From assembly GCA_963575745.1 (NCBI GenBank), contig CAUYUJ010000336.1:1061247-1125246 (forward strand): DNA of 64,000 nucleotides, written 5' to 3'. The position numbers were made by a program, and so were the translations under genes. Positions 1-64,000 of this stretch are shown here, piece after piece. The stretch comes from Prorocentrum cordatum (taxonomy: Eukaryota > Sar > Dinophyceae > Prorocentrales > Prorocentraceae). Within the stretch, counting starts at the first letter, position 1, and every line of letters begins with the position of its first letter. The notes under the pieces were generated by a model. That model made no database searches, was not told the DNA's origin, and saw only the letters and a program-made list of their open reading frames with translations.

Positions 1-818
1 TTCATGGGCTTGGAGTTCTTCGTGCACTTCATCGCCTTGGTGAGCTTGGAGGTCTTCATATCCTTGTTCAGCGCAGCGAATGCTGAGGGGGCTACTGCTT
101 GTGAGGGTGGCTCTACCAGCGACTTCACCTCGGCCAGCGGGACGCCTCCCACTTCAAGTGCCCAAGCTGGGTCGTGCGACTTGGTGCCGATCCTCTTCTT
201 CTTCTCGGTCGTCGGGGTCCCTCCGGCATCGAACGCGGCATCCAAGATCGCCTTCAGCTCAGGGTTGGCGGTCGCACGAAGTTGATCATTATCAATATCC
301 TCGCTCTCGCTAGGGATCTCGACGTACGGCGCAGGAACACGAGGTGGAGTCCCCAACACAACGAGGTCTTGATCGGCATCATCGGCGATGGCTGCGGTCT
401 CGCACTCGGGCTTCTTCACCAAGCCCAACAGTAGAGCGAACTCTTTACGCCACTGGCGAGGCACTTGCCTTTCTTTGCTGACCATGTTGCGCATCTGAGA
501 AACAATCGCCCTGAAGAGCAGGATGCCCTTCTCGAGATGAGCATCGTCGATGCCGAGACCCTTATCGCGATTGAATTTCTTGGCGGCCTTGCAGAACGAT
601 GCTTGGTTCACGTTGGCGCCTCCACTTTTCTGTAGCAACAGTGTGAGAGCAGGACGGAACGAGTTGGCTGCTTCCCATTTGACAGCTCCTTTGAAATTGA
701 ATGACGTATATGGAATGAAAGCGTCCTTCTTAATGGCAGTGACGGGCAAGAGGCTCAAAATATCGAGATACTCATCTTCTTGAAGGTCGACGGATTGTCT
801 CCGAGTTTTTTTTGCCAT
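1..818 (-). CDS. N-terminal part of an unrecognised protein, truncated by the window edge
   Basis: Reading the minus strand from the ATG at 818-816 gives 272 codons with no stop, and the frame is still open at base 1. The protein starts MAKKTRRQSVDL and continues with an even amino-acid mix, unlike the low-complexity frames around it. It has a probable helical segment (GILLFRAIVSQMRNMV), a basic stretch (RQVPRQWRKEF), an acidic stretch (PSESEDIDNDQ) and a KK/TEKKR patch near the visible end. I do not recognise a family. The start is chosen because the ATG is the first in frame and is preceded by a trinucleotide tract with no coding character. It could be a host gene or a retroelement gag; the missing C-terminus would decide. 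Confidence 0.6.
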   Translation of the reverse strand, partial: MAKKTRRQSVDLQEDEYLDILSLLPVTAIKKDAFIPYTSFNFKGAVKWEAANSFRPALTLLLQKSGGANVNQASFCKAAKKFNRDKGLGIDDAHLEKGILLFRAIVSQMRNMVSKERQVPRQWRKEFALLLGLVKKPECETAAIADDADQDLVVLGTPPRVPAPYVEIPSESEDIDNDQLRATANPELKAILDAAFDAGGTPTTEKKKRIGTKSHDPAWALEVGGVPLAEVKSLVEPPSQAVAPSAFAALNKDMKTSKLTKAMKCTKNSKPM

Positions 819-879
819 GTGCCGATTTTCAAAACTCGACCGCGAGCCCAAATGGCTATACGGGAACAAGGGGTGCGGA

Positions 880-1092
880 CATGGTCACCATCAGCACCAT
901 CAGTACCATCATCATCATCATCATCATCCTCATCATCATCATCATCATCATCATTATCATCATCACCATCATCATCACCATCATCATCATCATCATCATC
1001 AACCACAACCTCATCATCGTAATCCTCGCCATCATCATCTTCATCACCACCATCGTCACAATCGTTGTCGCAACCACCATCGTCATCGGCAT
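880..1092. repeat. ATC trinucleotide tract
   Basis: About 200 bases of (ATC)n with interruptions lie directly upstream of the minus-strand gene at 1-818. Poly-Asp, poly-Met, poly-His and poly-Ser frames here only translate the repeat. Confidence 0.9.
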
Positions 1093-1447
1093 ACCACGCG
1101 ATGGATACAGCGCGGAAGTGTCAGCACAAAATTTCTATCATACATAACGTCGCACTACATATTGTGACCATGTGATTCATATGAGTTGTTGGTGTCTCAT
1201 TGGTTGCGCGTTGTCGTTCCTAAGATGTGGGGCAAGCCTACAAGCCCGACTTGGTACCAAAGGCGTCAATTCTTCAATATTGGAGCGGCGCTCTCATATT
1301 GGGTTGCCTTTTACGTTTTTTGGTATCGTTTCGTCTTTTATTGGGGAATAGCTCCCAATATTTGGGGTAACCACCCCAATTCTGTTGACGCTGCGCTTAC
1401 TTCTACACGCATGCTCCTATCTTATGACGCGTTGGGTGCTCGGGGTC

Positions 1448-1690
1448 AGGCCGAATAGAGGCTTCGCGAGCTTCACCGGGCGTCAAGGGAATTGAGGCGT
1501 CAGGCCGAATAAAGGATTCACGGACTTCGGCGGGCGTCAGGGGAATATAAGATTCAGACCGAATAGAGGCTTCACGGGCGTCACCGGGCGTCAGGGGAAT
1601 AGAGGCTTCAGGCCGAATAAAGGCTTCACGAGCTTCAGTGGGAGTCAGGGGAATACAAGGTTCAGGCCGAATAGGCGCGCCTAGGGTCGC
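1448..1690. repeat. 54-bp tandem repeat, about 4.5 units
   Basis: Units begin AGGCCGAATA or a variant at 1448, 1502, 1556, 1610 and 1664, a constant 54-bp period. Each unit contains GGCGTCAGGGGAAT. More diverged pieces continue to about 1885. The period is a multiple of three, so frames stay open through it. Confidence 0.85.
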
Positions 1691-1918
1691 TACCCCACCA
1701 GTGCGTCGCAACTCGTAGGCCGAATAGAGGCGTCAAAAGCCGAGTGGAGGTTTCAGGCCGAATAGAGACTTCAGGCCGAATAGAAGCTTCACGAGCTTCA
1801 ATGGGCGTCAACGGAATAAAGGCTTCAGGCCGCACAGCAGCGCCACGAGCTCCACCGGGCGCCAGCGGAAGAGAAGCGCCACCGCAGCTCCTTGGGGGAA
1901 TCGCGCTTTCAAATAGTG

Positions 1919-2135
1919 CCCCCCCCCCCCCCCCCCCCGGGCCAGGCCACCATGTGTATATATATGTATGTGTATATATACATATACACAGGTGTATATG
2001 CAAAAACAAGTGTTAACTTACTTCTGGTACGCGCGTGCGCATGCACGCATGTATGTATGTATGTTGGTTTGCATGCGCGTATGTGTGTTTGTTTGTATGT
2101 GTGCACTTTCACATATATATATATATATGCGTGCG
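1919..2135. repeat. Poly-C run followed by TG/TA-rich microsatellites
   Basis: A run of about 20 C at 1919-1938 is followed by alternating TATATG/TGTATG sequence and an AT dinucleotide run near 2112-2128. No gene is seen. Confidence 0.85.
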
Positions 2136-2235
2136 TGGCGCGCGCTTCGTGGTGCAAGGTCCGTGGTGCAATATAGTTGGCAGGCTGCGCGATGCAGTCT
2201 ATGCGGCGCAACTTCGGCGCAGGGCAGCGGGGCTC

Positions 2236-2452
2236 GCGGAGGGGGGGGGGGGGAGGGGAATGGGAAGGGATGGGTGGGGCGGGAGGGAAGGGAGGGAGGG
2301 AGGGGAGGGAAAGAGGGAGGGGGGTGGAACGGGGGGGGAGGAAGGGAGGAATGGGGAGAGGAAAAGGGGAAGTGGAGGAGGAGGAGGGAAGGGGAGTGGG
2401 GGAGGAAGAGAAGGGAAGGGACGGGGGGAGGGAGGAGGAGGATCCCGGATTT
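2236..2452. repeat. Polypurine tract (G/A-rich)
   Basis: About 215 bases almost entirely G and A on the plus strand, built from GGGA and GGAGG motifs. Such a tract could form triplex or G-quadruplex structures, but nothing shows a function. Confidence 0.85.
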
Positions 2453-2589
2453 TGGATGCGCTTCCGGCACCGACGTTCACCGCGAGATGCAACGACTCAT
2501 GCCGCTCACACTTGCACCGAGCTGGCCTGAGCCCGCCGACCCCTTGTGGGTCTCTTGGCGTATCAGAATCTTCCCCTCCAGAAGCCCCC

Positions 2590-3790
2590 GCTGGGTTTGG
2601 CCTATAGGGGGGGTCTCTTGGGGGCCTCTTGGAGCCTCTCAGGCCTCCAGGGGGCCTCCTAGGACCTCCTTGGGCGGAAGGGTCGGATTTTCGGTTCGGG
2701 CTCCCCCTCTTGGGCTCTTCTTGGTGCCGTCTTGGAGCTCTCCAAGGTCGTATTGGGGACCTCTTGGGGTGTCTTGGCCCCCTCTCGGGACGTCGTTGGA
2801 GCCTCTCGGGCCGTTTTGGAGCTCTTTTGGAGGCCTCTTGTACGGTCGTCACCTCTGTGACGACCGACAAGTCGTATATGCTAAGAGTATACGTTTCCAG
2901 TGGAAAATCAATGATTTTGGCCTCTTGGGACCCACTTGGAAAACCTCTTGGGGGCCTCTTGGGGCGTCTTCGCGGTCTTCTGGGCACTGTGAGAACCGTC
3001 TTGGGCGCCCAAGGGCTAGCTTTGAGCGCTTCGGGGCCGCCATGGAACGTTTTTGGGAGCCGTATGGGGCCCTCTAGCCACGCCTTGGCCGCCCCTCGGG
3101 CTGTCTTGGGGGCCTCTTAGGGCCGTCTTTGGGGCCTCTTGTACCGTCGTGCACGCCGTGAAGACCGAAAACACGTAGATGCTAAAAATACACGTGCCCC
3201 TATGCAAAATCAATGATTTTGGGCGCTTGGTGCTCCTTTGGGAAGCCTCTTGGGGCGTCGCAGCGGCCTCTTGGGCCCTATGGGAGCCATATTGGGCGTC
3301 CAGGGGCGATCTTTGAGAGCTCTGGGGCCGTCTTGGACCGATTTGGGAGTCTCTTGGGGCTCCGTGGACACGTCTTGGCCGCCTCGTGAGCACGCCTCGG
3401 CCGCCTCTGGGCTGTCTTGGGTTCCTCTTGGGCAGTGTTGGGAGCCTCTTGGGCCGTCTTGGGGCCATCGTGGGGGCCTCTTGTACCCTCGTGCACGCCG
3501 CGAAGACCGAAAAAACGCAGATGCTGAACATGCACGTTTTCCCATGCAAAATCAATGATTTGGGCCGCTTGGGGCTCTCTTGGAAAGCAACTTGGGGCAT
3601 TGTAGCGGTTTCTTGGGCTCGATGGGAGCCATCTTGAGCGTCCAGAGGCGATCTTTGAACGCCCCAGGGCCGTCTAGGACCGCTTTGGGGGCCACTTGCG
3701 CCTCCCTGGGCACATCTTGGCCGCCTTGGCCCGGACAGGAGCGTTCCCGGAGCCCCGGGTCGGCCATGGGGGACGCAGGTACCAGCCTGG
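2590..3790. repeat. CTTGGGG-rich repeat array with three large units
   Basis: The region is built from short CTCTTGGGG/CGTCTTGG motifs organised into larger units. Each unit carries CCTCTTGTAC, then a GAAGACCGA-like block, then AAATCAATGATTT. These blocks recur near 2838, 3137 and 3475, a period of about 300-340 bp. A related array lies at 49630-50120. Open frames here are by-products of the repeat. Confidence 0.8.
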
Positions 3791-3799
3791 CGGCCCCGA

Positions 3800-6160
3800 T
3801 CCCTTCCCTTCCGCCGGCAGATATGTACAAAATATGTGGATATACATACATATATGTATACACCGTTTGACATGTATACATATAGTTATACACGGTATAC
3901 ACATACAAATATCCTGACTTGTTCCCCACTTCGGCAACAGGTCGAAACTGCCGATTGCCGTGGACTCATTGAGTTCTCTGCTGCGCTTAACAAAAGTACA
4001 TGAACACGTGTGTTTGCCGGGCGTGCCTCCAGCATGACTCAATAAACTCTGGGCACTCAGCGGCAGCAGAGGGCTAGATGCGAGGTACATATGGACGTGA
4101 TAGGGCAACGAAGGATAGGAAACACAACGCGCAAATTTCTGAGGCCTAACACCATCCAACTGGTTCGCCAACCCCAGATCAAAACATCAATCGTGCAGGC
4201 TACCCACCAAATGGTCTAAAACAAAAACAAAAGAACCGCGCAGCCCATGACTCCACACTTCTTAGTGCGATGTGCGCATCGGGTCATATTGTGCCCATGG
4301 GATCCAAGAACTCGCGTCCTTCTAGTCGCTTCATCATCGTAATATCCCATCTGCACACTTCGGCGTCTGAGTCCTACGAAATTGAACCGAGCTTCGGACC
4401 AATCGAGAGCCTCCTGCAATCAGGGTAAGAAACTCAACCGAACGCTGAACTCTTCTGCTGGTGCCCGAAGCGAGACGTGGCCGCCCCGAAAGAGAAGCAT
4501 CGGGGAGGGTACACCCCGTTGCAGCACTGCGAGTTGTTCCCGCAAAGGACCAGAGGCGCATCGCCTGCGGCAACAAGGGGGGCACTGGCGGCGGCAGCAA
4601 AATGCGCCGACCCCGCATGAGGGCTCCTTCCCCGCTTCGTCACCAGCCCTCCGCATCCAACCCATCCCACCGGGTTATCAACTGCCTGTTTTCCGCTCCT
4701 TTCCCCTTCATTAACCTCACCCTTCCCCTCCCTTCAACAACCCCTCGCCATCCCTCTCGATGCCTCCCTTTCTGCTTCCATCCCCCCCCCCCCACACGCC
4801 CCTTCTATCCGTTGGTCACCCCCGTCCCCTCCTGTTGCCTCTGCTCTCCTCCCCCGCACGCATAGTCCAATGCATGACGGAGCAAAAGAACCTGCCATGA
4901 AGGCAAAAAGTCTGGGGCGAAACGGATCCTGGATCGTGGGCGTCCACGAAACTCAGATGTTTGTCCTCTGTCTTTGAATCTGATACAGCCTCCAAAACCT
5001 CCCAAACATGGCCGGGAAACGTCCCCATATCCGGATCTTCGAGATCCGGGAACAAACGGCGAGGGGTAAAACAGCCATGGTGGACCCACGATGCATCAAT
5101 CGATGTTGCAATTCACCCTCCCGTCCCAATCCCCTCCCACACCCAGTCCATACGAGCCTTCTTCTCCACTGAGGGCGCCACCCCTTGAATGACGCACGAT
5201 CGGTCGGTCCACCAATCAAACGAAGGCGCCTGTTGCAACCAATCCTCCGTACACTTGAGGAACGCCCAAAGTATCTGCATGTTGAAGAACACGTGCCCTT
5301 CATACGCTTCACCGTCGTGAACGCATGTTCCGCGCAAGTCTCATGCGGGAGCCCCACAGAGAAGCCGGCAGATAACACCACTATGGATCGGAATTGCGCT
5401 CCGTCCGTCTGAAAGCGGTTGCTGCAAGACGTCAGAGTCGCGGACGGACGCTTGGAACAAATCTCATGCGAAAACCACGCTTCGAAAAGAAGCCGCCCTC
5501 TATCCGTGTTAGCTGTTGCGCAGTATAGAACGCCAGATCGTGGAAGCCGAAGAACGGGCCAAAAGAGCGTAGACGGTGGAGTTTGCACTCGAATGCGCGC
5601 GAGGCAAAATGGAGATACCTAATCGGGTCGGGGGCGTTCGTTAAGGAATGTGCCGAGGAGGCTGCAAACCCCGGGCAAGTCATTATCTGATGAAGGCGGC
5701 GGTGAAATGCATGGCCGATCCACGATTGGAGTTGGACTGGGCTCTGGACCTTGGACTTTTTTTCAAAAAGGGCTTTGTCCAATGCCCCGACCGTTTGGAA
5801 CGAACGCCCCTTCAACTCGCGCAGCTGAGGACAAACCAGAAGCCGAACATGCACGGCGCCAAGGTAAGATCCTCTTTCTGAAAACGGCCCGCCCTCTGTC
5901 TGTTCTTTGGCTGTGTAACCCTTTGAGGCCTCCTGCGGCGACGAAAACGATGAAGCTGAGGATATGGATGCCGTGCTGCTGATGGCGACGGCGAACCTTG
6001 GAGCGTTTTGGGAGGAATTGGTAGCGTCTGGGAACGCGTGGGAGCGTCCTGGAACGCCTGGGGCAGCCTGGGGAGCAGTTGGGTCCCAAATTGGGGTCGG
6101 CGAGGGGCGCCAGAAACACATCGAAATATTATGCACCTGCTATCAATGTATTGCTGTGTT
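3800..6160. other. No convincing gene
   Basis: This stretch holds TATA-rich sequence (3820-3910), a C-rich tract (4660-4860) and short open frames on both strands. A 74-codon minus-strand frame at 5113-5337 has plausible composition (Trp- and Phe-rich, CTEDWLQQ), but it lacks an ATG, homology I can recognise, or extension. I cannot support a gene here. Confidence 0.5.
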
Positions 6161-6234
6161 TATGTTTTTTATGCCTAGGGCCTCTTCGGGGCCAGGGGAC
6201 GGGTCGACATTGCAGATCAGCAAATGCGCACCGA

Positions 6235-6660
6235 GTGCTGTCATGGGATGGTGCGGGTTGGGTCGCTTGGATGTGCACCGAATTGAATCATTTGCATCGG
6301 ATGGTGAAGGTTGGGTCGGGTTGGTGTGCACCGAATAGTACTACTTACAACAAGCTGATGAAGGTGGGACCGTATGGATGTTCACCGATCCATATCGATT
6401 GCATACGATGGTGGTGGGGGGGGGGATGGGATGCACCGAGTGCTACATGTTGCGTAACATGGTGAGGGTTGGGTCGTACGGATGTGCGCCATATTAAAGA
6501 TTGTACATAAGATGGTGAGGGTTGAGTCGTACGGATGTGAACAGAGTTATGTTTGTTGCGTAGGATGGTAAAAAGGTAGGGTCGGATGGATGAGCCATGT
6601 TTTGCATAGGATGGCGTGGGTTGGGTCGTATGGATGCGCGCGGCACTTAGGCGAGAACCG
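6235..6660. repeat. Degenerate tandem repeat, GGATGGTGAGGGTTGGGTCG type
   Basis: Variants of GATGGTGAGGGTTGGGTCG followed by a short GGATGTGCRCC block recur roughly every 60-70 bases near 6300, 6450, 6510, 6560 and 6605. No gene is seen. Confidence 0.65.
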
Positions 6661-7569
6661 CATTCTGAATTTGTCGAATATGCGCGGCGCCATGGCGAGA
6701 GCCACATGTTGCAAACCACCTGGGCTCCATCCTTGAAGCTGTTGCGAATTATGAAGCCGAATGTGCGCGGCAATAAGGATGGAACCACATTTTGCAAACC
6801 ACCCGGGCTCCATCCGTGAAACCATTACAACTTGAAAATTCCAGAATCAAACATGGTGAGGAAGTCTCAGGCGAAACGCCCGGTCCGCCCTACAAACACG
6901 TCCAATGGTGCGACAGGGAGGATGTATCTATAAGGAGAAGGAGTGGATGACGAAGAGGAGGAGAAGGAAGAGGAATGGCGAACGCCTCCGAAGAGGCGGC
7001 TCGAACCCGCGCAGCACGTGGAGCCCGGCGACCCGCAGAGCGCCGCGCCGTTCCGGCTGGAGCAGCACACCGCGTCCGACTGTGCGCGCGGGATGGGGCG
7101 GGTGGGCGCGGACGCGCGGGCGCACCCAGGGAGGCCCTCCTTCCCCCCGTCCCTCCGTCCTCCCTGGTAACGGTTCGGATTGCGCACAGACTGCCCCCGC
7201 AGGCATTCCCAGCTGCCCTGGACAGCCCCCCCCAGCAGCCCAGGCTGGCCTCAGCGTGCCCCCCGGGTAGCCCAGGGCAGACTCAACACCCTGCCGCCGC
7301 CTCGAGCGGCGCCTCATCGGCGCTCCGCGCTCCGCTCCGTGCAGATTTGTCCGGATCATGTGACAGGTTCGGTTCGCAAGATCTGCAGAGATGATCGGGT
7401 ACCAGTATATCGGCAGAAGAGCGAAGGCGGCACACGAAAAACATCAAGCACGCCAGGCCTACCTGGCGAGAGCGTCGTGCATATATTACCGACGATTGGC
7501 AAGATGTTCTTCGCAAATATCTTAAGAATCCCAACGGGTCCTTTTGATCACGGCTGCATGCATGCTTGA

Positions 7570-8142
7570 CGGCGGAAAGATGCGATATGGGGTGTTCACA
7601 AGGTAAGCTGGAGATTGGCCCATAATGGTGTTGCGTGCATGGCGAGCTTGAAGGATCTATCAAACGCGGTTGCCTGTGGCGATTGGGATATCCTTGCAGA
7701 TGTTTTGCAGAAGCATGCGCGCCACGACCACCACGAGATAGCAGTGCTCAGAGTCAAGGAGGCGGCCATCTCATTACCCAGTTCAGATCGACCACTTCTG
7801 ATCAAGACTGGGAAGGGAGGGATAATGAGCGACCCGTTCACAGTACGATTATTTCAAGGCAAACTCAGGGCAGCCTATCTATGCACGGTGAGAGCAGACA
7901 CACGACGACTCAAACACATCACTTAATTTCTGTTGGGATGGAGGTTATCTGGACCTGTCACGGTCGCAGATGATGGGTGGAAATTTGACGCGGCCGCCAA
8001 TGGGTACCCGCTTCTTTCTTTCATTCAGCGGCTCGCCCCCTTCGACACATTACCCAACCATGCATTGTCTGCTGTGGTGTGCGCTCAGAACGCTACCAAG
8101 CAGGAGTTCATAGCGTACATAGGGATCGGCGCTGTCGAGTGA
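7570..8142 (+). pseudogene. Left half of an older ORF split by the copia insertion
   Basis: Frame 1 is open from about 7570 to 8142 except for one TAA at 7924-7926. It has normal-looking composition (ACGDWDILADVLQKH, NHALSAVVCAQNATKQEF). It stops only because the retrotransposon was inserted at 8142. Joining base 8141 to base 24143, which removes the element and one copy of the 5-bp target, keeps the same frame open for another 61 codons, to the TGA at 24324-24326. I do not recognise the protein; a decayed non-LTR retrotransposon is possible. Sequence between 6850 and 7570 is GC-rich with no supportable gene. Confidence 0.5.
8137..8141. repeat. Target-site duplication, low-coordinate copy (GAGTG)
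   Basis: GAGTG abuts the outer edge of the 3' LTR and is matched exactly at 24138-24142 beyond the 5' LTR. Five bases is the usual copia duplication. Confidence 0.88.
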
Positions 8143-8410
8143 GTCGAAAGTGAGCCTGGTAACTCAAATAGCATCCGATTCCATGATAGACATCGGATGG
8201 CAAATAGCGTCCATCGCTCTGCTGTGAAGGTACAGTATGAGGGGTGGACGGATAAGAGAGGATAAGATCGATGTAATGATCTTTCCAACACATAGCGAAC
8301 ACTCGCGGTGTCCGGGCAAATAGGGCGCGCGTGCCTTGAGCCAAAGGCAACGGCGCGCGCGAGCTATGCTCCCGATACTATAACATCTCCCAAAGACCTT
8401 CCCTTAAAGT
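8142..8410 (-). repeat. 3' LTR of the copia element (269 bp)
   Basis: It matches 23869-24137 over its full 269 bp with 7 substitutions and no indels. In element sense it starts ACTTTAAGGG and ends TTTCGACT, so the usual TG...CA ends are absent. It contains a strong potential hairpin (GCGCGCG arms around TGCCTT/AAGGCA) and, at 8335-8353, a DinoSL-like relic. The TGTTATAG that resembles a classic copia LTR start lies about 25 bases inside. Confidence 0.92.
8335..8353 (-). other. DinoSL-like relic in the 3' LTR
   Basis: The minus strand reads CCGTTGCCTTTGGCTCAAG. Against the DinoSL this is one substitution and a 2-base deletion, with the last 11 bases exact. Confidence 0.6.
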
Positions 8411-8776
8411 CGGGAGGGGAGGAGACGGAGAGCATAGTCGCACGCAACGGTCGCGCGCACGACTGTTTGCAAAAAGGAAAACAGTGCGTACAGTCTGGCC
8501 TAACACCAGACTGCAAGGCGAGTTTCCTCGCAAAGCATTTCACGCAAATACAAGACCGCCCCTTCAAACAATGAGGGGCTATCGGCTCAGTTAGAGGTAA
8601 GCCAGACAGGCCATACCTCACCAAGCAAATGTGTATTAAGGCGAAGAGCCTGAGTTGTACGAAGCCGGCTCGTTGCCAGGCGTGAAATATAAGGCTCGTT
8701 TCCGAGCAACCAGAGGGGCGCCTTTATAGTGGGCGCCCGTGCTGGCAAATTGGACCGCGAGGGCAACAAGGACAGA
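8411..8776 (-). other. 3' untranslated region of the copia element
   Basis: This lies between the pol stop and the 3' LTR. It contains two perfect GNRA hairpins (8518-8531, 8694-8707), so the hairpins are not limited to coding sequence. Directly next to the LTR the sense strand is pyrimidine-rich (CTCCGTCTCCTCCCCTCCCG). A normal sense-strand polypurine tract is therefore missing from the expected place. Confidence 0.6.
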
Positions 8777-11700
8777 CTAAAATTGATTAGACTTAGGTTT
8801 GTCTCTGTCCTCGGGACCCCGAAAGGGAACAAATTGCTTCACGTCATACTTAAATGACTGAGTGCCTGACATCACTTCCAGAAGCAGCTCCCGATCGATG
8901 CTTCCCTTTGTATGCCCATCTGCGGTCATATCCCTAGTATCACACCATTGCACATTATGTACTATACCTATATCCATGAGCTCACGTATCCAGCTGATAT
9001 GTCCAAGCAGAGTCCGTTCTGTAGGTATCTTGAGATCCCTGCTTGATAAAGATTTGTAGACGGACTCGGCGTCTATGGTAAGAGAGACTTTGATAGCTAG
9101 GCCTCCAACTTCACGCATGTCTCGTAGTTGTCGTGGAGTCAAAGCTCCTGCCTTAAGCTCGTGGAGAGTAATGAGCGTAGGGTAACACTCATCAAGGTTA
9201 TGTGCAGCTGCAAGTGCCTCCGCAGCATAACTGGACCTCACCTGTAATCGGTGTGATTTGCATAGTCCGTCACAGAGGTGAACGACGGACTTGCCTTGAG
9301 GCGAGTTTCCTCGCCGTAGTACATTGGCCCCGCGTATGCCGTAGCCCTTGGTCTCGTCATCCTCCTCCCCGGTAAGCTTCCGATACCCCGAATCGCTATG
9401 GATGTCAACTTCATTCGTCGGCTTCATCCGAGGGAAGGTGATACGTTTCGGGCTGCTGATCAGCTTTCGCGTCACAGCATTCAGACGTCTGACATGCAGA
9501 TTGGTGGGCTCTTGAATTTTCTGAAGAGAGACCGCGTGTACCATGAGCCAGATTTGGGTAAGAAGGGCAGAGGCGAGGGCTCCTCGCAGCCTGACGAACA
9601 TGTCGGTAATGAGTTTCGTGGCTTTGGCATCGGCCGCCGCTCCTGTAAGTTCTGGGTGTGTGATAGGACGTAGTTGTTTGATATACTCGTCCTGGTCCAT
9701 GATCACATCTCCTTGATCATTCTTAGTGTAGCGAACGGCGCAGTTCGTATATGTGTGCTTGTTGAGCTTGCATTTGCCAAACACCTTTTCGACGCGTTGT
9801 ACATAGTCGTCTATATTTTTCTCTAGACCTGTCATGTTAATATCATCGACATGTTTTGCCGTCAGAAGGTCTTGGCTGAATTCAAATTCAGGATCGTAGC
9901 TGGTCGGTGTAAGTCCTATAGCTCGTGTGGTCGTACGAAGTTTGAGAGAGAACGCTCTTGGAGCGTCCTTTGTACCCGTTCCTGGTTTGAGGCATCTAAG
10001 ACAGTGTCGACTTTCGTCGTAGGATGAGAAGCCGGGTAATGTACGAAGTACCTGAGCACTTCCTGGTGGAAGAGTAAAGCAAACCATGCGAGTTTCCTCG
10101 CCGGTGGCATGGGCAAGTTCCTCATAGGTCAAACCCTTGAGGAACGCCTTATCGATATCCATGGATGCTAAGATCCACTCTGGATGGCATGCCGCTTCAC
10201 TTGCCAGGAGTCGTTGGGACTGCCTTCGGGCGGTTCCCGAGAATGTTTCCACATCAAAAGCCTCAGTATCCATAAATCCACGAAGGACCAGTCTGAGACG
10301 AATGGTTTTAACGTTCTCGGTACCCATCTTTACAAACTTCCACTTGTATACATATCTGGATGTCATGATGTTGGAAGCCTTGGATAAATCATACATCTCA
10401 AAGCATCGATTATCAATCCAGATTTTGAGCTCAGTATATAAAGCTTCACTAACCTCCTTTGGATGTGCTGCTATGTCGGCTTTGGTCAGTAGATCATCTT
10501 CTTTGACAACCACAGCACGTTTAGCAGCAGAGGATACATATACTCTCATCGTTGCGACCATATCAGTATCGAGCTGTGCAAGTTGAGTCTGATCCAACAC
10601 TATTTGTGACATTTCCGATGTAAAACATAATTCTACGTAAGGACCATATTCATCACTGTCAAGAGAGTAGCTCTCGTCGGTTGTGGTTGAACAAAGAGAG
10701 ACTAGACAGGATTCACGTGATTTCGGCTCGTCTCCGAGCAGATCTGATGATATAATATCATCTTCGTCCACAAATGCTGAAACCAAAACACATTGGTCGG
10801 GCAGCATAATTGTTGGGACGCAATAAAGATAATCATCAGTAATCGTCGTAGGATGAAGGTCCATACGTAGCTCGTCGTACCACTCTTCCAGCATCATAGC
10901 TTCGATATTGTGTTCCTCATTTTCCTCATAGATTGTCGACAGACGGCCTTCACTCGGCGATGAAGCATCTGGTGTGTCTGGAGAAGGCCTGTTTCCAGGC
11001 GACTCGTGTTCCCCAGACGTGTTGCTTGAATGCTGATATTTAACCAAATCGTCGTGAAATCCTAAGGAAAGGACACGCGAAGTCAAGCATTGAATAAGTC
11101 TGGAGTGAGTGCTACCAGTGATCTGAGAAATGTTTAAGCCGGTGCCCACACATTCGTAGTAGTGGAACGCCGGGCTGATGTCGTTGTCATAGTGGATCAG
11201 CGTAGACCCGGTGGCGTACTTTACTGCAAGTAAGCTTGACACACTCTTAGCCAGTCGAACTGCTACTACATGTTCTACTCGGAAGTAATTTCGTACGAGA
11301 TACTGTAGTGCTAAGTGTACGCGCGGGTGGAACTTGCTGTCGTCTGACAGATTAAGGTTTCCCTTGTAATCGGAGATGCAACCGAAAACTCTGGCAGGTT
11401 TCCCTGCGCTGAGGTGTGCCACATAAGCAAGGACGGTTTGCATGGCCATATTATCCATGCCAAGTTCCCGTGTGAGGAGACATTCGATGTTCAGTGTGTG
11501 ACGAGCATCAGGATACATCACAATTACCTCACGAGATCCTGCCTTGACAACAATATGTCCTCTTTCAGGCACATTTCGGATTACCGGGAATGGGCCATTC
11601 CAGCCTCCATGGTCGTCCTTGGTGGCAGTAGGTCGGTGGTAATCGACCAAATCCCCTGATGAGTAGAGGCGAGCACCATCAGGAGTCGTCTTAGCCCTAA

Positions 11701-12895
11701 GAGCCCGATTTGTCTTGGCCACAGCAGTAGCCTGAGTTATAGCTTCTAGGCTGACTTCCCTTACACGACGTTCTCGTTCGTGTCCTGAAGTCTCGGGTCC
11801 CTTGGGAAAGTCAAGGGTATCGAGATCAGGGAGGAAAGAGGGCTGACGTCCTGTGTGTGCCTGATATGGCGATACTCCGTTATAAAACGTAAACGCATTA
11901 GTAACGAAGATGCCTTCCGCCAATACTCTAGTGAATACAACAAGGATGTTGTGTCTATTCAATCTTTCCTCAATCATGTGGAGGACGCCTCTGAGAATGC
12001 CGCTTCGTGACTCAATTGAAGTAGCGCGTTGGCCAGGTGCTCGGATGCGAAGTTCCGTGCCCTTATTGGCCATCATGGTTTTAGCGGCATCGTTATTCAG
12101 GGCGCCTTCTCCGTCTGAGTATAAAACTTTGAAGGGTCCGTGATAGGCAATCCAGCAGTAGTGGTAGGCGTCGATGATAGCGTCACGTTCTCTGTCGGAA
12201 ATTTCTAGGCCTGCTGCCAGGCGAATACAACGATCCATAATATGAAATATGGTCCGTTTCTTGTAAAACATGAGGTCCATTTCCCCTTCATCGAGCCAGT
12301 TACCAGGAAGGCTCACCGATGGTAGTGTTGAGTTTCCTGGACGTTCCCATGCTCTGCATTCCCGACAGGTATCGCAAACTTCCTTGATCATGTTCAGTCG
12401 AACGTTATCAAGCCCCACCTTTTCGAGGATTAGCCTCATCTTTGGCTCCTTCGCATGATGCCATCGCAGATGCAGTTTTCGGAGTTCCTTTTTCACGACA
12501 TGAGGTTCGTGACTACGGAGACTCTGTAGACTGTGTTGGATGTCGAATCTCGTCCAGTCGGGTAGTCGTGGAGCCCCAGAGCCGGTGGAGGCAAGAGGGT
12601 TCCTTGTAGCTCTCCGTAGTTGGTCCCCTGTGTTAACTGCGTCTGGAGGTGGTGGTACGCCTTGTAGACGGCCGCGGCGGGCCGCTACCTGTGGCACTTC
12701 GCTAGAAGACGCAGAAGGCGTGTTTCCACGCTCGGGGGCGTCTCGTAGCATGTCGTAGCTGCTGGCACCAGATGTCGGATCGACGTTGCCGAAGGATCGT
12801 GGTCGCGGTGGCCTGGCGTGTGCGCCTTGACGGCCACCTGAAGCTGAAGCTTGGCCCTCACCAGGTTTAGGTAAGGGTTTCCACCAAGCTGGCAC
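8777..12895 (-). CDS. pol: Copia integrase, reverse transcriptase and RNase H
   Basis: 1372 codons, entered by a -1 shift within a 210-base overlap. Integrase: zinc-binding H142, H146, C174, C177; catalytic Asp207 (EMDLMF), Asp261 (LYSDGEG) and Glu295 (TSIESRSG); then an SH3-like GDLVDYH...GWNGPFPV. About 320 residues of unrecognised sequence separate it from RT. RT (RVT_2 type): MDIDKAFLKG gives the first Asp, and KHVDDIN at 1014-1020 is the YVDD box with Tyr replaced by His. RNase H: IHSDSGY, YAAEALAA, TIDAESV and TADGHTKG supply the four acidic positions. All catalytic residues are present. It ends at 8777, 366 bp before the 3' LTR. Confidence 0.92.
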   Translation of the reverse strand: MPAWWKPLPKPGEGQASASGGRQGAHARPPRPRSFGNVDPTSGASSYDMLRDAPERGNTPSASSSEVPQVAARRGRLQGVPPPPDAVNTGDQLRRATRNPLASTGSGAPRLPDWTRFDIQHSLQSLRSHEPHVVKKELRKLHLRWHHAKEPKMRLILEKVGLDNVRLNMIKEVCDTCRECRAWERPGNSTLPSVSLPGNWLDEGEMDLMFYKKRTIFHIMDRCIRLAAGLEISDRERDAIIDAYHYCWIAYHGPFKVLYSDGEGALNNDAAKTMMANKGTELRIRAPGQRATSIESRSGILRGVLHMIEERLNRHNILVVFTRVLAEGIFVTNAFTFYNGVSPYQAHTGRQPSFLPDLDTLDFPKGPETSGHERERRVREVSLEAITQATAVAKTNRALRAKTTPDGARLYSSGDLVDYHRPTATKDDHGGWNGPFPVIRNVPERGHIVVKAGSREVIVMYPDARHTLNIECLLTRELGMDNMAMQTVLAYVAHLSAGKPARVFGCISDYKGNLNLSDDSKFHPRVHLALQYLVRNYFRVEHVVAVRLAKSVSSLLAVKYATGSTLIHYDNDISPAFHYYECVGTGLNISQITGSTHSRLIQCLTSRVLSLGFHDDLVKYQHSSNTSGEHESPGNRPSPDTPDASSPSEGRLSTIYEENEEHNIEAMMLEEWYDELRMDLHPTTITDDYLYCVPTIMLPDQCVLVSAFVDEDDIISSDLLGDEPKSRESCLVSLCSTTTDESYSLDSDEYGPYVELCFTSEMSQIVLDQTQLAQLDTDMVATMRVYVSSAAKRAVVVKEDDLLTKADIAAHPKEVSEALYTELKIWIDNRCFEMYDLSKASNIMTSRYVYKWKFVKMGTENVKTIRLRLVLRGFMDTEAFDVETFSGTARRQSQRLLASEAACHPEWILASMDIDKAFLKGLTYEELAHATGEETRMVCFTLPPGSAQVLRTLPGFSSYDESRHCLRCLKPGTGTKDAPRAFSLKLRTTTRAIGLTPTSYDPEFEFSQDLLTAKHVDDINMTGLEKNIDDYVQRVEKVFGKCKLNKHTYTNCAVRYTKNDQGDVIMDQDEYIKQLRPITHPELTGAAADAKATKLITDMFVRLRGALASALLTQIWLMVHAVSLQKIQEPTNLHVRRLNAVTRKLISSPKRITFPRMKPTNEVDIHSDSGYRKLTGEEDDETKGYGIRGANVLRRGNSPQGKSVVHLCDGLCKSHRLQVRSSYAAEALAAAHNLDECYPTLITLHELKAGALTPRQLRDMREVGGLAIKVSLTIDAESVYKSLSSRDLKIPTERTLLGHISWIRELMDIGIVHNVQWCDTRDMTADGHTKGSIDRELLLEVMSGTQSFKYDVKQFVPFRGPEDRDKPKSNQF

Positions 12896-15240
12896 GGTTT
12901 TGCCTTCGGGGTCGTGGTCGTCTGGTAGTTTAAATGGTTCAGCAAAACGACATTTACAGGTTCGGTATCGAGGTGGTTCTTAACACCCTTGCTTCTCGTA
13001 AGATCCCTTTGACATGCTGGACATGGCCAATATACAGAGATGGAATCATGATATTTACACTGCGTAGGGTCTCTGTTATGGCTAGGACTGTCCTTTCGGA
13101 CGTTGTCGATGCATGCCGGGCAAGTAGCCACCTTTGGGATGATACGATCACCGATGCGTCTCATACCTTCGCCTGGTTCAGCTTGATCGGGAAGGTCTGT
13201 AGGATAAGCATGTGCGGTACTTATAGGCGCGTTTCCGCGCGTGGTGTCAATGGCTTTCGCCAGATATACAGCTTCCACGAAGGCAGACTGCAGTCGTCGG
13301 GTGTATTTTTGTGCCAGTGAAAGCTCGGTATTGCACGGTTGTGCGTGCACATGCTGACCGTTACACTTGAGTCGCTCAAAGGGTTTAAGAATTGTCTCGT
13401 CGTTGCTGGTGATATTTGTCGGCTTCTTAATATAGTCACCAGTCGTGTCTTTAAGTCCCGTAGCGCATTGGTCAATGCGTACGGTTGTAACTTGTGCTCG
13501 GTTGGCAAGCTTCTTCCATGGAGAAATATCATCTACCCATGTTCCTGTAGGTTGTTCACGTATAAACCACCTCCGAGCGTCATCTTGGGTTACAGCAATT
13601 TTACCACAATAAGTTATGTGTGGTAAGTCTTCTTTATGGTGCTGTTCCCAAGTGTTGTAGTTGACTTTGTAGTTGTAGTAGGATGGTGGTCCTGTGGTGC
13701 GGCAGCTGGGTTGCAGCATGGCAACTCGTACGTAGCATATAGCAAAGTAATGATCTATAACCTGCTGCACCGAGGGGTCTCCCAGGTCGACATATGTAGT
13801 CTTGTCCAGGTTGCCGCCTGAGGAAAGTCCCCTTGAGAAGGCAAGCTCTGAGATGCCACCCTCACCGCCACAAAGCTCCAACATATCCACGCAGTTGTTA
13901 TGACCATAGCATAGTGTAGCAACTATGCTGTATATGTTAGCGTGTGTGTCGGGCATAGATGTGGGGAGGGTAAGGAACAGGTCATCGTCCTCGTCGGAGC
14001 TTATCAGCTCAACAGGGACGTCAGTACTCCAGGTTGCCATAAGATCCTGTCCGAGTCCTGACAAGTCGTCGCCGCAATCATCGTTTCCGTCTTCAACGTG
14101 CTTTTTAATGCGGCGAGGCTTGATGCCTGCTTCCTTTTCGGCTTTGAGCCTCTCCTTCTGCTTTATACGCGACTCAGTGGGAAAAGCTTGCTCGTCTTGT
14201 TCGTCGGTCTGTGTACTCATTGTCGTGGTTGAATGGGTACATGCGTCAATCGCCAGAGTCGGGAGGGGGAGAGAACAGTCATCTATGATGACGCGTCGAT
14301 GTTTCTGTGGTGATTGAGTCGGCTCGTTTCCGAGCAAGACCGGTTCCTCGGGTTGCCAATACAACCGAGTACTGATGTTGGCAACCCCTGCGGGTAATGG
14401 TGCATGCCAATCATATCCTGTTGGTTGATCGGTAACTGAGATATCCTGAATAACCGCATTGGTATCCAGGTTGATTGTTACACGTCGGATGACTTCAGAC
14501 CATTTTGGTCCTCCCTTATTAGTCGTCACGTAGTGACGGGTGTTATGGTCTGTACGTGTATACGTATTTAAGTATACAGGCACGTTTCCGTGCGTGGTGG
14601 TGCTCCCCAGGATGTTGTCGTTCAAATGACGGATGAGTGTAGTACGTGTCTGAGCTCGCCATTCAGCATGCCGTACTGTATGGCCGTACCAATCCAACAC
14701 ATGTTGTGGCATTGCCTGCTTACAGGTACATGCCCACAGCTTCGAGCTAATTGGTATTGAAGATGCGACCTGCATATACGTACCGCTTGGTGTACTGTCT
14801 TGCATATTGAACCGAATACCGAAATGACACAAACGCATCCGTATTACTGACAAGTTTAGATCTTCCAGGGTGTCACGTACTGGAGACAACTTCCAAACAT
14901 ATCCTGGGGGACCAAATATTATGATCTTCATGCGGAGTTTCTTGGCTTTTATCAACAGGTTCTGGATACGTGACCAATGTGGGGCCACTCTCTTTCCTGG
15001 AGTTCTTACGTACCAGTCACTCGGAGTACTGATCCATATGAGAGTGTAATCTCCACTGATCACCGCACCTAGGTAGCTTGTGCCCACGCTTGTCATAAGT
15101 TTGTTGTGGGAAATACGATCACAAATATAACCTCGTGTGCGAAGGTCGGCACAGGCCTCCCTCGTATCTTCAATGACAAAAGCCCTCTTACTAAGGCAGG
15201 TTACCCCGCTGTCCTTGTTACCCCCCGGCTTTTCAGCCAA
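12685..15240 (-). CDS. Copia polyprotein: unknown domain, methyltransferase-like domain, zinc-binding segment
   Basis: 851 codons, in the same frame as the Tpt1-RING-protease ORF and 13 codons past its TGA. Residues 18-200 form an alpha/beta-looking domain (YTLIWISTPSDWYV, MKIIIFGPPGYVWKL) that I cannot name. A charged linker follows, with a basic coiled stretch (RIKQKERLKAEKEAGIK). Residues 450-640 hold VDMLELCGGEGGISE, resembling the SAM-binding motif I of methyltransferases, then LQPSCRTTGPPSYYNY, in the place of a catalytic Pro-Cys motif, then REQPTGTWVD. Near 680-730 are paired CPAC motifs with His residues, likely a zinc site. The methyltransferase assignment rests on these motifs only; an inactive relative is possible. 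Confidence 0.6.
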   Translation of the reverse strand: MAEKPGGNKDSGVTCLSKRAFVIEDTREACADLRTRGYICDRISHNKLMTSVGTSYLGAVISGDYTLIWISTPSDWYVRTPGKRVAPHWSRIQNLLIKAKKLRMKIIIFGPPGYVWKLSPVRDTLEDLNLSVIRMRLCHFGIRFNMQDSTPSGTYMQVASSIPISSKLWACTCKQAMPQHVLDWYGHTVRHAEWRAQTRTTLIRHLNDNILGSTTTHGNVPVYLNTYTRTDHNTRHYVTTNKGGPKWSEVIRRVTINLDTNAVIQDISVTDQPTGYDWHAPLPAGVANISTRLYWQPEEPVLLGNEPTQSPQKHRRVIIDDCSLPLPTLAIDACTHSTTTMSTQTDEQDEQAFPTESRIKQKERLKAEKEAGIKPRRIKKHVEDGNDDCGDDLSGLGQDLMATWSTDVPVELISSDEDDDLFLTLPTSMPDTHANIYSIVATLCYGHNNCVDMLELCGGEGGISELAFSRGLSSGGNLDKTTYVDLGDPSVQQVIDHYFAICYVRVAMLQPSCRTTGPPSYYNYKVNYNTWEQHHKEDLPHITYCGKIAVTQDDARRWFIREQPTGTWVDDISPWKKLANRAQVTTVRIDQCATGLKDTTGDYIKKPTNITSNDETILKPFERLKCNGQHVHAQPCNTELSLAQKYTRRLQSAFVEAVYLAKAIDTTRGNAPISTAHAYPTDLPDQAEPGEGMRRIGDRIIPKVATCPACIDNVRKDSPSHNRDPTQCKYHDSISVYWPCPACQRDLTRSKGVKNHLDTEPVNVVLLNHLNYQTTTTPKAKPCQLGGNPYLNLVRAKLQLQVAVKAHTPGHRDHDPSATSIRHLVPAATTCYETPPSVETRLLRLLAKCHR

Positions 15241-15279
15241 CAGGCAAGACGACGAGGGGGCGACGTCGCCCTGCCATCT

Positions 15280-18200
15280 TCAAGATGAAGAAGATGTGCC
15301 TGCAATATCTGCCAACATCTGGGCTTCCCTCAGATGCTGGAGCTCAGCACTGCAGCGCGCCGTGGCCTCAGAGGCGGATTGCTCCGCAAATGCTGTCAGC
15401 ATCGATGGATTATCCATCAGCTGTTTCAGCGCGCCTTTGGACCTAGCGTCGCTGACCGTATGCAATTCACGATTAGTGTATCCCATCACTATCTTACGGC
15501 GGGACTGTACAGCGTCCATGGGTACACTTCCACCATGCTGGGCCAGTGTCCTGGCAACAAAACAATCGAACGTCTCAAGATCGTCGATGTTGTCGCCTCG
15601 CATGGTGGCCTTGGCGAGCGTCTCCATCAACCCCTGGGGCAGGTTTCCCTGCAATTGCTTGCGCTCCTGCGCCGGGGTCGGCTCGCCTGTCAGCACTGTC
15701 TGGAAGGACGTGCTGCTTGAGCTCGAGGCGGGTTGCCCCGCAGCTCCAAAACAATCACACCTGATCGACAGATGCCCTGACGGCAACTTTGTCGTCGGCA
15801 TGATTTTGGAGCCTTCTGGGAGCTCCATTTTGACCTGCCCCTTACCAGGGAATATCAGCTTCTCCTGGCCTCGTTCAAGCACGATGATCGTGCGTTTGTC
15901 CTGCATACTATCGAGGCCTAGGATGGCTGGCAGGTCCTTGCCACAGCCTGACACAATGTTCGTCTTGTATGAATCGAGTTGGGCCGACCCCTGGTACTCG
16001 CAGGCAATACTGAATGTGCCTACGGTATCCGCTGGGGCCGACCCTTCTCCCACTCCGTTGATATTCAAACGAGAGCGGGGCTCGAACGTACAAGTACGGC
16101 CATGTGCCTCGGCAGCCTGGACGAACTTACGGCTCGTGTTCTCGCCCATGATGTTGATCTTCGAACCGACGTCGATGAGTATGGAATTTCCACCATCATC
16201 CAAGAACGTCTTACTCGGCTGCTTGATGTGCACAGTTTCTGAAGTGTCGGCTGTGTCGGTAGGCGGGTTTCCCCGCGGCACAGTCGTGCTCCCTGGCGGG
16301 TTACCCCGCATGACACTGGCATGCGACTCGCTCTCGGCCATGCGTGCCAGGTCGATGTACTGGAAGTACGACACGTGCTGGGCGTGATCGCCACGCTCCT
16401 CCCGCCAGTTGGCATACTCATCACGTATGCTCTTATACTGCTCGCGGGTCGTGCGCCTTATCAACGTCAGGTACGAGTGAAGGGCGATGTCTTGCAGCCC
16501 CTCGTTCGTGATGTGATCCCGGTACTGCAGCCACTCCTCGAACTCCTCGTTCGTCGCTGTGATGTTGACGGCCCTGGCTGCTGTTGCTGCTGACGCCACT
16601 GAGGATTCTGATAAGTCTAGCGACGGACTATCAGTTTCAGGATTGTTGGCATCCAGCATAAATGTTGTGTGCGTATTATCCATCTGATTCTGGAAATGTC
16701 GTGCACGCAATTCACGCAGCTGATCAGGGTCCAGTGACATCTCAGCCTCGCCTCCACTCTGGGGAGACATCTGAGGAGTATCATGCAGGTTTCCCTGCTG
16801 AGGCGCCGTCATCGGGATAAGCTGATCAAAATATCCCGTTTCCATAGGCGGCCTTACCTCTTCAGGCAGGTATCCCTGCTGTTGTGGCGGAGCTGTCTGC
16901 ATAGCTAGCATCCTAGACGTCATCTCCTCCACCATGCTCCTCAGCTCCCGCAGCTCTCTCGCCGATTGCTCAGGAGTCTGACTAAAGGAGCCGGTCCATG
17001 GGAAGGATGATGCTATGATGCCAGGTGCTCGGCAGATAGCACATGGTGGCTGCTGGGGATCTCCCTCACGCTGGTTTGTAACGTGGCCCACCACATTTGA
17101 ATTCCAGCATCCTTCGTGGAACAAGTGGTTGCACCTCAGGCGGTAGACACTGTCCCTGGGCTGAAATTCTTCGAGGCATACCGCACAGGTATCTTCCATC
17201 CCAGTAAAGACCTCTACGTCTGCTGCCCTGGGATATACCCGCCGCTGCCTCTCCAGTACCGTCTCGGAGGGCATGAAGGCTGATGGGGGTGTCCCCGTTG
17301 GATTCAGCACCTCCTGCACTTCGACATTTGGCATGGAAGTGGTAGGAGTCACGGCGGGCGAGTTCCCTCGCAAAGGTGAGCCCCTGTTTCTCACCACATC
17401 AAGTGCAGCTGCACGTGACTGATCCCGTACACTTTGCACCGCCTGCCTTCTCCTGAAGCATGCCTGCTGAGTGTGGTGCGTCTGCCTGATGTAGTCAGGC
17501 ACGCCCCTACTGCCAGACGATATTGAATGGGCAGTGGGCTGGACAACCACCTCTGGTGATGTCGGTGAAGGCATGAAGGCCATGTGCGGGTACATGGAAT
17601 GGTCACTGCAGCGCACATTAGTGAGGTTATGCATCTGATCCGCCAATTCACGAACAAATTTGTTCGGAACCCTTGACCCATCAGGGTATAATGGCGGGTT
17701 CATCTGCGCTGGTGGTGGCCTCTGGCCCTGAGACATGCTCGGATGGGCATTAAACGCCGGGATGAAGGCTCGTTGCCGAGCAGGGTCCCGTGGGTTGGGA
17801 CCCTCAGGTTCCCAGGACCAGGCTGGCCTCCACCTCTGCCCACTTGGGTGAGGCAGATTATGGCTCTGCACCTGCTGCACCGCGGCCGCCACTCTTGAAC
17901 GATAGTCGTCAGGTACACTAGCCCTATGGTGGCTTGGTGTGCCAGGCAGGTTTCCCTGCTGACTCGTTGGCGTGCCGGGCGGCATCATGTTGAGGAGGGC
18001 TGTGCTGTGCTCAGCCCTAGCCGCAGCTATCCTCTCCATGAGAGTGCCGTTTGTGGCAGGGCGGACAGGTGTCCCGAACGGGGATTGTGCAGGTGGTGCG
18101 CCCAATGGAGTCATGCCCCTTGGAGTGTGCATGCTCTGAGTAGGGCTTCCATGCATTGGCTCAAACCGAGAAGGTCCGCTTGTAGACAGGTTTCCCTGCA

Positions 18201-19461
18201 TGGCCTGACGATTTCTCGCTGCCATAGCGGACATTGCCCCCTGGCCTGCGGCCCAGGGGTCCTGCTGGTATAACCTGTCCGCCAGCTGTTCTACCTGGTC
18301 AGGGTTCAGCGCGGCTGCGATCTGATCCAGGTCCGAGGTACTGATGGCCTGCCAAGACACGGCACTAGGCCCTTGGCTTGGGGCACGGCTTGGAGCCGCG
18401 CTCCCGGCCTCACTCTCGGTGATCATGAAGATCCGATGGATCTCAGGCTGGTTTCCCAGCTTGGCGGGGCTATAGTGGTCCCCAACTTCCCTTTGGAGGT
18501 AGACCATGGGGGGGTCGACGCCCTCTTGGTCTCGGGACCACTGATATTTGACGCTGGCAGTGCCAACGTCAGCCCACCTGTCAGGGGCAGACATCATTGC
18601 GACAGAGACTCGAGCATGGCGGCTCCCCAGATACTCTGGATTACGCCAGTGCCTTCCCGTGGACAGGTCCTCTACATGAGAGATGTAATACGGTTCGATG
18701 ATGCCGTTATTTCCTTCGGACAAGAGGACTCCGTTATCGGACCAACAGAACTTCATACCATCTTGTATGGCCTTACGCCAATCTACGAAGATGACGATGT
18801 CTGAGTCTGGGTCCCACCCACTGTCCACGGCACGACGGCGAACTGTCGGCGCGAAATGAATGCGCGACCGGCCTGTCCATCTTTTCTTCGTGTTATGCTC
18901 AGGTCTACAAGACAGGCCGTGATACATAATCCCTTCGAAGGCGTGCCATCGAGTGCCATGCATAGCAACTTCGGGGCATGGGGCCGGTCTCCCGGCAGGT
19001 TGGTCGCACAGCACAATGTAGCTGTACAGCGACCATGGAGCTTTCAATGCCCATGAGTGCCCCTGAGAGGCGCGGATGAAGATAGCGGGCTCTCCAGAGT
19101 CCCGCATCAACACCTTGAACTGTAGGCGTTGTTTTTCTTCTCCGTCTGGTTCACGGACATGAACAACTTCCATCATGATGGCTGCTAGTTGGTCAACCGA
19201 GCGCCCATATAGCTGCTCGTTGATGACCTTGGCCTCGTCATACTTTGGATTATACCGAGCGTGTCTTGATTGACCTGTGTTCCACGGATAATGGTCAACG
19301 AGTTCCACTAGGTTAACCCAACCATCATGATCATCGAAGGATTCCAGGCCCCACACAGGATTGTGTGGTCTGTCTGGCGCATGTCTGCATATCCTGCTGA
19401 GAGCTTTACTCAGCTGTTTGAGAATGTCATTGATGTGGGAAGGATTCCAGCTTTCCTGCAT
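15280..19461 (-). CDS. Copia polyprotein: Tpt1/KptA RNA 2'-phosphotransferase, RING-H2 and aspartic protease
   Basis: 1393 codons. Residues 1-257 match the Tpt1/KptA family, NAD+-dependent enzymes that remove a 2'-phosphate from spliced RNA. Seen in order: SKALSRICRH (R26-H27), GLESFDDHDGW, RLQF, RASQGHS (R130, H135), MHGT (168-170), RSRIHFAP (R200, H202), DSGWDPDSDIVIFVD and DGMKFCWSDNGVLLSEG. All family signature blocks are present, including the Arg-His-Arg-Arg set. Residues 754-811 form a RING-H2 finger: CAVC, then C-N-H, LFHEGC, and CAIC. Near 1094 the protease core ILIDVGSKINIMG keeps Asp-X-Gly, followed by ILGLD about 80 residues later. Between them are disordered Pro/Gln-rich stretches with many GN motifs. 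The frame stops at TGA 15280 but is open again directly after it. Confidence 0.85.
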   Translation of the reverse strand: MQESWNPSHINDILKQLSKALSRICRHAPDRPHNPVWGLESFDDHDGWVNLVELVDHYPWNTGQSRHARYNPKYDEAKVINEQLYGRSVDQLAAIMMEVVHVREPDGEEKQRLQFKVLMRDSGEPAIFIRASQGHSWALKAPWSLYSYIVLCDQPAGRPAPCPEVAMHGTRWHAFEGIMYHGLSCRPEHNTKKRWTGRSRIHFAPTVRRRAVDSGWDPDSDIVIFVDWRKAIQDGMKFCWSDNGVLLSEGNNGIIEPYYISHVEDLSTGRHWRNPEYLGSRHARVSVAMMSAPDRWADVGTASVKYQWSRDQEGVDPPMVYLQREVGDHYSPAKLGNQPEIHRIFMITESEAGSAAPSRAPSQGPSAVSWQAISTSDLDQIAAALNPDQVEQLADRLYQQDPWAAGQGAMSAMAARNRQAMQGNLSTSGPSRFEPMHGSPTQSMHTPRGMTPLGAPPAQSPFGTPVRPATNGTLMERIAAARAEHSTALLNMMPPGTPTSQQGNLPGTPSHHRASVPDDYRSRVAAAVQQVQSHNLPHPSGQRWRPAWSWEPEGPNPRDPARQRAFIPAFNAHPSMSQGQRPPPAQMNPPLYPDGSRVPNKFVRELADQMHNLTNVRCSDHSMYPHMAFMPSPTSPEVVVQPTAHSISSGSRGVPDYIRQTHHTQQACFRRRQAVQSVRDQSRAAALDVVRNRGSPLRGNSPAVTPTTSMPNVEVQEVLNPTGTPPSAFMPSETVLERQRRVYPRAADVEVFTGMEDTCAVCLEEFQPRDSVYRLRCNHLFHEGCWNSNVVGHVTNQREGDPQQPPCAICRAPGIIASSFPWTGSFSQTPEQSARELRELRSMVEEMTSRMLAMQTAPPQQQGYLPEEVRPPMETGYFDQLIPMTAPQQGNLHDTPQMSPQSGGEAEMSLDPDQLRELRARHFQNQMDNTHTTFMLDANNPETDSPSLDLSESSVASAATAARAVNITATNEEFEEWLQYRDHITNEGLQDIALHSYLTLIRRTTREQYKSIRDEYANWREERGDHAQHVSYFQYIDLARMAESESHASVMRGNPPGSTTVPRGNPPTDTADTSETVHIKQPSKTFLDDGGNSILIDVGSKINIMGENTSRKFVQAAEAHGRTCTFEPRSRLNINGVGEGSAPADTVGTFSIACEYQGSAQLDSYKTNIVSGCGKDLPAILGLDSMQDKRTIIVLERGQEKLIFPGKGQVKMELPEGSKIMPTTKLPSGHLSIRCDCFGAAGQPASSSSSTSFQTVLTGEPTPAQERKQLQGNLPQGLMETLAKATMRGDNIDDLETFDCFVARTLAQHGGSVPMDAVQSRRKIVMGYTNRELHTVSDARSKGALKQLMDNPSMLTAFAEQSASEATARCSAELQHLREAQMLADIAGTSSSS

Positions 19462-20045
19462 TCCTTCATGAATGTCTCATCCACCGAGCGTATCGGTGGG
19501 ATCTTCCGAAGCGCAAGTCTATCCCTGATCACCTTCGGAGTCCCACTAGTGAAGGACGTGTCACCTGGGTGGCGCAGCTGAACCACTGGCGGGTTTCCCC
19601 GCATCGGAACCTCTGTTGCTGAAGAGGCTGCAGCTCCTGAAGAGGAGGAAGCTGCGGCGGCAGCGCCTGGCGGGATTCCCCGCGGAGATGCGCGACTGGC
19701 GCTGCCCCTGATCTTCGGCACCCAGGTACCCCTCGACATAGCACCTTCATCGGACCTCCTGGAACGGGCCGCCACAGGCGAAGCTGGCGCAGGTGCATGC
19801 CCACTGCGCTCGAAAGCTGCCGCCTTTTTCGCAATGGAGCTGCTGCGACTAGGCGGGCGTCTTCGTTCCTCCATAGGGTCCTGAGGTTGCTGCTTGGGCT
19901 CGGACGCTTGTGTAGGAGTTGCGCCAATCGGCGGCCTCGGAGTTTCAGTTCGAGGCACCTCCATCTGCACGTCTGGCCCAGGGTCCTGACTGAGGGCTCG
20001 TCTTCGGTTTCGGCACCGAGGACGGCTTAGGTGTCGGGGGTTCAC
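19410..20045 (-). CDS. Copia polyprotein segment, Ala/Ser/Pro-rich linker
   Basis: This 211-codon frame bridges the previous and next segments, overlapping each by about 50-100 bases. It is rich in Pro, Arg and Ala (PRPPIGATPTQASEPKQQP) with an Ala/Ser run, and carries two hairpin-encoded motifs (RGIPPG and RGNPPV). Its final residues overlap the start of the Tpt1 domain frame. The paired -1 and +1 shifts on either side are what two opposite indels would produce, so an intact relative may have one continuous frame here. Confidence 0.55.
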   Translation of the reverse strand: MNPRHLSRPRCRNRRRALSQDPGPDVQMEVPRTETPRPPIGATPTQASEPKQQPQDPMEERRRPPSRSSSIAKKAAAFERSGHAPAPASPVAARSRRSDEGAMSRGTWVPKIRGSASRASPRGIPPGAAAAASSSSGAAASSATEVPMRGNPPVVQLRHPGDTSFTSGTPKVIRDRLALRKIPPIRSVDETFMKECRKAGILPTSMTFSNS

Positions 20046-21513
20046 TCTTAGCCTTCGAAGTTAGTGGGAGTGGGGGCTTCGTAGCCCCCTTCATGTAGAT
20101 CTTACTAGAATCCTCCAACATCTTGCGAGTTGCCTCGCGAGTGCGTTCTTCTGCTGTCCGCATACGCTCCTCGTCCTCCGCCACACGTTGAGCCTTTTTC
20201 TCGTCCTTGATTGTCGGTTCTGGTTGTTGGGACTGGCTAGAGACGCCAGACGAGTTTCCTCGCATACTAGGAAGACTAAAGAGCGCGTCTTTTTCTTCCT
20301 GGGTCGTGGCTACCAGTCCCCTTGGAACAGGAGTAGGCTTCTCTTCTTCTTTCGGATCCAGGTGGCTCAAGATCCCGAGACGACGATTCACTTCTGCGAT
20401 CCCGTCCTGTGTCATCGGGATAAGTTGCGGATGGCCCTCTTTATGAGGGGTTTTGCCCCTGTTGGGGCTCAGGCCTTCGTTGTTGCCAACGGGGCATCCT
20501 GGCCTGTGGTTCTGGAACGGCTCGGAACAAGGTCCGCATGCTGCGTGAGGCCTATACTGCTTGCGCGCCGCGATAATGTCTCGCAGCTGAGTCCGCGCTT
20601 CTTGAATTTCAGGGCGGCGGATATTTGTTGCAAGCTGATAGCCTCCGCGGATGGCCTTGCCATCACTGTCCCTATGGGCAGGGTTGCCCTTGCCGAAGGC
20701 CGAGTATTCCCCTTTTCGGCGTCTTTGGTCGTTATATGGAAGTAGCTGGCCTCCTCTCCTGAGAGCGTGTTCTTTTGGGCCAGCCTGCCTCCACTCACGA
20801 GGAAGTCGAGCCTGTGGATGTGGCTCTTCTCTGACGCGCGTATGGGAACGAGACCTCCTGGTGTTCTCATCAGAAGAAGCTGCCGAAGCAGCAGGAGCGG
20901 GACCCGGTGGAGGTGCCTGAGGAGGCTCCTGTGCGATCCCAGATGGATCGTCCGATGGAGGCAGGTCTCCCTGCTGGATGGAGCTCGGCGCAAATGGCGC
21001 TTGTGCCGATGGTGATGACGATTCAGACTCGTCAGGATCGAAGTCAACCTCTTCCTCACCATTCACGTCCATCATGAGGATGGTGACGTCATCCTCATCT
21101 AACCCGCAACCATCGCCTTCTACCTCTTCTGATGTCGAACTACCGATGATGATGGCCATTGGCGTATCTGGTACAGGCAGGTTTCCCTGCATAGCCGGCG
21201 TCTGTGTGTCGCTCGGCTGCCCCGGGGTAGGAGGCGCCGTTGTCGGCTCGGGCTCGTTGCCGAGCACAGGCTGCCCGGCAATGTTGCGCATGGCCGTATG
21301 GTTTGGCCACATTCCCACCGCCTGGAGACCCCATCCTGGCGGAGGAAGATCATGACCGCGCATAGCAATAGCCATTTCTAGAGCATTACGCCATCTACCA
21401 CGGGAGTATATCAAGTGTCTCTGCACGTCCTGAGGATGCGCGCTGTCAATGAGAGTCAGAACTGCCAACGACAGCTCTGAGCTACCACAAGCGTCAGTAT
21501 CCTGCATTATCAT
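19945..21513 (-). CDS. Copia polyprotein segment, proline- and charge-rich
   Basis: It is 522 codons in the same frame as 21541-21918. The first 100 residues look folded (SSELSLAVLTLIDSAHPQDV, HLIYSRGRWRNALEMAI). The rest is disordered: acidic (VDFDPDESESSSPS), basic (RRSRSHTRVREEPHPQAR), then a Lys/Glu coiled-coil-like run (KKAQRVAEDEERMRTAEERT). Five or more [X]-G-N-[X]-P motifs occur, each encoded over a GNRA hairpin or a close variant. No enzymatic motif seen. It ends at 19945, about 100 bases inside the next frame. Confidence 0.6.
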   Translation of the reverse strand: MIMQDTDACGSSELSLAVLTLIDSAHPQDVQRHLIYSRGRWRNALEMAIAMRGHDLPPPGWGLQAVGMWPNHTAMRNIAGQPVLGNEPEPTTAPPTPGQPSDTQTPAMQGNLPVPDTPMAIIIGSSTSEEVEGDGCGLDEDDVTILMMDVNGEEEVDFDPDESESSSPSAQAPFAPSSIQQGDLPPSDDPSGIAQEPPQAPPPGPAPAASAASSDENTRRSRSHTRVREEPHPQARLPREWRQAGPKEHALRRGGQLLPYNDQRRRKGEYSAFGKGNPAHRDSDGKAIRGGYQLATNIRRPEIQEARTQLRDIIAARKQYRPHAACGPCSEPFQNHRPGCPVGNNEGLSPNRGKTPHKEGHPQLIPMTQDGIAEVNRRLGILSHLDPKEEEKPTPVPRGLVATTQEEKDALFSLPSMRGNSSGVSSQSQQPEPTIKDEKKAQRVAEDEERMRTAEERTREATRKMLEDSSKIYMKGATKPPLPLTSKAKSEPPTPKPSSVPKPKTSPQSGPWARRADGGASN

Positions 21514-21540
21514 AATGTCAGCTTCGATATGTTCTTGACT

Positions 21541-21918
21541 CTAAGGATAACCACTAATAAGTATCTCATGCATCCTCATGAGGGTCTGCAAAAGGGTGCG
21601 TGGTCCATATTCGCCTGGAGCAAGCGAACCAGGAGGTATAAACGGAGTATCTGGTTCGCCTGCAACGAAGGCCTGAACAAATGCCTGAGACTCCATTTCG
21701 ATTAAGTCTTCAGCGGTCTGGGGATATTCTCCCATCAAAGAAGGCCTGTTTCCAAGCGGGATTTCGGGCGGAGGTTCGAGGTGTCGTTGAACCTCGGAAG
21801 GCGAAGCCTCTATAGTGGTGTCCTCGTCGCTGCTCTCGTAGGCCATGATGTTGCCTGGGTTCCCGAACATCCAGTCGAAGAAGGATAAAGGGTAGTTTCC
21901 CAGCGCCCCGTGTTCCAC
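21541..21918 (-). CDS. Copia polyprotein segment, acidic linker
   Basis: This 125-codon frame is shifted -1 relative to the zinc-knuckle frame. It starts at an ATG inside the overlap and ends at TAG 21541-21543. It is acidic and proline-rich (YESSDEDTTIEASPSEV, EYPQTAEDLIEMESQ). Past the TAG the frame continues open into the next segment with only nine codons before its first ATG, so the stop looks like a single interruption of one longer reading frame. No domain recognised. Confidence 0.55.
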   Translation of the reverse strand: MEHGALGNYPLSFFDWMFGNPGNIMAYESSDEDTTIEASPSEVQRHLEPPPEIPLGNRPSLMGEYPQTAEDLIEMESQAFVQAFVAGEPDTPFIPPGSLAPGEYGPRTLLQTLMRMHEILISGYP

Positions 21919-22733
21919 GGGAGTGAGCTCGTTGTTCCCTCAACGAACCTGCGAACGTACTCGAGGTAGTACGCGTACAATCCATGACCATACGCCTCGA
22001 GCTCGTCGACGTTGTCCATGCAGCTGACCCAAGTGAAAAATATCTGCTCCATAGCCTCAAAGTCCTGGAGGCTTAGATACTCAATGAATGGTTCACTTGA
22101 GCCAAAATGGACTTCGGTCGACCTGCCCTTTCCATTTCCCTTCACTGGACAATCTCGCACAAGGTGATCGGAACTACCACATTCATGGCATTTAAGAACC
22201 TGGCCGTCTCTACCTCGCGGGTTCCCCCGCCTACCTTTGCCTTTTCCTGAGGTCTCTCCGCGGCCTTTGCCGCGGCCCTTTCCCCAAAAGAATATCTCAT
22301 CATGTTGTTCATCTGAGAGCCTCTGGAGAAATGCCGCGATGCCTCGTCCGTTCAACCTCCGACGACCTCGCTTACCTTTACCTTTTCCCTTAAAACTTCT
22401 CCGTATCCTCCTTTTAACACGACGCACTGGTTTTCGTGTGAACCTCCTCCACCTTCGTTTAGCCTGTTGTAGTAACCAGAACAAATGTTCAGCACGCTGA
22501 TTGTCGTTATCCATATTCATGATATCTGACCAATCTAGAGCTTCAACACCATCTGATGATATAGTGTCTGTATCGGTGCCGGAGTCGAAGTCCTCGTCTC
22601 CCCAGTAGGTGGATGCACCGTCGGTTAGGGGGTTTGATTCCCCCCATAAGGAGCGGTGTGGTTGCGGTTCTCTAGAAGGAGGGCTGGTTGCCCAGCTTGG
22701 TTGTGATCGATCCCCTGCTAATAAAGCAGTGGA
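21810..22733 (-). CDS. Continuation of gag: acidic and basic linkers and a CCHC zinc knuckle
   Basis: This is in the same frame as the upstream gag and separated from it only by the TAA at 22734. It begins with a Ser/Pro/Trp-rich linker, then an acidic stretch (YWGDEDFDSGTDTDT), then a very basic block (RRFTRKPVRRVKRRIRRSFK) fitted for RNA binding. The knuckle CHECGSSDHLVRDC (C-X2-C-X4-H-X4-C) lies near 22165-22205 and is typical of nucleocapsid. Just after it, the DNA at 22096-22118 matches the DinoSL. The frame ends at 21810, overlapping the next frame by about 110 bases. Translation would need stop readthrough and a frame change, or this copy is broken. Confidence 0.7.
   Translation of the reverse strand, partial: STALLAGDRSQPSWATSPPSREPQPHRSLWGESNPLTDGASTYWGDEDFDSGTDTDTISSDGVEALDWSDIMNMDNDNQRAEHLFWLLQQAKRRWRRFTRKPVRRVKRRIRRSFKGKGKGKRGRRRLNGRGIAAFLQRLSDEQHDEIFFWGKGRGKGRGETSGKGKGRRGNPRGRDGQVLKCHECGSSDHLVRDCPVKGNGKGRSTEVHFGSSEPFIEYLSLQDFEAMEQIFFTWVSCMDNVDELEAYGHGLYAYYLEYVRRFVEGTTSSLPWNTGRWETTLYPSSTGCSGTQATSWPTRAATRTPL
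22096..22118 (-). other. DinoSL relic inside copia coding sequence
   Basis: The 15 bases CCATTTTGGCTCAAG (22110-22096) match the 3' part of the DinoSL exactly. The bases before them, ACCGAAGT, match its 5' part with one substitution and one inserted base. It falls just after the zinc knuckle and is translated in frame. Confidence 0.6.
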
Positions 22734-24020
22734 TTATCCTGGGTCATCGGCCCATATGCTTGAGGGCCCGTTTCCAGGCTGGGCTTCAGTAGTCAAGGTA
22801 GTGTAGAAATTTCCACTACCAGATCCCCTTCCCCTTCCAAACACAGATCCTATGTTACCAGGAGACCGTTCGGATAGGTGGCCTATCGAACGCATCCTCT
22901 CCAGCAACTCATCATACTGTTGTTGTGTTCGGGGCATTTGGTGATTGAGTGGCTGTAAGAGTTGCATGGCTCGCTGGTTGCCGACGCCTAAGGCGCGGAA
23001 TAGGATAGTGGTTAGCAGTTGGAAGTTGGGAAGGTCGAATCCCACCGACTGTGCCTCAAGTCGGGCCATTTCGAATCGGGTAAGGGTGACATCGATTCGT
23101 TCCCCGTGAGGCACGTGGAAGTCGATGAGTTGTGTGCCGGAAGTGAGCTGTCGCTCATCTTCCAGGCGTTCGAACTTCATGCTTAGGAGGAACATGATGT
23201 AGGTCACTGGGTCTGTGTGGACCCCATCGATGTCAGCACCATAGTTTATAATGTCAGGCGGTACCCTCATGGCGAGTGTCCTCGCTAGGCCACCTAGGCC
23301 GCGTTGTATTGCGGCCGCTTGGGCCTGTGGCGTCATACGTCCGCTTGTAACGTTGAGCCATGCGTTGACCTCGTAGATGTACTCACGAAAAGGTACATTA
23401 CCTTGAGGGTCCCAATATGGGCCATGTGTTTGCCCATCGGTGCTGTTTTCTCCACGACGCATGTGTCCGATTGCTGCCCCCAGCGCGAACCATATAATAG
23501 CGAAAACGACTAGCCCGAGAATGTGTAGAGAAGGACGGTTATGATGCGCGTTGTCGCGCTGGGGTAGCGCCTTGTCGAGTCTTCGAGGCGCTCTGTCTGG
23601 CGGGTCTCCCCGCCCCTGCTTCAAGTATTGCGCTGTTAGCTCGTTGCCGAGCGGTTGGTGGTAACGCAATGATGAAGCGTATATGGTACCAGTCTGGTCG
23701 TCTAGACGTCGTACCTCTCGTGTTGCTTCTTGCTCTTGGATAGATCCTCGTAAACGTACAGGGAGTGGTGGCGCAGGGTGGTAGGTGGTCACGAAGATCG
23801 TGCCGAAGAATACGAGGCTAAGAAAAGCAAGAGCTGACCACACGAGAGTGCGGCCAGCTCCGCTACCAAGTCGAAAGTGAGCCTGGTAACTCAAATAACA
23901 TCCGATTCCATGATAGACATCGGATGGCAAATAGCGTCCATCGCTTTGCTGTGAAGGTACAGTATGAGGGGTGGACGGATAAGATAGGATAAGATCGATG
24001 TAATGACCTTTCCAGCACAT
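22734..24020 (-). CDS. gag: Copia gag-like protein with two membrane segments
   Basis: The frame is open from within the 5' LTR. The first ATG is at 24020 and gives 428 codons, up to the TAA at 22734-22736. About the first 50 residues are encoded by the LTR. Two hydrophobic stretches follow: TLVWSALAFLSLVFFGTIFV and LGLVVFAIIWFALGAAI. They are separated by a charged linker and look like membrane segments, which is unusual for gag. The rest (RIDVTLTRFEMARLEAQSVG, LPNFQLLTTILFRALGV) has the helical, leucine-rich look of a capsid region. It ends in a Gly/Arg/Ser-rich tail (FGRGRGSGSGNF). Beyond the TAA the same frame stays open without a break for 308 more codons. It could instead be a gag plus a captured membrane protein. 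Confidence 0.7.
   Translation of the reverse strand: MCWKGHYIDLILSYPSTPHTVPSQQSDGRYLPSDVYHGIGCYLSYQAHFRLGSGAGRTLVWSALAFLSLVFFGTIFVTTYHPAPPLPVRLRGSIQEQEATREVRRLDDQTGTIYASSLRYHQPLGNELTAQYLKQGRGDPPDRAPRRLDKALPQRDNAHHNRPSLHILGLVVFAIIWFALGAAIGHMRRGENSTDGQTHGPYWDPQGNVPFREYIYEVNAWLNVTSGRMTPQAQAAAIQRGLGGLARTLAMRVPPDIINYGADIDGVHTDPVTYIMFLLSMKFERLEDERQLTSGTQLIDFHVPHGERIDVTLTRFEMARLEAQSVGFDLPNFQLLTTILFRALGVGNQRAMQLLQPLNHQMPRTQQQYDELLERMRSIGHLSERSPGNIGSVFGRGRGSGSGNFYTTLTTEAQPGNGPSSIWADDPG
23854..23868 (-). promoter_or_regulatory. Primer binding site, initiator-tRNA-Met type
   Basis: In element sense TGGTAGCGGAGCTGG follows the 5' LTR with no gap. TGG pairs with a tRNA CCA end, and TAGCGGAG would pair with an acceptor strand ending CTCCGCTA. 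The implied acceptor begins with A1 paired to U72, a hallmark of eukaryotic initiator tRNA-Met, the usual copia primer. The match to this organism's own tRNA is inferred. Confidence 0.75.
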
Positions 24021-24137
24021 AGCGAACACTCGCGGTGTACGGGCAAATAGGGCGCGCGTGCCTTGAGCCAAAGGCAACGGCGCGCGCGAGCTATGCTCCC
24101 GATACTATAACATCTCCCAAAGACCTACCCTTAAAGT
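23869..24137 (-). repeat. 5' LTR of the copia element (269 bp)
   Basis: Partner of 8142-8410. It ends directly against the primer binding site. The first ATG of the gag frame (24020) lies inside this LTR, 40 bases downstream of the SL relic. Confidence 0.92.
24062..24080 (-). other. DinoSL-like relic in the 5' LTR
   Basis: Identical to 8335-8353. It lies 40 bases upstream of the first gag ATG (24020), where a trans-spliced leader would be expected on an mRNA. Confidence 0.6.
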
Positions 24138-24142
24138 GAGTG
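24138..24142. repeat. Target-site duplication, high-coordinate copy (GAGTG)
   Basis: Exact partner of 8137-8141. Collapsing the two copies restores an open frame across the site, which supports these boundaries independently. Confidence 0.88.
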
Positions 24143-24326
24143 CAAGCGGTGGTTGCAAAAGAACTTGGCAAGGGCGTTTCGGGGGTCCCTGCAGCAGGAG
24201 GTTAGACATCTTGGGCCGAGGGTGCCTCTGCTGGATGGGCGCAGAGGGGTAGAAATCCAGTTCAGGATTTCGGCGGCAACTCATGTTTGCTGGAGTTGGG
24301 GAGGTGCCTGGCAGCCCTACCCCTGA
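24143..24326 (+). pseudogene. Right half of the ORF split by the copia insertion
   Basis: Read in register with the left half, the frame runs from 24143 to the TGA at 24324-24326 and encodes a basic, helical-looking segment (RWLQKNLARAFRGSLQQEV). Beyond it, 24327-24600 has no frame I can support. Confidence 0.45.
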
Positions 24327-24920
24327 AAATCAAGAGACGCCTCCTGTTTAGCCTGGCCCAGCACACATTACTTAGTCGGAGTGGAACCTATGTTAGTCCC
24401 AACGGCCACGATGGAGCAGCTACATAATAAGTTGGCGTATTCCGGAGGGTGGCTTTGAGGTCTGACGGGGAAGGCTTAACCTGCGGGTCCTGATCGCGTT
24501 CGGAAAATCGTCCCGACGGAAACTGAACTTCTCGTGCGCCGACTTCGATGGTACCAAGGGTGGTGGGCTAAACGGCCAAAGGAACGCCGCTGGCTACACT
24601 GTTGGCCGTGTTGAACGCATGACCGCGCTGTTAGACCCTTGCGCGTCAGGACGAGCGCTCAGAGGTTGTGCTTCCCCGTGGGCCCAACATATGCAATCGG
24701 ATGTCGCTCGTGCTTGCGAATTTGTGGACGCGCCGTCTGTTCGTCCTCTGCTGGCAGAAACACCCTCGAAACAGGTCGAAAAGGAGATCGCAACAATATT
24801 GGTCCGAATCGCTTTCGCCGAGATTCGAGCTAGGGCTCTACGAACGCAGGTACATCCTCCTGGACATGTCCCTGGTCCTGTGGCCCATCCTGAGGTCCCT
24901 GATGACGCTGAACCAGGGGT

Positions 24921-26200
24921 GTGTACTTGGAAGGAGGAGGAGGAGGAGGGGAGATGTGCAACCTGTGCTTTGCTTCGAGGGCGCAAATACTCAATCATCG
25001 TCGTACGTGCCACAATGTTCGTTCGCTCGCGCACGTAGTGACGTTCACGAACCAGAGTATTGTGTGCTCGGGCGTTTCAACCTCGTTTGACAGCATCTCG
25101 TCAGGTGAGTGTCTGAACAAGGGTAGTACGACTTTTCGAACTATTCTTCCACACGATGCATTGTAAAATACGTTCGAAGACGTCTGCGAATACCGAGGAG
25201 TGCCGTAACCACATGCTCAAACATGTATCTGGTGAAGTACTTCAGGGCGACCCCAGACTTCGTGAGCATGCAACTCGAAAGACCAGTGTGTCTAATACGA
25301 ACATCTGTGTCGGACAGAAGAGAATCAGATGCGAAGAAATTCAAACGGGAGGCGGCGAAGGCCAAAGACAAAGGCGGAGACGTGCTCCGCGAGTTCGTGC
25401 TGGTCATTGCCCGTTTGGTTCTGACACATGCGAGGGCGGTTGCGGAGGTGTGCGGTACGATGCACGCCACATTCGAGATAGAGTGCACAGACGGAGAACA
25501 AGGTCTGGCGCCACACCTCGAGGCGGCTGGCAACGAGAACAACGTAGAGAGCCAGAGGCTGAAGCAGGTCAAGAGCGAGGGAGAGACAGTCGACTTCGAA
25601 GAGAGCGGACCCCCCACGTGCACATCTTTTATGCGTTCCTGATGTGGTGTGCGGGGCAGTCGTTCGAGGAGGTCGAGTTTGCGGCAATGAGCGAGTTCTG
25701 GACAGAGATCATGCTGGCGCGCAGGCCGAAAGAGATCGCAGCGATACGTCCGCACTGCCAATTCAAAAAGAGCACAGGCCCCGCTGGGGCGACGGGGGAA
25801 GCTCGTCTGACCAATTGCTTCGATGTGACGGGGCCGAGCGGAGCAGACGTGGCGAAGTTCCGAAAGCTGTACGAGACGCTCCGCAACAAGTACCTCGGCG
25901 GCGTGACGAAGGTAGGCGCCGCCCCAGCGGTCCTCTCGGGAGGGACGCGACTCGCCTGCTCGAATCTCTGTGGAAGTAGATCGAGCCACTCGTGGGGAGG
26001 GGACGGTGGGGAGGGATGTCTGCTGCTGCTGTGCTGCTGCTGCTGCTGTGGGGAGGGGAAGGGTCCCATTCGCTCGGGGAGTGGACGGGGCCGAGGTCAG
26101 TCCTCGAACCTTCCCCCCCCCCTCATGCTCCAGAGTGTTAGGTTTCAAGAGCTTTTGAATCCAGAACGTCTTGCAAAACTTTACAAATTCTGAGGGGTCA
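24921..26200 (+). pseudogene. Possible hAT-type transposase relic with BED-like zinc finger
   Basis: Plus-strand frames combine into a plausible broken protein. At 25156 the frame reads HCKIRSKTSANTEECRNHMLKH, with the N-X-E-R-(M/C)-R-N-H-X3-H spacing of a BED finger, but one of the two expected cysteines is Arg. At 25223 a second frame (420 bases) continues with a Lys-rich helix (SDAKKFKREAAKAKDKGG). From about 25610 the first frame resumes (FYAFLMWCAGQSFEEVEFAAM), resembling the hAT segment after the finger. A separate CNLC...H...CH finger-like motif sits at 24960. At least two frame changes separate these parts. A minus-strand frame over 25141-26226 is Ser/Arg/Pro-rich and looks like a shadow. 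The family call is tentative. Confidence 0.35.
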
Positions 26201-26439
26201 GGCTCGAGGCAAACAAACTCTGACAATGATTTGACCCAGGGCCCAGAGAGCTAGAGGTCGTGGAAGCTCCCGTGTTTCTGGTCCCTCGGCTGGAGGGGTG
26301 CCAGTAACGAGGCAGTGCGGCCCTGGTGCTGAGTGCGCTAGCCCGTTGCGAATCGAAAGGTTCTTTTCAGGACCCATCGGAGTTGGAACGGTCGGCAGTT
26401 TAGTCGTTGTTCAGGTGGTATAGCAGATCAGAATCAGAG

Positions 26440-26790
26440 TCGCGCCGCTGGATGCCCGCCCCCAAGGGGTGGGGGGGTCCACCCCCTCTCCCCCTTTCCC
26501 CGGTCCGTCGTCGGCGGAGCACCCCCCGCGTTCCCGCCTCTTTCGGACCCCCCCCCCACCCTCCCCACCTTGACTCTGTAACCCTAGCTCCGGACCCGTA
26601 CCCCCGAACCCTACCCCTCTAACCCTAACCCCGTATCCCTAACCCCGAACCCCTTACCCTGACCCTATTCCTAACCCTCACCCTATTCCACACCAGCCCA
26701 AGCCTTCACCCTCATCCTTGTTCCTTATTATTATATACCCCCACCTATCTCGCATTCCGGCCGATAGCGACCCAATCCGGGACCTCCCAT
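26440..26790. repeat. C-rich tract and short telomere-like block
   Basis: Poly-C runs near 26463-26570 lead into degenerate CCCTAA/CCCTAAC repeats at about 26575-26695. No gene is seen. Confidence 0.75.
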
Positions 26791-26796
26791 GTGGGC

Positions 26797-27420
26797 TGTA
26801 AAAAATCAATACAAAGTGGCAGTTTTTCTTCTCAGCATCGTCTTTCCTGTCGTCGACGATGCGAAAAGCGTGGCAGGAATGGGACGCGGCGCACATCGCG
26901 CGCGGCAGTCAATTTGGGCCCGCCCATCCTGACCCTAGAAAATCAATTCAAAGTCTTCGTTTTTTCTCTCAGCATGGCCTGCCTTGTCGCCGACGGTGCG
27001 AAATATGTGGCAGCAGTGGGACGCGGCGCACATATGGGACGCGGCGCACATCGCGCGCGGCCGTCAATCCGGGCCTGCCCATCTTGCCTGTGAAAAATCA
27101 ATACAAAGTCTCCGTTTTTTCCTCTCAGCATGGCTTGCCTTGTCGCCGCGGTGCGAAATATGTGGCAGGAACGGGACGCGGCGCACATCGCGCGCGGACG
27201 TCCATGCGGGCCGCGGGCCCTCCCATCCTGATTGTAAAACAACAGTACAGAGTTGTTTTTTTTTTTTTTTTCATCATGGCCTATCTTGTCGTCGACGATG
27301 CGAAATGCGTGGCAGGAATGGGGCGCGGCGCACATCGCGCGCGGATTTCTGGGGCAACCCCAAAGCGGGAGGGGCCACCTTACTTGTCAGAAATTATGCC
27401 ATGCTAATTTTCCCTGCCCA
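26797..27420. repeat. Tandem repeat of about 140-150 bp, 4-5 units
   Basis: Each unit has AAAATCAATACAAAGT, then CTCAGCAT, GATGCGAAA, GGCAGGAATGGGACGCGGCG and CACATCGCGCGCGG. Unit starts are near 26802, 26939, 27089 and 27233, with a more diverged unit near 27380. Frames through it are repeat translations. Confidence 0.8.
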
Positions 27421-27609
27421 CATAGCTGTTCTTGTCGTCCACCCCGCAAAAGCGCATGGCAAGAATTGGGCGCGGCACACCCCCTTCCCCCCCCCGCTCG
27501 AAAGGAATGAAATGACCTTCCCGTGTGTTCTCAAAGTTGTGCTCCCGCTCTGGCTCGGCGCACGTTTTTCGCTCGCCAATTCATTGGGCGCCAGGGCGTT
27601 CCAGGAGGC

Positions 27610-27850
27610 CCTGGGGTGACGAATGCCTGGGAGGTTTCTGCTTGTTCAAGCTCTTGGAGGGCCTCCTGAAGCTCCTCGCGGTTTTTTGGCGGCGTCTTCG
27701 GCCGTCTGGAGGCAATCTTGGGCGTCTTGGAACGATCTTTCGGCGACTCAGGGCCCCTCGGATCGTCTCGGCTCTCTTGGGGCGTTCCTGGGGCGCTCTG
27801 GGACCTGGAAGTCAGCGCCGAAGAAGAAAACCATCGCTGGGACCGACGTG
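27610..27850. repeat. CTTGGGG-type repeat segment
   Basis: Short motifs such as GGCGTCTTGG, CTCTTGGGGCG and GGCCTCCTG resemble the arrays at 2590-3790 and 49630-50120. Confidence 0.6.
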
Positions 27851-27855
27851 CCCAA

Positions 27856-28092
27856 GACCTGCTCGGGGTTCTTTCGTCCGGGGGCCCCCAGAGGCCGCCC
27901 CGCGCGCGCAAACTAAAAAATTGTTAACTAGTTACCGGAGATCTTAGCACGCCTCTGGCCCGTTGGGCTGACCCGGGACCTGCTCGGGGTACTTTTCGTC
28001 CGGGGGCCCCCAGTGGTCGCCCCGCGCGCGCAAACTAGAAGATTGCTAACTAGTTACCGGAGATCTTTGCACGCCTCTGGCCCGTTGGGCCG
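27856..28092. repeat. Direct repeat of about 120 bp, two copies
   Basis: The block from ACCTGCTCGGGGT through GTCCGGGGGCCCCCAG, CGCGCGCGCAAACTA, TTAACTAGTTACCGGAGATC and CTCTGGCCCGTTGGGC occurs at about 27856-27971 and again at 27977-28092 with few changes. Confidence 0.85.
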
Positions 28093-28373
28093 GCGAATTT
28101 GTCCCAAGCCTTTCTGAGATCTCGACCCCTTTCTCGGGAGCAGTTTTGCGTCCTGGATATTTTCTCATTGGTCCGGGGGGCCAGAAATTGTTCCCTGGAG
28201 GGCGAATTCGAAGGAAAAACGTGCGAAGTCGACGGAAAAACGCCAGAGCCGCGAGAGCTTCCGAGGAGCCTCGAAGCCCGAACCGGGAGGGCCCGTCGCG
28301 GCGGCACGGCGCCGGCGCCGCCCACAGGTCATGGTCGGCGGCGCGCCGAGGGGGAGTGTTTCAGTGAGGTGCT

Positions 28374-28736
28374 CGAACTTTGCGGCTCGAGCATCGGTGT
28401 TCGAGTCTTTCTGGCCCTCGGGGTCCTCCTCTAAGTCACGGCTGGACGCGACTCGAAAAAATGGTGCGTTTGGACCCGGGAGGGGTCCGAAGGCTTCCTT
28501 CGGACCGGATCTGGGTTTGGGGGTACGGCGAGGGGGAAGACAGCAGCCTGTCCGTTGCCTCGAGAATCGGTGTTCGAAGCTTTCTGGCCCTCGGGGTCCT
28601 CCTCTAAGTCACGGCTGGACGCGACTCGAAAAAGTTGTGCGTTTGGACCCGGGAGGAGTCCGAAGGCTTCCTTCGGAACGGATTTGGGGGGTTTAGGGTT
28701 ACGGCGAGGGGGAAGACAGCAGCCTGTCCGTTGTGC
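28374..28736. repeat. Direct repeat of about 176 bp, two copies
   Basis: ATCGGTGTTCGA...TTTCTGGCCCTCGGGGTCC, GTCACGGCTGGACGCGACTC, TCCGAAGGCTTCCTTCGGA and GGAAGACAGCAGCCTGTCCG recur about 176 bp apart. CCGAAGGCTTCCTTCGG forms a short inverted repeat in each copy. Confidence 0.85.
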
Positions 28737-28804
28737 CATCAGTTTCTTATGTTTTGGGAGGGCGGGTGGGAATGGGCATGCCATGCTTGACTCGCTCGAG
28801 CTGG

Positions 28805-30740
28805 CTAGCTTGACCCTCACCCATACCCGAACCCTAACTCTAACCCTAACCCAAACCCAAACCCTAACCCAATGCCGAACTCTAACTCTCACCCTAACCT
28901 CGAAGTCCTTAATCTCTAACCCCTAACCCCCATAACCCTAACCTTAGACCTAACACGGACCCAAATCCTAAAACCCCAAACCCGACCCATAACCACATAA
29001 CCCGAACCCGAACCCGAACCCTTACCCTTACACGACCCCCTTGAACCCTCACCCCCTACCACTAAACACTACCCAAACACCCGAATCCTAACACTACCAC
29101 CCTAATCCAAACCCCCATGACACTGACCCTAACACCCTAACACTAACTCTACCACCCTAACCATAACCTCCTAACCCGCATCCTAACTCTACATCCCTAA
29201 TCCTAACCCCCATTAACACTAAACCTGACCATCTAAACCCTGCCCCTACAACCCCCTAACCCTAACCCTAACCCGAACACCCCTAGAAACCTACCACTGT
29301 AACCAGAACCCCTTATAACACCCTAACCCCCTAATCCCCTGACGCCCTAACCCTAACCCTAACATCCTGACCCTAACCCCCTGACACTATCCCTATCACC
29401 ATAACCTGAGCCCTACCACCCAAACCCAAACCCCCAAACCCGAACCCTAATCAGAACAGCCCAATAATCCGAACCCCCCTAATCCTGACCCTCACCCTAG
29501 CCCCCCCCCAACCCGAACACTCATGCCCTAACCATAACCCCCTGACCCAAAGCCTAACCCTACCTCCTAACCCCACCACCCTAATCCTAACTCCCTAACC
29601 CTAACCCTAACACCTTACCCCTAATCCTAACTCTACCAGCCTAGCCCGAAGCCCCTAGCCCTGACCAAACCTGAATGCCCTAGCCCAATCCTAACCGCCT
29701 GAACCCTAACCCCCGAACCGTAACCCTAATACCCTAACACCCTAACACCAACGCCCTAATCCTAACACCCTAACCCTAACCCTAACCCTAACACCCTAAC
29801 CCTATTCCTAACCCTCACCCTAGACCTAACCCTGACCCTAACCTTAACCCTATACCTAACCCCTAGCCCGAATTCTAACCCTAACCCTAAGCTCTAGCCC
29901 CTGACCTCTGACGCCTAACCCCTAAGCCCGAACCCCTTTACCCTAACCCCATAACCCCCTGTAAGCCCCACCCTACACTCTGACCCTAAACCTAACCCTA
30001 CTACCGAATATGAACCACCTAAATCCAAAACCCGAATCTTAACACCCTAACCCTAACCCCCGAATCAGAACCTTAGACACAACCCGAACCCTAATCCTAC
30101 CATCCTATTCTAACCCCCCATAGCCCCCTAACCCCCTAACCCGAATCCTAACCACCTAACCGTAACCCTAACCCAAACCGACCCCTTTAACCTGGACCCA
30201 CTACCCCTAACCCCTGCATGAAAACCCTAACCCTAACCCTACCACCCTAACCCGAACCCCAATGACATTAACCCTTACACCCTAACCCTTACATCCTAAC
30301 CCTAACCCTTCCACCCTATTCCTGATCCCCTAACCCTAACGCGAACCCGAGCCCTACCACCCTAATCCTGAACTCCTAACCCTAACCATAACTTCTAACC
30401 CGAACCCTAACCCCTAACACCCTGACCCGAACCCTACCACCGCCCCTTACCTGCCACCCGAATCCTAACCCCTCACCCCCTAACCCTAACACCCTAACAC
30501 CCTAACCCTAAACCCACCACCCTGATCCTGATCCCCTGACACTATCCCTCTCACGTTAACCTGAACCCTACCAACCAAACACTAACCCCTAACCCTAACC
30601 CTAACCCGATCTCCTTGATCCGAGCCCCCTACTAACTAACCCTAATCCTAACCCCAATCCTTACCCCGAATTCTAACACCCTCACCCTAACGCCCTAAAC
30701 CTAACACCCTGACCCTAACACTCTCACCCCAACCAAACCA
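28805..30740. repeat. Interstitial telomere-like tract, degenerate CCCTAA repeats
   Basis: About 1.9 kb is almost entirely variants of CCCTAAC, ACCCTAA and CACCCTAAC, with only short perfect runs such as AACCCTAACCCTAACCCTAA near 29770. Both flanks are ordinary sequence, so this is internal. The unit is closer to TTAGGG than to TTTAGGG. No gene is seen. Confidence 0.9.
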
Positions 30741-30829
30741 CCCTAACCCTGACCCCCACCATCTCCGGCCGGCGCAGCACAAGGAAGTGGGAGGCACTCC
30801 GCCCGCCCCCCTGTCCCTGCGCGGGGGAG

Positions 30830-31005
30830 GGGTGGTCCGACCCCCCCCCCCTTGAAAAGAGGAGGGGGGGGGGGTCCGAAATGCTCCCCCCCACTCTGGC
30901 GCAAAGTGGGGGGGGCCGATCCCACTCCCCCTCCCTTTGAAAGGCGGGGAGGGGGGGGTCGAAAACATCCCCCCTTGATGGGAGGGGGGGTCCCATTTAA
31001 TGGCA
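30830..31005. repeat. Poly-C/poly-G inverted-repeat cluster
   Basis: Runs of 7-12 C alternate with runs of 7-12 G separated by short spacers such as TTGAAAAGAGGA and TTTGAAAGGCGGGG. This gives several possible stem-loops on either strand. Confidence 0.7.
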
Positions 31006-31297
31006 CACGACCCCTTTACAATTACGGGGCACCAGGTGGCGCGCTTTCCAGATCAGAACTCCGCGAGTTGTGTCGGTATCGGTATCCTTCCTCCTGCTCC
31101 TCGTCCTTCGCCTCCATCATGCTCCCACTCATCCTTTGCCCTCTTCTGAGGTGGCAGCGCGGTCCGTCGCTCCAACCGCCCGTCCACCACCGGGGGACTG
31201 CCGCTCACGTACCCCCTCCGCACCTATATTGTCGCGTGTGAAGAATCCGAGGGCCAAATGTTCGATCCCCTCCCCTTGGCGCCTAACACGTGAATGC

Positions 31298-32006
31298 GTA
31301 GCACCCCGCAGGCGCGGAAAAGAGTGAGGGGGCGGCGGGGACATCTGCAGTCTGCGAGGCTCTGAAGAAGCCCGCCACAGGCGCTCAGTATTCAAAATTA
31401 TACCACGGGCCCGCGGCAGGCGCTGACTTTTCGTTAGAGCAATGTGGGTGGGTCGCGGTGTGGGTCACAGATGGGTCGCGGGTGGGTCGCGGGTGCGTCT
31501 CGGGTGGGTCGCGGGCCGGGTCGCGGGTGAGTCGCGGGTGCGACGCGGGTGGGTCGCGGGTGGGTCGAGGGCCGGGTCGCGGGTGGGTCGCGGGCGTTTC
31601 GCTGGGTGGGTCGCGGGATGGGTCGCGGGGTGGGTCGCGGGCGGGTCGCGGGTGGGTCGCGGGCGGGTCGCGAGCCGGGTCGCGAGGCGGGTCGCGGGGG
31701 TGACGATGCCAAACAACAACAACAGCAACAACATCATCAACAACAACAGCAACACCACCACCACCACCAACAACAACAACATCAACAACAACACCAACAT
31801 CAATAACAACAGCAACATCAAAAAACAGCAACAACATCAACAATAGCACAAACAAGCAACAACCAACAACCACAACCAAAACTTCAACCACAACAACAAC
31901 AGCAACTACTACATCAGCAGCATCAGCAACAGCAACAATAACTCGCATCGTATAATCCCACTCCAGCCACGAACAAGGACAGTGAATGACCGTCCGGCCC
32001 CCTCAC
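31298..32006 (-). repeat. Dispersed repeat, copy A
   Basis: It starts GTAGCACCCCGCA, then GAGTGAGGGGGCGGCGGGGAC and CAGTCTGCGAGG. A GGGTCGCGGGT minisatellite follows (31445-31695), then a CAA/AAC-rich tract (31715-31945), and it ends GAATGACCGTCCGGCCCCCT. The same order recurs at 50288-50772. Frames inside are repeat translations. Confidence 0.8.
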
Positions 32007-32009
32007 TCT

Positions 32010-33230
32010 GATATGTGCCCATGCACACGTGCAAGACACATGCTGGACCATTCCCACTTGGCGCGCGTATATGAAAGTTTGCAGAATCGCCTGCCGCATG
32101 TTAGACAACCCCTTGGCGCCTACACACGTGAAGACACGTACCGAATGCACGTGCCAGGCGCATGTTCGACACCACCCCCTCCGCATACGCACGCTCTGCT
32201 AAATCTGAAAAATCCAAGCGATACACGTTCGACACGGTGAACCATGAAGGCCTCCCTCCTTCCTCCCTCTCTCCTTCCCTCCCTCCTTCCCTCCACTACC
32301 CTGCTCCATTCTCCCCTCTTGGCCCTGGCCTGGCAGTAGATGTTGCCACATATGATGCCCTGATCGGCGGTGACGGTCGTGGAGGTCTGCGTGACCTAGC
32401 GCATGCGCCGAGGTGGGAATGAGGGCGATGGCCCAGCATGGAACATGTCCACTGGCCTACATGGCACACATACAAAAAACTTCACACTCGAATGACGGGA
32501 TTGACTTAGTGTGCGCTGAAACATTGATCGACGGCATCCTCAAAGCGGCCTCCCCAACCCCCTCTGAAGAGAGCGAACTCGAACTCGGCATCCTCGGGGC
32601 CGGGATCGCTTTGAACCACGTCGGGCGCTCGACCCGACCCTCTATTCGCCGTGGATCGGGCAGAGGGGAAAACGTGAGGGGAGGTGAGGGGGGAGTATCA
32701 TTCACATCCCCATCCCCCTTCTCCTCAAATCCTCCTCCACGCATCCTCCAGCCCCTCCTCCTGTTCCATTCCCCCTCCCTTCCAGCAGTCCCAGAAGTCC
32801 GTCGAGATCTGCGACAGGCATGCGACCTCGCAGTGTATCTGTTGGTGCACGCAACACCACGTCTTCTTCGCGTCCGACCAGGCGGTCTCCCACTGCGCCG
32901 CTTCCTGGCTGCAGTCGAAGCCAACCTGTGGAGGAGAAGGAGGAGGCAGGAGGGGAAGAGAGAGGTAGGTGAGGATGAGGAGGAAGAGGAGAAGGAGGAG
33001 GAGGAGGAGGAGCAGCAGAAGGGCGCGAGGCGGTGAAGAGCGCCGTTCACCCCAAACATTTCCTCTGGGACAGCCCGTTGCGCCCCATCCCGCTCAGGGA
33101 CCCTCCGCCACATTCCCCGCCTCGCCTACACTCCCTGCCCTCTCGCCCGCGCCTTCATTCCCCCTCCCTCTATCCCCCCTCCTCCTCCTTCCTCTTCCTT
33201 CTAGATAGGCCCTCCCTGTCGCACCCACCG
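32010..33230 (+). other. Possible small gene with a polypyrimidine intron (weak)
   Basis: A plus frame from 32413 has a stretch of normal composition (LVCAETLIDGILKAASPTPS, ELELGILGAGIALNHVGR) to about 32650, then a C/T-rich stretch to a CAG near 32785. After it EVRRDLRQACDLAVYLL and PLRRFLAAVEANLW read in the same frame before an Arg/Glu repeat. This could be two exons flanking a pyrimidine-rich intron, or one chance frame. No family recognised. The rest of the interval is low-complexity. Confidence 0.25.
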
Positions 33231-33580
33231 ACATAGCCGCAGTGCGGGCTGGGCGTTTCGCCTTGATCCCGAAGCTTACTGCCTTGGCGCCGCGCACCTT
33301 CGTCTGAACTTCTAAAAACAAAACAAAGATGAAGAAGGAACAACTCAAAACTGAGCTCTCGCCTTAGCGCCGCGCCCATCTGCCTACATGCTTGCAACAA
33401 GTGCGCTGATGGATGGGGTCGTTTTCAACCTGAAGCTCTCGCTTCAGCGCCGCGAATCATCGTCTCAAAAGCTGGCACAAGTACAGGGATGAAGGGCGCC
33501 TCCTTGTTGAAACAAACTGTACTCTCGCCTGTGCGCCACTCGCATTCTTCCAAGCTTACCACAGTTGCACCGATAGAAGC
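33230..33580. repeat. CTCTCGCCTTAGCGCCGCG repeat, about 4 units
   Basis: Variants of CTCGCCTTAGCGCCGCGC occur near 33278, 33358, 33440 and 33524, spaced about 80-90 bases. The same motif recurs at 49386-49575. Confidence 0.7.
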
Positions 33581-34570
33581 ATTGTTTCAACTAGGGATGT
33601 CGCGTGATACTCCCTTGCTGTTGCAGGCCAGGCACTTCAGCATATGAAGCAGTTGAGCGCGTGATGAGTGATTCCACTTTGATCATGGGACCCTCGCTCG
33701 GACATTCCACGAAACACATGACCAACGCAGAAACTGTGCTCAACCGCAACACGGATGGGGGCGGTCCTTGTTCAAAACTGTGACATCGCTGGACACCTCC
33801 GTGAACTGCAAGATGACACCATTTCACTTGGACTACGCACTAGAACGACGAAAGACAATTCATTTTCAGAACTTGGATCTCTCATGAATGGCAGGCCCAT
33901 GGGATGCTGGTATTTCAAGGGGACGCTTCCTGGAGTGAAAAGGCTTGTAGGGACTTATGAACAGGGGACTTCGGACGAGATGGTGCTCTGCAGTATTGCT
34001 ATTGCATCTGTGCTTCCTCTGGACCTCACATCTGCGCTGTGCGGCCTATGAGAACCAGATCGCAACGCTTATGTAGATGAACAACCGTTGAGGCGGAACA
34101 ACTAATGTACACACGCAACCGGAGGCAAACGATGGTGGTCCGCAAGAATAGGCAAACACAGATGGTGCAATGATGTTAGCCCGCAAGGGCACATTAAAGG
34201 GTCGCAGCTGGTCTACGAGGGAGGCGAACGATGACACTCCGAAGACACACAAACTATGAACGCCGAGACGGCAATATAATATCGAAGTGGAAGTGGGCGA
34301 AATAATAATGTGCAGGCGGCAGCTGGGCTGGGCCGTGTGCCAGTTTGTGTCCTCTCCGATTGGAGGCTGGCTGAACTATAGTGTGGCACTGAAGTGCGAT
34401 ATACAACTGATTGTGATGACGGCTGTTCATTTTTACTATCAGCGGCCAATTGACATTATGGCAGTTCCCGCTCCGCTGATGGGCCCAACTTGCCTCTGGT
34501 GTACGTAGTTGTATGGATGGGCCTGATTGGGCACAGGGCGGCTGGCATGGATATCAGAGGGAGACTGATG
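33580..34570. other. No gene seen
   Basis: Mixed-composition sequence with only short frames on both strands (under 100 codons), none with recognisable features. Confidence 0.5.
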
Positions 34571-34589
34571 CTCATCCCTTATCCCCCAT

Positions 34590-34855
34590 CTCCTCTTCCT
34601 ACTCCTCCCTGCTTTCATCCACCCCGCCTCCCCTCTCCCCCTCCCGTCTCCTCCAATTCCACCCCCCCTCTCCTCTTCTCTCCTCCTCTCTCCTCCTCCT
34701 CCAAACCTCCTCCCACTCTTCCCGCCCCTCCCTCCTCCCCCCATCCTCTCTTCCCTCCCTCATCCCATCCCTCCCTCCCCCCCTCCTTTCCCTCTTTTCC
34801 CCCAGCCTCCCGTCCAACTCCATCCTTTTTCCTCCTCCCCTTTCCCCCCTTCGGT
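34590..34855. repeat. Polypyrimidine (TCC/CCT) tract
   Basis: About 260 bases are nearly all C and T on the plus strand, with CTCCTCC and CCCTCC motifs. Confidence 0.85.
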
Positions 34856-34869
34856 GACCCGGGTTGGCC

Positions 34870-36484
34870 TGACGGGACCATAATAAAAATTACCCTGGCG
34901 ACGTACCCAACCCCTGCGCAATGCGGGGCATGAGTAGCTTGGGAGACGTTATACGGAAGTGATGACGTGACATGGGCTCGTGTATTTCTGCGAGCGACAT
35001 TCGTGAGGCTCGCAGCTCTTCAAGGATTGCGAGGTCCCGCTCAAATCTGCGTGGTGCCTCACTCCGCTGGACCAGCCACCAGCCTTTGAAAGTAGCGACC
35101 GCTTCGCAGATCAGCCCCCCAGGCGCGGCGAGGGCTTGCTCAGATCCGCGCGGCGCCTCACGCCGCTGGACCCACCAGCAGCCCTCGAAAGTGGCGACAA
35201 TTTTGCAGATCGCAGCCCCCAAAGCACGGCGAGGTCTTGCTTAGATCCGCGCGGTGCCTCACTCCGCTGGACCCACCAGCAGCCCTCGAAAGTGGCGGCA
35301 GTTTCGCAGATCGCAGCCCCCCCAAGCACGGCGAGGGCTTGCTCAGATCCGCGCGGTGCCTCACTCCGCTGGACCCACCAGCAGCCCTCGAAAGTGGCGA
35401 CAGTTTCGCAGATCGCAGCCCCCCAGGCGCGGCGAGGGCTTGCTCAGATCCGCGCGGTGCCTCACTCCGCTGGACCCACCAGCAGCCCTCGAAAGTGGCG
35501 ACAGTTTCGCAGATCACAGCCCCCCAAGCACGGCGAGGTCTTGATCAGATCCGCGAGGTGCCCCACTCCGCTGGACCCACCAGCAGCCCTCGAAAGTGGC
35601 GACAGCTTCGCAGATCGCAGCCCCCCAGGCACGGCGTGGTCTTGCTCAGATCCGCGCGGTGCCTCACTCCGCTGGACCCACCAGCAGCCCTCGAAAGTGG
35701 CGACAGTTTCGCAGATCGCAGCCCCCCCAGGCACGGCGAGGGCTTGCTCAGATCCGCGCGGTGCCTCACTCCGCTGGACCCACCAGCAGCCCTCGAAAGT
35801 GGCGACAGTTTCGCAGATCGCAGCCCCCCAGCACGGCGAGGTCTTGCTCAGATCCGCGCGGTGCCTCACTCCGCTGGACCCACCAGCAGCCTCGAAGTGG
35901 CGACAGTTTCAGATCGCAGCCGAACGGCGAGTGGCGACAGCTTCGAAAGTGGCGACAGAGATCGCAGCCCCCCCAGGCACGGCGAAGCTTGCTCAGATCC
36001 GCGCGGTGCCTCACTCCGCTGGACCCACCAGCAGCCCTCGAAAGTGGCGACAGCAGATCGCAGCCCCCCCAGGCACGGCGAGGGCTTGCTCAGATCCGCG
36101 CGGTGCCTCACTCCGCTGGACCCACCAGCAGCCCTCGAAAGTGGCGACAGTTTCGCAGATCACAGCCCCCCAAGCACGGCGAGGGCTTGCTCAGATCCGC
36201 GCGGTGCCTCACTCCGCTGGACCCACCAGCAGCCCTCGAAAGTGGCGACTGTTTCGCAGATCGCAGCCCCCAGGCACGGCGAGGTCTTGCTCAGATCCGC
36301 GCAGTGCCTCACTCCGCTGGACCCACCAGCAGCAGCCCTCGAAAGTGGCGACAGTTTCGCAGGTCGCAGCCCCCCAGGGACGGCGACCACAGGGGGGGGC
36401 GGGAGAAAAACGCGACCACACCCCTCTACTCAAAACGAATACCCAACCAAGGAGGGTTGGGAATGACGGGACCATCATAAAAAT
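34870..36484. repeat. Satellite of about 101 bp, 13 copies, between short direct repeats
   Basis: ACTCCGCTGG starts recur at 35061, 35160 (as ACGCCGCTGG), 35261, 35363, 35464, 35565, 35665, 35768, 35868, 36013, 36110, 36211 and 36311. Spacing is 97-103 bp apart from one rearranged interval of 145. Each unit runs through GGACCCACCAGCAGCCCTCG, AAAGTGGCGACAGTTTCGC, AGATCGCAGCCCCC and GATCCGCGCGGTGCCTC. TGACGGGACCATMATAAAAA occurs on both sides, at 34870 and 36464. Long frames here (such as a 456-codon plus frame) come from the repeat and are not counted as genes. Confidence 0.92.
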
Positions 36485-36784
36485 GATGAGACGAGACCTG
36501 CTCTGAAAGCTGACGCGAGCTCCCCATGCAGACATCCCACAAGACTGGACCGTCAAAATCCAAGACGCGCTCGTAAAAAAAACGTTGGCTAACATGAATT
36601 CTGGCGGACCCGAGTCTTACGTGTACCCGAACCTTCTGTGGACATTCCTGCGGAGAACATGGGATTCTTGAAAAAAGACCAGGAGGTCCCTGGAGCACTC
36701 CAGAAGCCTAACAAGCCTGACCGGACAAGAACGGGAAGCGTCGCTTTAGTCCACCAAACATGTGGAATATGCTCTCTTGTTGTT

Positions 36785-37560
36785 ACGCCGCGAAGGTATG
36801 CCGTGGCGCGCGTGTCGGCGTGCGTGCGGGGTGTGTTTTGCTGTGTTCCTGTGTGTTCTGCAGTGCTCCCGTTTTGCCGTGCTTGTGTTTTGCCGTGCCT
36901 CTGTGTGCTCTGTGTGTTCTGCCGTGCTCTTGTATTCTGCCGTGCGGATCGTCGCGGTGGTCGTTTTGGCGGAGCTTCTGGGCGCGCGCGGCAGAAAAAA
37001 ACCAGAAGCACGGCAGAATAGGCCCGAAGAGCGAAGGAGCACGGCAGAAAAAGACCAGGAGCACAGCTGAATAGACCCCAAGAGCAAAGGAATACGGCAT
37101 AATAAACCAGAAAAGCGAAGGAACACGGCAGAAAAAAACCAGGAACACGGCAGAATAGACCCCAAGAGCAAAAGAGTACGGCAAAATAGACCCCAAAAGC
37201 AAAGGAGCAAGCAGAAAAAAAACAGGATCACGGCAGAATAGGCCCCAAGAGCTAAGGAACACGGAAGAAAAAGACCAGGAAAACGGCAGAATAGACTCCA
37301 GGAGTTAAAGAGCAGGGGTGAATATGCCCCAAGTGCGAAGGAGCACGGCAGAGAAAGGCCAGGAGCACAGCAGAATACACCCCGAAAGCCAAAGAGCACG
37401 GCAGAAAATGACCAGAATAAACCCCAAAAGCGAAGGAGCACGGCAGAAAAAGACCAGGAGCACGGCAGAATCGACCCCAAGAGCTAAGAAGCACGGCAGA
37501 ATATGCCCCAAGAGCGAAGGAGCAAACCAGAAGAAGACCAGGAACATGGCAGAAATACTA
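36785..37560. repeat. Minisatellite built on GGAGCACGGCAGAA, both orientations
   Basis: From 36785 to 36955 the units read TGTTCTGCCGTGCTC on the plus strand. From 36990 to 37560 they read in the opposite sense (GGAGCACGGCAGAAAAAGAC, CAGAATAGACCCCAAGAGC). The same motif forms the spacers of the gene array at 38.0, 39.7-39.96, 41.58-41.67, 44.37-44.57 and 46.35-46.46 kb. Confidence 0.85.
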
Positions 37561-38015
37561 GACAACTCGTCATTTTCGGCAGACTCCAGGGCGCTGTTGG
37601 AGCTATCTTGCGCTCCTTTGGGGGCTCTCATTTCTTCGTCTTGAAGCACTTCGGAAACGATATCGAGGCGATGTTGCGAACATCTCATTTGTCGAGGATG
37701 TCCCCAGCGAAATGATCAGTTTCGGCGGTGCTCTTTTTTTTTCGGTTTCCCGCGCCCCTCCCGATTTCCGGAGGATGTGCGAAAGCGCAATGTTTTATAT
37801 GAGAAGTGGTAAAACAGCTGTTCTAAGACATCCTGGGTTCGAGGATTTTTCGGGCGAAGCGCAAATTTTCATGCACAACACAATCTTTGACATTGTTCGA
37901 CATCCCGATGTTCTGAGGATGTCTCGAGCGAACATGTCACTCGTTTACAGAAAACGTCTTAAACGATAGCCCCCAACACCTCCACGTTCGGAGGATGTCT
38001 CGAACGATCTCGCTG
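37560..38015. other. No gene seen
   Basis: AT-richer sequence with repeated GAGGATGT...CGA motifs (near 37690, 37770, 37915 and 37993). No supportable gene. Confidence 0.5.
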
Positions 38016-38088
38016 CTTGTGGGAACATGTTCTGCCGTGCTCCTGCGTGTTCTGTCGCGTTCCCGCGTGTTCTATCATTTACCTGCTT

Positions 38089-38115
38089 GTTAAAGTTAAA
38101 GTTAAAGACGGGGCC
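38089..38115 (-). repeat. Shared 3' tail motif, copy 1
   Basis: In gene sense GGCCCCGTC is followed by three CTTTAAC-type units. It marks the 3' side of the gene at 38208-39611. Confidence 0.75.
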
Positions 38116-38207
38116 TTCAAGGCGAAGGGGGCGAAAGGAAAAAGGGACCGAGGGGCCTCCAGGGGCACCGAGCGCCGCCCGAGACACGCCCTCCCGAGAG
38201 GGGCCGC

Positions 38208-39611
38208 CTAGGGTCGCCTCCCGCGCGGGGGCCGCACTGGGCCTCCACCGCGGCCGCGCCGCAAGGCGAGAACATCTACATGCAGAATGCAACTGCCCGC
38301 CTCACGCACTACTCTTGGGCTCTTGGGCCGCGTCGTGCAACGCGCGCGGGCCAAGATACCATCGAGGAGCCGCGCGCGCTCCTCGGCATCTGGGCAACCT
38401 GCACTGCCGAGGCGGACGCCGAGGGCGCGGGCCTCGGCCCAGTCCAGGAGCGACTCAACTCCCGACTTCGGCCCCTGGGCCGCACGCGCCACCGCCGCCG
38501 CCGAAAAGTCGCCCAGGAATGAAAGGAACCCGCGCTCCGAGCCCGAGTGGCCATCGCCCGCGGTGCAGCCGGCGGAGTCCGCGACCAGGGGCTCCATGCC
38601 GACGGCGTGCCCGATGGCCGAGCCTCCCACGGGCCCCACCACGACGTCGTCGCTGACGACGCAGCAACCGCCCAGGTGCGGCACGACGTCGTCGGCATAC
38701 TCGACGGGCCCACGCGTGGACGGCCTCGGAGAGCCAGCATCGCTGGCATCAGCCATGCCGTCCACGCTGGCACGACCGCCAGCACCGCGCTCTGCACGAG
38801 CACGTCCCCAGACGGGAGGCAGCGGCGCACGGCCCGCCCTGTCCACGGGAGCTAGGGGCCCGCAGCCCAACGCCTCGACCACCGACTCGGCGGTCGCCAC
38901 GCAGCTCCGCAGGCTGGGGGGGGCGCACGGCACGGCCCCGCCCCGCAGCGGCGCGCGCCGCGACCGGCACGGCAGGGCGCCTGACCGCCGGCGCGCCCGT
39001 GGCCCCGCGGGGTGGCAGGGCTCCGCGGCGGGCTCGGCGACGCAGACCTCGACGGCGACGTCGCTCTCCCACGCCGCGTCCACGCTCTCCAGCTCGTCCT
39101 GCCCCGTCTTGCTCCCGAGCCCCGCCGCCGGGCTCCGCTCGAAGGCAGAAAGGCCCGAGCCGTCGTCGCCCTCGCCGTCGCCAATGCTCGGCGCGGGCGA
39201 AACTTGCGCAGCCCCTGCAGCCAACTGCGCCTCGAGGTCGATCGCCAGGATCGCACCAGGAGGAAGCAGCTGCGTCGCCTCGGGCACGGGCCGCAGCCGC
39301 GCCTGCCCAGGCGGCGGGGCGTGCCGCGCCCAGCTCCCCAAGGCGAGGTCCTCCAGCGCCTCCTGGAGGCCGTCCTTGACCCCGAGGACCCGCGCGGCCG
39401 CGATCGTCTCCCCGAACTTGGGAGCGTGGGCGCCCACGCGGTCGGCGAGCTGCCAGTGAGCCTCCAGGGGGCGGCGGAGGGCGGCCGAACGCCGCGCCAG
39501 CGCCGCCGCCCGCGACTCCCCGATGGCACGCCGATGCTCCCGCCGCAGCCGCCGCGCAAGCGCGCGGGCGGAGGCTGTCGCCCAGGCTGCCCCGCATCCA
39601 GAATACCCCAT
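38208..39611 (-). CDS. SL-headed tandem gene 1, unknown function (467 aa)
   Basis: The ATG at 39611 is chosen because it is the first after the exact DinoSL (39661-39681), which would be the mRNA 5' end. The N-terminus is an Arg/Ala-rich helix (ALARRLRREHRRAIGESRAA), then a middle rich in Ala, Pro and Glu, with AIDLEAQLAAG and CVAEPAAEPCHPAG. The C-terminal half has SGSERGFLSFLGDFSAAAVA and SLLDWAEARALGVRLGSAGC. Composition is very GC-rich, with third positions mostly G or C, as in dinoflagellate genes. It is closely similar to gene 3 (44924-46269) over its whole length. YADDVV occurs once but without the surrounding motifs of reverse transcriptase. No family recognised; a gag-like ORF1 is one possibility. 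Confidence 0.65.
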   Translation of the reverse strand: MGYSGCGAAWATASARALARRLRREHRRAIGESRAAALARRSAALRRPLEAHWQLADRVGAHAPKFGETIAAARVLGVKDGLQEALEDLALGSWARHAPPPGQARLRPVPEATQLLPPGAILAIDLEAQLAAGAAQVSPAPSIGDGEGDDGSGLSAFERSPAAGLGSKTGQDELESVDAAWESDVAVEVCVAEPAAEPCHPAGPRARRRSGALPCRSRRAPLRGGAVPCAPPSLRSCVATAESVVEALGCGPLAPVDRAGRAPLPPVWGRARAERGAGGRASVDGMADASDAGSPRPSTRGPVEYADDVVPHLGGCCVVSDDVVVGPVGGSAIGHAVGMEPLVADSAGCTAGDGHSGSERGFLSFLGDFSAAAVARAAQGPKSGVESLLDWAEARALGVRLGSAGCPDAEERARLLDGILARARCTTRPKSPRVVREAGSCILHVDVLALRRGRGGGPVRPPRGRRP

Positions 39612-39660
39612 GGCCGCTAGCGAGCGCGCGCGCCCGAGGGCCTGCCGCCAGCCAGGCTCG

Positions 39661-39681
39661 CTTGAGCCAAAATGGCTACGG
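39661..39681 (-). other. Exact DinoSL sequence ahead of gene 1
   Basis: The minus strand reads the full 21-base core, CCGTAGCC followed by ATTTTGGCTCAAG, 50 bases upstream of the gene 1 ATG. A leader encoded in the genome next to a gene indicates that a trans-spliced mRNA was copied back into DNA. Minisatellite begins directly beyond it. Confidence 0.9.
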
Positions 39682-39689
39682 ATGTACAT

Positions 39690-39965
39690 GCTTGTTCTGC
39701 CATGTTCCTGCGTGTTCTGCCGTGCTCCTGTGTGTTCTGCCGTGTTCCTGTGTGCTTTGTCTGTGTTGCCGTGCTCCTGCGAGTTCTGCCGTGCTTCTGC
39801 GTGGTCTGCCGTGTTCCTGCGGTTTATGCCGTGCTCATGTGTATTATGCAGTGCCCTTGTGTGTTCTGCCATTTTCCTACTTCTCCTGCCATGCTCCTGC
39901 GTGTTCTGCCGTGCTCCTGCGTGTTCTGCCGCGTTCCCGTGCGTTCTATCATGCACCTGGGCCTC
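39690..39965. repeat. Minisatellite spacer between genes 1 and 2
   Basis: About 13 units of TGTTCTGCCGTGCTCCTG type, roughly 20-21 bases each. Confidence 0.85.
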
Positions 39966-39971
39966 CCGTGA

Positions 39972-39986
39972 GTTAAAGACGGGGCC
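39972..39986 (-). repeat. Shared 3' tail motif, copy 2
   Basis: GGCCCCGTCTTTAAC in gene sense, at the 3' side of the gene 2 unit. The 3' flank next to it (about 39986-40040) closely matches that of the LINE gene at 46483-46540. Confidence 0.7.
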
Positions 39987-40323
39987 TTCAAGGCAAGCGG
40001 TGGCCAGAAACGCAGACAGGGCCAGACGGGGCCCGCGCCCCCGAAAGATGCTGAGTCCAGAGACACGCCCTCCCAAGAAGGGCCACCTAGGGCCGCCTCT
40101 CGACACGGGCTAGGGAAGGCGGACGGCAAACCACTGGCTCTGGCCCCCAACCCTCCCAAGCCAATCATGCAAACACTGCGAGAACAGAAGCTACGCATGA
40201 TCACAACCCAAGCTCGACTGCATTGCAAATACACCACGTGCACATTCAAATGCAGGAGACATAACCCACTCAACAATCACAGCCCCCCACCTCCAATGGG
40301 GAACAGACGTGCAAGGCGAACCA

Positions 40324-41514
40324 TCACTCAGAAGGCAGTCCGAACACGGAGGGACAAGACGTCTCACAAGGAGCACCACCCACGCTGCTCCAACCACTCC
40401 TCGATTCCAAGCCTGGAGGCAGCGGCGCCCCGCCTGCAGTACCTCCAACGCTCGCTCCTTCATCCGAGGGCGCCTGCACCGCCGCGGAATCAGCTGTGAG
40501 CCCAGCGCGGGCGACGGCCGCTCTCGCGCGCCACCAATCACGAGCCGCGACCTCGCCTCGAGCCCTGGCGCCGCCGCCCCCACGGAAGAGGGCCTGCGGC
40601 GAGGCGTCGAGGTACGCGGCGGCGGCGGCAGCAACGCGTCCAGCAGGTTCGGCAGCTGGCTGCTCCCCAACCGAACAAGAGGTGGCCACGTCGGCCTCGC
40701 CGTCGAGGATCACGCCGTCGGAGCCGGAGCACTCGCCAGCAGCGCGCGGCGGCGCCGCCAGAGCGCCCGCGGCCTGCACGAAGTCCACCTCGCAGTCAAC
40801 CTCCGACACCCCAGGGAAGAGAGGGGAAGGCACGTAGCAATCGCCGATGCTGGCGCCACGCCCAACGCGGGCGCGCCCAGCCAGCTCGAACCCCATGTTA
40901 AGCTGCTGCTGCGCCTCGTCGCACTCATCGACGTCGATTTGGGTCTGCATCACCTGGGCGCCGCCGCCGCCGGCAACGGGGTCAATCCCAGCTGGGGCGA
41001 AGGGCCTCGCAGCCGACCGCAACGCCGTGCGCAGGGCCTCAACTCGGCCAAGCTGCGGCAGCGCCTCCGCCTCGCAAATCTCCACGTGGCACTCGATCTT
41101 GCGCTCTCGCCTCGCCTCCAGCCTGGCGGACCGCTGGGGCCGCCGCAGGGTGAGGTCACGCGCCGACGCAACCCTGACCCCAGGGGCGTCGGCGTGGAGA
41201 GCCACATTCCTCCGCACTGCAACCTCCTGCTCGGGGGCCACTCCCCGCAGCAAGGCCGTCAGCGCGGGCACGATCGCCCCCGGGCGGTCGGCCAGCTCGG
41301 CGTCGCTCACGTAGGGCGCGAAGCACCGCCGAACGGCCTCCAGCTCGCTGCGCAGGGCCGCTGCATCCGCGGGCGCCGCCTTCACTCCTTTGTCCGCTGC
41401 CTCGAGCGCCCGCCTCCGAGCCGCAGAACGTCCCGCGCGCGTCCGCCGCGGCTCGCCGAGGCAAGCGCGTGCAGCGCCAGGGACACTGCCCAGCGCCCCC
41501 GCCCGCGCCATCAT
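40324..41514 (-). CDS. SL-headed tandem gene 2, unknown function (396 aa)
   Basis: The start is the ATG at 41514, the first after the SL relic at 41549-41569. The N-terminal part is Ala/Arg-rich and helical (AALRSELEAVRRCFAPYVSD, DRPGAIVPALTALLRGVA), followed by RREREIEC-like basic sequence and ECHVEICEAEALPQL. The C-terminal half has QTQIDVDECDEAQQQLNMGF and SEVDCEVDFVQAAG, then Ala/Gly-rich sequence. Overall layout and composition resemble genes 1 and 3, but I cannot align it with them in detail, so it may be a distant relative. Same strand and same flanking blocks as its neighbours. No enzyme motif seen. Confidence 0.6.
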   Translation of the reverse strand: MMARAGALGSVPGAARACLGEPRRTRAGRSAARRRALEAADKGVKAAPADAAALRSELEAVRRCFAPYVSDAELADRPGAIVPALTALLRGVAPEQEVAVRRNVALHADAPGVRVASARDLTLRRPQRSARLEARRERKIECHVEICEAEALPQLGRVEALRTALRSAARPFAPAGIDPVAGGGGAQVMQTQIDVDECDEAQQQLNMGFELAGRARVGRGASIGDCYVPSPLFPGVSEVDCEVDFVQAAGALAAPPRAAGECSGSDGVILDGEADVATSCSVGEQPAAEPAGRVAAAAAAYLDASPQALFRGGGGARARGEVAARDWWRARAAVARAGLTADSAAVQAPSDEGASVGGTAGGAPLPPGLESRSGWSSVGGAPCETSCPSVFGLPSE

Positions 41515-41548
41515 GCCCAAGCGCCCGCCGCCGCGCGCCCGAGCCAGG

Positions 41549-41569
41549 CTTAAACCAAAATGGCTACGG
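41549..41569 (-). other. DinoSL relic ahead of gene 2
   Basis: CCGTAGCCATTTTGG is exact; the last bases read TTTAAG instead of CTCAAG. It is 35 bases upstream of the ATG and followed by minisatellite. Confidence 0.85.
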
Positions 41570-41574
41570 ATGTA

Positions 41575-41675
41575 CCTGCTGGTTCTGCCATGATCCTGCG
41601 TGTTCTGCCGTGCTCCTGTGTGTTCTGCCGTGTTCCTGTGTGCTCTGTCTGTGTTGCCGTGCTCCTGCGAATTAC
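41575..41675. repeat. Minisatellite spacer upstream of gene 2
   Basis: Four to five TGTTCTGCCGTGCTCCTG-type units directly follow the SL relic. Confidence 0.8.
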
Positions 41676-41734
41676 TCCGACGGAAGGACCCCACCTGATA
41701 ATCTCTTTAGCTTTCACGGGGGTATCCTCCTGCC

Positions 41735-42320
41735 CCTTCCCTTCTCCCACCTACTCTTGCCTCCTCGTTCTCCTCCTGTCTGCTCCTCCTCCTGCCTCAA
41801 CCCCTGCCTCTTCCTCCTCTTCTTGCCTCCTCCACCTCCTCCCCCTCCCCCTCGTTATGCTTCCTCCCCCCCATTCCCCCTGCCCCTCCTGCCTCCTGCC
41901 TCCTCCTCCTGCTCTCCCTCTCCCTTCTCCTCCTCCTCCTCCTCCTCATCCCCTGTCCTCCTCCTCTCCCTCTCCCTCATCCGCTTCCTCCTCCTCCTCC
42001 TCCTCCTCCTCCTCCTCGTTTCCATATTCCTCCCCCCTCCTCCCCCCCCCTCCTCCTCCTCCTCCTCCTCCTCCTCCTCCTCCTCCTCCTGCCTCCTCCT
42101 TAGGCCTCCTGCCCCCTCCTGGGGCCTCCTGGGGCCTCTTGGGGCCTCCTGGAGCCTTCTGGGCCTTCCGGGACCTACTGGGGCCTCCTCGGGCATTCCT
42201 CCTCCTCCTTTTCCTCCTCGTCCTTCCTCCCCTCAGCCTCTTCCTCTTCCTGCTTTCCTGTCTCGTCCTGCATCATCCCTCCTCCTTTTCCTGGCAATCC
42301 TCCTCCTCCTCCTCGTCCTC
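41735..42320. repeat. (TCC)n polypyrimidine tract
   Basis: Nearly all C and T with long TCC runs (41925-42090), interrupted near 42105-42185 by GGGGCCTCCTGGGG motifs. Confidence 0.9.
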
Positions 42321-42440
42321 GTGCGGAACACGACACAGAGGAAACGCACGACGTGCGTCCCATCCGATACGCGCCGGAGGACGACCCAGAGGAAGCGCGC
42401 GCCGGAGGATGACCCGGAGGAACCACGTGAGCCGCGGGAC

Positions 42441-43935
42441 CCATAGGAAGGCTCCCGCCTGACGCGTCCTCACAATTCACTCACAGACGAGGGTCCAGCT
42501 TGATACTTCTTCCAAATTCAAACCTGAAGAGCCCAAAAGTGACAACAGTTACACGAATCCGATGACCCGCTCGGATTAGTAACATGATCTGCTGGCCCCA
42601 TAGGGAGGGGGCTCCCGCCTGAGACTTCCTCACAATTCACTCACAGACGAGGTTCCCGCTTGGTACTTCCTCCAAATTCAGACCTGAGGAACCCAAAAGT
42701 GACGACAGTTACAGGAATTCCAAGACCCGCTCGGATTAGTAACATGATCTGCGGGCCCCATAGGGAGGGGGCTCCCGCCTCAGACTTGCTCGCAATTGAC
42801 TGACAAACGAGGCTCCCGCCTGATACGTCCTCCAAATTCAAACCTGAGGAGCCCAAAAAAGACGACAGTTACAAGAATCCGATGACCCGCTCGGATTTGT
42901 AACATGATCTGCGGGCCCCATAGGGAGGGGGTTCCCGCTTGAGACTTCCTCACAATTCACTCACAGACGAGGTTCCCGCTTGATACTTCCTCCAAATTCA
43001 GACCTGAAGAGCCCAAAAGAGACGATAGTTACAGGAATCCGATGACCCGCTCAGATTATTAACATGATCCGCGGGCCTCATAGGGAGGGGGCTCCCGCCT
43101 GAGACTTCCTCACAATTCACTCACAGACAAGGTTCCCGCTTGATACTTCCTCCAAATTCAGACCTGAGGAGCCCAAAAGTGACGACAGTTACAGGAATCC
43201 GATGACCCGCTCGGATTAGTAACATGATCCGCGGGCCCCATAGGGAGGGGGCTCCCGCCTGAGACTTCCTCACAATTCATTCACAAACGAGCCTCCCGCT
43301 TGACACTTCCTCCAAATTCAGACCTGAGGAGCCCAAAAGTGACGACGGTTACAGGAATTCCAAGACCCGCTCGGATTAGTAACGTGATCTGCGGGCCCCA
43401 TAGGGAGGGGGCTCCCGCTTCACGCGTCTTGGCAATTCACTCACAGACGAGGGTCCCGCTTGATACCTCTTCCAAATTCAAACCCGAGGAGCCCAAAAGT
43501 GACGACGGTTACAAGAATTCCAAGACCCGCTCGGATTAGTAACATGATCTGCGGGCGCCATAGGGAGGGGGCTCCCGCCTGAGACTTGCTCGCAATTGAC
43601 TGACAAACGAGGCTCCCGCCTGATACTTCCTCCAAATTAACACCTGAGGAGCCCAATAGTGACGACAGTTACAAGAATCCGATGACCCGCTCGGATTAAT
43701 AACATGATCTGCTGGCTCCATAGGGAGGGGGCTCCCGCCTGAGACTTCCTTGCAATTCACTCACAGACGAGGCTCCCGCTTGATACTTCCTCCAAATTCA
43801 GACCTGAGGAGCCCAAACATGACGACAGTTACAAGAATTCCAAGACCCGCTCGGATTAGTAACATGATCTGCGGGCCCCATAGGGAGGGGGCTCCCGCCT
43901 GAGACTTCCTCACAATTCACTCACAGACGAAGTTC
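42441..43935. repeat. 160-bp satellite, 9 full copies in perfect register
   Basis: TAGGGAGGGG begins at 42601, 42761, 42921, 43081, 43241, 43401, 43561, 43721 and 43881, exactly 160 bp apart, with a partial unit from 42444. Each unit contains CTCCCGCCTGAGACTTCCTC, ACAATTCACTCACAGACGAG, CTCCAAATTCAGACCTGAGG and GACCCGCTCGGATTAGTAAC. Copies differ by substitutions only. Confidence 0.95.
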
Positions 43936-43939
43936 CCTT

Positions 43940-43993
43940 TTGGTGGATGATGGTGATGGGATGGTGACGACGGTGTTTGATGATGATATATGG

Positions 43994-44024
<31 letters not shown>

Positions 44025-44285
44025 TGGTCGTGGTGGTGATGATGACGACGTGATGATGATGATGATGGTGGTGATGATGAGTGCTGATGGTGAGTGATCG
44101 TGCGATTATGATGGTAAATGGTGGTGGTGATGATGGGGACGAAGTGGTTAGTCAGCGAGTAGCGATGATGATGATGATGATCGTTCGATGCCGATGATGG
44201 TGAGTGATCGTGCGATGGTGATGGTAATGATGATGGTGATGACGATGATGAGTAGGGAGTGATGGTGATGGTGATGATGATGCGG
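43940..44285. repeat. GAT/GGT trinucleotide tract
   Basis: Mixed GATGATGGT repeats follow directly on the 160-bp satellite; a block with GTGAGTGATCGTGCGAT occurs twice (about 44090 and 44201). Confidence 0.85.
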
Positions 44286-44369
44286 AGGGAGCAAAGAGGA
44301 GCAGAGGAGAGGGAGGAAGACGAGAGATCCTGCGCGGAGGGTGTGCAGAGAAAACAAGAACCCCACTTA

Positions 44370-44570
44370 GGATGCGGGGAAAAACCAGGAGCACGGCATA
44401 ATAGGCCCCAAGACCTGAGGAGCACGGCAGAATAAGCGCCAGGAAAGAAGGAACATTGCTAAACGCGACCACGAGCACGGCGGAATAGACCGCAAGAGCG
44501 AAAGAACACGCCAGGAGAAGAGCAGGAACACGACATAATGGACCCCAAGAATGAAGGAGTATAGCAGGTT
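44370..44570. repeat. Minisatellite GGAGCACGGCAGAATA type
   Basis: Units such as AGGAGCACGGC, ATAATAGGCCCCAAGA and AGCACGGCGGAATAGACCGC match the array at 36990-37560. Confidence 0.75.
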
Positions 44571-44734
44571 TACTCGCGTGGTCATCTAGGGCGATCTTGA
44601 AGGCCTGATTCAAACTCATCCCTTAGGAAAAAGCGCTTCGTCCATCAAGCATGTGAAACGAAATATGCCGTGATCCTGCGTGGTTAAAGGTTAAAGGTTA
44701 AATGCGGGGCATTAAAGGCGAATGATCCTGCGTG

Positions 44735-44761
44735 GTTAAAGTTAAAGTTAAAGACGGGGCC
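44735..44761 (-). repeat. Shared 3' tail motif, copy 3
   Basis: GGCCCCGTC followed by three CTTTAAC-type units in gene sense. A second, more diverged block lies at 44680-44720. Confidence 0.75.
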
Positions 44762-44923
44762 CCGACGGCGGAGGGGAGGAAAGGAAAAGGGGCCGAGGGG
44801 CCTCCAGAGGCAGCGAGCGCCACCCGAGACACGCCCTCCCGAGAGGGGCCGCCTACAGCCGCCTCTCCCCGCGGGGGCCGCGCTGGGCCTCCACCGCGGC
44901 CGCGCCACAAGGCGAGAACAGAT

Positions 44924-46269
44924 CTACATGCAGAATGCAACTGCCCGCCTCACGCACCACTCTTGGGCCGCGTCGCGCAGCGCGGGCCGCGTCGTGCAAC
45001 GCGCGCGGGCCAAGAGACCATCGAGGAGCCGCGCGCGCTCCTCGGCACCTGGACAACCTGCACTGCCGAGGCGGACGCCGAGGGCGCGGGCCTCGGCCCA
45101 GTCCAGGAGTGACTGAACTCCCGACTTCGGCCCCTGGGCCGCACGCGCCACCGCCGCCGCCCAGAAGTCGCCCAGGAACGAAACGAACCCGCACTCCGAG
45201 CCCGAGTGGCCATCGCCCGCGGTGCAGCCGACGGAGTCCGCGACCAGGGGCTCCATGTCGACGGCTTGCTCGATGGCCGAGCCTCCCACGGCCCCTCCGC
45301 GACGTCGTCGCTGACGACGCAACATCCGCCCAGGTGCGGCGCGACGTCGTCGGCATACTCGACGGGCCCACGCGTAGACGGCCTCGAAGAGCCAGTGTCG
45401 CTGGCATCAGCCATGCCGTCCACGCTGGCGCGACCGCCAGCGCCGCGCCCTGCGCGAGCATGTCCCAAGACGGGAGGCAGCGGCGCGCAGCCTGCCCTGT
45501 CCGCAGGGGCCAGGGGCCCGCAGCCCAACGCCTCGACCACCGACTCGGCGGTCGTTACGCAACTCCGCAGGCTGAGGGGGGCGTGCGGCACAGCCCCGCC
45601 CCGCAGCGGCGCGCGCCGCGACCGGCGCGGCAGGGCGCCTGACCGCCGGCGCGCCCGTGGCCCCGCGGGATGGCAGGGCTCCGCGGCGGGCTCGGCGACG
45701 CAGACCTCGACAGCGACGTCGCTCCCCCACGCCGCGCCCACGCTCTCCAGCTCGTCCTGCCCCGCCATGCCCCCGAGCCCCGCCGCCGGGCTCCGCTCGA
45801 GGACAGAAAGGCCCGAGCCGACGTCGCCCTCGCCGTCGCCAATGCTCGGCGCGGGCGGAACCTGCGCAGGCCCTGCAGCCAACTGCGCCTCGAGGTCGAT
45901 CGCCAAGATCGCACCAGGAGGAAGCAGCTGCGTCGCCTCGGGCACGGGCCGCAGCCGCGCCTGCCCAGGCGGCGGGGCGCGCCGCGCCCAGTTCCCCAAG
46001 GCGAGGTCCTCCAGCGCCTCCTGGAGGCCGCCCTTGACCCCGAGGGCCCGCGCGGCCGCGATCGTCTCCCCGAACTTGGGAGCGTGGGCGCCCGCGCGGT
46101 CGGCGAGCTGCCAGCGAGCCTCCAGGGAACGGCGGAGGGCGGCCGAACGCCGCGCCAGCGCCGCCGCCCGCGATTCCCCGATGGCACGCCGATGCTCCCG
46201 CCGCAGCCGCCGCGCAAGCGCGCGGGCGGAGGCTGCCGCCCAGGTTGCCCCGCATCCAGAATGCCCCAT
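44924..46269 (-). pseudogene. SL-headed tandem gene 3, near-copy of gene 1 with a frameshift
   Basis: The ATG at 46269 starts MGHSGCGATWAAASARALA, matching gene 1 residue by residue with scattered changes. Around 45288-45300 it lacks one base found in gene 1 (CACGGCCCC here, CACGGGCCCC there). The original frame then changes: the first frame ends at 44950 with different sequence, while the gene-1-like C-terminus (DSVGCTAGDGHSGSE, SLLDWAEARALGVRLGSAGC) continues in another frame to 44924. Either this copy lost a base or gene 1 gained one. It sits between the shared tail (44735-44761) and an SL relic (46321-46342). Confidence 0.65.
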
Positions 46270-46320
46270 GGCCGCGAGCGAGCGCGCGCGCGCCCGAGGG
46301 CCTGCCGCCAGCCAGGCTCG

Positions 46321-46342
46321 CTTTGAGCCAAAATGGCTACGG
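46321..46342 (-). other. DinoSL relic ahead of gene 3
   Basis: Matches the 21-base core with one extra A before the final AG-end (CTCAAAG). It lies 51 bases upstream of the ATG, as in gene 1. Confidence 0.88.
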
Positions 46343-46462
46343 AATGATCCTGTGTGGTCTGCCGTGCCCCTGCGTGGTCTGCGGTCTGCCGTGTTCCTGT
46401 GTGTTCTGCGGTGCTCCTGTGCATTATGCCGTGCTCTTGCGTGTTCTGCCATGTTCTTACTT

Positions 46463-46483
46463 GTCAAAGTTAAAGACGGGGCC
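46463..46483 (-). repeat. Shared 3' tail motif, copy 4
   Basis: GGCCCCGTCTTTAACTTTGAC in gene sense, at the 3' end of the LINE-derived gene at 46640-48055. A minisatellite spacer (46345-46460) separates it from gene 3. Confidence 0.7.
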
Positions 46484-46639
46484 TTCAAGGCAAGTGGCGG
46501 CCAGACAAACGCGGACAGGGCCAGGCGGGGCCCGCGTTCCCGAGAGAAGCCGAGTCCCAAACGAGCACCGAGGGCGACGGAAGCCCACTCACCAAGGGGA
46601 GCAGCTGGCGCGAGCCTCACCGATGCACAACTTTCACTC

Positions 46640-48055
46640 ACTCACGGTCGGATCGCCGCGGCGCGCCAGACGGCGGCGCACCCTGCGGTCCTCCAGGACG
46701 TCGACTGCTGCATTGGCCGCGGCGGCGAGCTCCTCCTTGGTGACCCGTAGGCTCCGAGGAGCCCAGCTCTCGCCGCGGCTGGGCGCCGCAGAGGCTGGCT
46801 TGCGACGGCCGCTGCGACGGGCGCAACCGCTGGGGCCTCGCCGAGGCCCTCCGCCACCTCAGGCTCCGCGGCCGCCGCTGGGGGGCTGCCCGCGCTGCTC
46901 GCATCGGCCGAGGAGTCGACCGCTGGCTCCGCTGCGATGCCAAGCCACTCCAGGTACCGCTCCTGCGCATGCTCTGGCACCGGCCCCTGCAAGCGCAGTG
47001 CAGGGATGCCCTCTGCTTTCAGTATGTGCCTGGCAGCTCGTGACCCCATCCTGCCTCCTGCCTCCTGGATGGAGTCCCCGTAGCCACAGGCTGCGCTGGT
47101 TCCTGCCCCCCTCGTCGGCCTTGTCGCCTGGGCACCGCTCCTTGAGGCGAGGCCTCACCCCTGAGCGGCCGCCCAGCGTCATGTAGGCGCCGCACTTGGA
47201 ACACGCTACGAGCTCTTGGGTGTCCTCACCTTCTCCAACACAGGCGTAGGACAGGGCGTGTCCCATGATGCTGAAGGCTACAGCGCTGGCCGAGAGGGCG
47301 ACCGAGCTGCTGCCAGTCGAGCGAGCGCTCTCCAGGCGTGGCCGCTTGGCCATCGGCCCAGCGCCAACAGCATCCTCTGCCGCCTGAGACGCCTCGGCGG
47401 CGGCGAACCGCACCTGGCGCCGCTCAACAGCAGGAAGGAACCCTTCGCAACCCTTGGCCGCGATGCCTTGCCAGATGATGGCGGCTCGACAGATCCAGCG
47501 CCCGAGTTCCTGCATGATCTCCGCCAGCGCATGGTGTTCGCCAACCGTCTGCCTGTCCACTGCATGCATCTGGGCACCCATCTTGGCGAGGCGGTCTGCA
47601 TGCTCGTTGCCGCGCCTCTGGGCCTCCGTCAGGAGCCCGTCGAGCACCGCTTGCCTCGAACAGTGGGCTCGCACCTTCTTCACCTCGAAAGTGCATGGCT
47701 CGAAGGCCGCCGGGATCCTGCTCCACAGGTGGGCGTTAACCCTGCTGGGCGCCGTGGCGTACGCACGCCGTCTCCGCAGGCAGGTCACTGTGGATCTGCA
47801 ATCGATGTTGACCTCCTCCACCGCTGGCCCCGCGAAGGTGGTGAGCATCCAGACAGCGAGGTCCTCGCCGTCCTTGGCCGCTTGCTGCGGGCAGAGGTCT
47901 CGCCTGACGGTGGCGTACACCCTTGCGACAAGGTTGCCGTCGTCGTCGCACTGCGCAATGGCCAAGCCCGCACGGCGCAAGGCGCCGAACTGCGGCTCGA
48001 GCGCCGAACCATCGAGGTACAGCTTACCGTTGAGCCTATCATCGGCTGGCCTCAT
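46640..48055 (-). pseudogene. LINE RNase H and zinc-finger C-terminal region
   Basis: A 398-codon frame (46859-48055) begins with an RNase H fold: KLYLDGSALEP gives the first Asp, VNIDCRSTVTCL a second, and RRGNEHADRLAKMGA the terminal Asp loop. A linker follows, then a zinc-binding segment CSKCGAYMTLGG...RLKERC. Near 47050 the coding sense changes frame (MGSRAARHILKAEGIPALRL) and continues to about 46640. The frame is also open upstream of the ATG (LPAPEPPQGRRTDA), as expected for a longer ORF2, but no reverse transcriptase is present. This is a 5'-truncated, frameshifted non-LTR retrotransposon, or an RNase H gene derived from one. Confidence 0.75.
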
Positions 48056-48129
48056 GGCGTCAGTGCGGCGACCCTGCGGTGGCTCTGGCGCGGGCAGCCA
48101 GCAGCGGGCAAAATTCTCGCCTGAGCGCT

Positions 48130-48840
48130 CGCCATGGGCCCGCGCTCGCTCAGCACACCGCTTCAGGATGATGTCTCGAGCGAAACGCTTGTTTGTGTTA
48201 AACGCGATGTCGCGGAAATCTCATTTTTGTCAGGGTGTTTCACGCGAAATCGCCATCCCGAGGAATCCGCTAAGCCTTGTACACCGTGCAATCCGCCACC
48301 CCCTAGAATTAAGAGATCTGTTACTCATATGAGGAGGATTCAGCCAAAACGTCCAGCTCGCTTCTCGTTCCTCGAAGACGCTTCCCGTCAAATGCCAATA
48401 CGTCCAAAAATATCAACACCGATCCTCCCCGGGAACGCCGCGCGCGCCGCATTCCCGTGCGCGCGCACGTCCGGCGAGGGAACCGCTATCGGCGGGCGCC
48501 GCCGGAGCTCCCAAGGGCGGCCCGCGGCGGAACTACAGGGCGAACGCCGCCTCGGTTCCCGCATGTCCTCCACATCCCTCCCCCCCCACCGGTGTCATTC
48601 TAGCACCGCGCAGGGAAATACATTCCAAGGAGGAATTTTCGCCGAACGATAACTTTAGCACCGTGCCAAACAGCAGAAAATCCGCCGACCCTGTCGGCGT
48701 GTGTGAGGGGCTTCTCCGTTCGACTCGTCGTCTCCGTCGTTTCCGTTCTCCCCCTCCCAGGGTTCTCCTCCTCAAGCGCGCTATCCAAAGCGAAATTAAA
48801 CGACGTCGTAGTGGAGTCGAAGGGAAGCCCCTTCCCTTTG
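48130..48840. other. No gene seen
   Basis: Mixed sequence with short frames only; CTCGAGCGAAACG-like motifs at 48170 resemble those near 37920. Confidence 0.5.
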
Positions 48841-48929
48841 ATCCCTTCCCCGCAGGGGGGGGGAGGGGGGGGGGCCCGGGGCAGATACGACGCCCGCCGG
48901 GGCGCACTTTCCTCGAGCGGGCACGCACG

Positions 48930-49315
48930 GGATGCACTTCCTCCTCCTCCTGGTCCTCCTCCTCCTCCTTTTCCTCCTCCTCCTCCTCCTCCTGCTCCTC
49001 TCCTCCTTCTCCTCCTCCTCCTCCTCCTCCTCCTCCTCCTCCTCCTCCTCCCGCAGAGGCGTCCCGGGAGCGGGCCCCGAGTCAAAATACCACCCCCCTA
49101 GGGCGCATTTTCCTCGAGCGGGCACGCCCGAGATGCACTTCTTCCTCTTCCGGGAGCACGTCCCAAGTCAGAATATCACACTCCCGGGGCGCACTTTCTT
49201 CGAGCGGGCACACAAAGGATGCACTTCCTCCTCCTCCTCCTCCTCCTCCTCCTCCTCCGCTCCTCCTCCTTTTCCTCCTCCTCCTCCTCCGCTTCCTCCC
49301 CCCACTCCTAGGCCT
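48930..49315. repeat. (TCC)n tract with GCGCACTTTCCTCGAGCGGG repeats
   Basis: (TCC)n runs (48935-49050, 49225-49300) are separated by a unit containing GGGGCGCA(C/T)TTTCCTCGAGCGGGCACG and GATGCACTTC at 48899, 49098 and 49188, spaced about 90-200 bases. Confidence 0.8.
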
Positions 49316-49385
49316 TTCGATCAGGGTCGGCGGCACAGGCCGTCAGGCCTCTCCAATATACCCCCCCAGGCTTGTTTCAAACTAT

Positions 49386-49575
49386 TGCTCTCGCCTTAGC
49401 GCCGCGCGAATTCGTTTCAAAAAGTTGCGCGAGCTTCACGGATTGAGGGAGGCTCGTTTTCAAAATGTAGCTATCGCCTGAGCGCCGAGCGAATGTTTCC
49501 TTTTTTCGTTCAAAACATGTGCACGGCTCGATTTCAGAACCAAGCTCTCGCCTTAGCGCCGCGCGCTTACGCTAT
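49386..49575. repeat. CTCTCGCCTTAGCGCCGCG repeat, second locus
   Basis: Three units near 49388, 49470 and 49545 match the family at 33230-33580. Confidence 0.7.
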
Positions 49576-49629
49576 AAACATTGGCACGGGTTCCACGGAT
49601 TGAGGGTTGGGCGGCATCCTGAAGGTCTC

Positions 49630-50210
49630 TTGGGGCATCTCGGGGGCCTCCAGGGCAGTTAAAAACGCATCGTGCGACCTCTTGGGGGCCTCGTGGGGCC
49701 TGTTGGGGGCTTCCTGGGGGCCTCTTGAGGGCATCTTGGGGCGGAGAGCTTGATTTTTCAGTTCGCGTTCCCTCTTTTGGGCCCCTCTTGGGGCCTTCTT
49801 GGGACCCTCTTGCGCCGTCTGGGGCGGCTCTGGGGCGTCTCGGGGCTCTCTTGGGCCGTCTTGGGGCCCTCTTGGGGGCCTCTTGGGCCGTCTTGGAGCG
49901 GTTTTGGGAGCCTTTTGGGCGGTGCTCTAGCGCTGGAAACACGAAACAGCGAGAATGGAAACAAAGATTGGAAAACTGAAAATCAAAGATTTTGCCCTCT
50001 TGGGGCGCTCTTGGGCGGCACCTCAAAGGCCTCTCGGGGCGTCTTGGGGGCCTCCGGGGCAGTTTGAAACGTATCGTGCGTCGCCAGAGACACCTAGACG
50101 GCGTCTTGGGGGTGTCTCGAGACCGTCTGGGGCCGCCGGACTTGCTGTCTGAGGGCTCCCCGGGCCGACTGTAGGCCTCCCAGAGTCGGGCCGGCGCGCT
50201 GGGCCCCACA
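49630..50210. repeat. CTTGGGG-rich repeat array, second locus
   Basis: Same CTCTTGGGG/CGTCTTGG motifs as 2590-3790, with an embedded AAAATCAAAGATTTT block near 49978 matching the AAATCAATGATTT blocks there. Confidence 0.75.
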
Positions 50211-50287
50211 TTTGAGGTCGTGGTCCCGGCCCTGGGCCCCCGGACCCGGTCCCCCGTTAATGTATGTATGTGTATATATACACACAC

Positions 50288-50772
50288 GTAGCACCCCGCA
50301 GTTGCGGATAAGAGTGAGGGGGCGGCGGGGACGTCGGCAGTCTGCGAGGATTTGAGGAAGCCCGCCGCAGGCGCAACATTTTTGAAACTATACAACGAGC
50401 CCGCCGCATGCGCCGATTTAACAATGTAGGTGGGTCGCGGGTCGGGTCGCAGGTGGGTCGCGGGTGGGTCGACGGTGGGTCGCGGGTGGGTCTCGGGCCG
50501 GGTCGTGGGTGGGTCGCAGGTGGGTCGCAGGTGGGTCGCGGGTGGGTCGCGAGCGGGTCGCGGGGTGGGTCGCAGATGGGTCGCGGTTGGGTCGCGGGGT
50601 CGGTCGCGGGTCGGTCGCGAGGTGGGTCGCGAGGTGGGCCGCGGGTGGGTCGCGGGCCGGGTCGCGGGGGGGACGACGACGACAACAGCAACAACAATAA
50701 GCAGAATCCTCACCACGGATCTGCACTTCAGCCACGCACCCAGGGACAATGAATGACCGTTCGGCCCCCTTA
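50288..50772 (-). repeat. Dispersed repeat, copy B
   Basis: Same order of blocks as 31298-32006: GTAGCACCCCGCA, GAGTGAGGGGGCGGCGGGGAC, the GGGTCGCGGGT minisatellite (50427-50672), a shorter GAC/AAC tract and GAATGACCGTTCGGCCCCCT. The CAA tract is much shorter than in copy A. Confidence 0.8.
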
Positions 50773-51192
50773 AATATAATTCCCACGACCGTCTCAAACA
50801 CTCACTCCTTGTGGTGGTCGGCGGCATGGCGTAACCTACTGAAAAAATCCATCGTCAACTTGATCTGACTCGGTATGACTAAACGGCCGTTCCCTCTTCA
50901 CTCCGCTTGCTCTCCCTTCGGCCTCGTCCTCCTCCTCCTCCTTTTCCTCCTCCTCCTTCTCCTGCTCCTTCCGCGTGGGGAACGAGGGGGCGGGCAGGCG
51001 GGAATGGGAGGGTAAGAATAAGAAAAAGGAGGAGGAGAAGGAGCAGTTTTGTATGCTGTGAGACAGACAGCCTACGGCCTTGCGCAGAAACGCTAAACAT
51101 AGGGGCGACGGGCACCTTGGCAGAGAGGGTGCGGGGAAAGAAGGAGCGGGGGAAGGAGTGCCACCGTCTGAGAAACACCAGAACACAAAACT

Positions 51193-51575
51193 GACGGGAC
51201 CGGACCCTGGACCCCAACATAGGCCACTTCCTCAGCCTCGGACGCAGGCACGACCTCGAGGTCCTTCAGTTTGTTGTCGAGGCAAATGCGCCGAAGGGGG
51301 TCGGTCTCAGGCTGCCTCCTGTGCCCAAGGGCTCCAATGGCTCATCCTTCCTCGCTGTACTTGAGGCTGGTGTTCGCGACGTGCCGCTGACGGCTACACC
51401 ATCTCCACCACCTCCCGGGTCTTCGCACCCGGCCCCGTCCACGGCGTACCTTCTCCTGTGCAAGCTCTTCGGCACCGCCTGCACCCCGGGCTCCTCTCGC
51501 TCCGCCGCCCGAGGCCCCGCCTTCCTGCGCCCTGTCTCCCTAATTAAAGCTGCGCGTAGCCCGCCTAGCTTTTAG
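51193..51575 (+). CDS. Short open frame of uncertain status
   Basis: The frame is open for 127 codons from a stop at about 51190 to the TAG at 51573-51575, with no ATG. The first third has ordinary composition (HFLSLGRRHDLEVLQFVVEA) and the rest is Pro/Ser-rich. It could be an exon or a chance frame. The flanking 50836-51190 is low-complexity on both strands. Confidence 0.2.
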
Positions 51576-52762
51576 CGAAAGAGGTTCGCTCTCGCCCCGC
51601 CGACCAAAAAAAATCCTGTGCCCAAGGGCTCGGAGCCCGTACGCGGGTGGAGTCAACTCCACAGCGTACGCGGGCGGTTCCAAGCAACCGACCCATGCGG
51701 GCAGCTTCCGAGACAAGCCTGACCGCGCTTCTGGGTATCGAATTCCCGGTAGGCGCCTCACACACACACACAACAGACGATGCCCCTCTCCTGGCCTGCA
51801 GGAGGGGGAGGGGCTTGAGGACCTGGACAGGGCTCCCAGACCTCAGGCATCTTACGCACCTGTACCCTCCTTCTGGAAACCACACGGGGTCGTGTGAGCC
51901 CTCAGAAGTCGCAGCATCGTCGGCCAGCCGCGGGACGATTCGGCGCCTCCTCTCGGCAGACCTCGCGCAACTCGGGAGCCGCAAAACATGGCCCAGCCGC
52001 CCCAACGGTCCTGGAAGGATATTTTCTACATTCTGCATGAGAGAATGAAACCGTTCGGTGCTGGTGTGGGCCTCATCGTCGCCAGGATGCATGCTAGCGC
52101 CGGCCCTGGCAGCCGCGTCGGCCGCCCAGTTGTCGAGACCGCCCCACCTGGCACCCTCGTCAACGCCATCGTCGTGCACGCGCGCGCGGGAGCTGCTGAC
52201 CACCCAGTCGCAACCCGAAAGAAACGAGTAGGGTCCGAGAAACCACTATCGATATACATGTGGTTGAGAGCGTAATGCTCGGCGACTTCGAAGCTCTGAT
52301 TACGGCCAAGCATGGGACCGCAGAAACGGAGCCAGGGGCGTCGGGCCCACTGGCGTTCACCTGGGCGACGCTCCAGTTAACTCCCCTCGATCTACAACCA
52401 TTTCCTGCAATCGAATTGCGCAAACCATCCCCGAAACACTGCCCCTCGAAGGCCCCCGAAGCCGGCCTGACACGCAAGTTCACGACCTCACCCATCGCGG
52501 GACGAGGCTGCCAGGGCCTCGGATCGGCCACCAGCACATGGCTCCAGAGGGACCACCCATGGTGCCTTCGCTCCGTCCGGGAGCCGATCGCCCCACGTGC
52601 AGGCACAAGCCCTCCATCACCAGTGCCCAGTCGTCCCAGGCGGCATTCCCACACAACGAGCACATGGGGCGATCGCGCAGACCTACGCTGAGCAGCCGCT
52701 CGTGACCCCAGAAGCCGTTGGCCGCCAGGCGACGCAAGGTTGCATTGTTCATGCCGCTCCAT
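51565..52762 (-). pseudogene. Decayed LINE: RNase H and C-terminal region
   Basis: Several minus frames carry pieces of a LINE C-terminus. IDSGFSDPTRFF near 52240 may be one RNase H acidic site, WAADAAARAGA near 52110 resembles its terminal Asp loop, and GGYRCVRCLRSG with further Cys residues near 51830 resembles the closing zinc finger. At least two frame changes separate them. This continues the RT fragments at 52978-53962. Confidence 0.5.
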
Positions 52763-52977
52763 TATTCCTTAGATTCTCTGGTGCTGAGGGCCTCGATGGG
52801 AGCAAGAAAATGTGGCTGTGCCAGGTGGCTGGTAAAACTCTCTTCGCGCCTGGCTTTGTCTGTCGAGTCTTCAGCTCCCCACTGTGCGGCCATGTTAATC
52901 GTGCGCACGCGCTCGCGACATACATCGAGAACTAATCCCTCGGCAGTGCAGGAGTCGAGAGACCCTTGGCCCCAGGG

Positions 52978-54152
52978 TCAAACCGATCCGAAAACAAGAA
53001 GCGAGGGCCGCCGACACAGGCCCTTTTCACAGCGCTCCAAACGCTCTTGGTGTCCTTGAGATCCCTGCCGGCGGCAAAACACATCCTGCTGAATTGTGCA
53101 TGGGTGTGCAGGGTCTACAGCAGCAGAGCCCCCAGAAACCAGAACCAGATCGATCGTGAGGGAGCGGCGGGCCGTATGGGTGAAGAGGGCCGCCCGAGCA
53201 GCCCTGCGAAGCGCCGTCCACGATCTCCCAGTCACCCCTTCGCCCCTGGTCCACATAAGGACACGTCCCAGGCTCACTCGCTGCCTACGCTGACCTCTCG
53301 CAGGGCGGATGGCTCGGATCTTGATGCAAGGTTTCTTGGACCACGCCAGGCATCCCAAACGAGTCTGAGACCCCGCCTGCTTGTCGCAACCGAAGTCGGA
53401 GCCCAGACTACGGGCTGAGGCCGCCTTGGCGTCGGCCAGAATGGTGTACCTGCGCCCCAACTCGTGGGGCGCCTCCGTGTCGTTGCCAACAACCTTGCCC
53501 GTCTTCACGTTGAACTGGACAACCGCGTTTACGAGGTCCCGTTTCGCCTGACGGTACGCGTTGCACACCTGCTGCGCCACTTGCATACGTTTGCTAGGGG
53601 ACTGTTGTCTAAATGACGTTCACCACGTTGCCTACCGACATACCTGAAAACTTTGCCAGATCGTCGGGTATCGGAATGATGGATATGCGCATCACGAGGT
53701 CGGCGAACGAGCGTCCAGCCACCAGCCCTCTCATGGGTGTCGTCGTACCGCTGGCTATGCCGTCGCAGGTGACCAGCTGCGGCATCGAGTACAGCACGAC
53801 CAGAGTGCGGAGCAGCTTCAGTCTGAGCTGCAACTCCTCACCCTTGATGCGTAGTAGCTGCCAGCTGATGTGTTCGCAGGCCATAGACAGGTCGAGCAGT
53901 ATGCACAAGTCTGGCTCTTGGCCGTCGCCCACTCGCCTGCTGCGGATTGCCTCCACACGCATGTCTCACAATTCTGACCCTTCGCTCCAAAGAGGTCGTC
54001 CTGATTAGCCTGGTCGGCCCATCTCGATCCCACCGACGAGCGCAACCACCGTGCCATCTTTCGAACATTTCCAAGGAATCAGCCGAACAAAAACGCTGCT
54101 CTCCTTCAAACTTGGGGAGAATAATCCCCCGCATCATACGAATCGCTGCCAA
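52978..54152 (-). pseudogene. Decayed LINE reverse transcriptase
   Basis: The frame 53609-53962 reads CILLDLSMACEHISWQLLRI (RT motif A with Asp), TPMRGLVAGRSFADLVMRIS (motif B region) and SVGNVVNVI, where motif C should supply two aspartates but has lost them. The next frame (52978-53586) continues with VQFNVKTGKVVGND and a Trp/Arg-rich thumb-like region. Upstream, 53838-54152 has related sequence in other frames. The copy is inactive by its motif C and frameshifts. It has the same strand order as 51565-52762, so one element of about 2.6 kb. Confidence 0.65.
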
Positions 54153-54159
54153 TACTTAT

Positions 54160-54860
54160 CCTTGATCCAGATTGCCGCGCCATAACTCCAGCAGGCACTG
54201 CGCCGCGTCGTCGCACATGCAGATCGGGTGGCAATGGTGCACGACATCACACTCTAATCAAGTGTCGGATCGGAACATGTGAGCCACCGTCCTGACCTCC
54301 TCCTCGATCGTGGGTAGCGAGATACAAGGAGGAGGAGGAATATGACGAGTAGAGGGAGCGAGGGCCCGTCATCGTAGAGGAACTCGCGGCCGCCTCCGTG
54401 GAAGTGGTGGAGCTCGTGGCGCTCTCCTCGGGCGCGGCGCAAACGCCCCCTTCCACATCGCCCCCCTAGGCTGATGGGGAGGGGGGGCGCCCAAACACCA
54501 GAAGCAATCGAGCGACGAATACCAAGATGTTTTCTAAATTATGCGCGACGACACCGCGACCTTGCAGGGTGGCTTGCGCGGGCCGCCAGCGCGGCACACC
54601 GCGTGGCAACAATGGCACGCAGGCGTGACCTTACGCGGGCAGCTTACGCGCATATGTCGGCGCTGTCGGCCCTGGTTTGTCCTCGGCGCCCAATTGGAGG
54701 TCTCGTTGAATGCACTGCCCGCGCAAGAGGGCCGCGAACTTCTCCACACAGCCCAGCCACCGAGACAGAGGGGAGCCCGCGCCGATGCGCGGTCCACGAG
54801 AAGGCAAGGACACAGTCGAACAAGCCAGGATGCATTCGGGCGGAAAGTCTGGGACTGACA
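54160..54860. other. No convincing gene
   Basis: Short overlapping frames on both strands; none has recognisable motifs. Confidence 0.45.
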
Positions 54861-54863
54861 CCG

Positions 54864-54958
<95 letters not shown>

Positions 54959-55240
54959 ATCGCCATCGCCATCGTCATCATCGTCATCGTCATCGTTATC
55001 GTCATCGTCATCATCATCACCATCATCATTATCATCATCACCATCATCATCATCATCATCAACATTATCATCATCATCAACGTCACCATCATCATTATCA
55101 AACTCATAATCAATCACCGTCGCCATCACCATCGCCATCGCCATAACCATCACCATCAACCACATCATCATCAACAACAGCGCCATCATCAGCATCGACA
55201 TCAGCATCATCATCATCATCATCATCATCGTCATCATCCG

Positions 55241-55271
<31 letters not shown>

Positions 55272-55465
55272 GTCATCAGCATCATCATCATCATCGTCAT
55301 CATCATCACCATCAGCATCACCATCACCATCACCATCACCATCATCATCATAACCATCATCATCATCATCATCATTATCATCATCATCACCATTATCATC
55401 ATCATCATTATCATCAGCATCAGCATCATCATCACCATCACCATCACCATCACCATCACCATCAC

Positions 55466-55508
<43 letters not shown>

Positions 55509-55640
55509 GCCAACGTCGTCGTCGTCGTCGTCGGCGTCATCCCCTTGCTCCTTGTCGTCGTCGTCGTCGTCATCCCCCTGCTCCTTGTCGTCGTCGTGGT
55601 CTTCGCTATCCCCCTGCTCCTTGTCCGTCGTTATCAAACT
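54860..55640. repeat. ATC/GTC trinucleotide tract, about 780 bp
   Basis: A long run of CATCATCGTC and CACCATCACCAT variants. The apparent poly-Asp, poly-His and poly-Ile proteins are repeat translations. Confidence 0.95.
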
Positions 55641-56480
55641 CCAACTGTACCCCTCAGTCGCAGTGGGTCACCGCCGCTCTCAGAGAAGCACCAGGCCGCA
55701 CACGCCCCCCAGGCTGTACCCGGCGCAGGGGCGCTGCGGCGAGCTCGAAGGCGCAGCCCTCGCTGCTGGAGAGGGCTGGCCGGAGGTTGCACGGCAGGCT
55801 GCCGCGATGACGGCGTGGGCTCTGACTCTTCTGTTCAGGCTGACGGCAACGAGAAGAATCGAGGATTGCAGGACCGTGGCCGTAAAGGGACCGCAAAGGG
55901 CCCCTAAAGTGCCAACGCGGGCCCAAAAGGGGCAGGAAAGGTGCGCGGTTCTTCACTAGGGTAACAAACCATTACATAAACATAACGATTCGGATATCCG
56001 CGACGGTTTCTCGGATCGGCGCGGAGCGCGCCAGAGGAGGCGCCGGACCTCTGTTTCAGCCTCGAATGCGCACGACGGCGCTGCCGAACGTGCGCTGAGG
56101 CGACGCGAACCTACCGTAACGAGGGCATACCCTGCCAGCAGTGTGCGGGTCCCCTGGAGGTGCCCTCAGCTGCTCGCCCGACTTCGACGACGAGGAGGAT
56201 GACGAGGATGACGAGGACGACGCAGGGGGGCGCGGAGGCGTAGCCGCTCCTAGCCGTCCCATTCTCGCGCCCGCCCCCTCGAACCCCTTCCCTTCCCCCC
56301 CCCGCAGTCCCCTGCCTTCCCCAGCCCCGCCCGGCTCGGCTCCTCTCCGTCTCCCCCGTCCCGAACCACCAATCCCACGCCCTCCCCTCCACTCCCGCCG
56401 CCGCCCCCTCCCCTCCCCCCTGCCCTGCCTCACCACTCGTTTCCCGCCATCCCGCTCCCCGACCTCCCCAGGACAAAGCT
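55640..56480. other. No convincing gene
   Basis: Mixed sequence, then a C-rich stretch (56240-56460). An open plus frame from 56141 becomes recognisable only after about 56510. Confidence 0.5.
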
Positions 56481-56509
56481 GCCGCCTTGCAGCGGAGGGT
56501 CCAGAACCT

Positions 56510-57142
56510 TGGCTGCCGCACGACTCGGTCGGTTTGAATTCCGACAAACTCGCGATCCTGCGCGAGGTAGGCCACCTCCTCCTGGACGTGGCGAGCCATG
56601 GCTACACGCGGATTGTAGGGGGCGACTTCAATATCGAGCCCCCCGAAACCCAACCTTGGTTCAACTCCCTTGGCGGGGTGCTGGTGTCCAGACAGGCCAC
56701 CACGTGTCGGCAGGCGCTGCCAGGCCACAAGTACGACTACTTTGGAGTGGATGCTGGACTGTTGGCGCGCACGGAGGCGGCAGATACCTCCCATCATCGT
56801 CCCGTGGCGCTGGAGATCCTTGGAGCGGATCGGGCGTTGTGGTGCCGCGTGGCCTGGGAGCCTCGCGCATTCGCGGCTAAGGCGCCGCCAGGCTGCAGCC
56901 GCTTTCCCGCCGACTGGTCGGCTGTGCAGGGCCAGATCCGCCAAGCGTTCACGGACGATGGGCTGGCGCGGGCTTGGGACGACACGCTGAAGCTGATCGA
57001 GAGAGCTGTGTGGGCGCTACGATCTGGTGGGGCAGGACGCTTGCAAACAGGTCGGTCGTGCTGGCCCCAGGCGCTGGCGTTGGGTGAAGTACACCTGGAA
57101 GCCGCCCAAGCAGCGCCCGCTCTCGCGTGGCACGGACGCTGA
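56510..57142 (+). pseudogene. LINE endonuclease domain, C-terminal part
   Basis: The plus frame reads RIVGGDFNIEPPETQPWF, the GDFN core of an apurinic-type endonuclease, then HKYDYFGVDAG and DTSHHRPVALEIL, where SDHRP is expected. This is the second half of the endonuclease of a non-LTR retrotransposon; the first half is missing upstream. A linker follows (RFPADWSAVQGQIRQAF). The frame ends at 57142, and the element continues in other frames. Confidence 0.75.
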
Positions 57143-58800
57143 CGCGTGGGCTGTAGCCAGGGGCTGGGCTCGCCATTTGCGCCGGGTGCACGCGTGCCTG
57201 TCGTCCAGGGTGCTAGAGCTGGCCGAGCAGACGGCCAGGAGTCTTGATGATGTGCGCAAGCTGGCTACCCTGCTTGCTGGAACTGAGTCCTTGTTCGACC
57301 GAATTCTGAAGCAAGCCTAGCTGCTGCGCAGGCTGGACCCCTGTGTTGGCCAATTCTTCGAGCAACGAACCAGGGGTGTTCTTGGATGATCATCTTCACG
57401 AGTGGGTGTCAACCAACTTCTTGTCTGGGGCCCGTAAGGCCCACGCCTTTTCGAAAACCAAGGCCTTGCAAGACGCCGTGGTCTTCCAATCAGGCGAGCA
57501 ACCTTACCCGTTGGCAAATGACCCGGATGACTGCCTCGAAGAACTGGGCCAAGGTGTGGCAGGAGCACGGCTGCAAGAGGATGGAGTGCCCTTCCGAAGC
57601 TAGCACTTCGCCCCTGCTGCCTGAGATTGGGGCGGCGGAAGTTCGAGCTGCGGTCTTGAGCTTCTCTGAGCGCACTGCCATTGGGCCGTCTAGCCTCGCC
57701 CCTCGCAACCTGCAGCATCTAAATGATGCCGCAATGCTGACACTGGCTCTGCTTTTTATGCAATGCGAGCTGTGCTGCACGTGGCCCTCTGATAGGATCA
57801 CAAGCCGGGGGAGCACCGCCTGATCGCTCTGCTGCAGACGCGTATCGACAGGTCGGTGGATGGGGGAGGGGAGGGTAAATATGGGGGAGGGTGCGCAGGT
57901 CGGTGTCCGTCGAGTGGGAGGGGAGGAATCGCGGCGAGCTCTTGTGGGGTTCGGGGGCTGGGCGCAGCAGCGTCGACTGCGCCTTCTCTCATAACCTGGA
58001 GGCCGAGGTTGCCCGCCACACTGATCAGCATTGTGTGTCAGTTCTCCTGGACATAACATGCTATGAAAAGATCCTCCTGTCGGCCGTGATGGCCGAGGCT
58101 GCTGCCGTTGGGTACCCGTTGCGTCTGGCGTGGATGTTGGCGTGCGTCAATCAGCAGCCTCGGCGCGTCAAAGGATTCGGATCCATCAGCAAGGCCCATG
58201 TTTCGTTCCAGGGGATCGTGGCAGGATGCTGCCACGCTACCACCCTCATGCAGGTCATCCTTCTTCGACCGCTGCAGCGCGTAAGGCAGGAGTTTCGGTT
58301 CGTGGTGCCCAGGGGCCTCATGGATGATGTCTCCTTCCGATGGATAGGCAGGTTGGCCCGCCAGGCTGGAACGGTTTTCAGTGCTGTCTTGGCTTTGTTC
58401 GGGACGCGCGCAGCCTGGGCTTTCGGTTGCAAGCCACCAAATCTGGTTTTTGGCCGGCTGCGCGGGCGGTCGAGGTGAAGGCGGCCAGGTGCAAGCTGTC
58501 TGCGTTTCAAGTCTGCCCGCAATTTGGGGCATGATTCGCTTGCTGGTGGCACGGCCCACAGAGCCCAGAAAAGAAAGCGTCTTGGGGCGGTTCGGGGACG
58601 CCGTGGCAAGCTTCGGGCCCTCAAGCGGTCCGCGGGTTTGAAGGCTCGGGCTCTGTGGAGAACCGGTGACATGCCATTTGGTAGCCACGGTGCCGGCGTC
58701 AACGGTCTCACTGATGCTACGCTCATGAAGCTTCACACTTTCGCGGGTGAGCTCGTCGGCGCTCGTAAAAGGTTATCTTCTTTGACGGCCTACACGTGAA
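57143..58800 (+). pseudogene. LINE reverse transcriptase, frameshifted
   Basis: Successive plus frames follow the LINE order. 57149-57320: DVRKLATLLAGTESLFDRIL. 57343-57603: HAFSKTKALQDAVVF. 57500-57823: fingers (PLLPEIGAAEVRAAVLSFSE, AIGPSSLAPRNLQHL). 57891-58478: palm, with VSVLLDITCYEKILL (motif A), VSFQGIVAGCCHATTLM (motif B) and RGLMDDVSFRW (motif C, LMDD in place of YADD). 58524-58799: SHGAGVNGLTDATLMKLHTF. Both motif C aspartates remain, but at least four frame changes break the protein. 57830-57960 seems to be a small insertion or intron-like G-rich segment. Confidence 0.75.
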
Positions 58801-58814
58801 CGCAGAAGGATCGA

Positions 58815-60000
58815 TTGTACGATCCCACCTTCGACGCTATCTGCCCTTTGCTCGCTCGCTATGCCACGTGGCTATGGGATGGTCTCACCTCGCCTCCTCA
58901 GTTGCGGGCGGCGTGGCTGGCTATTCACACCCGTTTCGTGCCTAATGGATCCTGGCGCATGTGCTTCGGGCCGATCTCCGCGAAAATCCTCCCTTGGACG
59001 GATTGGCTCGGACATGGCGGCGCCCCACGTTCTGCTCTCGGACCGAGGCGAAGCTGTGTCTCTCTATGAATTCTCGCCCTCCGAAGTCCGCCAGTTAGTC
59101 CGCGATAGAGTCGAGCGCTGGCTTTGGCGCAGGATCCCTTTTCACTGGTCCGAGGAACTTTGGATTCGAGCGGTGCGTCTTGCCGTCCTGTCCCTCTGAG
59201 CTGGTGCCCGTCAGGGGTCGGCGCGTGCTTTGCTTTCTGGAGGTCTCTGGCCCCCCGAGCGTAAGTCCCAGGCTGGGTATGTCGGGAATGTGCACCTGTT
59301 GTGTTGCCAAGCGTGGCACGTTTGGCCACCAGCTGTACGATTGCGACTCGGCATTCACTTCGCCCGACGTTGACGATCAGCAGCCACCATTTTCTGAGGT
59401 GTGGCAGCGCAGGCAGGACCTTCGGGAGCAGGGTATCTCTCCTCTTGGTTCCTCTACTCTACAGCCTCCCTCGTATCCCTATGAGGCTGCCGCCGCCACT
59501 CCCTCTTGTCTTGGGGCTTGGCCCAAGGCCCTTGGGGCCAGTTTCTGTTCACGGACTACAGCGGTTTGGCTGGCGCGTGTCCCGAGGCTGCGTAGTGGAG
59601 ATCACGGCTGATGGCTGGTCGATCCGAGCTAAGTGTGGAAGGCTCCCAAGTAGGTTTCAAACCGTTCCCAGAGGCGGAAGGTGGGCCGGCCTGGAGGCCA
59701 TTCGCGTGGGCCCCCCCAACGTCACTTCATTCAAGTTTTGTGCGTGAGGGCTGCGCCAGGGATCCCCACCTCGAGCGTGGTCTTTCGCGAAACGCCTCCA
59801 TGTGGAGGGATTTGTTTAGAGCTTGTGAGCGGTCTGGAAGTAGACCGACCTTCAGCTGGACGCCAGCGCACAGGTCCCTGGATGAGCTGGTTGAGGCCAA
59901 TTCAGAGCCAGATGAGCTCTGGCGATGGGCAGTGCATGGACCTCCCATTATGGCTCCGCCCCGCCCTCCGGAACCTGTCCTGCGTGCCTTGCCGACCTGA
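58815..60000 (+). pseudogene. LINE thumb, zinc finger and RNase H
   Basis: 58815-59199 has DPTFDAICPLLARYATWLWD and WRRIPFHWSEELWIRAV in two frames. 59180-59611 has a finger MCTCCVAKRGTFGHQLYDC. RNase H follows: a plus frame reads an FTDYSG-type first Asp near 59545 and then, in the 59611-60000 frame, GSRPTFSWTPAHRSLDEL with NSEPDELWRWAVHG in place of the usual terminal Asp loop. The element ends about 60000, followed by C-rich sequence and an AT microsatellite. Confidence 0.7.
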
Positions 60001-60149
60001 TCGCCACTCCCCTGCGCCGCTCTGCCACCCCCGGGGCCGCCCCTCCTTTCCCGCCGCTCCCCTCCCCCCTGCGCTCTCCCTGCCTTCCCGCCCTTCCGCT
60101 CGTCTTTCCTCTTTCACTCTCGTGCGCTCCCATGCAATTACAATATGAA

Positions 60150-60183
60150 TACACATATATATATATATAAATATATATATATA
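60150..60183. repeat. AT microsatellite
   Basis: A (TA)n run of about 34 bases lies between the plus-strand LINE and the split repeat of the next element. Confidence 0.85.
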
Positions 60184-60317
60184 TCAGAACGTCACCTACA
60201 ACCACCTCTCCGACCCTTCTCAGGGGAGGGCGCACGCGAAGCGTACCATAATATTTTCCAAAGGTGGAGTGCGATCACGATCGCACCATGCTGGCCTGCG
60301 TAGGCCAATGCCTCGCC
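60184..60317 (-). repeat. Split direct repeat B2 (134 bp)
   Basis: Differs from 60536-60669 at one position (T versus G). It contains two perfect inverted repeats: GTGCGATC-AC-GATCGCAC (60269-60286) and GGCCT-GCGT-AGGCC (60293-60306). It is the 3' terminus of the element. Confidence 0.9.
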
Positions 60318-60535
60318 GCTCAAGGAGCAGTGCAAGGCCCCGCGCACTCCACACTGTTGTTGGTGACCACCACGGGTGGGTGGGAGCGCAGCAGGGCCAG
60401 AATAGTTACGAGCGTGAATCCTGAAAGGGAGGCTGGCAGACATCAAAGGCAGCCCATTCCAGGAGCACGGACGTCGAGACGAGGCTGGATGAGAAACCTG
60501 GCATTCCGAAAACTATCCAGCAAGCTCTATCTATT
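60318..60535 (-). repeat. A2 segment between B1 and B2 (218 bp)
   Basis: Unique within the window. In PAT-type elements this segment is a copy of the extreme 5' end (A1), which would lie beyond 64000. Confidence 0.65.
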
Positions 60536-60669
60536 TCAGAACGTCACCTACAACCACCTCTCCGACCCTTCTCAGGGGAGGGCGCACGCGAAGCGTACCA
60601 GAATATTTTCCAAAGGTGGAGTGCGATCACGATCGCACCATGCTGGCCTGCGTAGGCCAATGCCTCGCC
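60536..60669 (-). repeat. Split direct repeat B1 (134 bp)
   Basis: Near-identical partner of 60184-60317. It begins 61 bases downstream of the recombinase stop. Confidence 0.9.
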
Positions 60670-60730
60670 ACCTTCCCCTATCCAGCGAAAGCTCGAAACA
60701 ACAATCGGAGAAGAAGAAACTAACTGAAAC

Positions 60731-61663
60731 TCAGACTACAGCCCAAACTTGGGCTCCAACTGCACAGTACCTGTAGGCAAGAGACCATGACGACTTGGCA
60801 ATGTCAACACGCAAACGAGTGAGACTCACTTCCCCGCGCCGGAGATACTCACGAGCAGACCTCTCTGAGAGCCAGCGACCGAAAAGCATGATGTCCGCTA
60901 GCGGCACGCCCCGTGACAGCAGCTCCGTGGCTCCCCCACGGCGCAGCCCATGAGACGTCCAGTGCGCAGCCCCGAAGCCCAGCGCGTTGGCGGCCTTCTG
61001 AAGCCACCGCTGGAGCCGCGGGTACGAGATGGGGCACACTCGCTGCCCTGCTCTGGCGGGAAAACGCAGCATGTAGTGATCCAGCCAGGTCACGGTGGAC
61101 GGCTCCTCGAACAGGACCTTCTGCTCTGCCCCTCTCTTGGTGCGGCCGAGCAGCGCGACGTACCCTGTCACGGTCCTGATCCAGGTCCCGCCGTCCAAGG
61201 AGAGCGCCTCGGACGCTCGCAGCAACCCAGTGAAGCACAGTAACACGGCGGCGGCGCAGCCACACTCTCCGGCCATCACGAGCCAGTTCACGATGCCCAG
61301 CGCCAGCACCGCTGGTAAGGCGGGCGCCTGCAGAGGCGGTCTGCGGGTGCGCCAGACGTCCAGCGCCTTCCAGGCCGTGCGGTAGTGGTGTCGAGGATTC
61401 GCCTTCGCGAAGGCGGCCAGCAGGGTTGAGGCAGTCCCAAGCCCATCCACCCCGCCAGACTCCTCGAACAGATCCACCACCCGTTCGGCCAGGAACCAAT
61501 CGAGCTCTTCCTCAGTGAGCTCGTGGATGCTGTAGCCCAGCGCCTCCAGGTCACAGCTGAAATCGCACAGTGCGGCGGCGTACCTGTCGGTCGTCACTGG
61601 CTTCAGCGCGCTCATCAAGAAGGTAATGATGCGCCCACGGCGCCTGCCAGGATCGTCGGCCAT
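60731..61663 (-). CDS. Tyrosine recombinase of the PAT-like element (310 aa)
   Basis: It catalyses DNA strand exchange that inserts the circular DNA copy of the element. The start at 61663 (MADDPGRRRGR) is chosen because upstream residues in this frame are a Ser/Arg-rich shadow of the RT ORF. Catalytic set: Arg149 (GLLRASEAL), His238 and Arg241 (TSHGLRRGGA), Trp264 in the second-His position (FGRWLS) and the nucleophile Tyr273 (AREYLRRGE). The N-terminal helical region (TTDRYAAALCDFSCDLEALG) fits the core-binding domain. It overlaps the upstream ORF by 113 bases in a different frame, as is common in DIRS elements. All key residues are present. Confidence 0.88.
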   Translation of the reverse strand: MADDPGRRRGRIITFLMSALKPVTTDRYAAALCDFSCDLEALGYSIHELTEEELDWFLAERVVDLFEESGGVDGLGTASTLLAAFAKANPRHHYRTAWKALDVWRTRRPPLQAPALPAVLALGIVNWLVMAGECGCAAAVLLCFTGLLRASEALSLDGGTWIRTVTGYVALLGRTKRGAEQKVLFEEPSTVTWLDHYMLRFPARAGQRVCPISYPRLQRWLQKAANALGFGAAHWTSHGLRRGGATELLSRGVPLADIMLFGRWLSERSAREYLRRGEVSLTRLRVDIAKSSWSLAYRYCAVGAQVWAVV

Positions 61664-64000
61664 GGCTGAGGTGCTGCTGATGGGCGACGAGCGCGTTGAC
61701 CGCCAAGCGAGCCAGAGCCTGACACAGCTGCGGAGGGTAACGCGCCAACTGAGCGGTGACGAAACCTCCCTTCGGGGCCAGGCCGTACACGCCCTTGTGA
61801 CGGTGTCGATGATTGCAGCGGAGTCCCAAGACCGCGGCGGCCCTGGCGTCATTAATGACAACGGACGTGGGCTTCTGAGATAACGATCCATGCCGACACT
61901 GATCGAACGAGACCACGTACAAACCGAACTCTGAGATCCACTCCACCACCTCCTGAGCAACCCAGAAGGACGGGAAAGGATGACGACCTGGATCCTGAGG
62001 ATGCTCCTGACCTGCCCAGCCCCCTCTGATATGGACTCTGGTGAAGAGCTCGAGGCAGAGGAGGAAGAGATGCGTTCCCAGCGCACAAGCCTGGCGCTCG
62101 GACTCTGATAGTTCAGGCAAGGGCAAGAGCGGCTGGTCCCGAGAGCGCAGAGGGCGCGGGCCGCGGCGGCCGCCCAGGGCGCGATGCCTGGCGCGACTGA
62201 CGGTCGAGCAAGGCGGCCCCGCGAAGGAGCCCATCACGTCGCCGCTGCTGCACAGCCCCCTCAGCTCGCGCACCAGCACAGGCGACGTCAAGTCATGGGC
62301 AGGGTCGACCATGGGGTCGTAGGCCAGCGCCTTCACCACCAGGCCAGCCCCGCGCGCCTCCCGCTCGACCATCTCACACAGGTCGCCCTCGCGCCTGGGC
62401 CCAGAGCAGAAGTGCAGGAAGAGCTTCTCGCGAGATGCCCACCCTGCTGGCGCCAGCGGGATCACCTCCTGGCGGGGCAGCGGCTGCGGCGGCTTGCGCC
62501 TGCCGCCACGCGCCTGGCGTGACCCGTGCCAGCTGCTGGGCTCGTCGGCGGGGTTCTTGCCTGTCGAGATCCAGAAGTTGAAGTGCGAGAACCCGCCCGC
62601 AAGCTCGATAGCCGCCCCACGGCGGCAGCGTCGGTTGAGCCTGCGGCTGGCACTGCGTCCCTTGATGAAGGCGCCCTCGCACGGGGCGTTGTCTCCAGCA
62701 TGCAGTACTCGCTTCCCCAACTCAGAGGGCCGATGAAGACGGGCCTCCATGCCCCAGAGCTTCGCGTGCGCCTCCTCAAGCGTGATGTGCTGATAGCCGC
62801 CTGGCCTGCCCACCTTGAACCAGTGGCCCACTGGCGGCAGCGTAACACGGGCCAGGCTGCAGCGCCCCTCGACGTCCACGTCAACCCCGAAGCCGTCGCC
62901 GAGCATGGTGTAGGGCGCCCGGTGGTCAGCCCACCTGGCGATGTGCTGCACCGACTCCAGCGGCAGCGTCGCCCAGGCGCGGCCATGCCCTCCTGGCGCG
63001 GCGTCCGTGCACTCCACGCGCGGGCACCAGTCCGCATCCAGGTCCTGCTCTGCGAACGGCAGCAGGATGGCCGACATCAGCACCTCATGCCACGCCAACG
63101 GGCACCACGCCACGGGCTTGCGCCCCTGCAAGGGTAGGCGCTCCAGCCAGGAATAGACCTGAGAAAAGTTAGACCGCAAGCAAGGCCGATAACTCTGGCA
63201 GAAACCGTGCTTCCCGACCAAGCGCTCCACGTCCTTGCGGTAGACCAGCTGCTGGCCCAGAAGGGCGAGGGTGGCTGCGAAGAGGTCCACGCGGCGGCGG
63301 CGAGTGGTACCCAGCCAGTGCTCCGTGGGGTGGACCTCGGTGCCCTGGAACTCGCCGCTGCCGCCGTCCACGGACTTGCCGTGATGCACAGGAACTCCCA
63401 AGCGGTCCCAGGCGCGCTCGGCCTTGGTCATCCAGAAGTCGGCCTGGCTCCGCGCGCGGTCGCCTGCAGAGCGCGCGTCCAACGCCCAGAGGTCGTCAAT
63501 GATGGACCCCCAGAGCGGCAGCTCGGTGGGGCAGGGCTGGTCAAACGTCACCCTGCGCTCCTGGGGTAGCCCTGCCTTCAGGAAAGCGGCGTCGGAAGCC
63601 GCCTGTGCCCAGCCCGCCGACGGCGCGAAGCCCATCGGCGTCGCGTGGTGGAACGGGAACACCTTCCCCTTCCCCCCGCGCGGGTCAGGCACGGGTGGAT
63701 GGGCCATGTACTTCCGCCAGGCCTTGCCGATCGCCAGCTGGTGAAAGTAGTGGCGCAGGTCCCGCTTCCACAGCTTGGCCCGCATGCCTGGCAGCGTCTT
63801 CACCACACGGAGCCGCGGCGGGTACGCGAAGGTCGGCCGAGGGAGGGCATCAGGGTTGAGCAGCTGGTTCACTGGCAGGTCCGAGATCACCCGCTGCTCC
63901 GTGTCTGACTTCTTCACGCCGAAAGCTCCAGCCACGAGAGCAACCCCACGATGCTTGCGCGCCCTCTTCTTGGAGCCGTACCCCTGCAGGCCCGCCGCCA
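61551..64000 (-). CDS. PAT-like reverse transcriptase, RNase H and cytosine-methyltransferase-like protein (5' end outside window)
   Basis: The frame is open from the window edge to 61551; residue numbers here count from the GTG at 63935. RT: VISDLPVNQLLNPDAL (fingers), KRDLRHYFHQL with Asp59, TPMGFAPSAGWAQAASD, and SIIDDLWAL with Asp147-Asp148. RNase H: ECTDAAPGG (Asp311), TLEEAHAKL (Glu), HAGDNAPCE (Asp415) and STGKNPADEPSS (Asp464). Residues 505-700 form a second enzyme-like domain: KLFLHFCSGPRREGD (SAM-binding loop type), AYDPM, GSFAGPPCSTVSRAR (Pro-Pro-Cys, as in cytosine-C5 methyltransferases) and AGQEHPQDPG (Glu-X-Pro, resembling the ENV/ENP position). DIRS and PAT elements are known to carry a methyltransferase domain here. 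No stops or frameshifts are visible. Confidence 0.85.
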   Translation of the reverse strand, partial: AAGLQGYGSKKRARKHRGVALVAGAFGVKKSDTEQRVISDLPVNQLLNPDALPRPTFAYPPRLRVVKTLPGMRAKLWKRDLRHYFHQLAIGKAWRKYMAHPPVPDPRGGKGKVFPFHHATPMGFAPSAGWAQAASDAAFLKAGLPQERRVTFDQPCPTELPLWGSIIDDLWALDARSAGDRARSQADFWMTKAERAWDRLGVPVHHGKSVDGGSGEFQGTEVHPTEHWLGTTRRRRVDLFAATLALLGQQLVYRKDVERLVGKHGFCQSYRPCLRSNFSQVYSWLERLPLQGRKPVAWCPLAWHEVLMSAILLPFAEQDLDADWCPRVECTDAAPGGHGRAWATLPLESVQHIARWADHRAPYTMLGDGFGVDVDVEGRCSLARVTLPPVGHWFKVGRPGGYQHITLEEAHAKLWGMEARLHRPSELGKRVLHAGDNAPCEGAFIKGRSASRRLNRRCRRGAAIELAGGFSHFNFWISTGKNPADEPSSWHGSRQARGGRRKPPQPLPRQEVIPLAPAGWASREKLFLHFCSGPRREGDLCEMVEREARGAGLVVKALAYDPMVDPAHDLTSPVLVRELRGLCSSGDVMGSFAGPPCSTVSRARHRALGGRRGPRPLRSRDQPLLPLPELSESERQACALGTHLFLLCLELFTRVHIRGGWAGQEHPQDPGRHPFPSFWVAQEVVEWISEFGLYVVSFDQCRHGSLSQKPTSVVINDARAAAVLGLRCNHRHRHKGVYGLAPKGGFVTAQLARYPPQLCQALARLAVNALVAHQQHLSHGRRSWQAPWAHHYLLDERAEASDDRQVRRRTVRFQL

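Follow-up and report, generated by a model that had tools for sequence, protein, structure and literature searches.

The DNA analysed here is a window of 64,000 nucleotides (64 kb) from the dinoflagellate Prorocentrum cordatum, which contains a Ty1/copia LTR retrotransposon on its minus strand. The assignment rests on the paired LTRs, the target duplication on both sides and a reverse transcriptase of the RVT_2 type (PF07727, E 7.1e-9). The parts of the element are as follows:

8142..24137, minus: copia LTR retrotransposon, 15,996 bases, with LTR pair, 5-bp target duplication and RVT_2 domain
23869..24137, minus: 5' LTR, 269 nt, hairpin-free, 97% identical to the 3' LTR
8142..8410, minus: 3' LTR, 269 nt, hairpin-free, paired with the 5' LTR
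24138..24142, unstranded: left target-site duplication CACTC, flanking the element
8137..8141, unstranded: right target-site duplication CACTC, flanking the element
23857..23868, minus: probable primer-binding site TGGTAGCGGAGC, so read from its position immediately after the 5' LTR
22737..24104, minus: Gag-type open frame (capsid region), judged by position and composition
21810..22520, minus: nucleocapsid-like segment with an arginine-rich stretch and a CCHC zinc knuckle (zf-CCHC, E 2.3e-4)
15280..19461, minus: frame with KptA/Tpt1 RNA 2'-phosphotransferase and RING domains (domain search)
12688..15279, minus: first part of the Pol frame
8777..12895, minus: integrase/RT/RNase H part of Pol, with RVT_2 spanning residues 830-1045; the assignments of integrase and RNase H are probable

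The Gag-type frame had no Pfam match, and no integrase match in Pfam was obtained for any frame of the window; the relative P0024 is annotated with PF00665. A cytosine-methyltransferase reading of the first part of Pol, suggested by motifs, found no Pfam support at E<=1. The UGA stop of the KptA/Tpt1-RING frame was present in all 11 fetched loci spanning it, and a homologue search with this frame returned a single match, from Prorocentrum cordatum (97% identity over 6% of the query).

An earlier sequence-only reading had described 32 dispersed hairpins with GNRA loops in this element, their inner stem pairs taking ten dinucleotides each matched by its complement, and no such set in the other 48 kb. 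We searched the whole 64-kb window for the pattern GCNNGGNRACNNGC and found 36 matches, compared with 2.53 expected (100 shuffles, largest 7). The minus strand between 8518 and 23652 holds 34 of them, all in the sense orientation of the element. Stems consist of five Watson-Crick pairs in 30 of the 34, include one G-U pair in three, and combine a mismatch with a G-U in one (8668). The element has 32 perfect 5-bp stems capped by GNRA in the sense orientation and 0 in the antisense, and each strand of the remaining 48 kb has one; for the full GCNNG-GNRA-CNNGC form these numbers are 30 sense, 0 antisense and 0 outside the element. Ten kinds of inner dinucleotide occur among the perfect hairpins. 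A covariance-model search of the window, the check suggested with that reading, gave 41 matches at E<=2, 40 on the minus strand of the element and one elsewhere. The earlier description was accurate in substance, with slightly low counts, and the case for it is stronger than originally put. The 34 pattern matches and six further sites are:

8518..8531, minus: GCGAG GAAA CTCGC, 3' UTR; perfect in 6/7 fetched loci covering it
8668..8681, minus: GCCTG GCAA CGAGC, imperfect (mismatch and G-U), 3' UTR
8694..8707, minus: GCTCG GAAA CGAGC, 3' UTR; perfect in 7/7 fetched loci covering it
9301..9314, minus: GCGAG GAAA CTCGC
10088..10101, minus: GCGAG GAAA CTCGC
10726..10739, minus: GCTCG GAGA CGAGC
10987..11000, minus: GCCTG GAAA CAGGC
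11394..11407, minus: GCAGG GAAA CCTGC
12718..12731, minus: GCGTG GAAA CACGC
13227..13240, minus: GCGCG GAAA CGCGC
14322..14335, minus: GCTCG GAAA CGAGC
14580..14593, minus: GCACG GAAA CGTGC
15196..15209, minus: GCGGG GTAA CCTGC, one G-U
15639..15652, minus: GCAGG GAAA CCTGC
15728..15741, minus: GCGGG GCAA CCCGC
16263..16276, minus: GCGGG GAAA CCCGC
16296..16309, minus: GCGGG GTAA CCCGC
16785..16798, minus: GCAGG GAAA CCTGC
17358..17371, minus: GCGAG GGAA CTCGC
17768..17781, minus: GCTCG GCAA CGAGC
17946..17959, minus: GCAGG GAAA CCTGC
18447..18460, minus: GCTGG GAAA CCAGC
18983..18996, minus: GCCGG GAGA CCGGC
19589..19602, minus: GCGGG GAAA CCCGC
20125..20138, minus: GCGAG GCAA CTCGC
20961..20974, minus: GCAGG GAGA CCTGC
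21177..21190, minus: GCAGG GAAA CCTGC
21252..21265, minus: GCTCG GCAA CGAGC
21744..21757, minus: GCTTG GAAA CAGGC, one G-U
22217..22230, minus: GCGGG GGAA CCCGC
22683..22696, minus: GCTGG GCAA CCAGC
22766..22779, minus: GCCTG GAAA CGGGC, one G-U
23600..23613, minus: GCGGG GAGA CCCGC; a GC pair is AU in copy L016
23639..23652, minus: GCTCG GCAA CGAGC
16866..16879, minus: site with loop GATA in the window; perfect with a GNRA loop in 6 fetched loci; AU/GC between copies
18186..18199, minus: site with imperfect outer pair in the window; perfect in 3 fetched loci
19670..19683, minus: site with loop GAAT in the window; GNRA in 9 fetched loci
20250..20263, minus: site with imperfect outer pair in the window; perfect in 8 fetched loci; AU/GC between copies
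21891..21904, minus: site decayed in the window; perfect in 7 fetched loci; CG/GC between copies
23546..23559, minus: site with loop ACAA in the window; GCAA in 3 fetched loci

Pattern search, shuffles and covariance model all point to a stem-loop of one class repeated through the genomic RNA, at a density of about one per 400-500 nt of the internal region. Neither LTR contains a hairpin of the set, and a C lies directly 3' of the hairpin in 29 of the 34. When members were compared to each other, 99.3% of cells were paired and 29 were changed on both sides, a result reached by 0 of 500 shuffles. This pairing, together with the window shuffles and the synonymous shuffles described below, rules out a chance origin. 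Rfam gave no match above gathering score in window positions 8000-24300, which rules out a known Rfam family.

We found that keeping the encoded protein does not keep the hairpins. A codon-preserving shuffle, named beforehand as a way to overturn the claim of selection on RNA structure, left it standing: 200 synonymous shuffles of the coding sequence yielded a mean of 0.885 perfect hairpins (maximum 4) and codon-order shuffles a mean of 0.01, against 27 observed. Moreover, across genome copies of 63-97% identity, four-fold degenerate sites within stems were changed in 0/193, 0/156 and 2/134 cases, compared with 922/8123, 1994/6412 and 2184/4892 elsewhere (11%, 31% and 45%), and the free N of the GNRA loop (N7) was changed much more often than the stem sites (10/73, 12/64 and 21/59). 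Such synonymous constraint in stems is what marks a structured RNA under selection. Compensated stem changes between copies, likewise named beforehand as a test, were observed: 44 of 200 pair columns were variable and five of these showed two Watson-Crick types; the remaining columns had one-sided changes, some giving G-U and some breaking the pair in a copy. New G-U pairs exceeded new A-C pairs modestly (14 vs 6 single changes).

Across copies at the 40 sites, loops were GNRA in 362/390 cells, and the 1950 pair cells comprised 1872 Watson-Crick, 49 G-U, 13 A-C and 16 other pairs. Variation is nearly absent from the GNRA loop, from the G-C pair that closes it and from the outer G-C pairs, and the inner positions are site-specific yet almost always paired. 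Predicted in-context stem pairing had a median of 0.98 in the sense RNA (29/34 above 0.5) vs 0.55 in the antisense; native sites had no folding advantage over these hairpins when set at random positions of the element (P 0.75). Together, the conservation of synonymous sites, the GNRA-type freedom of the loop and the compensatory changes show that the hairpins are structures on the sense RNA under purifying selection. DNA-level palindromes were rejected as the main reading, since the loop rule and the restriction to the sense strand favour RNA.

As far as sampled, the hairpins are nearly confined to one copia clade. One hairpin 14-mer had 8 isolated matches among the 100 matches listed, 7 adjoining diverged relatives of the element and 1 not, and a related-locus search of viral contigs turned up a single match to the pattern but no relative. 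Diverged relatives carry related hairpin sets, some with other stems. In P0001, a 76% identical protein, all seven xG[ND]yP peptides were codon-complementary vs 0.06 expected, and all 16 G[ND] dipeptides, with or without P, included 7 complementary cases vs 2.7 expected (maximum 8 in 1000). One site aligned with the window element had changed on both sides (R/T to H/V), adding a two-sided change at protein level to the five compensated columns; another, R/A to R/T, stays pairable only via a silent change, invisible in protein letters. Among 25 proteins at 46-58% identity, G[ND] dipeptides formed one pair in 95/311 cases vs 54.2 expected (maximum 75) and two pairs in 34 vs 8.1 (maximum 18). Control dipeptides also exceeded the shuffles (G[SAT], 125/492 vs 90.7, maximum 116; N-G, 43/88 vs 18.3, maximum 32; A[ND] with two pairs, 21 vs 8.3, maximum 18), probably because the proteins are related, so that this protein-level covariation test may be taken as supportive only. 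Distant homologues (29-44% identity) had no excess of the peptide signature (23/120 vs 21.1 expected), indicating that copia elements can do without the hairpin set.

What the hairpins do is best put tentatively. Packaging signals, or binding sites of Gag or RT, are possible roles, as the earlier reading proposed. We suggest, at chances slightly short of even, that the Gag nucleocapsid encoded by the element binds them at many places along the RNA, and that they form a packaging code of the kind known from RNA phages. The partner would be a protein that has to coat or count the full-length element RNA, and the nucleocapsid-like segment at 21810..22520 is a candidate for it: its arginine-rich stretch and CCHC knuckle would bind the repeated hairpins, and with many weak sites Gag would be able to single out the 16-kb genomic RNA, condense it and leave host RNA out, in a mode likened to the dispersed packaging signals of MS2-like phages. 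Sense-only hairpins, their absence from the LTRs, silent-site conservation and compensated changes support this reading, as do the conserved GNRA loops, the complementary xG[ND]yP peptides of P0001, the predicted sense pairing and the arginine-rich/CCHC segment, which was matched in 8 fetched loci, 7 of them with an intact CCHC and 5 with the arginine-rich stretch aligning. It is weakened by the equal folding of randomly placed hairpins, the weak spacing signal described below, the smaller excess in P0001 once all its G[ND] dipeptides are counted and the lack of the signature in distant homologues; passages of PMC8472981 on HIV-1, according to which packaging signals outside the 5' end are lacking, also count against it. 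A possible but less probable extension is that one clade among dinoflagellate copia elements has a distributed identity code on its RNA, with lineage-specific hairpin 'dialects' repeated many times per genome, each lineage co-evolving with its own Gag and packaging its own RNA only. Judged from sequence, the dialect of this element would be GCNNG with mostly GNAA loops; P0001 has GD peptides, from which GNGA loops would be expected, and the dialects of P0014/P0015 and P0008 would have D-P..R-I and H..V stems, respectively.

Binding by a host protein would account for these observations as well as Gag binding does, the hairpins then serving host machinery in RNA export, localisation, stability, translation or escape from silencing. 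The selection data fit equally well, and the 3' UTR carries hairpins too, perfect at 8694 and 8518 in nearly all loci covering them. We nevertheless regard this explanation as rather unlikely, given the near-restriction of the hairpins, as far as sampled, to one copia clade; relatives also seem to favour different stems, which an element-borne partner would explain more easily than a host protein.

Improbable, in our view, is a role in reverse transcription or RNA architecture, in which spaced stable tetraloops would prevent long misfolding, govern where RT pauses or steer its template switching with no specific protein involved. GNRA loops with a G-C closing pair are very stable, and the 34 window sites are more evenly spaced than random (CV 0.655 vs 0.959, P 0.0066; merged P 0.0017), although this evenness weakens when the six decayed sites are added (P 0.052; merged P 0.035). 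A spacing class of 400-650 nt, being a post hoc choice, was left unused. Regular spacing lends weak support to distributed sites as well. However, the conservation of the loop class argues for recognition and not just for stability, and UUCG did not occur among the loops tabulated at the 40 sites.

The idea of tiny mobile hairpins, a family inserted many times and one of the roles first floated, is disfavoured and now very improbable. In its favour, the members are numerous and share a consensus, copy L026 contains one tandem duplication, and DPGNRI-type peptides recur in P0015. However, 275 perfect copy hairpins fell within alignments of >=500 columns to the window element, and 231 of them were matched there by a perfect hairpin, 43 by the corresponding site carrying 1-3 substitutions and 1 by a gap. 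Absences in the examined copies are irregular deletions, and a clean 14-15 nt insertion flanked by a duplication did not occur among them; the hairpins change by point substitution where they stand, without moving. Hardly credible is selection for xGNyP peptides, since, although in the frame judged to be coding GN or GD is encoded by 23 of the 31 hairpins that precede the last stop (two assignments being on frames broken here), the remaining eight fall in the two alternative frames and three more lie in the 3' UTR, and the frozen four-fold stem sites and the protein-keeping shuffles refute it as sole cause.

We found no report of dispersed hairpins in an LTR element in the literature searched, which largely excludes subscription papers and preprints. 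To our knowledge, no genome-wide packaging code has been described in a retroelement, and the one proposed here would be the first. The hairpins suggest a distributed recognition tag on the element RNA, a new functional layer for LTR retrotransposons; the coding RNA of such elements is generally assumed to be structurally free. Dispersed-hairpin packaging was worked out on small RNA viruses; here about 40 near-identical hairpins are visible by eye, and many copies in one genome, traces in metagenomic relatives and silent-site selection provide a natural system in which distributed recognition of RNA can be tested. The recognition proposed here resembles that of lambda boxB by the N peptide, in which an arginine-rich peptide recognises a 5-bp stem with a GNRA-like loop; boxB differs in that single hairpins with a pentaloop act in antitermination of phage transcripts. 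Ty1/copia elements of the same superfamily and host group are described as heat-activated in Symbiodinium microadriaticum in parts of PMC11453091, whose main text has no occurrence of 'hairpin', and the portions consulted of PMC8472981, PMC10666404, PMC11453091 and PMC5890265 give no account of dispersed hairpins in an LTR element. The psi signals of HIV-1 and MoMLV, in the sections of PMC8472981 devoted to them, are short hairpins bound by Gag/nucleocapsid; these stem-loops (SL-C/SL-D in MoMLV) are few and near the 5' end, whereas the element here has about 40 over 15 kb. For MS2 and other small RNA viruses, the same source in part presents genome-wide stem-loop sites as proposed to act cooperatively with coat protein. 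The present case differs in being an LTR retrotransposon, in its GNRA loop, in its free inner stem pairs and in that binding is putative, and it shares with the MS2-type signals the spread of stem-loop sites through the genome.

We found that the set of dispersed hairpins, each with a five-base-pair GCNNG stem and a GNRA loop, is real and strongly selected. The hairpins are carried by a copia LTR retrotransposon, which has two LTRs of 269 nt each (97% identical to one another), a flanking target duplication (CACTC), a probable primer-binding site, an RVT_2 reverse transcriptase, and an arginine-rich stretch followed by a CCHC knuckle.

8142-24137, minus strand: copia LTR retrotransposon, with LTR pair, target duplication and RVT_2
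15280-19461, minus strand: frame with KptA/Tpt1 RNA 2'-phosphotransferase and RING domains, unusual for such an element

The KptA/Tpt1-type domain was matched at E 9.7e-24 and is accompanied by a RING finger; an LTR retrotransposon would not ordinarily be expected to carry these. A UGA stop (15280-15282, minus strand) lies between this frame and Pol in the same reading frame. It is kept in 11/11 fetched loci covering the position, a conservation that suggests stop readthrough or re-initiation before Pol. In-frame stops, and a frameshift relative to other copies, interrupt the window copy; there are copies in which long open frames (2167 aa) surround the RT match. Stretches in the first part of Pol (12988-15237, minus strand) resemble cytosine-methyltransferase motifs, a reading for which no Pfam support was found at E≤1.

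The GCNNGGNRACNNGC pattern gave 34 matches at 8518-23652, every one sense to the element and none in either LTR; the window's two further matches (7023 and 47602) fall short of a perfect hairpin. Perfect GCNNG-GNRA hairpins numbered 30 on the sense strand of the element, 0 on its antisense strand, and 0 on both strands of the remaining 48 kb. A covariance model built from the 34 placed 40 sites within the element against 1 beyond it (E≤2). When aligned as one family (27 distinct rows), the 34 hairpins showed standard pairs in 99.3% of pair cells and a covariation score of 0.553, compared with 0.092 in shuffles. The excess also withstood codon-preserving controls: coding sequence holds 27 hairpins, versus 0.885 per synonymous shuffle (maximum 4) and 0.01 per codon-order shuffle (maximum 1; 200 shuffles of each type).

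Elsewhere in the window, a GGGAG-GGGG-CTCCC hairpin recurs eight times in a tandem array (42603-43896; 160-base period, one step of 320). Near the end of the window, a tyrosine recombinase (Phage_integrase, E 5.2e-9; 60731-62086, minus strand) sits beside a long frame (61551-63935, minus strand) that had no Pfam match and whose resemblance to a DIRS-type polymerase is by eye only.

Across the genome, one hairpin 14-mer was counted 5,935 times, versus 91 for its reversed control. Clusters resembling the window element hold 92 of 100 listed places; among the 8 isolated ones, 7 adjoin diverged relatives of the element and one (locus L036) does not. We compared 20 stretches of 10 kb picked from these clusters; where they align with the window element, identity is 63-97%. 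Hairpins lay on one strand only in 20/20, save for one imperfect match to the pattern on the opposite strand in locus L023. Four-fold degenerate stem sites were changed in 0/193, 0/156 and 2/134 cases (90-98%, 80-90% and <80% identity classes), compared with 922/8123, 1994/6412 and 2184/4892 in the rest of the frames, counts that are not independent because the stretches share ancestry. The second loop base was changed in 10/73, 12/64 and 21/59, which is near the background of the frames for the first and third classes and below it for the second. Frozen stems with a changeable second loop base are what a GNRA loop should show.

Pairing between copies was tallied at 40 sites, each picked because the window copy or another copy has a hairpin there. 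Loops were GNRA in 362/390 cells, and pair cells were Watson-Crick in 1872/1950 (49 G-U, 13 A-C, 16 other). Variable pair columns numbered 44/200, with two Watson-Crick types between copies in 5; examples are a CG/GC swap (site 21891) and AU/GC swaps (sites 20250 and 16866). The sequence-only reading had proposed selection on RNA structure with compensated stems, and the frozen silent sites and compensated columns show that selection on the sense RNA keeps the stems paired and the loops GNRA. Its suggestion of tiny mobile hairpins found no support. Alignments of at least 500 columns with the window element contain 275 perfect hairpins in other copies; 231 of them lie opposite a perfect hairpin, 43 opposite a matching site that differs by 1-3 substitutions, and 1 opposite a gap. 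The listed absences are irregular deletions, and one tandem duplication was seen.

Among 40 protein relatives, P0001 (76% identity) has seven xG[ND]yP peptides, a form in which such hairpins can be translated, and in 7/7 the flanking codons can pair as a stem, versus 0.06 expected; when every one of its 16 G[ND] dipeptides is counted, complementarity is seen in 7 versus 2.7 expected. Relative to the window, one site is altered on both sides (R/T to H/V), an R/A to R/T site is pairable only via a silent change, one additional hairpin-like peptide is present, and an RGNSP to RGSSP change appears to break the loop. All seven peptides carry D at the position that is mostly N in the window, which, read from protein letters only, would imply GNGA rather than GNAA loops; on the same letters, the coordinated shift suggests a trans-acting partner. 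At one aligned site, xG[ND]y is present in 17/25 rows (the other 8 were left out), and 14/17 are complementary versus 4.4 expected, with pairs L/E, R/T, R/S, H/V, P/R and T/G; by distinct states, 6/9 are complementary versus 2.2 expected (P 0.0097). A broader protein-level covariation test was favourable, yet its controls were raised too, and it gave no signal at 29-44% identity.

Three diverged families (L029, L030 and L001; Pol protein identity about 32-61%) have fewer hairpins at the DNA level, and L029 and L030 have one at the same linker with a different stem and frame. A second form, CCTTG-GNRA-CAAGG, is shared by L029 and L001/L030 at a single site in Pol, and is also found in loci L031 and L033; the L029 copies are at 2574 and 2673 (reverse strand).

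The 34 window sites are spaced somewhat more evenly than random (P 0.0066); once the six decayed sites are included, this evenness almost disappears (P 0.052; P 0.035 when merged). In-context folding predicted stem pairing >0.5 in 29/34 hairpins, but native sites were predicted to fold no better than the same hairpins moved elsewhere in the element. A host factor rather than an element protein may account for the hairpins, or their role may be purely one of RNA architecture. We infer recognition by a protein and, by analogy, a putative packaging-type function; the literature searched gave no precedent for such hairpin sets in an LTR retrotransposon. The best candidate binder is the element's own arginine-rich/CCHC segment; it was found in 8 fetched loci, with CCHC intact in 7 and an alignable arginine-rich stretch in 5 (in the rest the stretch is out of frame or lies outside the fetched sequence). 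This segment would recognise the dispersed hairpins by analogy with MS2-type dispersed signals and with boxB/N.
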